Positions 1 through 64,000 of a DNA stretch of 64,000 nt are shown piece after piece. How positions within the stretch are numbered: position 1 is the first letter of the stretch; every line of letters begins with the position of its first letter. The notes under the pieces were generated by a model that saw only the letters and a program-made list of their open reading frames with translations, ran no database searches and was not told the DNA's origin. The DNA is from Fibrobacter sp. UWB10 (GTDB lineage Bacteria > Fibrobacterota > Fibrobacteria > Fibrobacterales > Fibrobacteraceae). The position numbers and the translations under genes were made by a program. Location of the stretch: the NCBI RefSeq assembly GCF_900182935.1, contig NZ_FXUE01000001.1, positions 806,001 to 870,000 on the forward strand, written 5' to 3'.

Positions 1-723
1 GCTTTCTTTCATGCGGTCAGCGGCCTTGCCGCTCGGAGCCGCCAAATAAAGCGGATGTTCCAAAAGTTCCGGATGCACGCAATAAAGTTCTCGCAGCAAG
101 AAGAAGATAACCGTCGTCTTGCCGGTGCCTGGGCCGCCCGTAATAATCAGGTTTTCATAGACACCACGGAGAATTGCTTCGGCCTGAGCCTCTTCGAGAC
201 GCACCGGATTTCCGGCGCTATCTTTTGTGAATGTGGCAACACGTTCGATGCACTTGGCAACATCGCTCTTGTCGAATGAGTGAGCCACGAACAATTCACG
301 CACTCTCTTTTCGACGACAAGCTTGGAATAGAAATATTTTGACGGATAAAGATAATTATCCTTCAGCGTAAACGGCTTTTTAAAGAAAGACTCTTCAGAA
401 TCTCCGCCACCAACGACGCTTTCGTAGTCGCCACCATTCATTTTCGCGACCGCACTTTGAAGCGATTCCATATAAGCGGAATTGCTAGGAACCGCAAAAT
501 TTTCGAGCGTATTCAAAAGTCGCGATTCCAGTCTATCCAAATCAAGCGGGATTCGCGTATCGCCGCGGCCTTGCCTACAAAGGAGTAACGCGAGCAAGTC
601 TATCAAATGCGAATCGGCATCGGGGCAAAATTCGGGAATTGCATCAAGCAATCTCTTTTGCAAAAGAGTTACCGCGCCACATTCGACTAACGCATTCATC
701 AAATTTTCGTTATTCTTGTCCAT
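1..723 (-). CDS. recD: Exodeoxyribonuclease V alpha subunit RecD (3' end outside window)
   Basis: The minus-strand reading frame opens with an ATG at 723 and runs off the left edge, so only about the first 240 residues are visible. It carries a Walker A motif (GGPGTGKTT) near residue 190, preceded by an N-terminal domain of the size usual for RecD. The start lies 3 nt past the recB stop, so the gene is the last cistron of recC-recB-recD. RecD is the 5'-3' helicase motor of RecBCD, which processes double-strand DNA ends. The family call rests on the P-loop and on the operon context. Confidence 0.9.
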   Translation of the reverse strand, partial: MDKNNENLMNALVECGAVTLLQKRLLDAIPEFCPDADSHLIDLLALLLCRQGRGDTRIPLDLDRLESRLLNTLENFAVPSNSAYMESLQSAVAKMNGGDYESVVGGGDSEESFFKKPFTLKDNYLYPSKYFYSKLVVEKRVRELFVAHSFDKSDVAKCIERVATFTKDSAGNPVRLEEAQAEAILRGVYENLIITGGPGTGKTTVIFFLLRELYCVHPELLEHPLYLAAPSGKAADRMKES

Positions 724-725
724 GG

Positions 726-3700
726 CTAGATAATCCCGTTATAAAGATTGCTCAGTTCTTCGTAAGATTCAAACGTACTCGACATGATGCCTGACAATTG
801 CCCTTCGGCGCAGCCTCTAAAGAATACGTAATAAATACCGCCGAAATACTTTTCGAAAATCTGCTGTTCCGTCAAGTCAGCATAAAAGCCCTTGAGCCAA
901 CGAATCAACACATAAGAATAGAGAATCTGCTGGACATCATAATGCCTGAGCATCATGTGTTCCTTCATCGATTCATTCCCGTAATCGGCAAGTACGTCTG
1001 ATTTCCAGTCGAGAATGCAGTAGCGACCATTCCGCACAAACAGAAGGTCGATAAAGCCTTTGCAGTAGCGGTCCAGAAGTTCTGTCCCTTTCACGCCATC
1101 TAGCGCCATATGGAACGGCAATTCACTCCGGCGATTTGCGAAGGAGACTTCTTTAAGATTGAACACCTCGTTTTTCTTTTGCGGGCCTTCCACAACTTCC
1201 AAATTGCCATTCAGCGTATGCCACACCATTTCGATGGTGCGCGTCACCCACCCCGGATGATGTTCGATATCCAGGTTTTCTTCGGTAAAGGAATTCTGCA
1301 CCAGCATCAAAAGCGGAAGATATTCCTGCGCTTCGGCAAGTGTCAACTTGCCCACTTCTTCGAAGTCCACCAATTCAAAAATCTTGTGAATGGCATTACC
1401 GAGTTCTGCGCCGCGGGGGTAATTGTCCGCTACCGGTTGCGGAGCGCTCTCTTGTTTTGCGGGCGTATTGTCTACTTCATCTTTTTGCAGACGGCCTTCG
1501 TCCGTTTCTTGTTCCTGCGTTCCGTGGGCAATTTGCGAATACGAAGTGGAATGCGGGAACTTGCGCCAGACTTCGAAAGACTTGAGAATCTGCGCCGTAG
1601 ATTCTACGCTCACCGCCGAGACTGCATTGCCATTTTCTTGCATCGTTTCGAGAATCGATTGCATGGTCTTTTTGCGGTCGGCAAAATGCTTGTCCTGAAT
1701 ATAATCGAAGAACGCCTTATTCTCTTTTTTAGCGCAAAAGCCCGCAAGAATATCGACATACCAATCCATGGCCTTGCAACGGGCACGCATTTTCCCGTTC
1801 TTGTCCATCTTTTCTTTCGGGAACCACGGCAAAATCATGAGGTACGACGCTCTGGTGAACGCGACATAGAAAAGCCTGCGCCACTCTTCTTCGGTTTCAT
1901 GCTGGCAAATATCTTTTCCGTCTTGTTCAAAAGTCATTTCGCGGGAAAGGTCGCCCGACTGACTGTTATAAACATATGGTCCCGAAGACCCCACATGTCC
2001 GCGCTCGCTAGCCACCGAAATCACCACCGGGAATTCAAGGCCCTTGGACGCATGAATCGTCATGGTCTGCACCACGTCAAGGTCCGTACCCTTTGCGACA
2101 ATATTCGAATTTTCGAGAGCGTCTTCACTACCGACTGCAAGGCCGTCTAAATGGCGAATCAATTCTTCGAGCGAGGCGTTGGCGGTATACAGGTATTCAA
2201 TGGAGTAGTCGCCCACTTGGCGAATCTTGTTCAAGCTCTGAAGTTGCTCCGGGTCATTGAGGCTTACGATATTGTAGGCATCTCGATAAATCGATTCTTG
2301 CAATTCTGCCCAGCGACGCTGTTCAGCCAAGGCATGCCACTGCGTAAAAATGGAAATAAACTGCGCGCCGTCTTCGTCCGGTTTGAAGGCATTGATATAA
2401 TCCATATCCTTGCCAAAGAAATCGGTCATGAGCGCCGCATAAAGCAAGCTTCTGTTTCGGTCGGAATAGTCGTCTGCATCGATCGCCCTGAAAAGGGCAG
2501 TCCACTCTGCACATTCGCGACTCCGGAACAAATTGTTGTCCATGTAACGCAGGAACGGGATACCGGCCTTTTTCATTCCGTATTCGATATTTTCCAGTTC
2601 TGCACGGGTTCTCGCTAGAACCGCAAAATCCGAGAACTTGACATTACGCAAGGCTCCCGTATTCTTATCGGGAATCTGAAGGTTAGTCTTATTGCCTTTA
2701 AACGTACACAGGTCTACAATATTATTGACAACCGTTTCGGCGTAATCCTTCGGTTCCGTATCGGGTTCGCTAATCCAAAACGGTTTAACTACTTTGTCCT
2801 TATAAGTCGCATCATTCTTTTCTTTTTCAGGACTTAGGGAAGGTTCAAAATCAAAACCAAATGGTGGGAAAAGCGCATTGCACGCTTCAATCATTGATCT
2901 AGAAGAGCGCCAGTTTGTCGAAAGAACCTTTCCATTCGCAATCTGCGAAACAGCATTTTCGTAGACCTTGACGTTTGCACCTTGGAAACTATAAATCGAT
3001 TGCTTCGGGTCGCCCACCACCAAAATATGGTGCATTCCGTCATCCGCATCAAAGAACACGCGCTTGAAAATTTCCCACTGCAACAAGTTCGTATCTTGGA
3101 ACTCATCGATAATCGCGAAAAGGTACTTTTGACGCAAGGACTGCACCAACTGCGAATCGTCTGTGATAACTGCCTTGTAGACATTTCGAATCATGTCATT
3201 AAAGGACTGAATCTTACTCACATTCTTGTGGAGCTGCCAAGCGTCAAAAAGCTTGGGAATGTATTCGTAAAGGCATCGATGCAGTAACAGTTGCTGGACT
3301 CCGCCCGATTTTTCATCCAGCAAAGCCTTCAGATCTTTGATAACACCAAGTGCAGAATCCAATTCTTCGCCGTTTCCCGACACCTTGAATCGGAATGAAA
3401 CGCCGTTATACAAGGCGGAGCCTTTTTCCCATGATGACACCGCCTTAAGCAAATCGCCTGCCGTCTTGGATTTAGAAATAGGTTCATCCTGATGGATTTT
3501 GAGAATATCACAAGCAGCATCAATGCATAAAATTTTCCGAAGGTCTTTAAATGAGACCGCCTCAGCCAAGGCGCCTGCTTCGTCGAGGTCAAAGCCTTCT
3601 GCACCGAGATGGAATCCCGCATCGCCCGAGAGCGATATTGTTTCAGGAATATAGCCTGCAATGGCCGCCTTCAAAAGTTCCGTAAAGGTATCGACATCAC

Positions 3701-4154
3701 CGTTGTACTTCACAAATGTCCGGAAGAGTTCATCATGAGCCCAGACATCGCGAATCATTTTTTGAATTCGTTCTTCAACCGCACTGTCGTCAATCAATTC
3801 CTGCTTAAGCGGGACATCGGTTTCATAAGCGAATTCCTGCGTAACCTTTTGGCAAAATGAATGAATCGTGCCAATAGGCGCCCCCTGCACATCATGCAAA
3901 GCCTGCTGCAGATAAATATTTCCGCTATCCTTCTTGAATTCTTCTTCAATCTTTTTGCGGATGCGATCTTTGAGTTCACCCGCAGCCTTTTCGGTGTAGG
4001 TCACAATCAGAATCTGGTTCAGGTTCATTCCCTGAGCCACAAGCTTACCCACGACCTGTTGAATCGTGTAGGTTTTGCCCGTACCTGCCGAAGCCGCGAT
4101 AAAAAGATTTTCGCTTCCGTCAAACTTTTCTATGTCGAAAACTTCATTGCTCAT
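726..4154 (-). CDS. recB: Exodeoxyribonuclease V beta subunit RecB (helicase-nuclease)
   Basis: A 1142-residue UvrD-type helicase with a C-terminal nuclease domain. Visible motifs are Walker A (ASAGTGKT, residues 21-28), the Walker B region DEFQDT near 347, VVGDPKQSIYSFQGAN near 378, and the RecB nuclease signature CILDWKSD near 1048. I place the start at the ATG at 4154 because GGAG lies a short distance upstream. A longer frame reaches 4208 but lies wholly inside recC. The gene overlaps the end of recC by 11 bp, suggesting translational coupling. It is the 3'-5' helicase and the nuclease of RecBCD. Confidence 0.93.
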   Translation of the reverse strand: MSNEVFDIEKFDGSENLFIAASAGTGKTYTIQQVVGKLVAQGMNLNQILIVTYTEKAAGELKDRIRKKIEEEFKKDSGNIYLQQALHDVQGAPIGTIHSFCQKVTQEFAYETDVPLKQELIDDSAVEERIQKMIRDVWAHDELFRTFVKYNGDVDTFTELLKAAIAGYIPETISLSGDAGFHLGAEGFDLDEAGALAEAVSFKDLRKILCIDAACDILKIHQDEPISKSKTAGDLLKAVSSWEKGSALYNGVSFRFKVSGNGEELDSALGVIKDLKALLDEKSGGVQQLLLHRCLYEYIPKLFDAWQLHKNVSKIQSFNDMIRNVYKAVITDDSQLVQSLRQKYLFAIIDEFQDTNLLQWEIFKRVFFDADDGMHHILVVGDPKQSIYSFQGANVKVYENAVSQIANGKVLSTNWRSSRSMIEACNALFPPFGFDFEPSLSPEKEKNDATYKDKVVKPFWISEPDTEPKDYAETVVNNIVDLCTFKGNKTNLQIPDKNTGALRNVKFSDFAVLARTRAELENIEYGMKKAGIPFLRYMDNNLFRSRECAEWTALFRAIDADDYSDRNRSLLYAALMTDFFGKDMDYINAFKPDEDGAQFISIFTQWHALAEQRRWAELQESIYRDAYNIVSLNDPEQLQSLNKIRQVGDYSIEYLYTANASLEELIRHLDGLAVGSEDALENSNIVAKGTDLDVVQTMTIHASKGLEFPVVISVASERGHVGSSGPYVYNSQSGDLSREMTFEQDGKDICQHETEEEWRRLFYVAFTRASYLMILPWFPKEKMDKNGKMRARCKAMDWYVDILAGFCAKKENKAFFDYIQDKHFADRKKTMQSILETMQENGNAVSAVSVESTAQILKSFEVWRKFPHSTSYSQIAHGTQEQETDEGRLQKDEVDNTPAKQESAPQPVADNYPRGAELGNAIHKIFELVDFEEVGKLTLAEAQEYLPLLMLVQNSFTEENLDIEHHPGWVTRTIEMVWHTLNGNLEVVEGPQKKNEVFNLKEVSFANRRSELPFHMALDGVKGTELLDRYCKGFIDLLFVRNGRYCILDWKSDVLADYGNESMKEHMMLRHYDVQQILYSYVLIRWLKGFYADLTEQQIFEKYFGGIYYVFFRGCAEGQLSGIMSSTFESYEELSNLYNGII

Positions 4155-7100
4155 CTTCTTCGCTCCAGATAGGATCCAGCAAGCGGATCTGTTCCGACAC
4201 GGCATCATTCCAATCGTTCAAGAAATTATCGCGGGAGAAACCGGAAAATTTTTCGGGGTCAAAAAGATTCTTGCCGTCAAAATAAGACCAGGCGCCAAAT
4301 TTGCCAGCCAGTTTTGTGCGGTAGCTGACAAAAGTCTGAACGTCGCGTTCGTCGTACATTTTTGCCGGAACACATTTGCGGTAGTTTTCGACAAAGCAGC
4401 GGTGATATATCTGTTTCAAGCGGAGAACAGCATCAGTCCAGCTAATGACAAACTCTTTTTTGACCTCCTCGTTCTTGCTCGAGAAAATTCTCAGTTCAAA
4501 GGGAGTCACACAATCAGGGTCTTGTTTAGCAGCGGCTATCAACAACGCATCCAAGAAAAGTTTGGTAAAATCGGTATTGGAAACACTGCCGGACTTTACG
4601 CTGAACAACCGGTGTGTTCCATCAACCATAACTTGATGCCAGTCCAGTTTAGAGCGCAGCGTCCAACTATGGGAACCTTCCGACAAAGAAACTTCCACTT
4701 TTTCTTGATAAGCTATAGATTTGCCCTTGAAACTATCGGAAATCAAGTTGAAAATCACCGATGATTCTGCATTGATATCATCGAGAGCGACCTCGCCGAA
4801 CACTCCACGCGGAATTTTCTTCTTTAGAATCCATTCCTGCTCTGTCGTAGAATCCTTGATTTTTTCGCTATCTAAAATGGATTGCACAAAATCCTTGAGC
4901 AAGATAGACTTGTCGAGATTATTGAGCGATACCGGTTCGTAGAGTTCCTTTTCGGGGTCGTTTTCGACCGAGGGCAGCGTCACCTTTCGAGAAAGCTGGA
5001 ACTGGAACGGATCATCAAAGAAACGCTTGAAATCTCGCACACTCACTGTATCAGGCAAGGCAATTTGCAACTCTTGCGGTTGAGCAACCTGATTTTCTGT
5101 CGGGCTTACAAAGACTCGGTTCAGCTTGTTACGAATCGAACGGAGCGTGAAAAGTTCGTCATCGGAGCGGGTTTCGTCCAGCGGAATCTTGCGTTCCTTA
5201 AAAGCAGCACTATTCGGGCAGGCGCTTTCGCCAATAAAGAATTGCAAGTCCCTAATCACCGAAGACGGGAAAAGTTCTTCATCTTTTTTCAGGTTCCTGT
5301 TGACATAGCTGATGTGGAAGCCTTCGGCAGCGCTCATCAGCTGGCACAAGAAGGTATAGCAATTCTTGTCAACCGGAGTATCGTCACCCGGCCAGCGAGT
5401 CGTTTGCGTGCGCAAATCCATCGTATTCGCTTTCTTTTGCCCAGGGAACACGCCCGCATTCGCCCCGATAAAGAAGATATGCCTTGCGGGAACAACCCTG
5501 TTGACCGCGAACCGCATAAATGTAAGGCCACTGCTAAAAAGCCGCGTATTGCCCGTACGAGAATCTTCGCAGGCACTCGAAAGCATCTGCCCGACAATTT
5601 TCCATGAAATGAGCGGAGCGCCCGCATCGAACTGGAATTCCATCAGGTCAATCGCATTTTGAACCTTCTGCCAAATTTTCTTTTCGACCGCAAAGCGGTC
5701 TTCTTTGGCATTCAGGCCCACCCAATGCGCCAAATGCGTTTTCAGTAACGCAAGCGAATTGGCCTGAACCTTTTCAATGCCCTCTGCCGCAAAACGAATC
5801 CAGCGATTGAGTTCATCGATGCAGTTGATAAACTTCAGCGTGAGATTACCATCAGACGATTCAATATCTTCGTAAGGCAAGTAACGCTCATGGGCCGAGG
5901 CAAACGGAGCATCGGTCACCTGCGAAAACAGCATCTGATTTATGCAGCGGCTCCAATCGTCTTCGCCGGCGTGGCGGTAAACGTTCATGTTCACCACCCA
6001 CTTTTCCCAGGCGGCGACATCGCTGTCGGTAATTTGCAATGTAGACTGCACTACCGGATTCTTGACAAGGTCAAAAAACGCCGGTCTCGAAATAGAGCGC
6101 TGTTGATGGATATCCAGAAGGTTCGCAATCGCCTTGCCGACCAGGGAATCTTTTTCAGGGTAATCCGTAATCGCATACGGAATGTAGAACTCACTATCGC
6201 GCGGGGCCGCATTGAACACCTGTTCAATTGGAGTCCTGTAAGAATCGAGATCCGGAGCGATGACTACCATCTCGTCGAGGCGCACACCCTGTTTCAAAAG
6301 TAGGCATACCTGCGTATGCAAGTTTTCAACTTCGCGCAAAGAAGACGGGGCCGCCGCAAGCGTCAACGAGGCATCCGTTTCGCTCAATTTGAGCTCGCCC
6401 ACCTCGGATTCATAAATGCGATTCAAACGGTGCGAAACAAGATACTGCACCTGATGCAAAAGCGAATCCGGCGTGAATTCGTAGCCAACAAAATCAAACG
6501 TGTAATCCGACGCCAGGCACCACAGACGAATATTTTCTCGGCCGGTACGCCCCCAGTTCTTGAGCAACATGTTTTCGTTTTCGGCAAGTCCTTCTTCCGT
6601 CAAGGAATCCTTGGGCGCCGGGAGCGCAATTCGAGAAGGTTCGTTCTTCTTGTTCCAACGGGTAACCGGTTTACTTCCGACATCTTCCCAGAATTCCATA
6701 CACGGATTCTGGATAAAGGCAAAAATATCGTGCTCCGCGGCGAACTGCTGCAAAATAACACGGTAAAACTGGCCCATACCCGAAAGGCCGAAAATAAACA
6801 CGGGCTTTGTCCACTGCGAAGTATCAACACGTTGCGAGAACAAGTAAGGAATCGTCAAGAAAGCCGTATTGCTGCCGGTACGCTTGCAAGTCGCCTCGAA
6901 AACCTGCGTCAACAGCGATTTACCCTCTGTGTTATGGAACAGGCGGGAATATATTTCGCGTTGCCATTTTTCTTTAGGCAAGGGTCGATTTTCTTCCGAG
7001 AAAAAGTCACGCAAGGCACCCTGTTTCCAATAGGCGAGCAAGCCCTCGTGATGCTTGTTCTGCAAAGGCGAAATGAATCCGCCCGGACGGCTGGTTTCGT

Positions 7101-7533
7101 ATTCTAGGAAAAGCCCTGCCAAAGTGCGCGCAAAATCAAACAGTTTCGATTCGTCGATTTCGCCGGAAAATTTTTCACCGTTTTTTTTATAAAGATAATT
7201 CCGGATTTCTTTAGGAATAGACGTTCCTTTGCCGGAATACGCCTCGTTCAAATAGGCAATCAGCACATTGCACAGAATGTCTGCCGTCAACTTCTGCTTA
7301 GAAGTATCCCCTTGAGTCAAGTACTTGAACAGGAATTTATCAAGAGTGACTATATCTAAATTGGCAAGAACACCGCGCTTGGCAATATAACGCAACCTGA
7401 ACCATTGCTCAATTTTGGGGTCCGGAAAAACGACAATGGGCGAATCAAAAGGATCCGTCCAATGCTTGCCGAGAGCGTCGATCATCTCGTCGGCAAGGTT
7501 TTCCAGATTCAATGCAAATTTCAGGTGCAGCAT
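4144..7533 (-). CDS. recC: Exodeoxyribonuclease V gamma subunit RecC
   Basis: A 1129-residue protein at the head of the recC-recB-recD operon. The length and position fit RecC, the inactivated helicase-like subunit that scans for Chi in RecBCD. The N-terminus (MLHLKFALNLENLADEM) and the segment MRFAVNRVVPARHIFFIGANAGVFPG are typical of the family. There is no intact Walker motif, as expected for RecC. The start has no strong Shine-Dalgarno sequence. A 7-bp inverted repeat lies 24 bp upstream. Confidence 0.9.
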   Translation of the reverse strand: MLHLKFALNLENLADEMIDALGKHWTDPFDSPIVVFPDPKIEQWFRLRYIAKRGVLANLDIVTLDKFLFKYLTQGDTSKQKLTADILCNVLIAYLNEAYSGKGTSIPKEIRNYLYKKNGEKFSGEIDESKLFDFARTLAGLFLEYETSRPGGFISPLQNKHHEGLLAYWKQGALRDFFSEENRPLPKEKWQREIYSRLFHNTEGKSLLTQVFEATCKRTGSNTAFLTIPYLFSQRVDTSQWTKPVFIFGLSGMGQFYRVILQQFAAEHDIFAFIQNPCMEFWEDVGSKPVTRWNKKNEPSRIALPAPKDSLTEEGLAENENMLLKNWGRTGRENIRLWCLASDYTFDFVGYEFTPDSLLHQVQYLVSHRLNRIYESEVGELKLSETDASLTLAAAPSSLREVENLHTQVCLLLKQGVRLDEMVVIAPDLDSYRTPIEQVFNAAPRDSEFYIPYAITDYPEKDSLVGKAIANLLDIHQQRSISRPAFFDLVKNPVVQSTLQITDSDVAAWEKWVVNMNVYRHAGEDDWSRCINQMLFSQVTDAPFASAHERYLPYEDIESSDGNLTLKFINCIDELNRWIRFAAEGIEKVQANSLALLKTHLAHWVGLNAKEDRFAVEKKIWQKVQNAIDLMEFQFDAGAPLISWKIVGQMLSSACEDSRTGNTRLFSSGLTFMRFAVNRVVPARHIFFIGANAGVFPGQKKANTMDLRTQTTRWPGDDTPVDKNCYTFLCQLMSAAEGFHISYVNRNLKKDEELFPSSVIRDLQFFIGESACPNSAAFKERKIPLDETRSDDELFTLRSIRNKLNRVFVSPTENQVAQPQELQIALPDTVSVRDFKRFFDDPFQFQLSRKVTLPSVENDPEKELYEPVSLNNLDKSILLKDFVQSILDSEKIKDSTTEQEWILKKKIPRGVFGEVALDDINAESSVIFNLISDSFKGKSIAYQEKVEVSLSEGSHSWTLRSKLDWHQVMVDGTHRLFSVKSGSVSNTDFTKLFLDALLIAAAKQDPDCVTPFELRIFSSKNEEVKKEFVISWTDAVLRLKQIYHRCFVENYRKCVPAKMYDERDVQTFVSYRTKLAGKFGAWSYFDGKNLFDPEKFSGFSRDNFLNDWNDAVSEQIRLLDPIWSEEDEQ

Positions 7534-7556
7534 AGCGATAATATAGTCAAATAATC

Positions 7557-7572
7557 TGTCACTTGAGTGACA
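7557..7572. promoter_or_regulatory. Inverted repeat upstream of recC, possible operator
   Basis: TGTCACT and AGTGACA flank a 2-nt centre, 24 bp before the recC start codon. The position suits a repressor site for the recCBD operon. No matching regulator was identified, so the function is inferred from position only. Confidence 0.3.
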
Positions 7573-7613
7573 ATTTCGCGACTTTGTTTATCCATGATAT
7601 AGAGCAATCAACC

Positions 7614-8624
7614 TCACCCCAACATATCAATCAGTGTATGGTAAATCTCAGTACATTCAACCTGCATAATGGTGGTAATTTTGTTGCCCGCATCTTTGGA
7701 AGAAGCTCCACAATGGAACAATTTTTCATTTTTTGACCCATAATCCAAGAATATATAACGGTCGTGGAATTTTCCGTGTGTTTCTTTCATTTTGAGCGAA
7801 ACATCAGGTCTAGACCTCAAAAAATCTTTCTGCATCTGTTCCGTCAGGGTTTCAAAACTGCAATTATCACTATAGATTTTCACGGAAACGCCCTTGGCGA
7901 TTTCACGCAACAGGTCCAGCGTCTTGACGCCCACATAATCATCAATAATCATGATGGACTTTTTCGCCCTACCATAAATTTGTGCGTACGCGATATCAGC
8001 TTCTAGCTTGTGACCATTCAGGATCAAGAAATGCTTGTAAGTCGACGGATCGATGAAATTATCCATAACTTTCTGGAGATCCGCGTTCATCTTGCTGAAT
8101 TCGCCCCGCATCTCGTGAACTTCACCAGAAAGTACTTTGACCTCCGTCGATACGGAGGCAATATCCCTTGTGTTCTGGGCCGTAGCCAAAGAAAGACCAA
8201 CCAGCTCGTTAGAACCAAGAAGATTTCTATTTGACGCAAGGAAATGCCGCATTTCGACAAATGCTTTCATTATATCAATACTGACCCTTATAGCTTTTTC
8301 GCTATGCAATACGGCAGAAAGCATGGCAACACCTTGCTCAGAAAAAGCGAAAGGGAGCTTCCGTAAGCCCTTCTTGTCGGAATTGGAAGTCGCAAATTGC
8401 GACTTCCAATTGTCAAACTCATCCTTTTCCAGCTGAAAACAAAATTCTTCAGGGAAACGATCAATGTTGCGCTTCACCTGTTCATTAATACGCTTGGTCT
8501 CCACCCCATAAAGAAGGGCCAAGTCACGATCAAGTAATACTTGTTTTCCGCGAATGACACAAATCATCTTTTCTACGCCCGACTCCACTAACGGATTCAA
8601 GGCAACAGGCTCAATATTTTTCAT
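7614..8624 (-). CDS. ORF6N-domain protein with a C-terminal PLD-like domain
   Basis: 336 residues. The N-terminal half is an ORF6N DNA-binding domain (RGKQVLLDRDLALLYGVETK, then LPFAFSEQGVAMLSAVLHS), a family seen in phage and accessory regions. The C-terminal part contains HDRYIFLD, which fits the phospholipase D pattern HxKxxxxD with Arg in place of Lys, followed by FHCGASSKDAGNK, where PLD proteins have their glycine-rich loop. I chose the ATG at 8624, not 8651, because AAGGAG lies 8 nt upstream. The segment at 8381-8411 is a perfect palindrome apart from its central base. The protein may act on nucleic acid next to the restriction locus, but this is not shown. Confidence 0.8.
   Translation of the reverse strand: MKNIEPVALNPLVESGVEKMICVIRGKQVLLDRDLALLYGVETKRINEQVKRNIDRFPEEFCFQLEKDEFDNWKSQFATSNSDKKGLRKLPFAFSEQGVAMLSAVLHSEKAIRVSIDIMKAFVEMRHFLASNRNLLGSNELVGLSLATAQNTRDIASVSTEVKVLSGEVHEMRGEFSKMNADLQKVMDNFIDPSTYKHFLILNGHKLEADIAYAQIYGRAKKSIMIIDDYVGVKTLDLLREIAKGVSVKIYSDNCSFETLTEQMQKDFLRSRPDVSLKMKETHGKFHDRYIFLDYGSKNEKLFHCGASSKDAGNKITTIMQVECTEIYHTLIDMLG
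8381..8411. repeat. 31-bp palindrome inside the ORF6N gene; core repeated at 59072
   Basis: Arms AATTGGAAGTCGCAA and its reverse complement meet around one central base. It encodes the segment WKSQFATSN of the ORF6N protein. The central 21 bp recur exactly in an intergenic region at 59074-59094. Confidence 0.7.
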
Positions 8625-8796
8625 CTTCAACTCCTTGAACGCTACAGGCATAAAAGCGTCCCGAACACATCGTCAAGCGTAAAACTACACACTTGAGCAC
8701 CATAAAATATAAATCTACGAAATACAAGTGTCAAGAGGTTCCTAAAAATTTTTTTTCTCCTTGAATAATCTATATTGCAGTTGACATAGCCCCGTA

Positions 8797-8994
8797 CCGA
8801 ATGGTTCGGAGCGACCGGAATTTTTGAGATTCGTCTCTTATTCTCTCTACTGAAACTACCACTTTCATATTACGCGAGAATAAGACGAACACTCACGTCC
8901 CATCTGGGGCGTGGGTCGTTTGTGCTTATTGCGTAACAAGGGTGTGGTAGCCCGCAGTAGAGGTAAGCACGCAAAGCGACTCCACGCCTTTTTT
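8797..8994 (+). ncRNA. Candidate structured RNA with terminator, upstream of hsdRMS
   Basis: This gene-free stretch contains nested complementarity. CCGAA/TTCGG forms a small hairpin at 8797-8809. CTTATTCTC (8837-8845) pairs with GAGAATAAG (8876-8884). CACGTCCC/GGGGCGTG forms a hairpin at 8894-8913. An alternative long stem joins 8908-8931 to 8964-8988 with short bulges and is followed by a T-run, like an intrinsic terminator. CTCTACTG (8845-8852) and CTACCAC (8856-8862), in the loop of the second helix, are exactly complementary to CAGTAGAG (8955-8962) and GTGGTAG (8944-8950), a possible pseudoknot. I cannot name the family. Confidence 0.6.
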
Positions 8995-9088
8995 GTTTCA
9001 GAAATTTTCGTGGACAATCCCTTAGGCAAGCAGAATGGAGAATGATTCTCGCAAATTCTCCGCATATGAAAAAAAGGATGTTCCGCCT

Positions 9089-14674
<5,586 letters not shown>

Positions 14675-14692
14675 AACTAGAAGCAAGCCCAA

Positions 14693-14775
14693 GCGTTGCG
14701 GGCGCGGCGATTGAGCGCCCGCTAGAAGGGGTAGCGAGCAACGTAGTGCGAGCGAGGGGAAGGCTTTCCCCTGCC
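14693..14775 (+). repeat. Interspersed repeat, copy A
   Basis: It shares three blocks with a second copy at 30751-30832: GCGTTGCGGG, CGCTAGAAGGGGTAGCG and AGCGAGGGGAAGGCTT, in the same order with slightly different spacers. The last block forms a hairpin (GGGGAA/TTCCCC), so this copy may act as a terminator between the convergent hsdS and ATPase genes. Confidence 0.65.
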
Positions 14776-14785
14776 AATTTATAAA

Positions 14786-16123
14786 TCATTCCAAAAACAT
14801 TGCCATGTAGTACGGCAGTGTAACCATCTTGCCAGCAACACCTATGTTGTTTTCGGAAAGCTTATAGCAAACCTTGGCTGCGTAGTTATCGTTATTCAAA
14901 ACGGTCTTTGCCGACTTGGAGCGTCCCGTTGTCGCCTTGACTTCAATAATGGCGAGTTCGCCGCCGACATTTTCTACAAAGTCAATTTCTAGCCCAGTAT
15001 CTTTGCGGAAGTAGAATAGTTTGCGACCTTGTTTAGAGAAACAATCTGCGATGATGTTCTCGTAGATGGCGCCTTTATAGAATCCCAGATCGCCGCTTAG
15101 AATCTTGGCCGCGGTGCCGCGTTCCAGCATGGCGACAAACAGGCCGGAATCCTGCACATAAATCTTAAACGTATTCTCGATCTTGTAGCCTTCAAGGGGT
15201 TCTGCGATGTTGGTCAGGTTGTGGCAAATGTTGATTATGCCGCAGTCGTAGAGCCATTGGATTGCGGTTTGGTAATTTTCGGAACGACCTTTCTTTTCTA
15301 GTTGCGAATAGACAAACTTGTTGTTTTCCTTCGCAAGTTGGGCGGGAATTGAATCAAAAACGCGATTGATGCGGCCAAGAAGCGTGCGGTCGATTTCCTC
15401 GTTTTCGTTCTCGTCAAGGTGCTTGCCAAAATCGTCCTTGTATTCTTCAAGAATGTCTTGCTGTTCCTGCCAAACGACGTTCATGTCGTTCGTCTCGACA
15501 AATCGAGAAACGACATAAGGGAGCCCGCCTACACAAAGGTATTCCTTGAAGTAGCGGAGCATGGCGTTGTGCGTCGCCTCGCTTACGGGTTCCTTTTTCG
15601 CGAAACATTCCTTCAGGTAACTGATGACATTTTCGTCGATTCCCTTCGCCCACAGGAATTCCTCGAAATCCATGGGTTTCATATAAATTATTCTTTCAAA
15701 ACCGGTTGGGACGCCTTTTCCCTTTTTACGGTTATACCCCTTAATACCAAGCAGGGATCCAGTACAGATGACATCGTAGCGACCGTCTTCCATAAAGGGC
15801 TTGATGCTGGCGCGGGCGTTTGCACATTCCTGAATTTCATCGAAGATGATGACGGTCTTGTTCTCGACAAAATGCACATTAGGAAAAAGCGCGGAAAGGT
15901 CTATGGTAATCCGACTCACGTTCAGGTCGCTGTCAAAGACTCGCTTTGCGTTTTCGTTTTCCTTAAAGTTGATATAGACGACGTTCTCGTAGTGGCTACG
16001 GGCGAATTCCAAAACGCTGGACGTTTTGCCAATTTGGCGCATACCCTTGACTACCAGGGCCTTCTTTTTCCCCCCTGAAGCCTTCCAATTTTCGAATTCT
16101 TTAAGGATTTTTCTCTTGAACAT
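14786..16123 (-). CDS. AAA-family ATP-binding protein with DUF4143
   Basis: 445 residues. Walker A GMRQIGKTS is at residues 27-35, the Walker B region VIIFDEIQE about residue 90, and a DUF4143-type C-terminal half follows with a nuclease-like segment (LEIDFVENVGGELAIIEVKA). Such proteins are common in accessory and defence-rich regions and are often lineage-variable. Their biochemical role is not established. The gene is convergent with hsdS and is preceded by three phased direct repeats. Confidence 0.85.
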   Translation of the reverse strand: MFKRKILKEFENWKASGGKKKALVVKGMRQIGKTSSVLEFARSHYENVVYINFKENENAKRVFDSDLNVSRITIDLSALFPNVHFVENKTVIIFDEIQECANARASIKPFMEDGRYDVICTGSLLGIKGYNRKKGKGVPTGFERIIYMKPMDFEEFLWAKGIDENVISYLKECFAKKEPVSEATHNAMLRYFKEYLCVGGLPYVVSRFVETNDMNVVWQEQQDILEEYKDDFGKHLDENENEEIDRTLLGRINRVFDSIPAQLAKENNKFVYSQLEKKGRSENYQTAIQWLYDCGIINICHNLTNIAEPLEGYKIENTFKIYVQDSGLFVAMLERGTAAKILSGDLGFYKGAIYENIIADCFSKQGRKLFYFRKDTGLEIDFVENVGGELAIIEVKATTGRSKSAKTVLNNDNYAAKVCYKLSENNIGVAGKMVTLPYYMAMFLE

Positions 16124-16137
16124 ATCCCAAAACTACA

Positions 16138-16218
16138 CTTTTCCAACCGAATCGTCAACACTTTAATGCACTTTTTCAACCGAATTAGTGCGTAAAAGGC
16201 GCGCTTTTTCCACCGAAA
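16138..16218 (-). promoter_or_regulatory. Three 15-bp direct repeats at exact 33-bp spacing
   Basis: CTTTTCCAACCGAAT at 16138, CTTTTTCAACCGAAT at 16171 and CTTTTTCCACCGAAA at 16204 begin exactly 33 bp apart, about three helical turns. They lie just upstream of the DUF4143 ATPase start at 16123, so iterated operator sites are likely. The sequence between them is not conserved. Confidence 0.55.
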
Positions 16219-16314
16219 AAAATGTAAAATTGCCGATTTTATGCAAATTTCGTCAATTTTAGTCAAATCTTCGGCTCCATCATAAAATCAATGACGTTCA
16301 TGGTTAAGACGGTG

Positions 16315-16455
16315 TTAGGAATTATTTTTGCATATTTTGCACTTTTTCGTTCGTACAGCAACCTCTTTTGCTGATATACGAGAGTTTTCTGAATCCATTT
16401 CTATTACTTTATGCTCGTTTATACCGACATTTGCACCGACATTTTCTCCGACATT
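16315..16455 (-). pseudogene. Remnant of an NVG-repeat regulator gene (3' fragment)
   Basis: The 46-codon open frame ending in TAA begins NVGENVGANVGINEHKVIE and continues NSRISAKEVAVR. This resembles the linker and winged-helix tail of AlbA-type ATP-binding regulators, in which NVGVNVG runs precede a helix-turn-helix. No start codon or upstream domain is present, and the end drifts away from the usual helix-turn-helix. I infer a decayed fragment. The rest of the 330-bp gap holds only the phased repeats. Confidence 0.35.
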
Positions 16456-16618
16456 ACAGCCCCTCAGCCTCTCTGGCCCACTGATCATCCAAATCGGGAT
16501 GTTCCTTGCGGAATCGCCTTAAGGCCTTATGGATTTCCCAATTCAGGTTCAAGCCCTCGGCTTGGCACTTGGGCTTCAACTCGTTGTAGAGTTCCTTTAC
16601 TTTTTCTTCGAGTGTCAT
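16454..16618 (-). CDS. Small hypothetical protein (54 aa)
   Basis: An ATG at 16618 follows AAAGGAG at ideal spacing and lies 13 bp after the stop of the 261-residue gene, so it is probably cotranscribed. The product starts MTLEEKVKELYNELKPKCQ, is charged, and looks helical and cytoplasmic. No family recognised. It was accepted because of the strong ribosome site and operon position. Confidence 0.6.
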   Translation of the reverse strand: MTLEEKVKELYNELKPKCQAEGLNLNWEIHKALRRFRKEHPDLDDQWAREAEGL

Positions 16619-16630
16619 AGTTTGCTCCTT

Positions 16631-17416
16631 TTAGTTGGTGCTGGATTCCTCGAATTCCTTCAGTCGCAATTCGTTGATCATCGTTTCGAGATTGCAGGGC
16701 GTGCCGTCGCCATGGAATTCGTCACCTGGCTTGGGATCTTTGTATTTCCCTTCGGCCACCTTCTTTTCGTGTTCCGTTTCGGCGAGAGTCCATTTGGCAA
16801 TAAAATTCCTCGCGACGGCCTCAACATCTTCGGAAAGATTTTTCTGCAAGTACCAGTAATAATTGCCAAAGCTGCGGTTGCCGACACGAGTTTCTTGCTT
16901 GCATTCGGGGCAAAATGCAGTCGCATGGGAACTGCCCGAGAGCGGTGAACCGGTAAAGCTGCGGATAAGGGCTGTGCAGCCGCATTTGCAGTCTACGCGG
17001 AACTGGTCGGTCTCCCAAACGCGCAGGAGTGTCGCGAGCCTGAGATTGACTCTGACGATACAGCCTGCGATGTTAAACGCCCTTGAAGTGAGCAGGGGGC
17101 CTACGTAGAGTCCGCCGCCCTTGATAGCGTAATGAACATCAATATTTGCGTAACGCGGTGTCGCAAGAATTTCGTCCCGGTGACGCATGATGAGGTCCAA
17201 GTTGTCAAACAGAAGCTTTTTCTTACGTTCAAAACTCTTTTCCTGGAGCTTACGCAATTCCTCTTGCTCCCAGGCTTCTTGTTCCATTTCGTCGCTAATC
17301 AGTTTCAGGCCTGCCGCCTGTCGCTTGAAAAAATCCTGGGCCGATTCGTGCCTATTATCCGGCTGCTTAGGGATAATGGGAAACGGCTTGGTATCGTCAA
17401 TTCTGATGGTTGCCAT
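16631..17416 (-). CDS. Hypothetical protein with Cys-rich (zinc-ribbon-like) motif
   Basis: 261 residues, no family recognised. The N-terminal third is charged and helical. A middle segment contains CKCGC and, about 36 residues on, CPEC, a pattern that could bind zinc. AAAGGAGG precedes the ATG at good spacing, so the gene is very likely real. It is the first gene of a two-gene unit with the 54-residue ORF downstream. Confidence 0.65.
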   Translation of the reverse strand: MATIRIDDTKPFPIIPKQPDNRHESAQDFFKRQAAGLKLISDEMEQEAWEQEELRKLQEKSFERKKKLLFDNLDLIMRHRDEILATPRYANIDVHYAIKGGGLYVGPLLTSRAFNIAGCIVRVNLRLATLLRVWETDQFRVDCKCGCTALIRSFTGSPLSGSSHATAFCPECKQETRVGNRSFGNYYWYLQKNLSEDVEAVARNFIAKWTLAETEHEKKVAEGKYKDPKPGDEFHGDGTPCNLETMINELRLKEFEESSTN

Positions 17417-17482
17417 AGGCGCCTCCTTTCTAGAGTCACCTATAAATATAGACTTAATTTAATGTCATAAAACGACAAAAAA

Positions 17483-18658
17483 CTAAACTTTTTCAGCAAA
17501 GCTAATCCCGAATGACTTGGGGATTACGATTTCCTTGTAGGCGTTCATCAGGTAGTCATCGGTCATGCCGGAGACATAGTCGGCGACAACGCGCGGCTTT
17601 GGGGTCATCCCTTTATATTCGGCGCTCATGGAATTGAACCAATGATTGATGCCGGTGACTTTTTTGTCGGAGCTGAGTTCTTCGAGGCATTCGGCCAGAA
17701 CGGCCCGGAACATCGTCTTGATCTTTTCATCTTGCGTGGACTTTTTCGGGTTCAGATAGATGTTCTTGTAGTTCCAATCTTTTAGGCGGTTCAACGCATC
17801 AAAAACTGACGGCGAAAAACTGAGCGTTTCCTTGTCGATGCTATTATTGACAAGGTCCTTAATCAGCGTGTCGACGATTTCGCCATTTTTGTTGCCAAGA
17901 ACTTCTGTGACTTCGCGGGGCAGGCTTTCGCGTTCCACCAGTTTCAAGATGATAGCATCTTCGATGTCGCGGCCAACGTATGCAATCACGTCCGAAATGC
18001 GCATAACGCAGCCTTCAAGCGTCATCGGGACCATGTCTTTCGATTTAAAAGTTCCCTTGAGGCTTTCGCGGTATTCCGTCAGCAATTTTTCGGGAGTCTT
18101 GTTGCGGTCGCAGCCGTAACTGTTCTGCAGGATTTCGCCGTTGTGGCAGATGATTCCGTCAAGCACTTGTGCGGTAAGGTTCAGGCCTTTTCCGTAGGCT
18201 TCGAGGTCATGAAAAAGTCTGAAACTTTGAACGTTATGTTCAAAAATGCCCGCGCCTTGTTCTTGCAGAAATGCCGAAATAATACGTTCGCCATCGTGGC
18301 CAAAAGGCGTGTGGCCAACATCGTGCCCTAACGAAATCGCTTCGATCAGGTCTTCGTTCAAATTCAAGAAACGCCCGATGGTTCTTGCGATTTTCGCCAC
18401 CAGCTGCACGTGAAGCACACGGTGCGTAATATGGTCATTTTCGACTAGGTAAAAAACTTGCGTCTTGTCGATGTAGCGGCTATAACAATAGGAATGGATA
18501 ATCTTGTCCGAATCGTGAAAAAAGTTCGGGCGGAGATCTGCAGGAGCCTCGTGAAAACGAATCGCTTGGGCAGACTTGCAAGCGTAAGGCGCAAGCAAAC
18601 TTTCCTTTTCGTTCAAGCGAGATTCAATGTGATTCTTTACAGCGGTATTCCATTCCAT
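17483..18658 (-). CDS. dgt: dGTP triphosphohydrolase-like protein
   Basis: 391 residues. The HD metal-binding signature GHDVGHTPFGHDGE is at residues 111-124, with an upstream HR (79-80) that completes the site. Family members cleave dNTPs, typically dGTP, to the nucleoside and triphosphate and so influence dNTP pools and sometimes phage resistance. GGAG precedes the ATG by 7 nt. It stands alone between a hypothetical operon and the TPR gene. Confidence 0.88.
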   Translation of the reverse strand: MEWNTAVKNHIESRLNEKESLLAPYACKSAQAIRFHEAPADLRPNFFHDSDKIIHSYCYSRYIDKTQVFYLVENDHITHRVLHVQLVAKIARTIGRFLNLNEDLIEAISLGHDVGHTPFGHDGERIISAFLQEQGAGIFEHNVQSFRLFHDLEAYGKGLNLTAQVLDGIICHNGEILQNSYGCDRNKTPEKLLTEYRESLKGTFKSKDMVPMTLEGCVMRISDVIAYVGRDIEDAIILKLVERESLPREVTEVLGNKNGEIVDTLIKDLVNNSIDKETLSFSPSVFDALNRLKDWNYKNIYLNPKKSTQDEKIKTMFRAVLAECLEELSSDKKVTGINHWFNSMSAEYKGMTPKPRVVADYVSGMTDDYLMNAYKEIVIPKSFGISFAEKV

Positions 18659-18721
18659 AGGGCAACTCCAGTTAAGGAGAATATAACAAACTTTCTCCCA
18701 GCCCTTAAGGAATTAGAATTT

Positions 18722-19903
18722 TTAGTGTCCTTTCTCAAATTCCAGAATATCAGCCTGCAAGGTGACATCGTCTGGGAAGTAGCTCTGGGCAGCACGCAAC
18801 AGGCGCAAGGCTTCGTCGTCGCGCTTTTGAGCATGGGCGTCGTAGGCCATGTTCTTGAAGCCGAAAACGGCTTCGGTGTTGCCCTGCTTTGCGGCAAGCT
18901 CGTAGGCGGATTCGGCGCGGTCGAGGAACTTAGCGTCGTAAGCTAGGTTCCCGAGGAAGATGGCTGCATCGCTAAAATCGGGTTTGATTTGCGTGAGGTT
19001 GTTGAGCACATCCATCGCGACAAAGGGCTTATTGTCTTCGGCGAGAACATCTGCGAGTTTGTACATGGTCGCCGGATCATCAGGGCGTACCCCCAGCGCT
19101 TCGCGGTAGGCGGCGGCGCTTTCTTCGTACTGTTTGTTCAGGCGGTAAACATCACCTAGGTAAACCAGGAAGTCGATTTCTTCGGGGTGGGCGGCATAGC
19201 CTTCGCGAATCACGGTCACAGCGCGTTCGAAATCGTTGAGCGAGATGTTCGCTTCGGAAAGCTGGTATACGATGCTAATGTCTTCTTTGTCGAGCTGGTA
19301 TGCCTTTTCGATGGCACGCAGGGCGCCGACCGCGTCGCCGGTTTTACTGTAGGCTTCGCCTAAGTAAAGCCAACCGGAAACATTTTCCGGTTCCAGTTTC
19401 AACGCGCGGTGATACGCCGCCACGCATTCCGGATACTGCTTGAGTCGAAAATACACGCTCGCCATGTTGAAGAGCGCGGGCGAAAAAGCCCCATTCGAAA
19501 AGTCAATCGCCTTGCGGTAAGTGGCGGCGGCTTCGGGCAAGTTTTCCAGCTGGTAATAGCTATTCGCGATGTTGAAACTGGTGGCGACGGGGTCGGCGCC
19601 GCGAGATTCAGCCTTGCGGTAAAGCGTAATAGCCTGCTTGAATTTTCCGTCGCGATAAAGGGCGTTCGCGCGTTCCATCAAATCATAAGAAGACTGCGCA
19701 GCAAAACAAGAGGCAACGAGAAAAAGCAAAACAGACGAGATATACGATACTTGGCGCTTCAGCGCCTTAGTAGAGTTATCCTCTATGATGAGACGAAAGA
19801 CGAGAGACGAGAGAGATGCAATACAAGAATCTCCCATCAAACTATTGTACTTACTTATCATTCCTTTCATCATCATTTTTAAACTCTTTGCGCAAAACGC
19901 CAT
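18722..19903 (-). CDS. TPR-repeat protein, last gene of the TonB2-like operon
   Basis: At least eight tetratricopeptide repeats fill residues 70-390 (for example GDAVGALRAIEKAYQLDKED). A hydrophobic stretch, VSYISSVLLFLVASCFAAQ, near residues 52-70 looks like a signal peptide ending at the repeat region. The frame extends about 50 residues upstream of it through a GACGAGA simple repeat, so the annotated start at 19903 is probably too early. A CTG at 19762 sits where initiation would make sense. Its position after exbB-exbD-tonB matches TPR genes of Vibrio/Shewanella TonB2 clusters. Confidence 0.75.
   Translation of the reverse strand: MAFCAKSLKMMMKGMISKYNSLMGDSCIASLSSLVFRLIIEDNSTKALKRQVSYISSVLLFLVASCFAAQSSYDLMERANALYRDGKFKQAITLYRKAESRGADPVATSFNIANSYYQLENLPEAAATYRKAIDFSNGAFSPALFNMASVYFRLKQYPECVAAYHRALKLEPENVSGWLYLGEAYSKTGDAVGALRAIEKAYQLDKEDISIVYQLSEANISLNDFERAVTVIREGYAAHPEEIDFLVYLGDVYRLNKQYEESAAAYREALGVRPDDPATMYKLADVLAEDNKPFVAMDVLNNLTQIKPDFSDAAIFLGNLAYDAKFLDRAESAYELAAKQGNTEAVFGFKNMAYDAHAQKRDDEALRLLRAAQSYFPDDVTLQADILEFEKGH
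19791..19815 (+). repeat. GACGAGA-type simple repeat
   Basis: AGACGAAAGACGAGAGACG plus further GAGA units. The same pattern appears inverted at 23312-23343 and degenerate at 19911-19954. Here it lies in the uncertain 5' part of the TPR frame. Confidence 0.6.
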
Positions 19904-19910
19904 TATAATT

Positions 19911-19954
19911 CTTTCGTCTCTAGTCTGTAGGACCGTAGGTCCGTTCTCTCGTCT
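19911..19954. repeat. Degenerate TCTCGTC repeat with embedded hairpin
   Basis: CTTTCGTCTCTAGTCTG is followed by the inverted repeat GGACC-GTA-GGTCC and TTCTCTCGTCT, between the tonB stop and the TPR gene. It may act as a spacer or processing hairpin within the operon. Confidence 0.5.
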
Positions 19955-19957
19955 AAA

Positions 19958-20605
19958 TCAGTCCCTAAACTTCACTTCGAACGGTTGTTCCATACCACAG
20001 AAGGCCACAGGCTTGCCCGCTTTTTCGGCAGGAGTAAACGTCATGCGACCAAGAGCCTCACGACCCGCCTGCGCAAGGCCAGAACCGGCAGGAGATTCTT
20101 CAAGCACTTTGATATCGTAAGCCTTGCCGCTTACATCCACGCAAAAACTCAAGCGGAGCGTCGCATCAATTTCGTTATCACGAATCTTGGGCGGCACCTG
20201 GAAATTCGCCATGCTGCGGCTTTCGGGCTTCTTATCCACATCGCCCTTTTCCGTCGAGAGCGCACCGCCGCGGAAATCGGCCACCAGGTCGCGGCTTACG
20301 GCAGCGCCGCCGTTACCCGAAGCAGCACCCAAGTTCATTGCAAAACGCGGGCCAGCCTTGGGCGAGCGAGAATTCGACTTCATGCGATTCGGCTTGCGAG
20401 CGGGCTTTTTCTTTTCAACCTTTTTCTCGACTTCGTCAACCTTCTTGATTGCGATTTCGGTCTTGTTGTATTTCTTTTCGTGAAATACTTTGCCCGTCAG
20501 GAACAAGTTCGCCATCGTCACCGAGAACACGAGAAGCATACTCGCGAGAATCGCCGCAAGCAAAATGCTAAAACGCTTCACTATTTTTTTCAAATATCTA
20601 AACAT
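19958..20605 (-). CDS. tonB: TonB-like energy transducer
   Basis: 215 residues from the ATG at 20605. One N-terminal membrane anchor (ILLAAILASMLLVFSVTMA) is followed by a Lys/Glu-rich periplasmic linker (VDEVEKKVEKKKPARK). A C-terminal TonB/AgmX-type domain follows, with ATLRLSFCVDVSGKAYDIKV. TonB carries energy from ExbB/ExbD to outer-membrane receptors. A longer frame to 20722 runs through an interspersed repeat and into exbD and is not credible. Confidence 0.85.
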   Translation of the reverse strand: MFRYLKKIVKRFSILLAAILASMLLVFSVTMANLFLTGKVFHEKKYNKTEIAIKKVDEVEKKVEKKKPARKPNRMKSNSRSPKAGPRFAMNLGAASGNGGAAVSRDLVADFRGGALSTEKGDVDKKPESRSMANFQVPPKIRDNEIDATLRLSFCVDVSGKAYDIKVLEESPAGSGLAQAGREALGRMTFTPAEKAGKPVAFCGMEQPFEVKFRD

Positions 20606-20627
20606 ACTATCAAAAAAATTCTTACCT

Positions 20628-20664
20628 AGATCCTTCGACGCGCTCCGCTTGCTCAGGATGACAC
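20628..20664. repeat. Interspersed GATCCTTCGAC...AGGATGAC repeat
   Basis: GATCCTTCGACGCGCTCCGC is followed by TTGCTCAGGATGACA. It is an imperfect palindrome with arms ATCCT/AGGAT, in the 65-bp gap between exbD and tonB. Similar sequences occur as dispersed repeats in many gut bacteria (recalled, not searched). Confidence 0.5.
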
Positions 20665-20670
20665 TACGTG

Positions 20671-21075
20671 TCACTCCGCCTGAGCCGCAATCGAAACCTT
20701 TTTCACTCCGGCCAAGTTGCACATGTCAATCACCTGTACCAACACGCCCGTTTCAGCGCCCTTGTCGGCAATCACCACCGCTTCACGATCCGGCGCCTTT
20801 GCAAGCGACTGCTTCAAGATATCCTGCAAACTCGCCAAGTCCACCTGACGTTCGTTCATGTGAATCGTGCCTTCGCGCGTAATGGCAATCAGCAAGTTCT
20901 CTTTTTCGAGCTGGCTTGCAGACTGTGCCTGCGGCTTAGTCACATCCACACCCGTTTCACGCGTAAACGAAGACGTCACCACAAAGAAAATGAGCAAGAT
21001 GAACACGATATCCATCAGCGGGCCCATTTCGATGCCCATGTCTTTCTGCTTTCTTCTCGGCAAATTGAATTCCAT
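20671..21075 (-). CDS. exbD: ExbD/TolR-family proton-channel protein
   Basis: 134 residues. A single membrane helix, MDIVFILLIFFVVTSSF near residues 20-36, carries the conserved Asp that conducts protons, followed by a periplasmic domain. It sits 2 bp after exbB and before tonB. Together with ExbB it forms the inner-membrane motor that energises TonB. Confidence 0.92.
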   Translation of the reverse strand: MEFNLPRRKQKDMGIEMGPLMDIVFILLIFFVVTSSFTRETGVDVTKPQAQSASQLEKENLLIAITREGTIHMNERQVDLASLQDILKQSLAKAPDREAVVIADKGAETGVLVQVIDMCNLAGVKKVSIAAQAE

Positions 21076-21077
21076 AA

Positions 21078-21761
21078 CTAGCCTTCAGCCTTTTCCACAA
21101 AATAGTTTTCAATCACAGTCGCGCCGAGTTCCATCTTCTGGCGCAAAATTTCAACACGTTCATCCAGGCGCTGTTTCAAAAGCGTGAGCGGGAATGCCAC
21201 AAGCAAGCCACTCTGCGTCGAGATCAACGCTTCGGAAATGCCATCAGCCATGAGCACCGGGTTCTGGTTTCCGTAAAGCGTAATCACTTCAAAGGTCGAG
21301 ACCATGCCCGTCACGGTTCCAAGCAAACCCAGGAGCGGTGCGGCCGAGGCCATCACAGACACAATGTGGTTTCCTTGCTCCATGTAGCGCACCGTCTTGG
21401 CAAGGCGCACTTGCATGTAGTCGCGGAACCCTTCAGGATTGTTCTGCGCCACATTGATCGCTTCGCTCAGTTCGCGGCCCAAAAGTCCACCACGCTTGCG
21501 GAGCCTGCGCAACGCCTTTTCGACGCTCGGGGGTTCAGCATTCTTTTCGTATTCTTCGTTACCACCGTTCAAATCAAGACGCATGCGCTTGATGACCCTG
21601 TGAATGTCGGCGCGGAAGAAGTCACTCCCGATGCGGAACCAGCTCGAAAACAGGAAGTAGAATCCGATAACGCCTGCCAAGAGGATCGGGAGCATGACCA
21701 CGCCGCCCGCCTGGTAAGTGTTCTGCAGAGACTCCAGGAATATGTAATGGGTGTTAGACAT
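21078..21761 (-). CDS. exbB: MotA/TolQ/ExbB proton-channel protein
   Basis: 227 residues with the ExbB/TolQ topology. An N-terminal helix (VVMLPILLAGVIGFYFLF) is followed by a cytoplasmic loop and two C-terminal helices, including AAPLLGLLGTVTGMVSTFEV, the family signature. It lies between ttpC-like and exbD genes, separated by a few bases from each. Confidence 0.92.
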   Translation of the reverse strand: MSNTHYIFLESLQNTYQAGGVVMLPILLAGVIGFYFLFSSWFRIGSDFFRADIHRVIKRMRLDLNGGNEEYEKNAEPPSVEKALRRLRKRGGLLGRELSEAINVAQNNPEGFRDYMQVRLAKTVRYMEQGNHIVSVMASAAPLLGLLGTVTGMVSTFEVITLYGNQNPVLMADGISEALISTQSGLLVAFPLTLLKQRLDERVEILRQKMELGATVIENYFVEKAEG

Positions 21762-21767
21762 GCCCGC

Positions 21768-23351
21768 TTACGCTTCCTTCCCGAAAATTCTGTTCAACAG
21801 CGAGGTACTCTGCACATACATTTCACTCGTGACCTTTTCTATCTTTTCGCTCAAAAGGCCGTGCAAAATCATCACCGGAATGGCAATCACAAGGCCCGTT
21901 TCCGTCGTCACCAAGGCTTCGGAAATACCGCCAGCCAAAACGCGTGCGTCGTTCGTGCCGACTTCGGTAATCACGGTAAAGAGCGTAATGATACCGGTCA
22001 CCGTACCGAGCAAGCCAAGCAGCGGAGCAATCGTACCCATGGCAGCCAACAGGCCCATGCGGCGTTCCAATTTCGGCTGTTCACGGAGCATCGCTTCTTG
22101 CAGCGAGCGTTCCGCATCTTCGCGCTTATCGCGGGCACGGTTCAGCACTGCAAACAGCACCAGCGAAAGACTCGTTTCCTTTTTCAGGCAAAGGTTTGCG
22201 GCGTCTTCGTAACGGGATTCCTTGACAAGCGCATTCAGCTTTTTCAGGAAGCGACGGCCCAAATGTCCGCGGAAAGTCAGCACCAAGAAGCGTTCCAAGC
22301 AAAGGAGTAAGGCAAAAATTGCCACCAGCATGAGCGGATACATCACGATACCGCCCTTCTTGAAGAACTCCTTGAACTGTTCAGTCATCGTGAGTTCCTT
22401 GGTATCGGTAATCGCATTCTTGATTGCCTTATTCTGGAGCACATCCAGCGGAATCACGACAGTCGGAGCAGCGCTTTCGCCTGCGGAACCCGCCTGCACC
22501 ACGGCCTGCTTTACGTTACCAGCCATTTCAGGCGGGAGCGTAGCATTCCATTCAAACACCTTACCCTGCAAGGCGCCAGAGCGGAGCAATGCCTGCACAT
22601 CGCCGTTGTCCTGCGCCACTTCGCCGAGGAACACGGTGCCCAAGCGCAAACGATTCACGTTCACATCGGGGCGACTCCCCACCTGTGAAGTTTCGCGGCC
22701 GTAAGACTGCGTGTACGTCAGTTCATGACGGATCAGCAAATCATCCATGTAGCTCTGCACCGCACCAATCGTATTCGGCGTTGCCTTTTCGGCTTCGTTA
22801 GAAGCTTGTTTCAGGCGAATCAAGCGACCATTCATGCCCACCGGGTAATCACCCATGGCATCGCCAAGCGTCTTGTCGATCGAAAGTTTCACCTGCGTAT
22901 TCAATGCATCGTAGGCCGATTCTTCGGACTGAGCCTTTTCTTCAGCTTCTTCGGTCAAGCTCTTGCTTGCCGCGACTTCTTCACTCACGCGGCCAAGATC
23001 TGTCGAAAGCTTGGAATAGCGGGCATCCAGTTCGCGCGAGGCGGCCTGGTGTTCTTCGGTCAGCTGGGATTCGGCATAACGCTTGCGCCAGTGTTCGGCT
23101 TCAAGCTTTTCAAGCGAATCGGCCTTCTGCAGGCGAATGCGAGTCAAAGCCTCTACTTCGCGCTGCAAGTTGCGAACTTCTTCAGTCTGCAGGGAATCCT
23201 TGATTCGAGCCTGGTCTTCGGCAGAGGCCTTGCTTTCGCCCGAACCCGACCACGGCCACGCAAAAGCAGAAGAGGCACACAGCAACAGGGCGACAAAAAA
23301 TCCCTTAAACACTCTCTCGTCTCTCGTCTCTCGTCTTTCGTCTAATCTCAT
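21768..23351 (-). CDS. TtpC-like MotA/TolQ/ExbB protein with coiled-coil N-terminus
   Basis: 527 residues. A signal peptide leads into a long coiled coil (about residues 35-170) and then a TolQ/ExbB domain whose signature is LLAAMGTIAPLLGLLGTVTG. This layout matches TtpC of TonB2 systems, a protein needed in Vibrio for TonB2-dependent iron uptake. The ATG at 23351 overlaps the upstream stop as ATGA. Residues 2-13 (RLDERRETRDER) are encoded by a simple repeat. A GTG at 23312 just after the repeat would give a more usual signal peptide. Confidence 0.87.
   Translation of the reverse strand: MRLDERRETRDERVFKGFFVALLLCASSAFAWPWSGSGESKASAEDQARIKDSLQTEEVRNLQREVEALTRIRLQKADSLEKLEAEHWRKRYAESQLTEEHQAASRELDARYSKLSTDLGRVSEEVAASKSLTEEAEEKAQSEESAYDALNTQVKLSIDKTLGDAMGDYPVGMNGRLIRLKQASNEAEKATPNTIGAVQSYMDDLLIRHELTYTQSYGRETSQVGSRPDVNVNRLRLGTVFLGEVAQDNGDVQALLRSGALQGKVFEWNATLPPEMAGNVKQAVVQAGSAGESAAPTVVIPLDVLQNKAIKNAITDTKELTMTEQFKEFFKKGGIVMYPLMLVAIFALLLCLERFLVLTFRGHLGRRFLKKLNALVKESRYEDAANLCLKKETSLSLVLFAVLNRARDKREDAERSLQEAMLREQPKLERRMGLLAAMGTIAPLLGLLGTVTGIITLFTVITEVGTNDARVLAGGISEALVTTETGLVIAIPVMILHGLLSEKIEKVTSEMYVQSTSLLNRIFGKEA
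23312..23343 (-). repeat. GACGAGA-type simple repeat at the start of the ttpC-like gene
   Basis: CTCTCGTCTCTCGTCTCTCG and flanking units on the plus strand. The sequence matches, in inverse orientation, the repeat at 19791-19815. It encodes a highly charged extension before the signal peptide. Confidence 0.6.
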
Positions 23352-24184
23352 TTTTCACCCCCCACCACAGAAAGGCTTACAGGCAGCTTCACGACCTGAG
23401 GCGGCTTTTTCGCCTGCTTCACGTCGAGCGCGAGCTTTACCGCAGCGCGTTCTTCCAAATTCAAATCTTCGTTCCATTCGTAAACAATCTTGCCGTCCAC
23501 CATCTTGCGTACGAGCATTCCGAAAACGGTGCCGTTGTCGTCGCTGTAAACCATCCACTGGTTACCGATGCGCAGAATCGCCGCGTTAATGAGTTCGCCG
23601 TCTTTACGGGTCAGCGGGCTATTAATGATTGCCACTTCGTCACCGAACTTGGTTTCTTCGGCTACAAGCGACTTTAAGCGAGAAAAGGCTTCTTCTTCGC
23701 TGGCGTTACCGCTTTCGATATCGCGGGTGAGCGATTTGACGCGATCCAGTCTGCTTTCACGTTCCCACGGAAGCGTCTGCGCGACTTGAGCTTCTAAACG
23801 CTTGCTGATGCCGGCGAGTTCTTCGCGCAGAGCCTTACGCTTGGATGCCACATTGTCGCTCTTGTTCTTGGCGCGGGCCTGCTTGTTGCGCTCCGTCTGG
23901 AGTTCGGCAGCCACGTTCTTGATTTTGGCATTCAAGGTATCGATTTCGCTACGGCGACGTTCCGTGTCGGCCTTGTAACGGGCCTGCAACGTCTTGTAAC
24001 GGGAATCGTCCGCCTTGAGCATCGAATCGGTCGAGGCAATCTGGCGGTTCAATTTCTGGATTTCGGAATTCAGCTTGTCTTTTTCAAGCTTCAAATCGCG
24101 AATTTCGGCATCGCGATCGGCAAATGCCACCCCCGAAAGGAGCATCACGACAAGCGTCAACGGTAATAATTTCAGTCGTTTCAT
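23348..24184 (-). CDS. DUF3450 periplasmic protein, first gene of TonB2-like operon
   Basis: 278 residues from the ATG at 24184, which has GGAAAG upstream and suits a transcript starting near 24215. A signal peptide (MKRLKLLPLTLVVMLLSGVAFA) is followed by a long coiled coil and a DUF3450-type C-terminal domain. DUF3450 proteins are regular partners of TtpC/ExbB2/ExbD2/TonB2 clusters; their exact job is unknown. An ECF-type promoter motif lies 38 bp upstream. Confidence 0.82.
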   Translation of the reverse strand: MKRLKLLPLTLVVMLLSGVAFADRDAEIRDLKLEKDKLNSEIQKLNRQIASTDSMLKADDSRYKTLQARYKADTERRRSEIDTLNAKIKNVAAELQTERNKQARAKNKSDNVASKRKALREELAGISKRLEAQVAQTLPWERESRLDRVKSLTRDIESGNASEEEAFSRLKSLVAEETKFGDEVAIINSPLTRKDGELINAAILRIGNQWMVYSDDNGTVFGMLVRKMVDGKIVYEWNEDLNLEERAAVKLALDVKQAKKPPQVVKLPVSLSVVGGEK

Positions 24185-24221
24185 AACTTTCCGCAATAAG
24201 TGAGACATCAAAATTTACATA

Positions 24222-24253
24222 AATAAAACACCCCACCTCGCGAAAAGTGTTAC
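24222..24253 (-). promoter_or_regulatory. ECF-type promoter motif for the DUF3450-ExbB-TonB operon
   Basis: On the minus strand: GTAACACTTTT, 11 nt, GTGTTTTATT. It matches the other three motif copies at identical spacing. The expected transcription start near 24215 leaves a leader of about 30 nt before the ATG at 24184. Confidence 0.72.
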
Positions 24254-24301
24254 CGCAAAAGCAAATTTTTTTATTTTCCCCCACAAGAATTGGAGAAAAT
24301 C

Positions 24302-25435
24302 ATGGATATTAAAAAATTTGGCACATTCAGTGCTATCGCAGCCCTATGTATCTTTACCGCCTGTAGTGACGATGGCTCTAGCAGCCCTATCGATTGGCCC
24401 GGAGAATCAACTCCCCTTGCCGAATGCACAATGCCCGCATTCCTGAAAAAGGGCGACAAGGTTGCCTTAATTTCGCCTTCGTACACCACCCCCGATTCCA
24501 ACATCCAAAAGACCGCCGACGTCATCAAGGAATGGGGATTCACGCCCGTTATCGGCAAGAACGTAGGCAAACTTGAAGCAGGCAAATACGCCGGCACCGC
24601 CGAAGAACGCGCCAAGGACTTTATTACCGCCCTCAAGGACACAAGCATCAAGGCAATCCTTGCCAACCGCGGCGGCTACGGCACCATCCAACTGGTGGAC
24701 CTCATTGACCCGAAACTTGTGAAAAAGAACCCCAAGTGGCTTATTGGCTATAGCGACATCACCACGCTGCACGCCATGCAGACCAAGGCAGGCGTCATGA
24801 GCATTCACGGCACCATGAGTTCAAGCATTGCAAAGACCGCTGGCAAAGACGACAACAGCTCACTCCTGCGCGACTTGCTCAAGGGCGAAGTGCCGACTTA
24901 CAAGGTTCCCAAGCACAAATACAACCAGAAGGGCAAAGCCGAGGGCATTCTCGTAGGCGGCAACATGACCACCTTCGTGCCGCTCATCGGCACAAGCGAC
25001 ATCGATATTTTCCAAAACGACGGAATCATCTTGTTCATGGAAGAAATCGGCGAAAACCTGCGCAACATCGACCGCATGTTCCATTCTATTGAACTGCACG
25101 GCGTCATGGAAAACGTGCGCGGCGTGATTCTCGGTGAATTTGTAGATTCCGGCACCGATCTCGATTATGAAAGCACCGAAGCTATGCTTTCAAGCTACCT
25201 CAAGAAATATGACATTCCTGTGATGTGCGGATTCCCTGCCGGTCACGACGACGTAAACTTACCGCTCGTCATGGGTGCTAAAGTCGAGATGAACGTAACC
25301 GACAAAGGCGCTACACTCGCCTTCGATATCGATGGCAAAACCAAAGATATCGATACAGACAAACTCACAAACAAGACCACCCTTTCGAAGGCAATTCGCC
25401 TGATGCTTTCGGGTAAGATTTTCAATATCAACTAA
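24302..25435 (+). CDS. LD-carboxypeptidase (peptidase S66) lipoprotein
   Basis: 377 residues from the ATG at 24302, with GGAG 6 nt upstream. The N-terminus is a lipoprotein signal (LCIFTAC, lipidated Cys21). The S66 triad is visible as Ser in GYSDITT near 151, Glu in FMEEIGEN near 245 and His in AGHDDVNLP near 313. S66 enzymes cleave the L,D bond of murein tetrapeptides, usually in the cytoplasm, so an envelope-anchored member is somewhat unusual. It is divergent from the DUF3450 operon. Confidence 0.88.
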   Translation: MDIKKFGTFSAIAALCIFTACSDDGSSSPIDWPGESTPLAECTMPAFLKKGDKVALISPSYTTPDSNIQKTADVIKEWGFTPVIGKNVGKLEAGKYAGTAEERAKDFITALKDTSIKAILANRGGYGTIQLVDLIDPKLVKKNPKWLIGYSDITTLHAMQTKAGVMSIHGTMSSSIAKTAGKDDNSSLLRDLLKGEVPTYKVPKHKYNQKGKAEGILVGGNMTTFVPLIGTSDIDIFQNDGIILFMEEIGENLRNIDRMFHSIELHGVMENVRGVILGEFVDSGTDLDYESTEAMLSSYLKKYDIPVMCGFPAGHDDVNLPLVMGAKVEMNVTDKGATLAFDIDGKTKDIDTDKLTNKTTLSKAIRLMLSGKIFNIN

Positions 25436-25456
25436 ACTGCAGACTAAAGCAGATCG

Positions 25457-27103
25457 TTACTGGCATTTCATATGACCATCTTTCTTTTTATCACACCAGT
25501 TATCGCAAATAACGGGGTGGTAATGGTCACATATTTCCTGAACTTCGCGCTTGATGATGCTTGACTTTTGTTCCGTAAGATAGTAGCGACTCACCAAAGC
25601 GCTCTGGCATTGTTCTGTATTAGGCCAATCACGGTCAGCGCACCAAGCCCACAGATAATCCTTGCAGTAGTTTTCTTCTGGGCTCACAATGCACAGCTGG
25701 TACAAGTTGTAGCAATCGGCAATCTTATTGTTTTCGAAGTTGCTCGCCACGCAGTAGCGTTTAAGGCCATCGGCGTAGGCATTGGACTTGTCTTCATCAT
25801 GAATGGTATCGGGCAGGAACAAGGACCACTTGGTGGTATCAAGCATCATGGCGGCCTTCACGTTCGAGGCAAAACATTCTTCATTATGCCGGCTATAGAC
25901 AGTATCCCGATATTCTTCGTAAGCATGCTTGTTCAGGCTCACCAAATCATTCGACAACCATGAGCTAGGCTCAATTCCCGCGCAGTAAACATCTTGATAA
26001 AGCCTGCACCCCTTGGAATCCCAGCTGTCCGAAAGGTCACCCTCGGTATTATAGCAATTATGGTGCGCAATATGTTTCATATTCACGCCGTCGCCGTTGA
26101 CATGCAATACAATCGTCGACTTTGCCATTCCGCTAAACACACCCATACCATTTTCAATATTCGATTCAGGCACAATTCGCGAGTCGCTTACTGATTGCTT
26201 CACCCTGTCGATATAGTCAATGTAGGCCGCATCGGTTGAATAGAAATCTACCGAAATATCCCCAAGCGGCATCATCATGTTCATCAGATAAAGCGTATCC
26301 AGCGCATAATAGTCGGCAACCCTGCGGTTCGAGGTATAGCCTAAATTTTCAGCATTTTCCAAAGGATCGTGAATCGCAATACCACGATAACCTTGATCGT
26401 CTTCGTCGGTAAAGCCCTTAAGCATTTCATTAATCGTGGTATTCTGCGACTCGGCATTTTCCATGCCATAGTTCATCACCGATATGACGCCCTTGACAGT
26501 TCTATCGTAATCCATGGCACACTTCACGAAGTCCATGTCCATGGGGTATTCTAAGAATTCTATTTCAAACCTAGGATTTTTTTCATCGTAGGGAATCCAC
26601 TTGTAGCTACCATCTTGCTGGGGCGAATTCAGGCCCTTGACGCTTACCGGGTTCGGAATGGTCGCTTCTGCCTTGTAACGAGATTTTGCCTTGTGGCCCG
26701 AGCTGTCCCATTCAAAGTAGGCTTCTAGTTTGTAGGTTTCTCCAACAACGCCCTCGTAATTATTGCCATAAAAGCAATTCGGCTTGTCACTATAAGGGCG
26801 CAAGACAACAGTCGTATCCGCTTCGTCGACATTGCTGTAATGACTATCGAAATGGCCCGACACCGTTACGTAGGCGCTGTCATAAAACGCGAAACTTTCT
26901 GCAGCCGTTTCATCAAGTTCGTAAACCTTCGAAAAGCAGACATAAGGAGTTTCACCACTGATAACGTAGCCGTAGGTATAAATTCCCGTGTACACGTCGC
27001 GCTTTTCAGGATAGTAATCCCATGGGCCGTGAAAATCACTACAGGCCGCAAGGAACATTGCAGCCAAAAGCCATGAGCAACGAATTGCAAGTTTAGTCTT
27101 CAT
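25457..27103 (-). CDS. Large hypothetical lipoprotein
   Basis: 548 residues from the ATG at 27103, with AAGGA upstream. The lipoprotein signal is LLAAMFLAACSDF. The body has an early beta-rich section and a C-terminal half rich in Cys pairs (for example CADRDWPNTEQC). I do not recognise the family. DUF4249-like Bacteroidetes lipoproteins are similar in general style. It carries its own ECF-type promoter motif and so belongs to the proposed regulon. Confidence 0.7.
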   Translation of the reverse strand: MKTKLAIRCSWLLAAMFLAACSDFHGPWDYYPEKRDVYTGIYTYGYVISGETPYVCFSKVYELDETAAESFAFYDSAYVTVSGHFDSHYSNVDEADTTVVLRPYSDKPNCFYGNNYEGVVGETYKLEAYFEWDSSGHKAKSRYKAEATIPNPVSVKGLNSPQQDGSYKWIPYDEKNPRFEIEFLEYPMDMDFVKCAMDYDRTVKGVISVMNYGMENAESQNTTINEMLKGFTDEDDQGYRGIAIHDPLENAENLGYTSNRRVADYYALDTLYLMNMMMPLGDISVDFYSTDAAYIDYIDRVKQSVSDSRIVPESNIENGMGVFSGMAKSTIVLHVNGDGVNMKHIAHHNCYNTEGDLSDSWDSKGCRLYQDVYCAGIEPSSWLSNDLVSLNKHAYEEYRDTVYSRHNEECFASNVKAAMMLDTTKWSLFLPDTIHDEDKSNAYADGLKRYCVASNFENNKIADCYNLYQLCIVSPEENYCKDYLWAWCADRDWPNTEQCQSALVSRYYLTEQKSSIIKREVQEICDHYHPVICDNWCDKKKDGHMKCQ

Positions 27104-27124
27104 CGGGTCCTTCAAATTTACATA

Positions 27125-27156
27125 ATTAAAACACCCGACAAGCACAAAAGTGTCAC
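27125..27156 (-). promoter_or_regulatory. ECF-type promoter motif for the 548-aa lipoprotein
   Basis: On the minus strand: GTGACACTTTT, 11 nt, GTGTTTTAAT. The expected transcription start near 27118 gives a 15-nt leader that contains the AAGGA ribosome site and the ATG at 27103. Confidence 0.75.
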
Positions 27157-27227
27157 CCGCCGCAAAAATAATCCAAAAAAAAGAACCGCACCTTTTACAG
27201 TGCGGCTCGCAAACATATCTATCCGGC

Positions 27228-28637
27228 TTATCCGAAAATCTTGGCGCAGAGTTCCGGCGCAAACTTGGAAAGGTATCCCTGAATCAAGAGGATTGAAACG
27301 AGAGCCGGCAAAATCCACTTGAAGTAGATTCTGAAGGCGGCATTGTACGGGATCTTGTAACCCTTACCGGCGTTCATTTCGGTGAAAAACTTTTCCTGAC
27401 CCCAACCGTAGCGACTGGAGCAGAAGATGGCGATGAACATACCGCCGGCCGGGAGCATGGTGTTGCTCACGATAAAGTCTTCGAGGTCCAGAACGCAGCT
27501 GCCAGGACCGAAGGGTTCAAAGCCCGAAAGCATGTTGAAGCCAAGGGCACAGGGGAGCGAAAGCAGGAACACAATCAGGATGTTCCAATAGGCGACCTTG
27601 CGGCGCTTGAATCCCTTGAGGTCCATCCAGAACGACACCAGGTTTTCGAAAACGGCAATCAAGGTAGACATGGCAGCAAACGACATGAACAGGAAGAATG
27701 CGGCACCGAAGAATCTACCGGCAGGCATCATGGCGAACACGTTAGAAAGCGTCACGAAGATAAGGCCCGGGCCCTGACCAGGAGACTGGTTGAAGGCAAA
27801 GCAGCTGGGAATCACGATAATGCCTGCGACCAAGGCAACGACTGTATCAAGAACGCAGACGCTTGTGGCTTCTTTTGCCAGGGAATGATTTTTTCCGATG
27901 TAGCTACCGAAAATAGCCATGCTACCGATACCGAGGCTCAAGGTAAAGAAGGCGTGTGCGAAGGCGGCAAAGATAGCCTCGCCCAGGCCCTTGCCCGATT
28001 GCGTAAGACGTTCTAGTGACGGCAACAGGTAGAATTCGAGACCGGCCGTAGAACCGGGGAGCGTCACGGCGCGAACCGCGAGGATCACCATAATGACAAG
28101 CAAGCAGATCATCATGGTCTTGGTGATGCGTTCCACACCCTTCTGGAGGCCAAGCGACACGATAAAGAGACCAATGACAATGGCAACCGTCATCCAGAAA
28201 ATCATGAGGCCCGGATTTGAAAGCATTTCACCGAAGCCAGCAGCAATCTGATCCGGAGTACCCATGAGGAACTTGGGGTCGGTAACCATCTTGTAGAAGT
28301 AATAGAACATCCAGCCGGTCACCACCGAGTAGAAGGCCATCAAAATGTAGTTGGCCGAAATCAGCGGAAACTTGGCCCAATGCCACTTGGTACCCGGCTT
28401 TTCCAAGTTGTCGAAAGCGCGAGCGATACCGCTCTTACCTCCACGACCCAAAGCAAGTTCTGCCATCAAGATGGGCAGACCCAAGAAGAGCAAGAAGCCG
28501 AGGTACGGGAGCACAAAGGCCGCTCCACCATACTGGCCAGCAATGTAAGGGAAACGCCACACGTTGCCCAGGCCAATGGCGCAACCGGCGGCAATGAGGA
28601 TAAATCCGAGTCTTGATTTAAAGGTTTCGCGTTCCAT
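27228..28637 (-). CDS. Sodium:neurotransmitter-symporter (SNF) family transporter
   Basis: 469 residues, about 12 membrane helices. The LeuT-fold signature is at the N-terminus: RLGFILIAAGCAIGLGNVWR then FPYIAGQYGGAAFVLPYL. Members import amino acids or related compounds with Na+. Substrate cannot be read from sequence. No Shine-Dalgarno lies next to the ATG; instead the start codon is inside a 9-bp inverted repeat. Confidence 0.92.
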   Translation of the reverse strand: MERETFKSRLGFILIAAGCAIGLGNVWRFPYIAGQYGGAAFVLPYLGFLLFLGLPILMAELALGRGGKSGIARAFDNLEKPGTKWHWAKFPLISANYILMAFYSVVTGWMFYYFYKMVTDPKFLMGTPDQIAAGFGEMLSNPGLMIFWMTVAIVIGLFIVSLGLQKGVERITKTMMICLLVIMVILAVRAVTLPGSTAGLEFYLLPSLERLTQSGKGLGEAIFAAFAHAFFTLSLGIGSMAIFGSYIGKNHSLAKEATSVCVLDTVVALVAGIIVIPSCFAFNQSPGQGPGLIFVTLSNVFAMMPAGRFFGAAFFLFMSFAAMSTLIAVFENLVSFWMDLKGFKRRKVAYWNILIVFLLSLPCALGFNMLSGFEPFGPGSCVLDLEDFIVSNTMLPAGGMFIAIFCSSRYGWGQEKFFTEMNAGKGYKIPYNAAFRIYFKWILPALVSILLIQGYLSKFAPELCAKIFG

Positions 28638-28680
28638 AGTAGCTAAACTATAGAAAAATCCTATCGTCCTTGCTACTATG
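28635..28680 (-). promoter_or_regulatory. Leader inverted repeat enclosing the SNF start codon
   Basis: CATAGTAGC (28672-28680 on the minus strand) and GCTACTATG (28643-28635) are exact complements. The second arm contains the ATG. An AAGGA lies just inside the first arm, too far upstream to serve this ATG. Possible translational control; position-based inference. Confidence 0.35.
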
Positions 28681-28692
28681 TTATCCTAGTTT

Positions 28693-31221
28693 CTAGAAAT
28701 AATATTCGAAATTGAGCATAACAGGCAGGAACGGGAACTGCGTAATCTCCGTTTTTTCAGGAGGATTCTTGCTCGTATCGTAGAATGTATAGAACATGTT
28801 TTCGTGATCGGTCAAGTTGATGATCGTCCAACTAAAGTTCCACTTGCCTTCGCGACCAATATCAATCGGCTTCACATCGATACGGAAGTAATCGGATTGG
28901 CGAGCACCATTGCGGCTACCCGGCAGCACAATCGTTTGGTCGGAATACTGCTGGCGACCCATTTCCTGCGACACATAATATCCCTTATATTCGCTAATTG
29001 GCATACCCGCAGAATACTTCATAATCACAGAAGAACGGAAGAATCGTCCCGGCACTTTATGCTTGCGGCGAGCGTCGTCTCCGCCAGACCAGTTAATGCC
29101 CAAATCCATCTTGAGAGCGTAAGGCTGATGCCAACTCGGATAATACGGCTTGGTACCATCGTCCGTTTTCATGACGCTAATGCTTTGGCTCCAGTTAATA
29201 CCGCCAAACCACCAGCCTTTATCTTTACGGAGCGAAAGTTCATAACCGAAGGAATAACCTTCCGCCGTTCCGAATCCGTCGGCCACCACAAAGTCGTCCG
29301 AGGTCGTTTCTTCGTTACTGTCAAGCACGGCAACAAACGTGTTCAAGTTGCTTTGCGTCTTGTAGTAAACGCCGACAGTCGCATCGTAATCGTCAAAGAT
29401 TCCACGCTGGCTATATTCCGCTGCGAACAGCCAAGAAGAAGCGGGATCAATATGCTTGCCCTTGGTAGTTGTCGTTGCCGGATAATAGAATTCATTCAGA
29501 GTTTCCTGGTCCGTGTAGACAATCGAATTCAAGTATTGCAGGTAATAGCCACCGTAGAATTCCAATGTTTTTTCGTCATCAATATTGATTGTCAAAGAGG
29601 CACGCGGTTCTACGCCAAAATGTTCCGCCGCGGTCTGGTAATTAAAGCGAAGGCCGTATTGCAACAGGTAATCGGGAGAAATCTTCCAGGCATCTTGCAG
29701 ATAAGCCACATGGTGGAACGGTTTCTGAATGTCGGCCACGCTAATGGTAGACATCTGTTCTTGATAACGTTCATAGTCGTATTCCAGTTCGTATCCGGCA
29801 GTCAACGTATGATTCGGAATGCCACGATAATTGACCCACTGCTTGCCCGCGAAGGTGTAAAGGAACATCTCGATAGACATGAGGTCGCTAATTTTCATAG
29901 TCTGGTAGAATTCGCTGAAAGCAAACGTTGCGTTATAATCCCAGTCGCCATTAAAGCGGTGGTAGAATCCAAGCGGAACGGCAATGTTTCCCCAGTCCAT
30001 ATAAAGCGGGTCAAAACTTAAGCGGTCTTTACCGACATAGAAACTCAACTTCATGCGAGTGTCATCGGTAAAGTTGTACATGAAGGTTCCCTGCAAGTCG
30101 GTAAATTCGTAATCCAAATCCAGGTCAAGAACACCGAGCATGTTCATCAAGTCGAGCATGTAGCCAATGTAGGTCGTACGGCCTGCCACCACCCAGCGAG
30201 CGGGGCCCTTGTGGCCTTCGGTATGCAACTGCGCGGCAAAGGTACTGATTTTTGCACTCCACTTACTGAACCATTCTTCAACCGTATCTTGGCCACCGGC
30301 GCGGCCATCCATCTTGAGCACGGAACTCAAGCGGTTACCATACTGCGCCGGGAATCCACTCTTGTAGAACTGCACATCGTCAATGCCTTCGACCAAGAAC
30401 GTACTGAAAAGCCCGAAGAAATGCACCGGCGAATAAACGACGGCGTTGTCGAACAAGAACAGGTTCTGGTCGGCGGCGCCACCGCGCACGTAAATCTTGG
30501 AGCTAAAATCGGAACTTGCCACCACACCCGGAAGCGCCTGGATGCTCTTGATTACGTCGGCTTCGGCAAGACTCGGCATGCGCTTGATAGATTTTGCAGA
30601 CACCACAGATTCGCCGGGTTTGCGCTTGGGGCGACGGCGCAGTTGCACCACGACTTTCTTGAGTTCGGTAACCTTGGCGTTGTCGCCGCTAGCGAGGAGC
30701 GCATCGACATCGATGTCTTGCTTTGCAGAATCTTGCGCCAGCGTATCGGGGCGTTGCGGGGCGTCAGCCTCGCTAGAAGGGGTAGCGGATGCCGTGTCAG
30801 CGGCAGAAGCGAGGGGAAGGCTTGCCCCTTCCACTGTAGAATCGGGTTCAGCGAAAGCTTCGCCGAGAGTCTGCGAGAAACTGCGTTCGGCACCAATGTA
30901 CTTGAGTTCGTAGCATTTTTCTTTTTCGGCGCCCGCGGTGTCGGAATTGGTGACGCACACGTTCCAGAGGGTGTCTTCGGGAAGCACGATGCTAAAAGGC
31001 GTGCCCACGGTCGTCTGCAAAGCTTCGCCCGATTCCAAAATTTCGACATTGAGTTTTTCACCCGCGGCAAAAGAAGAATCCTGAACGATTCCGTTAAAGG
31101 TGATCCCCTGGGGTGCAAGCGAATCGGGCACAGGTTCTTGTGCCACAGCGGCTACACACAGCATAGCCAGCAACAAAGCAAAAATTTGAATATAACGTTT
31201 CAAAAAAAATCTCGCGTTCAA
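28693..31221 (-). CDS. TonB-dependent outer-membrane receptor
   Basis: 842 residues from a TTG; a second in-frame TTG six codons on is possible. A signal peptide (IFALLLAMLCVAAVAQ) is followed by a carboxypeptidase-like early domain, a plug domain (AEADVIKSIQALPGVVASSD, then KIYVRGGAADQN) and a long beta-barrel ending in LNFEYYF. It takes up an unknown ligand, presumably energised by the TonB2-like operon nearby. Residues of about 130-157 are encoded by an interspersed repeat and are low complexity. Confidence 0.9.
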   Translation of the reverse strand: MNARFFLKRYIQIFALLLAMLCVAAVAQEPVPDSLAPQGITFNGIVQDSSFAAGEKLNVEILESGEALQTTVGTPFSIVLPEDTLWNVCVTNSDTAGAEKEKCYELKYIGAERSFSQTLGEAFAEPDSTVEGASLPLASAADTASATPSSEADAPQRPDTLAQDSAKQDIDVDALLASGDNAKVTELKKVVVQLRRRPKRKPGESVVSAKSIKRMPSLAEADVIKSIQALPGVVASSDFSSKIYVRGGAADQNLFLFDNAVVYSPVHFFGLFSTFLVEGIDDVQFYKSGFPAQYGNRLSSVLKMDGRAGGQDTVEEWFSKWSAKISTFAAQLHTEGHKGPARWVVAGRTTYIGYMLDLMNMLGVLDLDLDYEFTDLQGTFMYNFTDDTRMKLSFYVGKDRLSFDPLYMDWGNIAVPLGFYHRFNGDWDYNATFAFSEFYQTMKISDLMSIEMFLYTFAGKQWVNYRGIPNHTLTAGYELEYDYERYQEQMSTISVADIQKPFHHVAYLQDAWKISPDYLLQYGLRFNYQTAAEHFGVEPRASLTINIDDEKTLEFYGGYYLQYLNSIVYTDQETLNEFYYPATTTTKGKHIDPASSWLFAAEYSQRGIFDDYDATVGVYYKTQSNLNTFVAVLDSNEETTSDDFVVADGFGTAEGYSFGYELSLRKDKGWWFGGINWSQSISVMKTDDGTKPYYPSWHQPYALKMDLGINWSGGDDARRKHKVPGRFFRSSVIMKYSAGMPISEYKGYYVSQEMGRQQYSDQTIVLPGSRNGARQSDYFRIDVKPIDIGREGKWNFSWTIINLTDHENMFYTFYDTSKNPPEKTEITQFPFLPVMLNFEYYF
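30751..30832 (+). repeat. Interspersed repeat, copy B, inside the receptor gene
   Basis: It shares the three blocks of copy A (14693-14775) in the same order. Here it lies in frame within the region between the early domain and the plug of the TonB-dependent receptor, encoding an Ala/Ser/Pro-rich stretch. In-frame insertion of a repeat is inferred. Confidence 0.65.
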
Positions 31222-31227
31222 ATTAAA

Positions 31228-31257
31228 AATAGCAAATAGGAATCCCTATTTGCTATT
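31228..31257. promoter_or_regulatory. 13-bp inverted repeat overlapping the receptor promoter
   Basis: AATAGCAAATAGG and its exact complement are separated by 4 nt. The distal arm overlaps the last bases of the -10-like element, so the expected transcript would begin inside the repeat. It could be a repressor operator or a 5'-end RNA hairpin. The other three motif copies lack it. Confidence 0.5.
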
Positions 31258-31286
31258 GTAACACTATAAGGAGCAAAAAGTGTCAC
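31255..31286 (-). promoter_or_regulatory. ECF-type promoter motif for the TonB-dependent receptor
   Basis: On the minus strand: GTGACACTTTT, 11 nt, GTGTTACAAT. The two elements are identical to those before the ECF sigma gene. It lies between the metacaspase stop and the receptor start and overlaps the inverted repeat at 31228-31257 by 3 bp. Confidence 0.8.
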
Positions 31287-31293
31287 TTGTTTT

Positions 31294-33705
31294 TTAGAAT
31301 TTTCCGACGGTAATGGCGGCATAGAATCCAGGCCACCAACGACCCCTGTGCTTTTTACTGCCGAAATCGTCGTGGTATTCAGCCAGCGGCTGCAGCCACA
31401 GTTTGTCAGCATAGCCGATGGTTGCCCAGTTGAGAGTCCCGCCAACCGAAAGGCCAAGGAAGGGAACAATCTGGCTCGTGTAGCCCAAGCGCAGACGATG
31501 GTGGAAGTTTGATTCACCCTCATCTGTGAATTCAACATCCCATTCATCACAGTCCCCATCGTACTTCACTTTCGAAGTTTGTGCCGTCAAGAACATGTAT
31601 TCCAATTCAAAGTGGCTTCCGTATTTACCGAACTGGGTTCCAATACCTATACCCGATTCATATATATCGCTAAATTCCTTGAAGTCCGAATCTTTTTCAA
31701 TCAAGCGTGCACCTTCGATTGCCGTGAACAGGTAAGGTGTACCCATGTGGAACGAAAGACCGAATGCGCCCATTTCATTCATAGAAGCGGTCACGCTCCA
31801 CACGCCATTACCGACAATGTTGATCAAACCGATCGGAGATTTTTCGCAGTAACCGCAAAAGTTCACCACACCAACCTGACGTCCCTTCGCTTTTCCGGTA
31901 ATGTTCAGAACACCCACCTGAGCGTCATCAACCTTGCCAGCGATATTCAAGACAGAGGCCTGCACATCAGATTCTCCGGCAATGTTCAACGCGGCAGTTG
32001 CCTGAACGTCGGACTTTTTCGCAATATTAATGGCACCCGATGCCTGCAGACTAGATTCGCCAGCAATGTTTATCGCGCCGCTAGCCTGCACATCGGATTT
32101 GCCGGCAATGTTCAGCGCAGCAGTTGCCTGCACCTTTGTTTGACGAGCCAAGTTGCCTGCAGCAGAAATCTGCATACCGGACAAGGAATCGCCTGCATAG
32201 TTAGCCGTTGCCGAAACCTGCACACCCGAAGACTTTTCCTTGGTTGCATTTACAACAGGAGAGATCTGGATGCCGTCAAAAGATTTGGCATAGTTCATCG
32301 TAGCCGAAATCTGTGCACCTTCAAAGTGTTCACGAGCGCCGTTGAAAACTGTCGTCAGCTGCATACCGTGCATTTCTTTGCGAGCAATATTGGCAAACAA
32401 GCTCACCTGAGAACCAAGCATATAGCTATCGCTCTTTGCTACGAACACACCCATTTGCAAGCCCTTGCGAGGTTCCCTTTCTCTGTCGACCAGGTTAAAC
32501 GTCACACGGTGTTTTCCGTTTTTATCCAGAGAATCCAGAGAGTATTCCACTGAATCGGGGCGGGAGTCGTTCTTGATTTCGCCACGGAGAGCCGTCTTTT
32601 CGGCAGCCACCTTGGTGAACTGCTTTTGAGAAAGGCGAGCGTGGTTGTTGTCATACAAGGTCACCGAAGCTTCCTTGAATTCAGCAGGGCGTTCCAGGCG
32701 AACGTTATACTTACCGGCAGGGAAACCTAGGCTCATTGCGCGGCCCGGCTTCTTGAAAAGTTCGGCAACAAGTTCACCCTTGTCATCGCGAATGAACAAG
32801 TGACCGTCAAGATCTTCATCGAGTTCAAGGCCTGCGCTTGTGCTGCGCAAATCGGTCATGACCACATCACCCGTACCGGCCAAGTTCATATCGCGGCTCG
32901 GATGCTGAGCGCCACCCATCGTAGCTTCAGTCTTCTGCAAAGTTTCATTGAAGGCGAACTGGTAAGCTTCAGAAAGAGTCACCTTGCCATCGCCACTCAC
33001 ATCGCCTGCGCCACGAAGGCCGCTCACTAGCGAATGCGTAAAGAAAGAACCTCTGAGCTTATCGCTTTCTTGGCTAGATTCATCTTGCGTGCTGCTGGTA
33101 ATGAAGGCATAACCCTTCATATCGCTGCTCTTGTCGACCATGAACGCAGGCACTGCGACACCGCCCTTCACGCGGGTAATGGCACCCGAGCCACAAGCAT
33201 CAATCACAGCAATCTTCACGTCGGCATGCAAGGCGTCCACACGCTTGCGGAATTCCTTCCAACTGTAAATTTCTTCACCGAGGCGCAGTCCCTTTTCGTC
33301 GGCGTGGCCACTATAGTAAACAAGAACTTCTTCGCGGGTTTCGTTATTCTTGGAACCCTTCGCTGCAGCAAGCTTCTTGTCGAGTTCATCAAGTTGAGCT
33401 TGCAAACCAGACACGCTCGGTTCAGTCACGCGATAAACATTCTGTTTGGGCACGCCACCCATTTGCGAAAGCACGTTCGCAAAGGCGCGGGCATCGCTTT
33501 CAGCATAACGCAAGCGCGGGCGTTCCTTACCGCCGTTATTGGCGCTCACGGCAAACACGTAACGATTGATTGCAATTTCACCGGAATTAGTAGCAGCACG
33601 AGCATTAGTTGCAGCGGCCAAAATCGCTACCAGGCACACCAGGCAAAAAATAGCCGAGCCCGACAGAAAATCGCAGAATAAAATCTTTTCCAAAATCTTC
33701 TTCAT
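31294..33705 (-). CDS. Metacaspase-like (C14) protein with surface repeats and barrel
   Basis: 803 residues. A membrane or signal segment is followed by a caspase-type domain with the His in YYSGHADEKG near 135 and the Cys in DACGSG near 168. An EF-hand-like loop, DVSGDGKVTLSE, is near 235. Residues of about 415-630 hold about a dozen repeats of 14-17 residues (QASGAINIAGESSL and relatives), as in LA_2272-type surface-repeat proteins. The C-terminus is aromatic and beta-rich and ends ITVGKF, like an outer-membrane barrel. It is the third gene after ECF sigma and anti-sigma. The fusion places a protease-like domain at the cell envelope. Confidence 0.85.
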   Translation of the reverse strand: MKKILEKILFCDFLSGSAIFCLVCLVAILAAATNARAATNSGEIAINRYVFAVSANNGGKERPRLRYAESDARAFANVLSQMGGVPKQNVYRVTEPSVSGLQAQLDELDKKLAAAKGSKNNETREEVLVYYSGHADEKGLRLGEEIYSWKEFRKRVDALHADVKIAVIDACGSGAITRVKGGVAVPAFMVDKSSDMKGYAFITSSTQDESSQESDKLRGSFFTHSLVSGLRGAGDVSGDGKVTLSEAYQFAFNETLQKTEATMGGAQHPSRDMNLAGTGDVVMTDLRSTSAGLELDEDLDGHLFIRDDKGELVAELFKKPGRAMSLGFPAGKYNVRLERPAEFKEASVTLYDNNHARLSQKQFTKVAAEKTALRGEIKNDSRPDSVEYSLDSLDKNGKHRVTFNLVDREREPRKGLQMGVFVAKSDSYMLGSQVSLFANIARKEMHGMQLTTVFNGAREHFEGAQISATMNYAKSFDGIQISPVVNATKEKSSGVQVSATANYAGDSLSGMQISAAGNLARQTKVQATAALNIAGKSDVQASGAINIAGESSLQASGAINIAKKSDVQATAALNIAGESDVQASVLNIAGKVDDAQVGVLNITGKAKGRQVGVVNFCGYCEKSPIGLINIVGNGVWSVTASMNEMGAFGLSFHMGTPYLFTAIEGARLIEKDSDFKEFSDIYESGIGIGTQFGKYGSHFELEYMFLTAQTSKVKYDGDCDEWDVEFTDEGESNFHHRLRLGYTSQIVPFLGLSVGGTLNWATIGYADKLWLQPLAEYHDDFGSKKHRGRWWPGFYAAITVGKF

Positions 33706-33715
33706 GACATCCCCC

Positions 33716-34492
33716 TTATTTTCCCACCTTGCGAAGCGTGAACGAAACCGTTTCCACTCCGTTCTGCTTCAAACTCTTGTCGATATCGTTTCCGTCAACC
33801 GTAAAGGATTTTTCGGACGTAAGCAAGAAGAACTTTTCGAATTTCGGCGCATTGTCGAGCTTGTAGGCAAACGGAAGCGTCGTCATTTTGCCGGGTTCCA
33901 GTTCAATGGCACTATTGCCCTCGCCCATGTGCATGGTGATGGTTCCGTTGCCATCCATACTCAAGAGCATGCCAAAGCATTTTTGCGGAACGCGATAGCG
34001 CAGCTGGATTTCGTCGCCTTCGTAGGCGTTGCCCAGGTTCACCATTTGCACGGCGCTGTCGCCCATCTTTTTCCAAACTTCAAGCGAAGCCTGCATACCC
34101 TTGATGCGCGTGCCGTCATCGGTGTTAGCCATGGCCACTTCCATCGAAGCGGAATCGCGGTCATAAGTAGCAACGTCGCGGTTCAACACAACCACCGAGA
34201 ATATGCCAAGAGCAATCACAAGCGCCGCGGCAACCTTAAGCCACAAGCCACTCACCTGATTGCGAGAAACGTCAGCGATACGACCATCTACGGCGTCCAT
34301 ACGGTCTGCAAGTGCTTCAAACGGATTTTCCGCCACAAAGCGCTTGCCCTGTTCACGCATTTCGGCCACGCGGGCAGCAAAAATTTGATCTTCGGCTTCG
34401 CGCTGTTGCAAAGCCTTCATTTCACTTTCCGGAAGTTCCCCGAGTAGGTAACGTTCCAGTTTGAAATCGGAAATTTTATTGACGGTAGTCAT
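33716..34492 (-). CDS. Membrane anti-sigma-factor-like protein
   Basis: 258 residues. A cytoplasmic N-terminal segment of about 80 residues (ERYLLGELPESEMKALQQ) is followed by one membrane helix (LWLKVAAALVIALGIFSVVV) and a periplasmic domain of about 150 residues resembling DUF4384-type domains. The ATG overlaps the sigma-factor stop as ATGA. Gene order and topology fit an anti-sigma factor holding the adjacent ECF sigma. No known zinc anti-sigma motif is seen. Confidence 0.75.
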   Translation of the reverse strand: MTTVNKISDFKLERYLLGELPESEMKALQQREAEDQIFAARVAEMREQGKRFVAENPFEALADRMDAVDGRIADVSRNQVSGLWLKVAAALVIALGIFSVVVLNRDVATYDRDSASMEVAMANTDDGTRIKGMQASLEVWKKMGDSAVQMVNLGNAYEGDEIQLRYRVPQKCFGMLLSMDGNGTITMHMGEGNSAIELEPGKMTTLPFAYKLDNAPKFEKFFLLTSEKSFTVDGNDIDKSLKQNGVETVSFTLRKVGK

Positions 34493-34992
34493 CTTTCAAC
34501 CTCCAGATTCTTGATTTTGGCCTGCAGGGTACGTAAACGCTTGCGCACTCCGCTCACCGAAAGTCCAACGGTTTCAGCAGTTTCTTCCAAAGTCATGCCG
34601 TCTACATAATGCAGCGTCGCAATCGTTCGGGTCGATTCCTGCTCCTTCGAGAAAATCTTTGCCAAAATTCCGCTGGCTTCGTGGCTGTCATCTTCTTCGG
34701 CGCAGGCGATGGTGAGCAAAAGTTCGCTCGAATCGCAGTCCAATCCGCGGCGTTTCTTGTCGCGAATGCGGTTCAGGCAGAGCCTGGTCGCCGTATTCCA
34801 CAGCAAGCTCGACGGCTGTGACAAATCCAGGGAATCCACGCGTTCATACACGCGCAAGAACACGTTCTGAACCATGTCCTTGGCTTCGGCATCGTCCTTG
34901 AGCAAAAAGACACAACGCCTGTACACCATCGGGGCGAACGCCTCGTACAGTTTCGAAAATGCCATGCGATCAAGGAGATTTTTCCCGTTCAT
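34489..34992 (-). CDS. ECF-type RNA polymerase sigma factor
   Basis: 167 residues with region 2 (LYEAFAPMVYRRCVFLLKDD, DMVQNVFLRVYERV) and region 4 (LHYVDGMTLEETAETVGLSV, SGVRKRLRTL). It starts the operon of sigma, anti-sigma and metacaspase. The promoter motif ends 4 nt before this ATG, so the transcript may be leaderless, or the true start may be the internal ATG at 34965 (MAFSKLYEAF). It probably activates its own promoter and three others. Confidence 0.9.
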   Translation of the reverse strand: MNGKNLLDRMAFSKLYEAFAPMVYRRCVFLLKDDAEAKDMVQNVFLRVYERVDSLDLSQPSSLLWNTATRLCLNRIRDKKRRGLDCDSSELLLTIACAEEDDSHEASGILAKIFSKEQESTRTIATLHYVDGMTLEETAETVGLSVSGVRKRLRTLQAKIKNLEVER

Positions 34993-34995
34993 ACC

Positions 34996-35027
34996 ATTGT
35001 AACACTAGAGGAAGTTAAAAGTGTCAC
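34996..35027 (-). promoter_or_regulatory. ECF-type promoter motif for the sigma-factor operon
   Basis: On the minus strand: GTGACACTTTT, 11 nt, GTGTTACAAT. It directly precedes the sigma gene, as expected for an autoregulated ECF sigma factor. Confidence 0.8.
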
Positions 35028-35044
35028 CGCAAATTTAAAAAAAT

Positions 35045-35076
35045 AGTAGGAAGTAGACAGTAGGCAGTAGGAAGTG
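35045..35076. repeat. AGTAGGAAGTAGACAGTAGG simple repeat
   Basis: Degenerate copies of AGTAGGA/AGTAGACAGT lie between the ECF promoter and the terminator downstream of the FKBP gene. No function is evident. Confidence 0.5.
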
Positions 35077-35096
35077 GTTAGAGATTAGCCGAATGA

Positions 35097-35126
35097 GAAA
35101 AAAATGAGCCCCGCTTGCGCGGGGCA
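35097..35126 (-). terminator. Intrinsic terminator of the FKBP gene
   Basis: GCCCCGC/GCGGGGC hairpin with a 4-nt loop, followed on the minus strand by TCATTTTTTTC. It lies about 35 bp past the FKBP stop. Confidence 0.8.
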
Positions 35127-35159
35127 ATATCCGTATAAATATTTAGCAAACGCCAGTTT

Positions 35160-36062
35160 TTACTTCTTGGGAGCGGGCTTTGCAGCTTCGGCAGGCTTGG
35201 CTTCCGGCTTTTTCTCTGCCGGCTTAGCTTCGGCCTTGGCCGGTTCAGCAGCAGGAGCGGCTGCAGGGGCTACGGGCACGGCAGTGCTGTCAACAGCAGG
35301 CACTTCAGCATAAACCTTCAAAAGCTCCACTTCGAACACGAGCATTGCATTCGCCGGAATCATCGGCGGCACGCCTGCTTCACCGTAGGCCAAGCCACTG
35401 GGAATCCAGGCCTTCACCTTCATGCCTTCCTTCATCATCTGGAGCAAATCTTGCCAGCCTTCAATCACGGCACTCACCGGGAATTCCAGCGGTTCACCGC
35501 GCTTCACGCTATTGTCGAATTCCGTGCCGTCAAGCAGCGCGCCAATATAGTGCACCTGAACCTTGTCGCTCACCTTGGGAACAAGGCCCGTACCTTCCTT
35601 AAGAATCTTGTACTGCACACCCTTCGGAGTCAGCTTGATGGTAGAATCCTTCGCGTTCTTGGCAAGGAATTCCTTCTGTTCATCAAGCGCCTTCTGGGCC
35701 TGAGCCTTTTCGTCGGATTCCTTCTTCTTCTGCATCTGCAGCAACAAATCCTGCAAGGCAGATTCAGCGGTAGAATCGGTCATTTGCACCGGGCGGTCTG
35801 CATCCACCTGGTCCTTGATTGCGCCCATGAGCACATCCATATTCAGCGGCACGTTCACATTGGCAATAGCCTTGCCCAAATCCATACCCAGCGCATAGCT
35901 GTAACGGTCTGTCGGGTTGTTCATGTCAGGCAATGCAGACTTAGATACGGCCGTGGTATCAGCCTGGGCTTCAGGATCCACAGCAGGCTTTTGACCACCA
36001 CCACAAGCAACGAAAATACCCAAAATAGGCAGAACAGCATAAAAATTTGGCTTGAATTTCAT
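35160..36062 (-). CDS. FKBP-type peptidyl-prolyl isomerase lipoprotein
   Basis: 300 residues. The lipobox is LGIFVACGG. An FKBP N-terminal dimerisation segment (YSYALGMDLGKAIANVNV) is followed by the catalytic FKBP domain (VQVHYIGALLDGTEFDNS, GWQDLLQMMKEG, WIPSGLAYGEAG). A 45-residue Ala/Pro/Lys tail ends the protein. It probably helps fold periplasmic or outer-membrane proteins. Confidence 0.92.
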   Translation of the reverse strand: MKFKPNFYAVLPILGIFVACGGGQKPAVDPEAQADTTAVSKSALPDMNNPTDRYSYALGMDLGKAIANVNVPLNMDVLMGAIKDQVDADRPVQMTDSTAESALQDLLLQMQKKKESDEKAQAQKALDEQKEFLAKNAKDSTIKLTPKGVQYKILKEGTGLVPKVSDKVQVHYIGALLDGTEFDNSVKRGEPLEFPVSAVIEGWQDLLQMMKEGMKVKAWIPSGLAYGEAGVPPMIPANAMLVFEVELLKVYAEVPAVDSTAVPVAPAAAPAAEPAKAEAKPAEKKPEAKPAEAAKPAPKK

Positions 36063-36297
36063 TTTAACCTTTTGAAAATCAGTGATTTACGACACACTAA
36101 AAAGTAGAAAACGTAAGGAGGAACGGAGCGTGAACACTTTTTAGAACAATCTTTTTGACCTAAAAAGTACAAAATTCCGATTTCACAAAACAATTTTTAA
36201 ACAAAAATTGCCGTTTTTAGCAAAATTTCACAGCTTTTATCCAAACAGACAACAACTTTATTTACACAAATGCAGTAAACAGGGGTTTACAAAGGGG

Positions 36298-36326
36298 TTG
36301 CACGAACAGCTTTTTGTTACTAAATT
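36298..36326 (+). promoter_or_regulatory. Sigma-70-like promoter of the 73-aa gene
   Basis: TTGCAC and TAAATT are separated by 17 nt, 34 bp before the ATG at 36360. The remaining sequence between the FKBP and 73-aa genes (36063-36297) is AT-rich with no other feature seen. Confidence 0.5.
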
Positions 36327-36359
36327 TACATATAAGAGTGAGAAAAATAAGGAAATTGT

Positions 36360-36581
36360 ATGAACTACCGTTTCAAAAATTTCATCAACTCGGCCTCTGC
36401 CAACAAGCAAGCTTTCGACAATTCCATCGAAAGTGTTCGCAGCTCGTTGGATAACATGGTCAGCACGAGCAGCGCTCCTGTGGTGCCGAGCCCTGCCAAG
36501 ACTGGTTGGCTTAAGGGTTCTCTTTCCTACCCGTGGGTGATCGTTTGCTCCTTGGTTCCGTCTCTCAAGGACATGTTCTAA
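36360..36581 (+). CDS. Small hypothetical protein (73 aa) with own promoter and terminator
   Basis: The ATG follows AAGGA. The product begins MNYRFKNFINSASANKQAFD, has a Ser/Pro-rich middle and ends in a short hydrophobic segment (YPWVIVCSLVPSLKDMF). No family recognised. A promoter-like sequence ahead and a strong terminator behind make it an independent, probably well-expressed transcript. It could be a small membrane-associated protein. Confidence 0.6.
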   Translation: MNYRFKNFINSASANKQAFDNSIESVRSSLDNMVSTSSAPVVPSPAKTGWLKGSLSYPWVIVCSLVPSLKDMF

Positions 36582-36612
36582 GATTTTACGAAGAACTTAC
36601 AGCTTTTCATTT

Positions 36613-36650
36613 TTTGCAGCCTCGCTTTTTTGCGGGGCTTTATTTTTTTC
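36613..36650 (+). terminator. Intrinsic terminator of the 73-aa gene
   Basis: AGCCTCGC pairs with GCGGGGCT around a T6 loop and is followed by a T-rich run. Confidence 0.8.
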
Positions 36651-36735
36651 CATCAATTAAAAACTAATGACTAACAACCAAAACAATTCTATCTTTGCGC
36701 AATAACATCGCGCATTCCGCGCACCGGAGACACTT

Positions 36736-37575
36736 ATGGCAGCACTCATCTTAGACGGCAAGGCACTCGCCAAGACCACAGAAGAAGAACTCAGCGCCCG
36801 CGTGGCAAAGCTCAAGGAAAAGACGGGAAAGACCCCGATCCTTGCAACGATTCTTGTGGGCGATGACCCGGCCAGCGCCACTTACGTGAAGATGAAGGGC
36901 AACGCCTGCGCCCGCGTGGGCATGGAAAGCATTCGCGTGGTGCTTCCGAAGAACACCACCACCGAAGAACTCCTCAACAAGATTCAGGAATTGAATGAAA
37001 ACCGCGACGTGCACGGTATTCTGTTGCAGCACCCGGTTCCGCGCCACATTGACGAACGCGCCGCATTCGAAGCCATCGACGCCCGTAAAGACGTAGACGG
37101 CGTAACCTGCCTCGGCTTTGGCCGCATGGCTATGGGCGAACCCGCTTACGGTTGCGCAACGCCTGCTGGCATTATGCGTCTGCTGAAGGCTTACAACATT
37201 CCTCTCGCCGGCAAGCACGCCGTTGTGGTTGGCCGTAGCGCCATCCTCGGCAAGCCCATGGCCATGATGCTTTTGAACGCGGACTGCACGGTGACGATTT
37301 GCCACAGCAAGACTGAAAATCTCCCCGAATACGTGAAGCAAGCGGACATCCTGGTGGGTGCCGTCGGCAAGCCGGAATTTATCAAGAAGGAATGGATCAA
37401 GCAGGGCGCAGTCGTGGTCGATGCCGGTTACCATCCGGGTGGCGTCGGCGATATCGAAAAGGGCCTTGACGACGTGGCATCCGCTTACACTCCGGTTCCG
37501 GGCGGTGTGGGCCCCATGACCATCAACACGCTCATTTACCAGAGCGTGGAATCCGGCGAAAAATACTTGGGATAA
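36736..37575 (+). CDS. folD: Bifunctional methylene-THF dehydrogenase/cyclohydrolase FolD
   Basis: 279 residues, normal length for FolD. It has the substrate-site motif [15 protein letters not shown] with Tyr and catalytic Lys, [13 protein letters not shown], and the nucleotide-binding segment [18 protein letters not shown]. It interconverts 5,10-methylene-THF and 10-formyl-THF and supplies one-carbon units for purines and, indirectly, methionine. Confidence 0.96.
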
Positions 37576-37583
37576 TTGTTGAG

Positions 37584-37907
37584 CTAACGGCGAGTCCGTT
37601 CAAGTTCGACGGCGTCGGTTTCAGCTGAATTGGGCGAAAGCATGCCTTTCATCATATCGCCCACGAATTCGGCTCCGACACCAATCAACGTTCCAACAGT
37701 AGAATCGTTTGAAATCTTGCGACTGTCCATTTCGACAGTCGCATCTTTCATAGCAGACTTTTCGTTTTCTTTAGGATCCGCATAGACAATCGGACCTTTC
37801 TTGTTGCCTAAATTAATAGAATCGGCAGCCGTAGGAGCCTTCTTTTGCACCAACTGGGCACATGTGATGCCCGCAAGCATAAATATGACCAATCCAAAGA
37901 ATTTCAT
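37584..37907 (-). CDS. Small secreted hypothetical protein
   Basis: 107 residues with an N-terminal signal peptide (MKFFGLVIFMLAGITCAQL). GAGGG precedes the ATG. The mature part is polar with no recognised domain. It is convergent with folD, with 8 bp between the stops. Confidence 0.55.
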   Translation of the reverse strand: MKFFGLVIFMLAGITCAQLVQKKAPTAADSINLGNKKGPIVYADPKENEKSAMKDATVEMDSRKISNDSTVGTLIGVGAEFVGDMMKGMLSPNSAETDAVELERTRR

Positions 37908-37963
37908 TTTTGCACCCTCTGTGCAAAATATAGCAAGACCTTAGCGGAGCGGATCAGGCCGTT

Positions 37964-38947
37964 CTAGAACTTGGTCAAGAATTCCTTGGCATCCATGGAC
38001 TGCACCAAGGTATCGCCCAACAGCGCACGCAAGCGTTCCAAATCGGGGTGGCCTTCGCGTTCGAACACCACCACTTTCTTAAAGCGGTCACGATGCCTCA
38101 GCAAGAATTCCAGATTGTTCATGTCGGACTTCGGGAATCCATAACCCAAGAAGAAAATTTCCTGAGCATTCTTGAGGTAGTAATCGGCCTTGCTCCACAA
38201 CAAATTAAACAAGCTCCCGCGCAAGAACGATTCCTTGGCATGTGCCATCGGAATATAAATCGGAGTGTCTTCGCGGTAAATCGGGAAACTGCGGTCGCAA
38301 GGTTCCACCTGGCACACATTCTTTAAATCGAGCGGGTCAGAGGCCCCCTTGACAGGGTACCAGTTCAAGGAGCCGTGCAACTTGATTAAGTCCACTGAAT
38401 GCGTCCGCGGCGCACGAACTGCACTGCGGTCGGCAGGGTCAATACGCACACCGTAATCCACCGCCACAGTCGCGCCCATTTTGGGGTCGTCGGCAATGAT
38501 ATTTTCAATCAGCGTGTCGTAATTAAAGCTGAGCAGCAAGGTATCGCGCACGCCCTCGCTCGGGCAATTTACGCAGCCCGCCAAGAACTTGCGGAGAATA
38601 GTCGCCGATTCAGAATCTACCGCATGGTCGTGGCGAATCGCGCCCGCAATAAAGCGCAGCAGTTCAAAACGCAAGCTCGAATGATAAAGGCTTTCTCGCA
38701 CACCCGGGAAAATCTGCGCCGACAAAATAGACGTCGAAAGCGTTTCGATATTCAGGTATTCCGCCTGATTATTGCAAAGTTCCAGAAAACGCCTGCAGTA
38801 GTCGCGCAGGTGCGGGAACTCGTCTGAAATTCCGAAAGGAATCAGTTCGTTCAGGTCGCGGAGCGTGGGCATTTGCGGGCAAAACGACTTGCTAAACCCG
38901 GAGCCCAGTACAAAAATCCGCCGGTATGTACTCGATGCGATATCCAT
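37964..38947 (-). CDS. SIR2-like domain protein
   Basis: 327 residues. SIR2-like nucleotide-site motifs are visible: VLGSGFSKSF at the N-terminus, LLSFNYDTLIEN in the middle, IKLHGSLNWYP, and FFLGYGFPKSDMNNLEFL near the end. SIR2-like domains in bacteria are often NADases in anti-phage systems, but no partner gene is adjacent, so a defence role is only a possibility. Confidence 0.8.
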   Translation of the reverse strand: MDIASSTYRRIFVLGSGFSKSFCPQMPTLRDLNELIPFGISDEFPHLRDYCRRFLELCNNQAEYLNIETLSTSILSAQIFPGVRESLYHSSLRFELLRFIAGAIRHDHAVDSESATILRKFLAGCVNCPSEGVRDTLLLSFNYDTLIENIIADDPKMGATVAVDYGVRIDPADRSAVRAPRTHSVDLIKLHGSLNWYPVKGASDPLDLKNVCQVEPCDRSFPIYREDTPIYIPMAHAKESFLRGSLFNLLWSKADYYLKNAQEIFFLGYGFPKSDMNNLEFLLRHRDRFKKVVVFEREGHPDLERLRALLGDTLVQSMDAKEFLTKF

Positions 38948-38991
38948 ACCTTTAATGTATAATAATTTGAGCGAAGTATATCAACAGCTCA

Positions 38992-39023
38992 TAAAAAAAC
39001 AGGGTGGTCGGAGGACCACCCTG
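38992..39023 (-). terminator. Intrinsic terminator of the GH8 cellulase gene
   Basis: CAGGGTGGTC/GACCACCCTG hairpin with a 4-nt loop and a run of seven T on the minus strand, about 30 bp past the cellulase stop. Confidence 0.88.
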
Positions 39024-39052
39024 CTCTTTGCATGGTATAAGATCAAAAAGGA

Positions 39053-40729
39053 TTACTTTCTAATCTTATAGGTTTTGTTGCCAACGATTACAAACATCAC
39101 GCCCCTGTTAGCCAAGCGGATTTCCTGGGTGGAAGAACTGGTTCTTGCTGCGCTCAGAACGCGGCCGTTGATGTCTGTAACAGTATACTTGGAGTTAGCC
39201 GGTGCATTTTCGATATAGATTGCACCATTCGTCGACCACACGCGAACATTGTTGTTCAGGGCGACATTTGCACCAATTGCGATGGTAGAAGTATCCGGAG
39301 TAGTAACGGAGGTATCCGGAGTGGTCTTTGCAGCAATGGTAGCCTTGTAAAGCTTGCAGCCCTCAAAGTAGTCGATCTTGTCGCCAGCGTTATAGGTCAC
39401 GCCATTGATTTCAGTTTCGTTAATGGTCTTTTCTTCAGATTCAACAGTCGGCTTCGGCTTCCAAATCTTGAAATTGCCGCTCAAGTGGAGCATGGCGAGG
39501 TAATGTACCAAGCCATCGTAGTAGCGGTACTGACCGGTCATCAGCTTGGTGTCCCAAGCGTTCTGGAGATTCTTCTTGATCTTATCTTCGGAGCCCGAGG
39601 TGCTTCTCAAAGCGATAGCGGCAACAGCGTTTGCACCGGCTTCACCCTGCGTGTACTGTTCCTGCGGATTGGAACCATCCCAGTTAAAGCGAGCGTGCTG
39701 GTAGCCGTCCTTTTCAAAGAAATTGATGATTCTTGTAGCCATTTCAATTTCTCTGGTGGAGTCAGCACCGAACAGGTAGTAGTCCATACCGAAGTTCATA
39801 GCGCAACGCATGGCGTCGTACATGTACTTGGTCGAATTCGAGTTATAAGAATAGGACTGCGGCTGACCATTGAAGGAGCTGTAGTCTGCGAACAAACCGG
39901 AGCTCGTGTTAGAAGACTTGTAAAGGTGTTCACGAGCAGCGGACACAGCCTTTTTCCACTTGTCGGTATCCTTTTCTGCCCAGCGGGAGAAGAGTTCCAA
40001 GTAAGCGGGCAAGTCATAAGACGGGTCAGAGAAATCGTTTCCGTTGCCAAGCGGCTGGAACACGATAATGTAGTTGCCCTGGTTAAAAAGCTTGTGGCTC
40101 GGGTTGTTCCACATCTTGTCCATGATGTACAGAGCATCCTTTCTGTACTGATCGTTGTCCCAGCGGTTTGCTGCGAACAAGAGGGACATCATAAAGTACA
40201 TTTCGCCATCGGGTGCGCAGTTGTCGTCACCGCCCATGCCGTTGTCGCCACGCTGCCAAGCAAAGTAACCGTCCCAGTCACCGCCCTTATGCCACATGTG
40301 GTTCTTGGCCCAGTTCCAGAGTTTGTCAAATTCTTCTTTGTGGCCAGTCTGCACGGCAATCATCATACCGTAAGACATACCTTCGGAGCGAACGTCGTTA
40401 TTGTTGATGTCCTTGATGTAGCCTTCGTTACCGTTATCGTAGAACACCTTGGAATTGTTATCGCCCTTGAAGTAATGGTTCCACATTTCATCCATTTTTT
40501 CCTGGATTTCTGCGTCAGTCTTACCCAGGTAGGTCTTGAAGGGGCTGGTGTAATCACCGGTGTAATAAGAACCATTCAGCTGGGATCCGTCCTTTTCGCA
40601 ATCCGGGCCGTAGTAGGCTCCGTTTTCATCAAAGAATGTTCCAGCGTAGGTTTTGTCGGCAGCGAAAGCAGCCGAAGAGCCCAACAACAAGGCTATAGAA
40701 GCCATAGCAAGCTTGGAATAGCTTTTCAT
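39053..40729 (-). CDS. Glycoside hydrolase family 8 endoglucanase, secreted
   Basis: 558 residues from the ATG at 40729. A signal peptide (LAMASIALLLGSSAAFA) is followed by a GH8 domain with the acid Glu in RSEGMSYGMM near 117 and the Asp-containing segment CAPDGEMYF near 174. A Thr-rich linker repeats TTPDTS, and the C-terminal 65 residues (GRVLSAARTSSS, VIVGNKTYKIRK) resemble type IX secretion sorting domains. It cleaves beta-1,4-glucans outside the cell. A longer frame to 40882 has no support. Confidence 0.92.
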   Translation of the reverse strand: MKSYSKLAMASIALLLGSSAAFAADKTYAGTFFDENGAYYGPDCEKDGSQLNGSYYTGDYTSPFKTYLGKTDAEIQEKMDEMWNHYFKGDNNSKVFYDNGNEGYIKDINNNDVRSEGMSYGMMIAVQTGHKEEFDKLWNWAKNHMWHKGGDWDGYFAWQRGDNGMGGDDNCAPDGEMYFMMSLLFAANRWDNDQYRKDALYIMDKMWNNPSHKLFNQGNYIIVFQPLGNGNDFSDPSYDLPAYLELFSRWAEKDTDKWKKAVSAAREHLYKSSNTSSGLFADYSSFNGQPQSYSYNSNSTKYMYDAMRCAMNFGMDYYLFGADSTREIEMATRIINFFEKDGYQHARFNWDGSNPQEQYTQGEAGANAVAAIALRSTSGSEDKIKKNLQNAWDTKLMTGQYRYYDGLVHYLAMLHLSGNFKIWKPKPTVESEEKTINETEINGVTYNAGDKIDYFEGCKLYKATIAAKTTPDTSVTTPDTSTIAIGANVALNNNVRVWSTNGAIYIENAPANSKYTVTDINGRVLSAARTSSSTQEIRLANRGVMFVIVGNKTYKIRK

Positions 40730-40848
40730 ATAATACTCCCTAATTAAAATACCCACTATAATATAGCTGTGCAGACAATGAAATGCACTAGACAGGGAGC
40801 AATTGGCGTTGTACACAAAAACAACGGGATTCTGTTTACAAAAGGAAA

Positions 40849-40871
40849 CCCCGCCCTGTATACAGGCGAGG
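40849..40871 (-). terminator. Probable terminator of metE
   Basis: An imperfect hairpin, CCTCGCCTGTA with TACAGGGCGGGG, is followed by TTTCCTTTTG on the minus strand. It lies about 30 bp past the metE stop. Confidence 0.55.
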
Positions 40872-40901
40872 TCTTCTTGCATTTATAGCGTTTTTTACGG
40901 C

Positions 40902-43166
40902 TTATTCGGCGCGCAATTTCTTGGCAGCAGCCACAAGATTCTTGAGGCTTGCCGTCGTTTCGGTTTCGCCGCGGGTCTTGAGGCCGCAATCGGGATTCAC
41001 CCACACATTCTGCTGCGGGACCTTTGCAATGATCTTGTGGAGAGCGTCCACAATTTCCTGTTCCGAGGGAACGCGCGGAGAGTGAATGTCATACACGCCC
41101 GGGCCCACCTGAGTTTCAAACTTGGCTTCGTTCAGGGCGTCAAGCAGCTTGAGGTCGGAACGGCTCGCTTCGAAGGTGATCACGTCGGCATCCATGTTGT
41201 CGATATCACGCACGATGTCGTTGAATTCGCTATAGCACATGTGCGTGTGAATCTGCGTTTCGGGCTTGACCTTGGCATGCACCAGGCGGAATGCCGGAAT
41301 GGCCCAATCGAGGTATTCCTTGTGCCAGTCGCTCTTGCGGAGCGGCAACTTTTCGCGGAGGGCGGCTTCATCAATCTGGATAATGCGAATGCCGTTCTTT
41401 TCAAGATCAAGGACTTCATCGCGGATAGCAAAGCCGATTTCCTGAGCCTGCACCTTCAGCGAAACATCTTCGCGCGGGAAAGACCAGTTGAGAATCGTCA
41501 CCGGGCCCGTGAGCATGCCCTTCACCGGCTTCTTGGTGCAGCTTTGGGCGTATACAGACCATTCAACGGTAATCGGAGCACTGCGGCTCACGTCGCCCCA
41601 AACTACAGGCGGCTTCACGCAACGAGTGCCATAGCTCTGCACCCAAGCGTTCTGCGTAAAGATAAAGCCGTCAATCTTCGTGCCGAAATATTCCACCATG
41701 TCATTGCGTTCGAATTCACCGTGGACAATCACGTCGAGGCCGATTTCTTCTTGCAGCTTGATGCATTCGGCAATCTTCTTCTTGTTGAATTCTACATACT
41801 GTTCCTTGGAGATTTCACCCTTGCGGAATGCGGCGCGGTTTGCGCGGACTTCAGCCGTCTGCGGGAAGGAGCCGATTGTGGTCGTCGGGAATGCGGGCAG
41901 CTTGAATTCAGCCTTCTGTACTTCGCGACGTTCAAGGCGGCTCGGCTTGCGTTCAAAGTCAGCGGCACTGAGGGCGGCAAGTTCAGCCTGCACCTTGGCG
42001 TTCGCCTGCACACGCGGAGTAGCAAACAAGGCCTTATTCTTTTCAAGGGCAGCGGCGTCACCGCTTGCAAGTTCAGCAAGTTCAACGAGCTTTTCTTCGG
42101 CGAAGGCGAAGTGACGGAGCGTTTCAGCAGGAAGCTTCTGTTCAGCAGCGACCGTATACGGCACATGCAACAGCGAGCAAGAGGTTCCGACCACTACGTT
42201 TTCTGCACCGACAGCCTTTTCGATTTCAGCGAGCAAGGCATTCTTCTGTGCGTAATCGGCACGCCAGATGTTCTTGCCGTTCACGACACCGGCGAGCAAG
42301 AGCGTATTCTTCGGGAAACCAGACTTGATCAGTTCCAGCGACTTGAGGCCTTCGACAAAATCAAGACCGAGGGCATCGAAACCGAGGGCAGCCACATCCT
42401 GATACACATCGCGGATATCGCCAAAGTAAGTCTGCAAGGCAATCTTGAGGCCTGCGGCACGCACCTTCTTGATGAGTTCCACATAAATAGACTTGAAGAG
42501 CTGCTTTTCTTCGGCGGTCACGTCGAACACCAAGGCGGGTTCGGCAAAGCTGATCCATTCGGCACCGGCAGCGGCGAGCAGTTCAGCGACCTTTGCGTAA
42601 GCGGCTACTGCAGAGGCGGCGAAATCCTTCGCCTGCTTCTTGCCGTTGTAGCGGGCCAAGCGGAGGAACGTGTATGCGCCAATCAAAGTCGGCACGGTCT
42701 GGATTCCGGCAGCCTTTGCTTCATTGAATTCCTGCACCGGCTTGGAACCGTCTACCTTGAATTCAGAAGCGTCATCGATTTCCGGAACAATATAGTGGTA
42801 GTTCGTGTTGAACCACTTCTTCATCGGGAGGGCCTTCACGTCGCCCTTTTCACCCTGGTAACCGTGAGCGGCTGCGAAATACTTTTCGAGCGTGCTCAAG
42901 TTCAGGCTCTTGTAACGTTCCGGAACAATGCCGAACAAGAATGCAGTGTCGAGAACGTTATCATAGAAAGAGAAGTCGTTCGACGGAATAAAGTCGATAC
43001 CTGCGGCCTTCTGCTTCTGCCAACCATACTGACGGATTTCGGCGGCGACGTTCTGGAGTTCAGCTTCGGAGATTTCACCCTTAAAGAACTTTTCGCTTGC
43101 AAACTTGAGTTCACGGGCCTTACCGATACGCGGGAAACCGATTACAGATGTTTTTTTATTGCTCAT
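40902..43166 (-). CDS. metE: Cobalamin-independent methionine synthase MetE
   Basis: 754 residues, standard for MetE. The zinc-binding residues are in [20 protein letters not shown] and NPDCGLKTR. It transfers the methyl group of methyl-THF-triglutamate to homocysteine. It is divergent from a LysR regulator that probably controls it. Methionine supply links it with the nitrogenase-like locus about 5 kb away, though the link is inferred. Confidence 0.97.
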
Positions 43167-43261
43167 AGTGTTTAACCTACCTTTTTTGTTTGTTTTTCGA
43201 TTACGCCGCCAAATATATCTCCTTTTTCACCATCGGTAAAATACTATTTTTTACGCATTCA

Positions 43262-43280
43262 CCATAGATTTTTCCTATGG
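43262..43280. promoter_or_regulatory. Candidate LysR-type operator between metE and its regulator
   Basis: CCATAG-7 nt-CTATGG lies in the 156-bp divergent region, 43 bp before the regulator start. The symmetry fits LysR-family sites. Confidence 0.45.
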
Positions 43281-43322
43281 AGCAAACAAAAACATTTGAA
43301 TAACTAGCTATAAGAAAGCCCT

Positions 43323-44228
43323 ATGACTTTACAACAACTTAAGTACGCCATCGCCATCGCCGATACGCGCAATATTACCGAAGCATCCAAGCGCGTATTC
43401 ATCTCGCAACCGAGCCTTACGGCGGCCATTCACGACCTCGAAGAAGAAATGGGCGTCACCATCTTTAACCGCTCCAATAAAGGCGTCACGATCACTAACG
43501 AGGGTGATGAATTCCTTTCTTACGCAAGGCAAGTTTTGGAACAAGCGACCCTCATGGAAGACCGCTACAAGGGTGGCAAAAGTGGCAACACCATCTTCTC
43601 CGTGAGCTGTCAGCATTACTCTTTTGCGGTCAACGCATTCGTCGATGTCATCCGAAAATTCGGCGGTCCGAGCTACGATTTCACGCTCCGAGAGACCCAA
43701 ACTAATGAAATTATTGACGATATTGCGAAGCTAAAAAGCGAAATTGGCGTACTTTATTTGAGCGACAAGAACGAAAAAGTCATAAAAAAACTTATTCAAA
43801 AGAACAATTTGGTCTTTGAAGAGCTCTTTGCGACCCCTTTGCACGTGTTTATGTCGTCTAAAAACCCGCTCGCCAAGAAAGAAAAAATCACGCTGGAAGA
43901 CTTAAAGCCGTATCCGTACCTAACCTACGAACAGGGCGATTTCAACTCGTTCTACTTTGCCGAAGAGCCCCTAACCGCCATTGATTTCGATTGCCCGCGC
44001 AATATCAAGGTTCGCGACCGTGCCACCCTTTTCAACTTACTTATCGGTCTTGACGGCTATACCATTTGTTCCGGCGTGATTAGCCATAAGCTCAACGGCC
44101 GCAACATTATCGCAAGACAACTCGATGTTCACGACAAAATGACCATCGGTTACGTGATGCGAAAAGGCGTAACGCCATCGCGCTACGCCAAAGCATATAT
44201 TGCCGCACTTATGCGACACTGCAAATAA
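43323..44228 (+). CDS. LysR-family transcriptional regulator
   Basis: 301 residues. The N-terminal winged helix (LQQLKYAIAIADTRNITEAS, KRVFISQPSLTAAI) is followed by the usual LysR effector domain. It is divergent from metE, so it is a likely metE regulator, in the role MetR plays in enterobacteria; its effector is unknown. Confidence 0.9.
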   Translation: MTLQQLKYAIAIADTRNITEASKRVFISQPSLTAAIHDLEEEMGVTIFNRSNKGVTITNEGDEFLSYARQVLEQATLMEDRYKGGKSGNTIFSVSCQHYSFAVNAFVDVIRKFGGPSYDFTLRETQTNEIIDDIAKLKSEIGVLYLSDKNEKVIKKLIQKNNLVFEELFATPLHVFMSSKNPLAKKEKITLEDLKPYPYLTYEQGDFNSFYFAEEPLTAIDFDCPRNIKVRDRATLFNLLIGLDGYTICSGVISHKLNGRNIIARQLDVHDKMTIGYVMRKGVTPSRYAKAYIAALMRHCK

Positions 44229-44229
44229 A

Positions 44230-45318
44230 TTACTTTTCAATCACGCCGGAGGCGACAACGCCATCGCCAGCATAAAGCACCAAAATCTGGCCCGGCGCCG
44301 ATGCAAATTGTGGTTCATCGAAAGCGACCTTGATTCGGTTCGCATCGATATCTACAATGCGGGCATTGGCGCCCTTGTGGCCTAAACGGATATGCGCCGA
44401 AAGGTCGCCCTTTAAAAGCGGAGAACTTTCGCTGACCATCAAATTCAAATCGTTCGCAGAAACTTCCATGCAAGAAAGCGCTTCGCGCGGGCCGAGCACC
44501 ACCTGATTCTTCGCCGCATCAATTGCCACAACATAAAGCGGCTCCTTTTGCCCACCAATGTTCAAGCCCTTGCGCTGGCCCACGGTGTAATTCACGATCC
44601 CCTTGTGCTTGCCCAGCACCTTGCCAGTTACATCTACAAAGTCGCCCGGCACCTGATCCGATTCTTCGAACAGCACCGAGTAATCGCCGCATTCAATAAA
44701 ATCTTGGCTTTCGCGCTTTTCGGCAAAATCATTCCAGCCGATTTCAGCGGCAAGCGCCTTCACATCGTCCTTGTGCATTCCACCCAGCGGGAACAGCACG
44801 GTCGAAAGCTGCTCCGCCGAAAGTCGCGACAAAAAGTAGGTCTGATCTTTGCGGGTATCTTTAGCCTGATACAAGAACGGAACATCCGGATTCCGGAAAT
44901 CGAGACGCGCGTAATGCCCCGTGGCAAAATGGTCAAATTCAATTCCCATTTTGCGGGCGGCCAGTTGCAACGCCCCGAATTTAATCGACTGATTGCAGCG
45001 CACGCATGGATTCGGTGTGCGACCATTCCGGTATTCGGCGCGGAAATAATCCAGCACCTTGCGGCGGTATTCGTCGGCAACGCCCACTACATAATGCGGG
45101 ATTCCCAAGCGGTCCGCCACCAATTTTGCCTCGGCAATATTCTTGTCTTCGCTCGGGCCATAGCAACCTTCGCGGCCTTCTACGGCAGGCATATTCACCG
45201 AGCCGTCCCACGTTGCCATGGTGAGTCCCACCACATCATACCCCTGCTTTTGCAACAGGTACGCCGAAAGGGCGGAATCTACACCGCCCGATAAACCGAC
45301 TGCTACTCTTTTTGCCAT
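44230..45318 (-). CDS. mnmA: tRNA-specific 2-thiouridylase MnmA
   Basis: 362 residues from the ATG at 45318. It has the PP-loop GLSGGVDSALSA, the first catalytic Cys region NPCVRCNQSIKFG and the second Cys in SQDFIECGDYS. It installs sulfur on U34 of Lys, Glu and Gln tRNAs using persulfide from the cysteine desulfurase pathway. An upstream TTG at 45342 gives an eight-residue extension that is unlikely. Confidence 0.95.
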   Translation of the reverse strand: MAKRVAVGLSGGVDSALSAYLLQKQGYDVVGLTMATWDGSVNMPAVEGREGCYGPSEDKNIAEAKLVADRLGIPHYVVGVADEYRRKVLDYFRAEYRNGRTPNPCVRCNQSIKFGALQLAARKMGIEFDHFATGHYARLDFRNPDVPFLYQAKDTRKDQTYFLSRLSAEQLSTVLFPLGGMHKDDVKALAAEIGWNDFAEKRESQDFIECGDYSVLFEESDQVPGDFVDVTGKVLGKHKGIVNYTVGQRKGLNIGGQKEPLYVVAIDAAKNQVVLGPREALSCMEVSANDLNLMVSESSPLLKGDLSAHIRLGHKGANARIVDIDANRIKVAFDEPQFASAPGQILVLYAGDGVVASGVIEK

Positions 45319-45388
45319 TTGGCCAAATGTAGAAGTCCCCAAAACAAATGTCTAATAAAGTTTTTCGATACCTAGATATCGTTAAAAA

Positions 45389-46642
45389 TTATACCGGCAA
45401 TTTCGAGCAGAGTTTTTCGACTGTGTCCGAAAGCAGCTTTTTCACGTCATCACGGTTGCAGGCATCCAGCTGTTCCAGGCATGCCGTCAAGGTCAATACA
45501 ATGGTCTCCCTAAAAGCGTACTCTTCTTGCAGTTTGCGTTCCTTGCCGTATTCCCACAAGGCAAAGATCAGCGCAAATACCGCCATCGAAGACATGGTGA
45601 CATTGATCACCACATCGGCCCATACAGAATCCGTATGCACGCCGAAACGGGTAAACACGCTATAGACCCACCAGGAGCCACCGCCGAACAGCACCAGACT
45701 CAGGAACAGCCAAGTACGCGCCTTTCGGCCAAGGTTTCGCTTTCTCTTGCTAAAGCTGCCACCCAGGGAACCGCCGCCCACAAAGTCCGTCATCTTCTTG
45801 ATTTCTTCCACCTTCTCGTTAGACGTATTCAAACAAGCCTGAACATCCTTCAAGCTATTTTCCGTCATGCTATCGATTTCAGAAATCTTGGCGCAAGCCT
45901 GGTCAATCAAATTCTGAGCAGATTCAATTTTTTCGGCAAATTGCCTATCTTTATCTTCGGCATCAGTCATCCTGAGCATCAAAGATTCTTTCAGTTCTTC
46001 CAAGCCCTGCTTTCGGGCATCCAGTTGTTCTGTTAGCGACTGAATCTCGGCAACCTTTTCTGTCGCCTCCGCCGACTTGGCTTTCGCACTCTGCTCCGCT
46101 TCTGACACAGATACCATCTGGGCCTTCACCAGGTCTGTCATCTTCAGAATTCTTTCGAATTCTTCTGACGCCTTATCGAACAAAGCGCATGTCTTTTCTT
46201 CCGCTTCGGTAATGGCCGCCACACGTTCATCCAAATTATCTTTCTGCGGGGCATTCCAAAAGCCAAACATCATCTCGTATACAGCAAGGTTTCTCGTGCA
46301 AATAGAGAGAACCGTGACATTCTGCTTTTTGATAGACGCAGCAATCAACATGATTAACTGCGAAAGCGTCTTGGGCGGAAATCCGAAATAGGTCAACTCG
46401 GATTCTCTTACGCGGGCAGGTTCCGGCAAATCGAAAGGCAAATACAGCCAATCGCACGTTTTCATCTTTTCGCACAACTGCGCAAAAGGCCGCTTCACAT
46501 TTTCGAGAGCCTTACGCAACTGCACCGACCTGACCGTGCGATCGTGAACACTCACGCCAGCATAGGAATGAAGATATTCATCTCGGCTATTTTCTAAAAG
46601 ATTGATGCTATCAAGAAGCTCTTCGCGCTGCTGACGATTCAT
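45389..46642 (-). CDS. Coiled-coil membrane protein of unknown function
   Basis: 417 residues from the ATG at 46642; a GTG at 46672 is also possible. A globular N-terminal half is followed by a coiled coil (about residues 165-285) and two membrane helices (TWLFLSLVLFGGGSWWVYSV and VVINVTMSSMAVFALIFALW). A short cytoplasmic tail ends it. No family recognised. Confidence 0.65.
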   Translation of the reverse strand: MNRQQREELLDSINLLENSRDEYLHSYAGVSVHDRTVRSVQLRKALENVKRPFAQLCEKMKTCDWLYLPFDLPEPARVRESELTYFGFPPKTLSQLIMLIAASIKKQNVTVLSICTRNLAVYEMMFGFWNAPQKDNLDERVAAITEAEEKTCALFDKASEEFERILKMTDLVKAQMVSVSEAEQSAKAKSAEATEKVAEIQSLTEQLDARKQGLEELKESLMLRMTDAEDKDRQFAEKIESAQNLIDQACAKISEIDSMTENSLKDVQACLNTSNEKVEEIKKMTDFVGGGSLGGSFSKRKRNLGRKARTWLFLSLVLFGGGSWWVYSVFTRFGVHTDSVWADVVINVTMSSMAVFALIFALWEYGKERKLQEEYAFRETIVLTLTACLEQLDACNRDDVKKLLSDTVEKLCSKLPV

Positions 46643-46753
46643 CCCTAACCCGCTTTTTAAAAAACCGCGCACAAGATAACTTTTTTTAACGCGCTTCAGG
46701 GATTATTTTTCGTACAACATTATTCCTTAATGCTTAACTAAACATTACAAACG

Positions 46754-47299
46754 CTATAGCGACAAGCCCTTTTCGAATTCGGCCAAAAATGCACGTCCCT
46801 GTTCCCATTCGCCCAAATTTGAATCGGAATTGATGTGCCCTAGCGCGCCTGCGTTAAACAACTTTGCGCCCCACGCCTCGGCAAAGAATTTCGTACGCTC
46901 GGGAGTCATGTACGGGTCGTTTTCGCTCCCCACAATGCAAACGGGCACCGGCAATTTTTCGGTAGGCATCGGAGCAAAGTTCTTGATGACATCGACCGCG
47001 TCGGCATCGGCAGGGGCCACAAGGAAGGCCCCCTTGATATTCGCCGGAAGATTCCCTTGCTGCTTCGCACGCAAAAGCCAAAGAGCCGTCGTTACGACGC
47101 CCAGACTATGTGAAACCAGAATCGTGTCGTCCTTCAGCTGGCGGACAGCTTCATCGAGTGTCGCAATCCAATCTTCTTTTTGCGGTTTATCCCAACAATG
47201 CTGAAAAACGCGACTTGCGCTAGGCAGGCTTTTGGTCCAGAAAGTTTGCCAATGGCTCGGGCCAGAATTATTTAAACCGGGAACAATCAAGTAGTGCAT
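46754..47299 (-). CDS. RBBP9/YdeN-type serine hydrolase
   Basis: 181 residues from the ATG at 47299, with AAGGA upstream. The N-terminus YLIVPGLNNSGPSHWQ, the nucleophile elbow LVSHSLGVV, the Asp in CIVGSENDPYM and the His in LGHINSDSNLGEW are typical of the family. The substrate is unknown. Confidence 0.88.
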   Translation of the reverse strand: MHYLIVPGLNNSGPSHWQTFWTKSLPSASRVFQHCWDKPQKEDWIATLDEAVRQLKDDTILVSHSLGVVTTALWLLRAKQQGNLPANIKGAFLVAPADADAVDVIKNFAPMPTEKLPVPVCIVGSENDPYMTPERTKFFAEAWGAKLFNAGALGHINSDSNLGEWEQGRAFLAEFEKGLSL

Positions 47300-47373
47300 T
47301 CGAGAGGTCCTTTTCTTTCCTATAAAAATAGTATAAAAACAAAGACTCCGCAAAATCGTTAATGCCGTTTTGC

Positions 47374-48216
47374 CTACTTTACCGCTGCAATCAGGCGCAC
47401 GGAATCGAACGCCTTCAGGTTTCCCATCAGAAAATACCGCTGCTGTAGCGCATTTTCGCCGAGAAATTCGTCGACCTTGAATCCGTAACGCTCAAGCACC
47501 TCGAAAACTTCGCGGTCCAAGTAGCCTTCGGCCATGGTTTCACCGCAATCAGCAACAATTTTTCGCAATTCCTGAACCGAATTCGAATACGCATCTTTTT
47601 GCAGGTAATCAAATACAATCGAAATGCCGGTTGATGCAATCTCTGAAAACTGGCACACGGTTTCTGCAAAAACAGGAAGCGGAAGGTAATATGAGACGCC
47701 CAGAATGCTAATAACTGTCGGCTTTTTGCAGTCAAAGCCATTTGCGACAAGTCTTTCGACAATGCTGTCCTTGCTGAAGTCGATCGCCACAAAATGGACA
47801 TTCTCCGAAACGCTCCACTTGAGTTCGCGAATGCGATTTTTCTTGTAGCTTTGCGTCGGAAGCAAATCCAGTTCAAAAACTTCGACATTCGGGTCTTTGT
47901 TGCGGAACGAGAACGTGTCTACGCCCGCACCGCAAATTACATATTGAATCTTTCCCGAACGGGCAAGGAGCTTTACGCGATCTTCAGCGAAGCGACTCCT
48001 CGAAAGTACAATCGGGAGGAAGTATTTCCGGTTGAAATATTCGACCGAATTTTCTGATTCCTGCGGAAACCGCTTTAGAATCAAGCGCGATACATTTTCG
48101 TACTCCTCGCGGCCCATCAGGTCGAACGCCAAAAAGTCATTGAAAACGGTATGGTCCGATTGTAGAGAATGCCAGGCACGGGCAAATGCGCATAATTTTG
48201 CTGTTAAACTTTCCAT
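47374..48216 (-). CDS. Class I SAM-dependent methyltransferase (LCM-like family)
   Basis: 280 residues. AdoMet-binding motif VICGAGVDTFSFR lies near residue 92 and an acidic motif, VEVFELDLL, follows. This matches the leucine-carboxyl-methyltransferase-like family of bacterial O-methyltransferases. It sits next to the nitrogenase-like maturation genes on the same strand, but a hairpin at 48265-48293 separates them. Confidence 0.82.
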   Translation of the reverse strand: MESLTAKLCAFARAWHSLQSDHTVFNDFLAFDLMGREEYENVSRLILKRFPQESENSVEYFNRKYFLPIVLSRSRFAEDRVKLLARSGKIQYVICGAGVDTFSFRNKDPNVEVFELDLLPTQSYKKNRIRELKWSVSENVHFVAIDFSKDSIVERLVANGFDCKKPTVISILGVSYYLPLPVFAETVCQFSEIASTGISIVFDYLQKDAYSNSVQELRKIVADCGETMAEGYLDREVFEVLERYGFKVDEFLGENALQQRYFLMGNLKAFDSVRLIAAVK

Positions 48217-48264
48217 TGTATTATCCTTTTAAAATTTTAGTTGAGGGCCTTAGCCCATAAGAAA

Positions 48265-48293
48265 CGCCCGCGTAGGCTAACCATACACGGGCG
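48265..48293 (-). terminator. Hairpin after the nifB-nifX-like operon
   Basis: CGCCCG/CGGGCG arms with a 17-nt interior that extends the pairing, followed by TTTCTT on the minus strand. It lies about 80 bp past the nifX-like stop. Probable terminator, with a weak T-run. Confidence 0.5.
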
Positions 48294-48370
48294 ACAAAAT
48301 GAATACCGCAATAAACGCCCGTCAACATCGGCCGTTCTTACAACAAAATTCTACAATCAGAGGCAGCATT

Positions 48371-48781
48371 TTATTTATCCTGTAATCCCTTGAGTCTTTG
48401 GGTACGTTCCGCAATCTTTTTGCGGTATACGTTGATTTTGGCAATCGCTTCGGCGATGGGGAGCGCAATGTCGAAAGCGCGCACATTAAAGCGCGTTAAA
48501 GCCTGCACCGCCTGCGGGCCAAGCTGCGAGCAGAGAACATAATCCAGATCGGCTAGATTCTTTGCTGCCGAGAACATGGATGAACGTTCCACATCTCGCT
48601 GACCGCAAGCACCATCGCCGCATGTGCCGTCGCAATGCTCCGGCTTAACGCGGACCTCGACTTTTTCAAATTTTCCGCTTTCTTCATCGACTTCGTAGAC
48701 GTCGAACGCCGCGGCATGCCCAAAGTGAACATTGACATTTTCGCCATCGTTTGTGGCGACTGCAACTCTATATTTAGCCAT
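48371..48781 (-). CDS. NifX/NafY-family cofactor-binding protein
   Basis: 136 residues of the dinitrogenase iron-molybdenum-cofactor biosynthesis fold: VAVATNDGENVNVHFGHAAA at the start, and a Cys-rich insert (HCDGTCGDGACG) near residue 50. NifX-type proteins carry NifB-co or related clusters. It overlaps the NifB-like gene by 8 bp, so the two are cotranscribed. Unlike NifX of N2 fixers, it has a C-terminal charged helix. Confidence 0.87.
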   Translation of the reverse strand: MAKYRVAVATNDGENVNVHFGHAAAFDVYEVDEESGKFEKVEVRVKPEHCDGTCGDGACGQRDVERSSMFSAAKNLADLDYVLCSQLGPQAVQALTRFNVRAFDIALPIAEAIAKINVYRKKIAERTQRLKGLQDK

Positions 48782-49646
48782 GAGAGAAAGTCTCCTTTAC
48801 ACGGATACGGTCCATGTAGATTTGCGCGCCGACATCGTAAACGCCTGGGACGCCAACGGCATCGGCACGGCAATGGGCGCAATGCTTGAATACGTTGATG
48901 AACACTCCCGCCTGCTCCTGCGCAATCGCAAGAGTTTTCGGTGTCGGAGCAGGAATATCCTTAAAGCCGTTTTGCGGAATCAACGGAATGATATTGTACA
49001 TGATGGCGCCCGCTTCGCGCACGGTGGCCGCCACATCTTCGATGTGCTTGTCGTTAATGCCTGGGCAAAGAACCGTATTCACTTTGATAAGCGTTCCACT
49101 CTTTGCGACTTTGCGAATGCCTTCGAGCTGGTTGTGAATCAGAATTTCTGCGGCTTCTACGCCCGTATAGGTTTTACCGTGGTAGAAAATTCTTGCATTG
49201 ATCATCGCCTCGATTTCAGGGTCCACGGCATTCACCGTAACCGTGAGCGAATCAATGCCCACATCAATGACTTCGTCTGCCTTGTCATTCAGCAAAAGCC
49301 CATTGGTGCTCATGCAGCGAATAAGCTGCGGGAATTCCTTTTTTACCAAGCGGAATGTATCTAGTGCAAAAGGAGTTGCCAAGGTGTCGCCTGGGCCTGC
49401 GATTCCCACTGTCGTAAGTTCCGGCACGAATTCCAATGCCTTGCGGATGTAACCACATGCCTCTTCGGGCTTAATCACCTTACTCGTGTTTCCCGGTACC
49501 TGAGCATCTTCGTTAATGCGCCTATCACAAAAACGGCACTCGATGTTGCAACCTGGGGCGACTGGCAAATGAATGCGCCCCTTTCGGTTTTTGCAAGCAC
49601 CAAAACACGGGTGTTCTCTAAAAACTGTTTCTTGACTGGTTGCCAT
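48774..49646 (-). CDS. NifB-like radical SAM cofactor-maturation protein
   Basis: 290 residues from the ATG at 49646, with GAGG 4 nt upstream. The radical SAM cluster is Cys33-x3-Cys37-x2-Cys40 in LPVAPGCNIECRFC. The N-terminal HPCFGACKNRKGRIH and the C-terminal HCAHCRADAVG are NifB hallmarks for the accessory clusters. NifB builds the carbide-centred Fe8S9C cluster (NifB-co) that seeds nitrogenase cofactors. With no NifEN in the window, NifB-co itself may be the cofactor of the adjacent H-D-K enzyme. Confidence 0.92.
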   Translation of the reverse strand: MATSQETVFREHPCFGACKNRKGRIHLPVAPGCNIECRFCDRRINEDAQVPGNTSKVIKPEEACGYIRKALEFVPELTTVGIAGPGDTLATPFALDTFRLVKKEFPQLIRCMSTNGLLLNDKADEVIDVGIDSLTVTVNAVDPEIEAMINARIFYHGKTYTGVEAAEILIHNQLEGIRKVAKSGTLIKVNTVLCPGINDKHIEDVAATVREAGAIMYNIIPLIPQNGFKDIPAPTPKTLAIAQEQAGVFINVFKHCAHCRADAVGVPGVYDVGAQIYMDRIRVKETFSHG

Positions 49647-49758
49647 AAAACCTCGCAAGGTATGTAAACCTTGCACAAAAATGATCGGCAAAGAACCGAT
49701 TTAGTTTGTATTAAATATTGTGAACGTTTTGCCTAGCGTTCTGTAGCGTGATTAATGC

Positions 49759-49798
49759 TTTAACTTCTTAGCCAAAGAAGTATGGCTATAAAGTTAAA
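49759..49798. promoter_or_regulatory. Long interrupted palindrome in the nifB/nifH-like divergent region
   Basis: TTTAACTT-3 nt-AGCCA-8 nt-TGGCT-3 nt-AAGTTAAA: 13 matched pairs about 110 bp before the NifB-like start. Possible regulator binding site or a transcript hairpin. Confidence 0.5.
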
Positions 49799-49865
49799 AA
49801 ACAGAATTGTCAAATTCAATATGAATCCAAGAGCGAAAATAAAAAAAGTTCATTTTTTTGAGAGA

Positions 49866-49909
49866 GCGATAGCTTTATGCTAACGCATGTTATAGGCGTT
49901 CGCTATCGC
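49866..49909. promoter_or_regulatory. Inverted repeat enclosing the first 19-bp direct repeat
   Basis: GCGATAGC and GCTATCGC are exact arms around 28 nt that contain GCTAACGCATGTTATAGGC (49879-49897). Confidence 0.45.
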
Positions 49910-49960
49910 AAAATACTTTTTCGCATGCGCAATAGATTCACGCTAATAAGGGTTATAAGC
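49879..49960 (+). promoter_or_regulatory. Paired 19-bp direct repeats upstream of the nitrogenase-like operon
   Basis: GCTAACGCATGTTATAGGC (49879-49897) and GCTAATAAGGGTTATAAGC (49942-49960) match at 13 of 19 positions. Their starts are 63 bp apart, six helical turns. Placement suggests cooperative activator or repressor sites. A further inverted repeat, GTTATAA/TTATAAC, overlaps the second site. A looser relative lies at 54030-54060, before the porin. No sigma-54 (NifA-type) promoter was seen. Confidence 0.5.
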
Positions 49961-50059
49961 GGAATTTATAACAACTTAAAAAAAGTGATTTTTTTTGACT
50001 AAACGGGTTCAAAAAGTATTGGAAAGAGTTGACTTTAATTCTAACTTGCCTTTGCCTAG

Positions 50060-50941
<882 letters not shown>

Positions 50942-50952
50942 TGTGAGGGTTC

Positions 50953-52557
50953 ATGGCCAAGACTAATATTAATTTGAACATGACCTCAGTCGAAAACCGC
51001 GAATATCGACTGGGTACGATTATCGGCTGGGACGGCAAGGCGAGCGATTTGATTAAGGAATCGGCCTACGACGAACGCAGTGCGAAAAAGCATGGCGGTT
51101 GCGCGGGCAAGGGCTCGGGCTGCAAACTTTGCGAATTGAATTCCCCGCTGAACCAAGAGACTATGTGCTCTAATGCGATTGTGCAGTGCCAGGTGGGAAA
51201 CCTTACGGACTGCGCCCTGATTGACCATTCTCCTATCGGTTGCAGTGGCGAGAACTCCAAGTTTAACCTCTCTATGCATAACGGCCTTCGTCGTCGTGGA
51301 AAGCCCCTGCAGAATACGCTGAACATCAGCACGAACCTGAAAGAAAAGGACATGGTTTTCGGCGCTTCTGAAAAGCTCCGCCAAACCATCCTTGACGCAA
51401 AGGAACGCTTTAACCCTAAGGCGATTTTCATCGGTATGGCTTGCGCTACCGCTATTATTGGCGAAGACATCGATTCTATTGCCGAAGAAATGGAACCGGA
51501 AGTTGGCGTGCCTATTATTCCGCTGCATTGCGAAGGTTTCCGTTCCAAGCACTGGTCTACGGGTTTCGACGTCGCTTTCCATGGTGTGCTTCGCCAGATT
51601 GTGGAACGCCACCCGACCAAAAAGCAGAATGACTTGATCAACATCGTTGCCCTCTGGGGTTCGGACTATTTCTCCGAAATGCTTGCTCCGCTTGGACTGC
51701 GCGTAAACTACCTTTTGGATACCGCCTCTTTCGAAGAAATTCGCCAGGCCTCCGAAGCAGTCGCTACCGCTACCTTTTGCGATACGTTGGGCGGCTACAT
51801 GGCGACGGCTCTCGAAGAATCTTTCGGTGTTCCGCAGATTGACGCTCCGCAGCCTTACGGCATCAAGGGTACCGATGCATGGCTTCGCGCTATCGCAAAG
51901 GTTGTCGGCAAAGAAAAAGAAGCCGAAGAATACATCGAAAGCGAACACAAGCGCATTGCCCCGAAGCTTGCCGAACTCCGCGAATTTTTCAAGGGCAAGA
52001 ACGGCATCGTGATGACGGGTTCTGCATACGCACACGGCCTTATCAGCGTGCTTTCGGAACTGGGAATCGGCCACGACGCTGCACTCGTGTTCCACCACGA
52101 CCCCGTTTACGACGGCGGTGGCGAACATCAGGATACCTTGAAGGAATTGGTCGAAACCTACGGCGACATTCCGCACTATACCGTCAGTAAGACTCGCGCC
52201 TTCCAGCTTCCGCAGCTTCTGAAACGCGCCAAGACAGACTTCTTGCTCATTCGCCATCCGGGTCTCGCCTCTGTCGCGGGCCATCTCGGATTCCCGACCC
52301 TTACCATGGGCGACGAACATATTCCGGTGGGCTATCAGGGCATTCTCCGTATCGGCGAAATGCTCAAGGGCGTGATTGCACGTACCAAGTTTAACCAGGT
52401 GCTTAAACGCAACGTGAAACTTCCGTATTCCGACTGGTGGCTTGCTCAGGACGATCCGTTCTACCTGACACACCATCCGGAAGCACTTGAAGATTTGCCG
52501 GAACCGAGAAATCTCAAACTGAAAATTGGCACAGAATCCAATTCGACCAGCGCATAA
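50953..52557 (+). CDS. NifD-like catalytic subunit of a nitrogenase-like reductase
   Basis: 534 residues, longer than NifD mainly through the N-terminus. Hand alignment to A. vinelandii NifD places P-cluster ligands at Cys72, Cys97 (SPIGC) and Cys164 (MACATAIIGEDI), with the C-E-G-F-R segment (193-197) also kept. Cys276 in ATATFCDTLGGYM lines up with the FeMo-co ligand Cys275. The cofactor His442 position (MH in NifD) reads MG here, with His456 three residues on. The active site therefore looks cofactor-bearing but different from N2 fixers. Methylthio-alkane reductase MarD is the closest analogue I can propose. Confidence 0.88.
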   Translation: MAKTNINLNMTSVENREYRLGTIIGWDGKASDLIKESAYDERSAKKHGGCAGKGSGCKLCELNSPLNQETMCSNAIVQCQVGNLTDCALIDHSPIGCSGENSKFNLSMHNGLRRRGKPLQNTLNISTNLKEKDMVFGASEKLRQTILDAKERFNPKAIFIGMACATAIIGEDIDSIAEEMEPEVGVPIIPLHCEGFRSKHWSTGFDVAFHGVLRQIVERHPTKKQNDLINIVALWGSDYFSEMLAPLGLRVNYLLDTASFEEIRQASEAVATATFCDTLGGYMATALEESFGVPQIDAPQPYGIKGTDAWLRAIAKVVGKEKEAEEYIESEHKRIAPKLAELREFFKGKNGIVMTGSAYAHGLISVLSELGIGHDAALVFHHDPVYDGGGEHQDTLKELVETYGDIPHYTVSKTRAFQLPQLLKRAKTDFLLIRHPGLASVAGHLGFPTLTMGDEHIPVGYQGILRIGEMLKGVIARTKFNQVLKRNVKLPYSDWWLAQDDPFYLTHHPEALEDLPEPRNLKLKIGTESNSTSA

Positions 52558-52574
52558 CAAGGGGATTTTTAACA

Positions 52575-53921
52575 ATGGCTACAATTCAAAAGAAAAAAAG
52601 TAATTCTATTTCGGACCCCCGATACGCTTGCGCAGTTGGTGCATCTCATACTGTTGTCGCTATTAAGGGTGCAGTTCCTATTGCCAACTGCTCTCCGGGC
52701 TGCCAGCTTAAGCAAACCGCATTCCTCACGTTCGAAAACGGTTTCCAGGGCAGCATTTATGCCGGTGCCGGCAACATGCCGAGTGCAAACTCTACCGAAA
52801 ACGACATCGTTTTTGGCGGCATCAAGACTTTGGATCAGTTGATCAAGTCGACGCTCAAGGTTTTCAACGGTGACCTCTACGTTGTGCTTACCGGTTGCGT
52901 GGGCGGCCTTATCGGTGATGACGTTTCCACGTTGGTGCGCAATTACCGCGATTTGGGTTACCCGATTGTGTCTGTCGATACTGCCGGCTTCAAGGGTAAC
53001 AACCTTTTCGGTCACGAAGAAGTCGTAAACGCTATCGTCGACCAGTTCGTGGGCGATTACAGCGGCGAACGCAAAAAGGGCCTGGTAAACCTTTGGTTCG
53101 AAACGCCCTACTACAACCAGAACTGGCGCGGAGACTATCAGGAAATTGCCCGTATTCTCCGTGGTGCCGGTTTTGAAGTCAATGTTCCCTTCGGACCCGA
53201 AAATAACGGTGTCGCGGACTGGTTGCGCATTCCTGAGGCCCAATTCAACTTGGTGATTTCTCCGTGGGTGGGCGTTCGAAACGCAGAACACCTCCAGGAA
53301 AAATACGGTCAGCCGTTCCTGCACATTCCTGAAATTCCTCTCGGCGCCGAAGCGACAAGCGAATTTATCCGTAAAGTTGTCGAATTTGCCGGAATTGACA
53401 AGGAACAGAGCGAAAAGTTCATCAAGGAAGAAAACAGAATCTATTACTACTATCTGGAACACTTCTCTGAATTCTTCGCCGAATACTGGTTCGGTATGCC
53501 CAGCGAATTTGCCATTACCGCAGATTCCGCCTACACGCTTGCCTACACCAAGTTCCTCGTGGACCAAATCGGCCTTATTCCGCGCAAGGCAATCATCAGT
53601 GACGATCCTCCGCAGAAATTCCGCGAACAAATCGAAAACGCCTTCCACAACATTAGCGAAGGTGTCGATGTCGACGTGGAATTCGAAGAAGATGGCTACC
53701 TGATTGAAAAGTCTATTAAGGAAGTGAATTTCTCTTCTGGAAAGCCTTTGATTCTTGCCTCTTCGTGGGAAATCAATATCGCCAACGAAAAGAATGCACT
53801 GCTTTTTGAAATTACTCCGCCGTCCAGCGAAACGTTGATTATTAATCGCAGCTTCGTTGGTTACAAGGGTGCGCTTAATTTGCTCGAAAAGATTTATAGC
53901 ACTTCTGTCGGTGGCAAATAA
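52575..53921 (+). CDS. NifK-like beta subunit of the nitrogenase-like reductase
   Basis: 448 residues. Cys43 (ANCSPGC) and Cys108 (TGCVGGLIGDD) align with beta P-cluster ligands Cys70 and Cys153 of NifK. The third position, Cys95, aligns with Met68 (GNMPSANSTEND). Cys19 and Cys39 are nearby candidates for substitution. The spacing to the D gene is 17 bp, so H-D-K is one operon. The open C-terminus lacks the extra domain of NifK from diazotrophs. Confidence 0.88.
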   Translation: MATIQKKKSNSISDPRYACAVGASHTVVAIKGAVPIANCSPGCQLKQTAFLTFENGFQGSIYAGAGNMPSANSTENDIVFGGIKTLDQLIKSTLKVFNGDLYVVLTGCVGGLIGDDVSTLVRNYRDLGYPIVSVDTAGFKGNNLFGHEEVVNAIVDQFVGDYSGERKKGLVNLWFETPYYNQNWRGDYQEIARILRGAGFEVNVPFGPENNGVADWLRIPEAQFNLVISPWVGVRNAEHLQEKYGQPFLHIPEIPLGAEATSEFIRKVVEFAGIDKEQSEKFIKEENRIYYYYLEHFSEFFAEYWFGMPSEFAITADSAYTLAYTKFLVDQIGLIPRKAIISDDPPQKFREQIENAFHNISEGVDVDVEFEEDGYLIEKSIKEVNFSSGKPLILASSWEINIANEKNALLFEITPPSSETLIINRSFVGYKGALNLLEKIYSTSVGGK

Positions 53922-53961
53922 TTTCAAGACAAATTAAACAATTCTTTTTACTCTCCAAATA

Positions 53962-53994
53962 AATGTCGCTTGATTATTCAGGCGGCATTTTCTT
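53962..53994 (+). terminator. Intrinsic terminator of the H-D-K operon
   Basis: AATGTCGCTTGA pairs with TTCAGGCGGCATT through a 12-bp stem with G-U pairs, followed by TTTCTT. It separates H-D-K from the porin-ABC unit. Confidence 0.65.
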
Positions 53995-54162
53995 AAAAAC
54001 ATCAAAGTCACTTTTTGTCACGACATCTGTTCAAGCCTAACCCTATATTAAGCTATAAAGAAAAAGTATTTTACAAACTCATTTTTATTTCTACTTTTGT
54101 CGTACAAAAATTCGAGAACGTCATGTTCCGAAGAGCAAACAAATCAGAACGAGGATACCTAT

Positions 54163-54204
54163 ATGTGTAGACTTTATAATTTTGCTCAAGGCATTCGCCA
54201 GTAA
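54163..54204 (+). CDS. Possible 13-codon leader peptide ahead of the porin-ABC operon
   Basis: MCRLYNFAQGIRQ then TAA, preceded by GAGG at 8 nt. Such a short frame is weak evidence alone. It lies in the 382-bp gap before the porin, followed by a hairpin (TGCAAAAAA/TTTTTTGCA at 54242-54261), an arrangement seen in attenuators. A Cys second codon would suit a sulfur-responsive leader. Speculative. Confidence 0.3.
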   Translation: MCRLYNFAQGIRQ

Positions 54205-54241
54205 GCACTCAACCCCACCAAACAAAATTTAATCAAGTCGT

Positions 54242-54261
54242 GCAAAAAAGGTTTTTTGCAT
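54242..54261 (+). promoter_or_regulatory. Hairpin between leader ORF and porin
   Basis: TGCAAAAAA-GG-TTTTTTGCA, exact 9-bp arms, 43 bp before the porin ATG. It could be an attenuator or an mRNA-stability element. Confidence 0.45.
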
Positions 54262-54303
54262 GGTTGCTCAACTCATAAAAATTTTCAATCAGGAGATTTA
54301 TAA

Positions 54304-55515
54304 ATGAATATCAATTCGAAAAATATTGCTGCCAAGATTATCCTTTTATCTGCAATCACCTCTTTCGCTGCCGAACCGATTTCGGTCACCACAAAAACCG
54401 GCGTAACCGCAACACTCTACGGTTTTGCTTCTCTCAACGCCGCTTACGAAGATTCCAAGAGCAATAACGGTAACTTCGCCAATTTTGTTGCCGCTTCTGA
54501 CATCACCAATGAAAACGATGGTGGCTGGCACTTGACTCCGAACCTGACTCGAATTGGTTTCAATCTTTCGAGCGGTAGCGACACGACCTATTTCAAGGCC
54601 AACGGTAAAGTCGAAGTAGACTTTTACGGCGGCGGCTCCGCCAACAATCCCAATCCGCGTCTCCGCCACGGCTACGGTGAAATTTCTTTCGGCAAGACTG
54701 GCTTCTCTATTTTGGGCGGTCAAACTTGGGACGTGATTTCTCCGTTGGTAACCCCCACGCTTAACGCAGGCGTTCTCAATAACTCCGGCGACGCAGGCCT
54801 TCGTAGAGCTCAGCTAAGACTCACCGAGAAAATTCCTGTTGGTGAAGGCTCCGTGGATATTGCCGCCGCTGTTGTCCGCACCATTGGTGAAAACCAACCG
54901 TACAACTCCTCCTCTGCCTCGGAAACCGGTACCGACGCCGACATTCCTACTTTCCAGGGCCGCATCGGCATTGCGCTTCCGCTGTGGGTTGAAAACAAGA
55001 AGGCTGGTTTGGGCGTTTCTGGCCATTACGGACAAGAAGAAATCGACTTGGACGCAACGGGCGACACCAAGAATATTCCTACTTGGTCTGCTAACGTCGA
55101 CTTGACTCTCCCCATCACAAGCGCAATCACCTTCCTTGGCGAAGGATTCGTCGGTGAAAACCTGGATACATACGCTGCCGGCATCGGTCGTGGATTTGTC
55201 GCCAACACCGAAGACCCCGAAAGCGTCAAGAGCATCAAGGCATACGGTGGTTGGTTTGCCCTGCAAGCTAAACTGATCCAAAAACTGGCAATTAACGCAG
55301 GTGCGGGCATTGATAAGCTGGACCGCGATGACATCGAAACCGTGGGCGGCCGCGAACAGAATATTTCCGTTTTCGCAAACGCCACCTACAGCCTGACCGA
55401 TGCATTCTCGCTCGGATTTGAATACTTGCACATTCAAACCGATTATCTAACGGCCGGCACCGTGAAAGAAGCCGACTTGAACCGCTATCAACTTTCTGCA
55501 ACTTATGGCTTCTAA
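54304..55515 (+). CDS. Outer-membrane porin of the sulfur-compound import operon
   Basis: 403 residues. A signal peptide (KIILLSAITSFAAEP) is followed by an antiparallel beta-barrel pattern (TATLYGFASLNAAYED, ISFGKTGFSILGGQTWD, AKLIQKLAINAGAGI) and a terminal YQLSATYGF. It resembles DcaP/alginate-export-like porins. It begins a four-gene unit with the ABC importer, so it probably lets the same substrate cross the outer membrane. Confidence 0.83.
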   Translation: MNINSKNIAAKIILLSAITSFAAEPISVTTKTGVTATLYGFASLNAAYEDSKSNNGNFANFVAASDITNENDGGWHLTPNLTRIGFNLSSGSDTTYFKANGKVEVDFYGGGSANNPNPRLRHGYGEISFGKTGFSILGGQTWDVISPLVTPTLNAGVLNNSGDAGLRRAQLRLTEKIPVGEGSVDIAAAVVRTIGENQPYNSSSASETGTDADIPTFQGRIGIALPLWVENKKAGLGVSGHYGQEEIDLDATGDTKNIPTWSANVDLTLPITSAITFLGEGFVGENLDTYAAGIGRGFVANTEDPESVKSIKAYGGWFALQAKLIQKLAINAGAGIDKLDRDDIETVGGREQNISVFANATYSLTDAFSLGFEYLHIQTDYLTAGTVKEADLNRYQLSATYGF

Positions 55516-55532
55516 CGAAGGAGGCTTGAATA

Positions 55533-56573
55533 ATGAATCAGAAACAAATTTTCGATAAAATCCGCAATCGAATCGCTTTCACAATCCTCTTTAGCCTCGC
55601 CTGCGCTACTTCTGCAATCGCCGCAGACAAGATTTCCATCGGTTACCTGTCTTCTACAGGTCAAGGAAAATTCTTTATCGCTAAAGATGCTGGTATTTTC
55701 GAGAAAAATGGCCTTGACGTAACGCTCGTTGAATTTTCGAATTCCGGCGACGGCATTGCTGCCGTTCGCGCAGGTAAACTTGATGCAGGCGCATTCGGTT
55801 CGCTCGCTCCGCTTATTCACATTTCGCAGGGTGCCGACATCCGCGTGATTGGTGGCATCATGGGTGGTGACCAGGCCGTGATTACCCGCAAAGAAAATGC
55901 TGCCTCCGTCAAAAAGCTGAGTGACCTCAAGGGCAAGAAAATCGCTACCATTCGCCTGGGTACTGCCGACGCCATCGTTCGCGGCGGCCTCAAGAAAGAA
56001 GGCGTTGACTGGCGCAAAGACGTCACCATTGTTGAACTCAAGAATCCGCCTGCCGTGATCGAAGCCGTCAAGAACGGAAGCGTATTTGCCGGCGTTACCT
56101 GGGGCCCGCACGACCTCCGCGCCGAAGAAGCAGGCCTTTCTGTGGTGCTCCGCAGTAAGGACATCAACCCTGGCCATATTTGCTGCCGTCTCATTGCTTC
56201 GCTCCGCAAAATCGAAGGCCGCGACGATGTTTACAAGCGCCTAGTCAAGTCGCTGATCGAAGCTGAAGAACTGGTGCAAAACGACCACAAGAAGAGTGTG
56301 GAAATTATTGCCAAGTGGATCAAGCTTGATACCGCTCTTGTCAACAAGGCGTTCTACAGCGGGCACGTCACGCAGGATACCGACCCGAACGTGAAGGGTG
56401 TTGAATTCTTCTGGGATTTCTTGAAAGACGCCGAATTCATCAAATCTGACAGGAAAGTCTCCGAATACGTTCGCACCGATTTCTACAAGGCCGCCATCGC
56501 GGAACTGCGCAAAGAAAAACCCAAGTCCGAATTTTACGCCAAGGCCGAAAACATTTTCAAGTCCAGGAACTAA
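55533..56573 (+). CDS. ABC transporter substrate-binding protein, sulfonate/nitrate/taurine type
   Basis: 346 residues with a signal peptide (TILFSLACATSAIAADK) and an NMT1/SsuA-like fold: KISIGYLSSTGQGKFFIAKD, ISQGADIRVIGGIMGGDQAV. AAGGAGG precedes the ATG. The family binds sulfonates, taurine, nitrate or thiamine precursors. The neighbouring nitrogenase-like reductase and sulfur-transfer genes point to an organosulfur ligand. Confidence 0.88.
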   Translation: MNQKQIFDKIRNRIAFTILFSLACATSAIAADKISIGYLSSTGQGKFFIAKDAGIFEKNGLDVTLVEFSNSGDGIAAVRAGKLDAGAFGSLAPLIHISQGADIRVIGGIMGGDQAVITRKENAASVKKLSDLKGKKIATIRLGTADAIVRGGLKKEGVDWRKDVTIVELKNPPAVIEAVKNGSVFAGVTWGPHDLRAEEAGLSVVLRSKDINPGHICCRLIASLRKIEGRDDVYKRLVKSLIEAEELVQNDHKKSVEIIAKWIKLDTALVNKAFYSGHVTQDTDPNVKGVEFFWDFLKDAEFIKSDRKVSEYVRTDFYKAAIAELRKEKPKSEFYAKAENIFKSRN

Positions 56574-56580
56574 GAATAGT

Positions 56581-57396
56581 ATGACAATAAAGCAAAATGG
56601 TTTTGAAGCAACGAATCTCGGTTTTTCGTACGATGGCAGAGCCATCCTGAAAGACATCAACTTGAAAATCAATCAAGGAGAATTCGTATGCCTGCTGGGC
56701 GAAAGCGGTAGTGGCAAGACCACCTTGCTTAACCTTCTCGCCGGGCTGACCAAGCCGAGCGAGGGACATGTCTACTGGAAAGGAAAAGAAATCGAAAAGC
56801 CTTCTGCCGAAAGGAGTGTAGTCTTTCAGGACTACACCCTTTTCCCTTGGCTTACCCTTCTCCAAAATGTAACGCTCGCCATTAAAAAGACAAAAAAACT
56901 GAAGACGAGCTACGCCAAAAATTTAGCCGAAGAATACCTGAACCTAGTAGGACTTTCAGGAAGCCTGCATAAATACCCCTTTGAACTTTCGGGCGGAATG
57001 CGCCAGCGCGGAGCCATAGCGCGTGCCTTAAGTGTCAGCGCTGACGCCCTACTTTTAGATGAACCCTTTGGCGCTCTTGATCCGGTTAACCGCGCAAGCC
57101 TCCAAGATTTGGTGCTGGAACTTTGCCGCGGCGTCAAGGACCGTCCTATTACCACATTGTTTGTCACGCACGACATTCGTGAAGCCGTTTATCTCGGGAG
57201 CCGCATTATCGTTTTAGGGTCAACTCCCGGTCGCATTATTGCGGACATCCCGCTTGATTTCCCGGTAAAGAAGAATCGTGGCGAATGGTTCCGCAACGAA
57301 AAAGTCCAACAAACCATTGCAACCATTGAAGACGCCTACCACAAGGACATCCTTGAAAAACTAGGCCACATTGTACAAGGAGGTGCCAGCATATGA
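56581..57396 (+). CDS. ABC transporter ATPase, SsuB/TauB type
   Basis: 271 residues. Walker A GESGSGKTTLL, signature LSGGMRQRGAIARAL and Walker B LLLDEPFGALD are intact. It energises the importer with the permease (4-nt overlap) and the binding protein (7 bp upstream). Confidence 0.94.
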   Translation: MTIKQNGFEATNLGFSYDGRAILKDINLKINQGEFVCLLGESGSGKTTLLNLLAGLTKPSEGHVYWKGKEIEKPSAERSVVFQDYTLFPWLTLLQNVTLAIKKTKKLKTSYAKNLAEEYLNLVGLSGSLHKYPFELSGGMRQRGAIARALSVSADALLLDEPFGALDPVNRASLQDLVLELCRGVKDRPITTLFVTHDIREAVYLGSRIIVLGSTPGRIIADIPLDFPVKKNRGEWFRNEKVQQTIATIEDAYHKDILEKLGHIVQGGASI

Positions 57397-58157
57397 GAAC
57401 CTTTACAAAATACTTATCCAAGTTTTCAGGAATCCTTTTTCTTCTCTTTTTACTTGGAATTTGGGTGCTGATCAGCTGCGGCCCGGAATGGGACAGTCAG
57501 TATCTATTTCCGTCTCCCAAGGCGATAGTGAAAGCCCTCTTTGATTCTCGCGAAGAACTTTTGCGCAGTGCCGGGGCATCTCTTTTAAAACTGGTGCCCG
57601 CCTACTTGGTGGCCTCGGTTGTTGGAATATCTATCGGAATTGTTTCCGGTTCCATTCCGTGGGTCTCCAATATGCTAAAACCCATTTCCAGGTTTGCGGC
57701 CCCCATTCCCCCCAACGTTTATATTCCTTACGCGATAGCGATTCTTCCGACGTTCTATTTGTCTTCGACATTCATCATTTTTATTGCCGCCTTTTGGCCC
57801 ATCTACTTGAATACAGCTGCCGGTGCCGCCGAAATCCCCGAAAAATACAGGCGTAACGCAGCCATTATCGGAATCGGAAAGTTTGAATACTTGTGGAGAA
57901 TCGCCCTTGTGGCAAGCCTTCCCTCAATATTCTCGGGACTGTCCGTAGGCATGGGGCTTTCGTTCATCATGCTCACCGTGGCTGAACTTTTCGGCGAAAA
58001 TACGGGACTTGGTCACTTCGTGCAATTTTACGCGGACTATTCCGATTACCCCAACATGGTTGCCGGAATCCTTTGGACAGGCATTGTGGTGCTTGCGATT
58101 ATGGAACTGTTTGAACTTGTTAAACGCAAGCTCCTGTTCTGGACAAAAGCGAATTAG
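57393..58157 (+). CDS. ABC transporter permease, SsuC/TauC type
   Basis: 254 residues with about six membrane helices and the BPD_transp_1 EAA-like loop (AAGAAEIPEKYRRNAAIIG). It completes the importer. Confidence 0.93.
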   Translation: MRTFTKYLSKFSGILFLLFLLGIWVLISCGPEWDSQYLFPSPKAIVKALFDSREELLRSAGASLLKLVPAYLVASVVGISIGIVSGSIPWVSNMLKPISRFAAPIPPNVYIPYAIAILPTFYLSSTFIIFIAAFWPIYLNTAAGAAEIPEKYRRNAAIIGIGKFEYLWRIALVASLPSIFSGLSVGMGLSFIMLTVAELFGENTGLGHFVQFYADYSDYPNMVAGILWTGIVVLAIMELFELVKRKLLFWTKAN

Positions 58158-58215
58158 TCATGATTAGTAACACTTCAAAAATATTTATATTGGCGGTGAA
58201 AATTGGAGATTTAAA

Positions 58216-58788
58216 ATGAGTCTGACCGTCGAACGCGCAAAAGAAATCAGCAAGGGCCACGTAACCGAAGAATCGCTGGTCATCCATTCCCTCAACGTAT
58301 GCTACGCCATGGGCGCCATGGCCAAACACTTCGGCGAAGACGTTGAACACTGGCAAGCCGTGGGCTATCTGCACGATTACGACTACCAGGAATTCCCCGA
58401 AGAACACCTGCAGCACACCGAAAAGGAACTGCTTGCGCAGGGCGTCTCCGAAGAAGACGTGCGCGCCATTTTGGCACACGGCTTTGAAATCGTGAACCAG
58501 GTGGAACCCAAGACCAACATGGAAAAGAGCCTGTTCACCGTCGACGAACTCACCGGCATCATCCAGGCCTGCGCGAGAATGCGCCCCAACGGAATTTTGG
58601 ACCTCGAAGTGAAAAGTTTCATGAAGAAGTTCAAGGACAAGAAATTCGCCGCCAAGTGCAACCGCGACTACATCCTGAAAGGCTGCGCCCTGCTCGGCAT
58701 GGACGTGAAAGACGTCGCCGCCATCTGCATCGAGGGCATGCGCGAACACGCCGCCGAAATCGGATTGGCAGGGAACGCCGTGGCATAA
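58216..58788 (+). CDS. HD-domain phosphohydrolase-like protein
   Basis: 190 residues. The metal-binding HD pair is His53-Asp54 (YLHDYDYQEFPEEH), with His24 (LVIHSLNV) and His88 (ILAHGF) completing a typical HDIG-type site. It lies 58 bp after the permease on the same strand. The substrate is unknown; such proteins often act on nucleotides. Confidence 0.82.
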   Translation: MSLTVERAKEISKGHVTEESLVIHSLNVCYAMGAMAKHFGEDVEHWQAVGYLHDYDYQEFPEEHLQHTEKELLAQGVSEEDVRAILAHGFEIVNQVEPKTNMEKSLFTVDELTGIIQACARMRPNGILDLEVKSFMKKFKDKKFAAKCNRDYILKGCALLGMDVKDVAAICIEGMREHAAEIGLAGNAVA

Positions 58789-58883
58789 TGTCATATTATT
58801 TGTCATGACAAATGTCATGATAAAAACATGTTTGTCGGGGTATTTGTCGGTGTAAATGTCGTGTCTCTTGTTTGCCATATAAA

Positions 58884-58927
58884 ATGGGCCTCCTTGATAT
58901 TTTAAGATTTTATCATAGAAGGCCCAT
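58884..58927. repeat. Inverted repeat in the gap after the HD gene
   Basis: ATGGGCC...TTGATA pairs with TATCA...GGCCCAT around 11 nt. The minus strand ends in TTTTAT, but no minus-strand gene needs a terminator here. The rest of 58789-59244 holds GTCATGAC and TTTGTCGG/TGTCGG motifs, a possible decayed NVG-repeat fragment near 58830-58855, the palindrome at 59072 and a hairpin at 59155. Confidence 0.5.
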
Positions 58928-59071
58928 CAATAAATGTCTTATATTAAATTTACAGAGATTTTTTCAAAGGCTCGCGAACTCCATATTCACCCTGATTGGC
59001 TTCTGTGCTATAGGAAAATTTGGTCTTTGCCTTGAGCGTTTTCCCGAAAAATTTAGTTTCCTGTTGAATTC

Positions 59072-59096
59072 GTGAAGTCGCAAATTGCGACTTCAC
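59072..59096. repeat. 25-bp palindrome sharing its 21-bp core with the ORF6N gene
   Basis: GTGAAGTCGCAA and its complement flank one central base. The central 21 bp equal those at 8386-8406, 50 kb away. Flanks differ, so it is a short shared unit, not a gene fragment. Confidence 0.65.
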
Positions 59097-59154
59097 CGCG
59101 CAGGGAGCAGCCTTACGCTATAAAAAGCTATAAAAAAATTGTATATCCCGAAAT

Positions 59155-59175
59155 ATTGCACCGTTTAGGTGCAAT
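59155..59175 (+). terminator. Hairpin before the rhodanese fusion gene
   Basis: ATTGCACC/GGTGCAAT with a 5-nt loop, followed by TTGTATTTTT. Possible terminator of upstream transcripts or attenuator for the gene at 59245. Confidence 0.45.
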
Positions 59176-59244
59176 TTGTATTTTTGCTTGTCACACTTTT
59201 AACTCTGTGAGTCACCACCACTAAACACTTTTCTATACGACAAA

Positions 59245-60252
59245 ATGTCCGAAGTCAAAAAAATTCTTGCAAAAGATTTCTACAAGATTGATTCCCAAAA
59301 TTCAACGCTACTCGATGTCCGCGAAGCGAGTGAAGCCATCGTGCGCCCTGTGAACGGGGCGCTGCAGGTTCCGTTCTTTGAATTGTCCAAGAAGATAGAT
59401 AGCATCCCGAAAGACAAGCCCGTTTATGTGTTCTGCTCCACGGGAGATCGTTCCGAAGAGGTTGCCGAAATTCTCGCCGACCGCGATTATGACGTGTACA
59501 ATGTGGAAGGCGGGCTTGACGCCATCCCGAAAATTCACTTCGTTGACGCCAAGGGCCTCAAATGCCCGGGGCCCATCGTGAAGGTGGACGAAGCGGTCAA
59601 AAGCGTGTCCATCGGCGAAGAAGTCCAGGTGGAAGCGACCGAGAAGGCGTTCTTCTCGGATGTGGATGTCTGGTGCCAGCGTACCGGCAACGAGTTGAAA
59701 TCGCTTGCCGAAAAAGACGGCGTAATCTATGCGACCATCGTAAAGCGCGACGCACCCAAATCTCTTGAAAATCGTGAATTTGAACACGGCAAGACATTTG
59801 TCGTTTTCAGCGGCGATTTGGACAAGGCGATTGCCTCGTTCATTATGGCGAATGGCGCTGCCGCCATGGGTCGCCCGGTTACCATGTTCTTTACTTTTTG
59901 GGGTGTAAGCATTTTGCGCAGGCCCGAAAAGGTGCGCGTCAAGAAATCGCTCATCGGGAAAATGTTCGGGTTCATGATGCCCCGCGGTTCCAAGAAACTC
60001 GGACTTTCGCGCATGAACTTTGGCGGAATCGGCGCCAAGATGATTCGTGCAGTCATGAAGCAGAACGGCGTTTCTTCGCTAGAAGAACTGATTGAAAGCG
60101 CAAGGCAGAAGGGCGTGAAGTTTGTCGCCTGCCAGATGTCGATGGAACTCATGGGAATCACAGCCGAAGAGTTGATTGACGGCGTGGAACTCGGCGGTGT
60201 TGCGACCATGCTCGGTTCCGCCGAAAAGTCCGACTTGACGTATTTTATTTAA
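59245..60252 (+). CDS. Rhodanese-TusA-DsrE2 sulfur-transfer fusion protein
   Basis: 335 residues with three sulfur-carrier domains in one chain. A rhodanese domain has active Cys64 (VFCSTGDRS), a TusA-like domain has Cys107 (GLKCPGPIV) and a DsrE2-like domain has Cys296 (KFVACQMSMEL). Related modules occur as C-terminal parts of CoA-disulfide reductases. It lies 9 bp before bioB, suggesting that it relays persulfide sulfur, possibly to biotin synthase or to the sulfur pathway upstream. The reductase domain of longer relatives is absent. Confidence 0.9.
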   Translation: MSEVKKILAKDFYKIDSQNSTLLDVREASEAIVRPVNGALQVPFFELSKKIDSIPKDKPVYVFCSTGDRSEEVAEILADRDYDVYNVEGGLDAIPKIHFVDAKGLKCPGPIVKVDEAVKSVSIGEEVQVEATEKAFFSDVDVWCQRTGNELKSLAEKDGVIYATIVKRDAPKSLENREFEHGKTFVVFSGDLDKAIASFIMANGAAAMGRPVTMFFTFWGVSILRRPEKVRVKKSLIGKMFGFMMPRGSKKLGLSRMNFGGIGAKMIRAVMKQNGVSSLEELIESARQKGVKFVACQMSMELMGITAEELIDGVELGGVATMLGSAEKSDLTYFI

Positions 60253-60261
60253 GGTCCCGTT

Positions 60262-61209
60262 ATGATAAACAGACAAACTGCTCTTGAAATTTTGAACGCG
60301 AACGCAGATTCGTTACCGAATCTTATTGAACAGGCATATCAGCTGCGTACCAAGTACAAAGGCAACCGCGTAAGCATTCAGTTGCTCACCAATGTCCGCA
60401 GCGGAAACTGCACGCAGAACTGCGCCTATTGTGCCCAATCGCGCGATTCTGCAGCTCCGATTGAAAAGTATCGTTATGTAGAAGACAAGAAACTTTACGG
60501 TGACAACGACCTCGTTGACGAAATGCATTTGGCGAGACATTGCATCGGGCTCAGCGGCATCCGTTTTGCGGATGGCGATATCGAAAAACTCGCCGAGCGC
60601 ATCCGCAAGATGAAAAAGAACGACACGCAAATCTGTTGCTCTATCGGGTTCCTGACCGAAAAGCAGGCTTTGATTCTTAAAGAGGCGGGCCTCAATCGCA
60701 TCAATCACAACCTGAACAGCAGCCGTCGTTTTTACCCGAGCATTTGCACCACGCATACTTACCAGGAACGAATCGACAACCTGAAAATGCTGAAGGGCCT
60801 CGGTTTCGAAATCTGCTCCGGCGGCATCATCGGCATGGGCGAAACGCCTGAAGATGTGGTGGACATGCTTTTTGAGCTGCTGGAGATTAATCCGGACTCG
60901 GTGCCCATCAATTTCCTGCTCCCGGTAGAAGGCACGCGCCTTGCGAAGCGAGATATTTCGGCGCTGACGCCCGAATACTGTATCAAGGTGCTTTGCCTTG
61001 CGCGCCTGATGCTCCCGAAATCGGATATCCGCTGCGCCGCCGGCCGCGAAGTGTATTTCAAGGGTCACGAGAAGACGCTCTTCAAGGTAGCCGATTCCAT
61101 ATTCGCGTCGGGCTACCTCACCGAAGGCGGCCAGAGTCTCGAAGAAACATTCCGTACCATCGAGGCTGCCGGCTTCACCTGGCAAGTGGAAAGTGAATCA
61201 TCCCACTAA
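60262..61209 (+). CDS. bioB: Biotin synthase BioB
   Basis: 315 residues, radical SAM. The SAM cluster is Cys50-x3-Cys54-x2-Cys57. Auxiliary-cluster ligands fall in the exact E. coli register, shifted by 3: Cys94, Cys125, Cys185 and Arg257. Extra Cys126 and Cys258 adjoin two of these, which is unusual. It inserts sulfur into dethiobiotin. It forms a unit with the sulfur-transfer fusion and its 3' end overlaps pdxT by 12 bp on the other strand. Confidence 0.94.
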   Translation: MINRQTALEILNANADSLPNLIEQAYQLRTKYKGNRVSIQLLTNVRSGNCTQNCAYCAQSRDSAAPIEKYRYVEDKKLYGDNDLVDEMHLARHCIGLSGIRFADGDIEKLAERIRKMKKNDTQICCSIGFLTEKQALILKEAGLNRINHNLNSSRRFYPSICTTHTYQERIDNLKMLKGLGFEICSGGIIGMGETPEDVVDMLFELLEINPDSVPINFLLPVEGTRLAKRDISALTPEYCIKVLCLARLMLPKSDIRCAAGREVYFKGHEKTLFKVADSIFASGYLTEGGQSLEETFRTIEAAGFTWQVESESSH

Positions 61210-61797
61210 TTTCAAGAAATACTGGTGAATGCTTGTGTCGCTATTGAGTTCCGGATGGAACGAAAGCGCAATCTGGTTCTTGTAGCGAACGGCAACGATT
61301 TGCTCGGGAGCATCTGCAGTATTTGAACTTGCCGTACGCGAAAGAACTTCGACGCCATCGCCGACCGATTCAAAGAAGGGCGCGCGAATAAAGGTCTGCG
61401 GGACCTTTCCGACGTGCGCGACTTCGTTTTCCGTAAAGAAACTGCCAAGCTGCCTTCCGTAAGCATTCCTGCGAATAATGGCGGGGAGTGTCGCGAAATG
61501 CGCCTTGTTTTCGCCGGCAATTTTTTCGGCAAGGAGGATTGCGCCGGCACATGTTGCAAGCACAGGCAGGCCTTCGACAATCTTTTTACGAAGAGGCTCG
61601 AAAAGCCCTAAGTCGTGGAGCAGTTTTCCTTGCACGGTACTTTCTCCACCGGGGAGTACGAGACCGTCTAAATGGCGGTCAAGGTCGCGTAACTGCCTGA
61701 TTTCAAATACTTCGGCACCCAACGATTTGAGGATGCGTTCATGTTCAATGAACGCCCCCTGCACCGCGAGTACGCCAATTTGCGGTTTAATTTCCAT
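61198..61797 (-). CDS. pdxT: PLP synthase glutaminase subunit PdxT
   Basis: 199 residues. The triad is visible as Cys in ATCAGAILL, His in SFHPELN and the following Glu. GLVLPGGEST is the family motif. It hydrolyses glutamine and passes ammonia to PdxS. Start and pdxS stop overlap by 1 nt. Confidence 0.95.
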   Translation of the reverse strand: MEIKPQIGVLAVQGAFIEHERILKSLGAEVFEIRQLRDLDRHLDGLVLPGGESTVQGKLLHDLGLFEPLRKKIVEGLPVLATCAGAILLAEKIAGENKAHFATLPAIIRRNAYGRQLGSFFTENEVAHVGKVPQTFIRAPFFESVGDGVEVLSRTASSNTADAPEQIVAVRYKNQIALSFHPELNSDTSIHQYFLKLVG

Positions 61798-62675
61798 TAC
61801 TTTCCCCTTTCGGCCATCAGCAGCGCGATTTCCTGTTCGTTGATACCGACCATGGCTTCGCCCAAGTCTTCAGAAAGTTTGGCGATAAGCTTTGCATCGG
61901 TGTAATTGGTAACTGCCTGTACGATGGCGGCGGCACGTTTGGCGGGGTTGCCCGACTTGAAGATTCCAGAACCTACGAAAACGCCTTCGGCACCGAGTTG
62001 CATCATGAGGGCGGCATCGGCGGGGGTGGCAACACCACCGGCAGCGAAGTTCACCACGGGGAGTTTCTTGTTGTCGTGAACGAAGCGCACTAGGTCGTAC
62101 GACACCTGAAGTTCTTTGGCGCGATTGAAGAGTTCATCTTCGCGCATGCTCGAAATGCGTGCGATTTCCTGGTTCATCAGGCGCATGTGTCGTACGGCCT
62201 GGACGATGTCGCCCGTACCCGGCTCGCCCTTGGTACGGATCATCGACGCGCCTTCTTCGATACGGCGCAGCGCTTCGCCCAAATCCTTCGCTCCGCAGAC
62301 AAACGGTACGTCGAAATCGCGCTTGTTGATGTGGAAAATGTCGTCGGCAGGAGAAAGCACTTCGCTTTCGTCGATGTAGTCTATTTCAATCGCCTGCAAA
62401 ATCTGCGCTTCGGCAAAGTGGCCGATGCGGCATTTTGCCATCACCGGAATAGAGACGGCATCCTGAATGCCCTTGATCATCTTGGGGTCGCTCATGCGCG
62501 ATACACCGCCCGCGGCACGGATGTCGGCAGGAATGCGTTCCAAGGCCATCACGGCGGCGGCACCTGCGGCTTCGGCGATTTTGGCCTGTTCGGGGGTTGT
62601 CACATCCATAATGACGCCGCCCTTGAGCATTTGGGCTAGATTTTTATTGAGTTCGTAACGATTCTGGTCAGACAT
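61797..62675 (-). CDS. pdxS: Pyridoxal 5'-phosphate synthase PdxS
   Basis: 292 residues, canonical length. It contains [20 protein letters not shown], the Lys-bearing [17 protein letters not shown] and [18 protein letters not shown]. It condenses ribose 5-phosphate, glyceraldehyde 3-phosphate and ammonia to PLP. It is divergent from the MocR regulator. Confidence 0.97.
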
Positions 62676-62767
62676 GTAAATCTCCTTGGTTGTGGAATGG
62701 TTTAATTTCAGGCTGTAATTTAAAACATTCGCTTGACCTGCACAATATTCAGTTTTTTACTATTTTT

Positions 62768-62813
62768 ATAAGGTCAGTTAAATATCAGATTAGCAATACT
62801 AATAAGGTCAGTT
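62768..62813 (+). promoter_or_regulatory. Direct repeats in the pdxS/pdxR divergent promoter
   Basis: ATAAGGTCAGTT occurs at 62768-62779 and again at 62802-62813, starts 34 bp apart, with an inverse half-site (TTGACCT) at 62733. PdxR proteins bind such repeats in other bacteria. The distal copy ends 2 nt before the regulator ATG, so autorepression is plausible. Confidence 0.6.
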
Positions 62814-62815
62814 TC

Positions 62816-64000
62816 ATGTTCACTTACGATATGTCCAAGGCGGGAGCAAATAGCCTCTACCATTACCTTTACCAATGCATCAAAAAAGATATCGTAAGCG
62901 GAAACGTCCTTGCCGAAGAGCAACTCCCTTCCAAACGCAACCTCGCGCAGAATCTCGGCATTAGCGTCGTGACCGTTGAAAACGCTTACGCCCAGCTTTT
63001 GGCCGAAGGCTACATTTACTCGCTCCCTAAAAAAGGCTTCTTTGTTGCAGACATCAACGCAACAGCGGAACCTTGTGTTCAACGCAAACGCAAGATGCCG
63101 CGTACCCGCAGGCTCCGCGCAGAACTCACCGACGAGTCAGAACATATCAACCCGAAATACATTGCCGACTTTGCAAGTAACGGTTCCGATATCGAGGCGT
63201 TCCCCTTTACCACTTGGGCAAAAATCACTCGCGAGGTCCTTTGCGAAAGGCAAAATGATTTGCTGCAAGTTTCTCCGGGAATGGGCTCGCTAGAACTTCG
63301 CCGAGCCATTGCCCGCATGCTCCGCGAATTCAGAAATATCCAGGTATCGCCCGAACAGATTGTCATTGGCGCCGGAACTGATTACCTTTATGGCTTGCTA
63401 GTACAATTGCTCGGATTTGACAAGTGCTATGGCGTAGAAGACCCGGGATGGAGTAAAATATCAAAACTGTACAGCCAATACGGCGTCAAGGTGTGTCATA
63501 TTCCCATTGCGGCAGAAAGTTTCGTAGACTCCGTCAAGAAATCCGACGTCGATGTCGTACATATTTCGCCAGCGCACCATTTTCCGACCGGGATGGTGAT
63601 GCCTGTCGGCGAACGCTATCGCCTGCTCAGTTGGGCTGCCGAATCTCCCAATCGCTACATCGTCGAAGATGACTATGACAGCGAATTCCGCATGACCGGA
63701 AAGCCCATCCCCGCATTACAGAACATTGATGTTACCGAAAAAGTGATTTACCTGAACACCTTTTCCAAAACGATGACTTCTGCGATTCGCCTCAGTTATA
63801 TGGTGCTCCCGCCGCATCTTGCCGAGAAATTCCATAACAAACTTTCGTTCTATTCGTGTACGGTTTCGAATCTGGACCAGTATGTGATGGCAAAATTCAT
63901 CGATCTCGGTTACTACGAGACGCACATCAACCGCATGCGCAACCTGTACCGTGCCAAGCGCGATATGCTTCTGTCGACTATCCACAAGAGCAAACTTTCA
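62816..64000 (+). CDS. pdxR: MocR/PdxR-type regulator (3' end outside window)
   Basis: 395 residues visible. A GntR-type winged helix (LPSKRNLAQNLGISVVTVEN) is fused to a type I aminotransferase-like domain with IVEDDYDSEFR and the PLP Lys in NTFSKTM near residue 318. Position next to pdxST and the repeats above support the PdxR role of sensing PLP. AAGG precedes the ATG. Confidence 0.9.
   Translation, partial: MFTYDMSKAGANSLYHYLYQCIKKDIVSGNVLAEEQLPSKRNLAQNLGISVVTVENAYAQLLAEGYIYSLPKKGFFVADINATAEPCVQRKRKMPRTRRLRAELTDESEHINPKYIADFASNGSDIEAFPFTTWAKITREVLCERQNDLLQVSPGMGSLELRRAIARMLREFRNIQVSPEQIVIGAGTDYLYGLLVQLLGFDKCYGVEDPGWSKISKLYSQYGVKVCHIPIAAESFVDSVKKSDVDVVHISPAHHFPTGMVMPVGERYRLLSWAAESPNRYIVEDDYDSEFRMTGKPIPALQNIDVTEKVIYLNTFSKTMTSAIRLSYMVLPPHLAEKFHNKLSFYSCTVSNLDQYVMAKFIDLGYYETHINRMRNLYRAKRDMLLSTIHKSKLS

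What the first reader, a model, noticed from the sequence alone, without database searches (positions are those of the whole stretch)
24222..35027. ECF-sigma regulon: four identical-spacing promoters across a 16-kb envelope island
GTRACACTTTT, exactly 11 nt, GTGTTWYAWT occurs at 34996-35027, 31255-31286, 27125-27156 and 24222-24253, always correctly oriented just upstream of a gene. One copy precedes the ECF sigma gene itself, implying autoregulation. The other targets are a TonB-dependent receptor, a large lipoprotein and the DUF3450-TtpC-ExbB-ExbD-TonB-TPR operon. A sigma factor that co-controls a receptor, its energy source and a metacaspase-like protein is an unusual regulon. The elements differ from the usual GGAAC/GTC-type ECF promoter.
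Basis: partly seen in the sequence, partly recalled or inferred. Interest (0 to 1): 0.85.

Follow-up and report, generated by a model that had tools for sequence, protein, structure and literature searches.

The report
Autoregulated ECF-sigma regulon in Fibrobacter
In the fibre-digesting gut bacterium Fibrobacter, one dedicated sigma factor appears to switch on its own operon (with a caspase-like outer-membrane protein), an outer-membrane receptor, a surface lipoprotein and the TonB energy machinery through a distinctive promoter sequence, and the way it switches itself on, apparently from an mRNA without a leader, is conserved across several families of the phylum.

Summary
GTRACACTTTT-N11-GTGTTWYAWT occurs at the four stated places. 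The whole 3.48-Mb genome has only one more copy, and no site with 1-3 mismatches. Across 80 Fibrobacter genomes a slightly looser pattern gives 168 sites; the reversed-pattern control gives 0. All 67 sites whose downstream gene I read lie in the right orientation before a gene start, and the same targets recur at different genome positions: TonB receptor, DUF3450-TtpC-ExbB-ExbD-TonB operon, DUF4249 lipoprotein, FMN-reductase-like flavoproteins, and the sigma gene. In sister genera the caspase gene stands apart from the sigma operon and carries its own copy. The motif is asymmetric, so a promoter rather than a dyad operator. The sigma gene's own copy persists where the sigma protein is only about 45-55% identical, and its start codon lies exactly 13 nt after GTGTT in 66 of 71 loci, which implies a leaderless, self-activated sigma mRNA. 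Most TonB-receptor transcripts should begin with a covarying hairpin. Recognition by this sigma, signal and function are inferred; there are no expression data. Best filed as a new ECF promoter type and regulon, a variant of a known kind.

The parts
34996..35027 (-). promoter element of the sigma operon (GTGACACTTTT-N11-GTGTTACAAT); start codon follows after 3 nt
   Evidence: conserved upstream of sigma in relatives
34489..34992 (-). ECF sigma factor, 167 aa (regions 2 and 4)
33716..34492 (-). probable membrane anti-sigma factor, 258 aa (helical bundle, TM helix, periplasmic beta-sandwich)
   Evidence: (below cut-off)
31294..33705 (-). caspase-domain (C14) protein, 803 aa, with repeat region and predicted C-terminal outer-membrane barrel; His134/Cys171 invariant
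31255..31286 (-). promoter element of the TonB-dependent receptor gene
31231..31254 (-). 10-bp hairpin (followed by ATTTTT) directly after the -10 element, predicted 5' end of the receptor mRNA
28693..31203 (-). TonB-dependent receptor (Plug domain, no STN domain found); start codon not certain
27125..27156 (-). promoter element of the DUF4249-type lipoprotein gene
25457..27103 (-). lipoprotein, weak DUF4249 match, 548 aa
24222..24253 (-). promoter element of the DUF3450-TonB operon
23348..24184 (-). DUF3450 protein (TtpB-like)
21768..23351 (-). long MotA/TolQ/ExbB protein (TtpC-like)
21078..21761 (-). ExbB
20671..21075 (-). ExbD
19958..20722 (-). TonB (C-terminal domain match; the GTG start listed overlaps exbD, so the true start may be further in)
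18722..19903 (-). TPR protein (position of TtpD)

Best explanation
The 32-bp element is the promoter read by the ECF sigma factor encoded at 34489-34992. Shown from sequence: a rigid asymmetric two-part motif, [GA]GTRACACTTTY then GTGTTWNA with 22 bp from start to start, found almost only before one small set of envelope genes and before the sigma gene itself. Inferred mechanism: the sigma is held at the membrane by the co-transcribed anti-sigma (helical bundle, TM helix, periplasmic beta-sandwich). A periplasmic or surface cue releases it, and it directs RNA polymerase to its own operon, giving positive feedback together with more of its inhibitor and of an exported caspase-like protein anchored in the outer membrane. 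It also directs polymerase to a TonB receptor, a DUF4249-type lipoprotein and the DUF3450-TtpC-ExbB-ExbD-TonB-TPR energiser, and in many genomes to FMN-reductase-type flavoproteins. Transcription of the sigma gene probably starts at or within 3 nt of its start codon, giving a leaderless mRNA; the receptor mRNA should start with a hairpin. Likely function: an on-demand outer-membrane uptake and maintenance module; the cue and cargo are unknown.
For: 5 exact sites in 3.48 Mb, no near misses, control 0. Genus-wide 168 sites, control 0; 71 of 73 genomes with the sigma have a site against 3 of 7 without, Fisher p 3e-4, not corrected for relatedness. Same target families at unlinked places: 26 receptor sites, 18 DUF3450, 9+4 flavoprotein, 4 DUF4249, 3 sigma of 67 read. 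Sister genera: motif before sigma, free-standing caspase, DUF3450, receptor and DUF4249 genes. Motif upstream of divergent sigma orthologues. Asymmetry of the motif. Start codon 13 nt after GTGTT in 66 of 71. Receptor hairpin with compensatory changes begins right after the -10 element. Anti-sigma-like gene overlapping the sigma by 4 nt, with a matching model.
Against: No transcript ends, binding data or mutants. G024, G027 and G029 keep one site each without a detected sigma; G029 is rated 99% complete, so another sigma or a recent loss is possible. G125, G127, G130 and G152 likewise. A same-species assembly (L011) has a 16-bp duplication that breaks the leaderless reading frame. Fold searches of the anti-sigma gave no strong match.
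Confidence: 0.85

Rival explanations
1. The element is a dyad operator (GTAACAC-N15-GTGTTAC) bound by a dimeric transcription factor two helical turns apart, not a sigma promoter.
For: Some copies are perfect dyads and match on both strands; 20 of 174 sites are perfect.
Against: The conserved TTTY tract follows only the left half, and A at position 30 (99%) is not mirrored; the right half beyond GTGTT is free. Orientation is always the same relative to the gene, and the distance to the start codon of the sigma gene is fixed.
Confidence: 0.05
2. The element is a promoter, but is read by another sigma factor of the cell (another ECF or the housekeeping sigma), and the sigma gene next to it is merely one target.
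For: Seven genomes have a site without a detectable orthologue of this sigma.
Against: Only five sites in the genome, far too few for a housekeeping sigma. The distribution follows this sigma in the genus, and genomes of the phylum that have only distant homologues lack the motif almost entirely. Self-promoters of ECF genes are the usual way to find their motif (general knowledge).
Confidence: 0.08
3. The similar copies are recent duplications of intergenic DNA, not functional sites.
For: Four copies lie within 11 kb.
Against: Only the two elements are conserved; the 11-bp spacer and flanks differ between copies and between genomes. The motif is conserved across genera at orthologous promoters and absent elsewhere in the genome.
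Confidence: 0.01

Closest known systems
Autoregulated ECF sigma / membrane anti-sigma pairs (RpoE-RseA, SigW-RsiW type)
   Same: Sigma with regions 2 and 4 only, overlapping membrane anti-sigma gene, self-promoter, two-element promoter with about 22 bp start to start; the only solved chain matched by sequence is SigW.
   Different: Elements GTRACACTTTY and GTGTTWNA instead of GGAAC and GTC-type; the start codon of the sigma gene sits at the predicted transcription start; operon carries an outer-membrane caspase.
FecI-FecR-FecA cell-surface signalling
   Same: An ECF sigma and membrane anti-sigma linked to a TonB-dependent receptor.
   Different: No STN signalling domain on the receptor and no FecR domain on the anti-sigma found by Pfam; the sigma promotes its own operon, whereas the fecI promoter is Fur-controlled (PMC9249621).
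Vibrio TonB2 system (TtpB2-TtpC2-ExbB2-ExbD2-TonB2-TtpD2, PMC6957404)
   Same: Same six-gene order beginning with a DUF3450 protein and ending with an extra downstream gene.
   Different: There a Fur box and predicted promoter precede the operon; here the first gene carries the ECF-type element.
Prokaryotic metacaspase operons with sigma-70 genes (PMC3501461)
   Same: That survey already names Fibrobacter among genomes with metacaspase-sigma operons.
   Different: The passages found there describe operon content, not a promoter or regulon; here the caspase is tied to TonB transport and predicted to sit in the outer membrane.

Membership tests
ECF sigma factor | Regions 2 and 4, no region 1.1 or 3, about 150-200 aa | tested here: met
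   Pfam r2 3.9e-12, r4_2 1.5e-6; NCBIfam sigma70-ECF 74.7 bits over cut-off 42.9
ECF sigma factor | Neighbouring anti-sigma factor | tested here: inconclusive
   Overlapping gene with fitting model, but NCBIfam anti-sigma hit is below cut-off and fold search is weak
ECF sigma factor | Autoregulatory promoter with -35 and -10 elements | tested here: met
   By sequence conservation only
ECF sigma factor | Sigma recognises the motif biochemically | not testable with these tools
   Needs in vitro transcription or a reporter
FecI/FecR cell-surface signalling | STN domain on the receptor | tested here: not met
   Only Plug found
FecI/FecR cell-surface signalling | FecR domain on the anti-sigma | tested here: not met
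   No FecR hit
TonB2-type energiser | DUF3450-TtpC-ExbB-ExbD-TonB-(TPR) gene order | tested here: met
TonB2-type energiser | Iron/Fur control | not tested
   No Fur-box search was made
Caspase homologue (C14) | Caspase domain with His-Cys dyad | tested here: met
   Pfam 4.5e-11; His134 and Cys171 invariant in 29 of 29
Leaderless mRNA | Start codon at the place where transcription should begin | tested here: inconclusive
   Geometry only: start codon 13 nt after GTGTT in 66 of 71 loci; 35 nt after motif start also before free-standing caspase genes
Leaderless mRNA | Mapped transcription start at the start codon | not testable with these tools
   Needs 5'-end mapping

The most novel reading that the evidence does not exclude
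The outer-membrane caspase is itself part of the signalling chain: it senses or executes cleavage of the anti-sigma's periplasmic domain, so that a caspase-type protease replaces the usual site-1 protease in a sigma pathway that rebuilds TonB-dependent transport, and the leaderless sigma mRNA keeps the loop running when normal translation initiation is limited.
Probability: 0.12. Interest if true: 0.85.

Novelty: new variant of a known kind. Interest (0 to 1): 0.62.

Why it matters
It gives a predicted promoter code and a compact regulon in a phylum for which my searches found no paper on ECF sigma factors. It ties a bacterial caspase homologue, whose roles are largely unknown, by shared promoters to outer-membrane receptors and their energy supply, which makes its function testable. 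The motif is specific enough to be used as a reporter, and the invariant distance between promoter and start codon is a clear, easily tested case for a conserved leaderless sigma mRNA.

Tried and rejected
Dyad operator: rejected on asymmetry. Variable spacing: spacers of 9-13 found only N11 in the genome; a one-base-shorter spacer turned up only in a distant relative (L192) and, with a poor left half, in L198. FecIR-type signalling: no STN or FecR domain. Rfam scan of 22000-36500 found nothing. Fold search of the anti-sigma gave only weak Ig-like matches to its periplasmic domain, E above 1e-3. The published TonB/ExbB/ExbD cluster raised on cellulose (FSU_2400-2403, PMC6851124) could not be matched to this operon; as listed it shows two ExbD-type entries, so it may be a different cluster. 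I did not try to assign a Casas-Pastor ECF group, because those profiles are not in the tools.

Full report
Observation. The pattern GTRACACTTTT-N11-GTGTTWYAWT occurs exactly at the four given places and nowhere else in the window with up to three mismatches; shuffles give 0.02 on average. In the whole 3.48-Mb genome there are five exact copies, none with one to three mismatches, and no match to the reversed pattern; relaxing the spacer to 9-13 finds the same five. The fifth lies at C1:694335-694366, before an FMN-reductase-like gene.

Context. The window lies in a Fibrobacter genome: relatives found with the sigma are nearly all Fibrobacter, the closest labelled F. succinogenes. The sigma (34489-34992) has ECF regions 2 and 4. 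It overlaps the anti-sigma gene by 4 nt, which is followed by an 803-aa caspase-domain protein. The receptor has a Plug domain only; the lipoprotein is a weak DUF4249 match; the last operon is DUF3450-TtpC-ExbB-ExbD-TonB-TPR. A sodium symporter-family gene (27228-28637) and an S66 peptidase gene (24290-25435, + strand) lie in between without the motif.

Conservation in the genus. A slightly looser pattern matched 74 of 80 genomes, 168 sites by my addition of the table, control 0 everywhere. Of 73 genomes with the sigma 71 have a site, against 3 of 7 without; the two exceptions have near-matching elements in the right place. I read the downstream gene at 67 sites, mostly not those before sigma: 26 before receptors, 18 before DUF3450 operons, 9 before long and 4 before short FMN-reductase-type flavoproteins, 4 before DUF4249-type lipoproteins, 3 before sigma, 2 before HXXEE proteins and 1 before a YbjQ protein. 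Many are on other contigs than the sigma gene, so this is shared regulation, not one duplicated island.

Conservation beyond the genus. In 60 further genomes of the phylum, 20 had strict sites, control 0. In sister genera they precede sigma, DUF3450, receptor and DUF4249-type genes, and eight times a free-standing caspase gene. The element upstream of sigma persists down to about 45-55% protein identity. Sigma, anti-sigma and caspase genes lie together in many of these relatives.

Promoter, not operator. In 174 distinct sites (selected by a relaxed version of the motif, so the letters used for selection are fixed by construction) the left part is [GA]GTRACACTTTY and the right part GTGTTWNA, with A/T-rich sequence upstream. 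The TTTY tract and the A at position 30 (99%) are not mirrored, and only 20 sites are perfect dyads.

Leaderless start. A start codon lies 13 nt after the first base of GTGTT in 66 of 71 sigma loci, and in 16 it is the only candidate in the first 20 codons. In L192 the spacer is one base shorter and the start codon still keeps 13 nt from GTGTT, as expected if the transcription start fixes it. The free-standing caspase genes of sister genera have the same geometry. With the expected start 5-9 nt after the second element the mRNA would begin at or within a few bases of the start codon. This is inference; no transcript ends are available.

Receptor leader. Directly after the -10 element of the receptor promoter comes a 10-bp hairpin and a T-run. 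In 15 genomes 98.7% of pairs form, with six compensatory cells, none of 500 shuffles as high, and slid controls at 41-51%. It is kept where the receptor is far from the caspase gene, so it is not only the terminator of the sigma operon. It could protect the 5' end or act as an attenuator. Some genomes lack it (L147, L156, L158).

Proteins. The anti-sigma model shows a confident N-terminal helical bundle, one membrane helix and a periplasmic beta-sandwich. The caspase His and Cys are invariant in 29 of 29 homologues, and the model resembles metacaspase or caspase folds in one part and eight-stranded outer-membrane barrels in another, with E-values of about 1e-3 to 0.1. The protein is therefore probably exported and anchored in the outer membrane.

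Working model. Steps shown at sequence level: motif, targets, conservation, operon structure. Steps inferred: the sigma reads the motif; the anti-sigma holds it; a periplasmic or surface cue releases it; the response raises receptor, lipoprotein and TonB energiser together. The flavoproteins carry CX2CX2CX5-7C motifs like iron-sulfur flavoproteins (seen in the sequence; family recalled from memory), which would fit metal or redox stress, but the cue is unknown.

Literature. No paper holding both Fibrobacter succinogenes and ECF sigma was found, and none of the 16 that hold Fibrobacter, sigma factor and promoter is, by title, about Fibrobacter sigma factors. Metacaspase-sigma operons in Fibrobacter were noted in passing in PMC3501461. 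The six-gene TonB operon resembles the Vibrio TonB2 system of PMC6957404.

Weak points. Seven genomes have sites without a detected sigma; one same-species assembly carries a 16-bp duplication that breaks the sigma reading frame after the ATG; the fifth target in this genome is frameshifted relative to its orthologue. None changes the main conclusion, but each should be checked.

Noticed in passing
window 31231-31254, and receptor leaders of 14 other genomes: A covarying 10-bp hairpin plus T-run begins exactly where the receptor transcript should begin, so the mRNA would have a 5'-terminal stem-loop (stabiliser or attenuator).
   Followed up: partly
L011:405-500: In a same-species assembly a 16-bp tandem duplication right after the sigma ATG shifts the frame to an early stop; natural loss, use of a later start, or assembly error.
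   Followed up: partly
L122 (G000 C1:691000-694900): The fifth target gene, an FMN-reductase-like flavoprotein, is frameshifted about halfway relative to its orthologue in G042.
   Followed up: partly
window 24210-24221 and 27113-27124, and DUF3450 promoters in relatives: TATGTAANTTTG-like sequence follows the element directly before the DUF3450 and DUF4249 genes in many genomes; perhaps an overlapping second promoter.
   Followed up: no
L155:3404-3531 (G026): Two copies of the motif in tandem, 96 nt apart, before one receptor gene.
   Followed up: no
L154, L156, L157 (G024, G027, G029): Motif-bearing DUF3450 or receptor genes in genomes where neither this sigma nor the caspase was found; G029 is rated 99% complete.
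   Followed up: partly
L195-L198 (G104, G087): A more distant family of the phylum has several paralogues of this sigma in one genome; in three of the four loci read the -35 side is changed (GTAACAAA-like) while GTGTT and the start-codon distance are kept, a possible case of promoter divergence among sister sigma factors.
   Followed up: no
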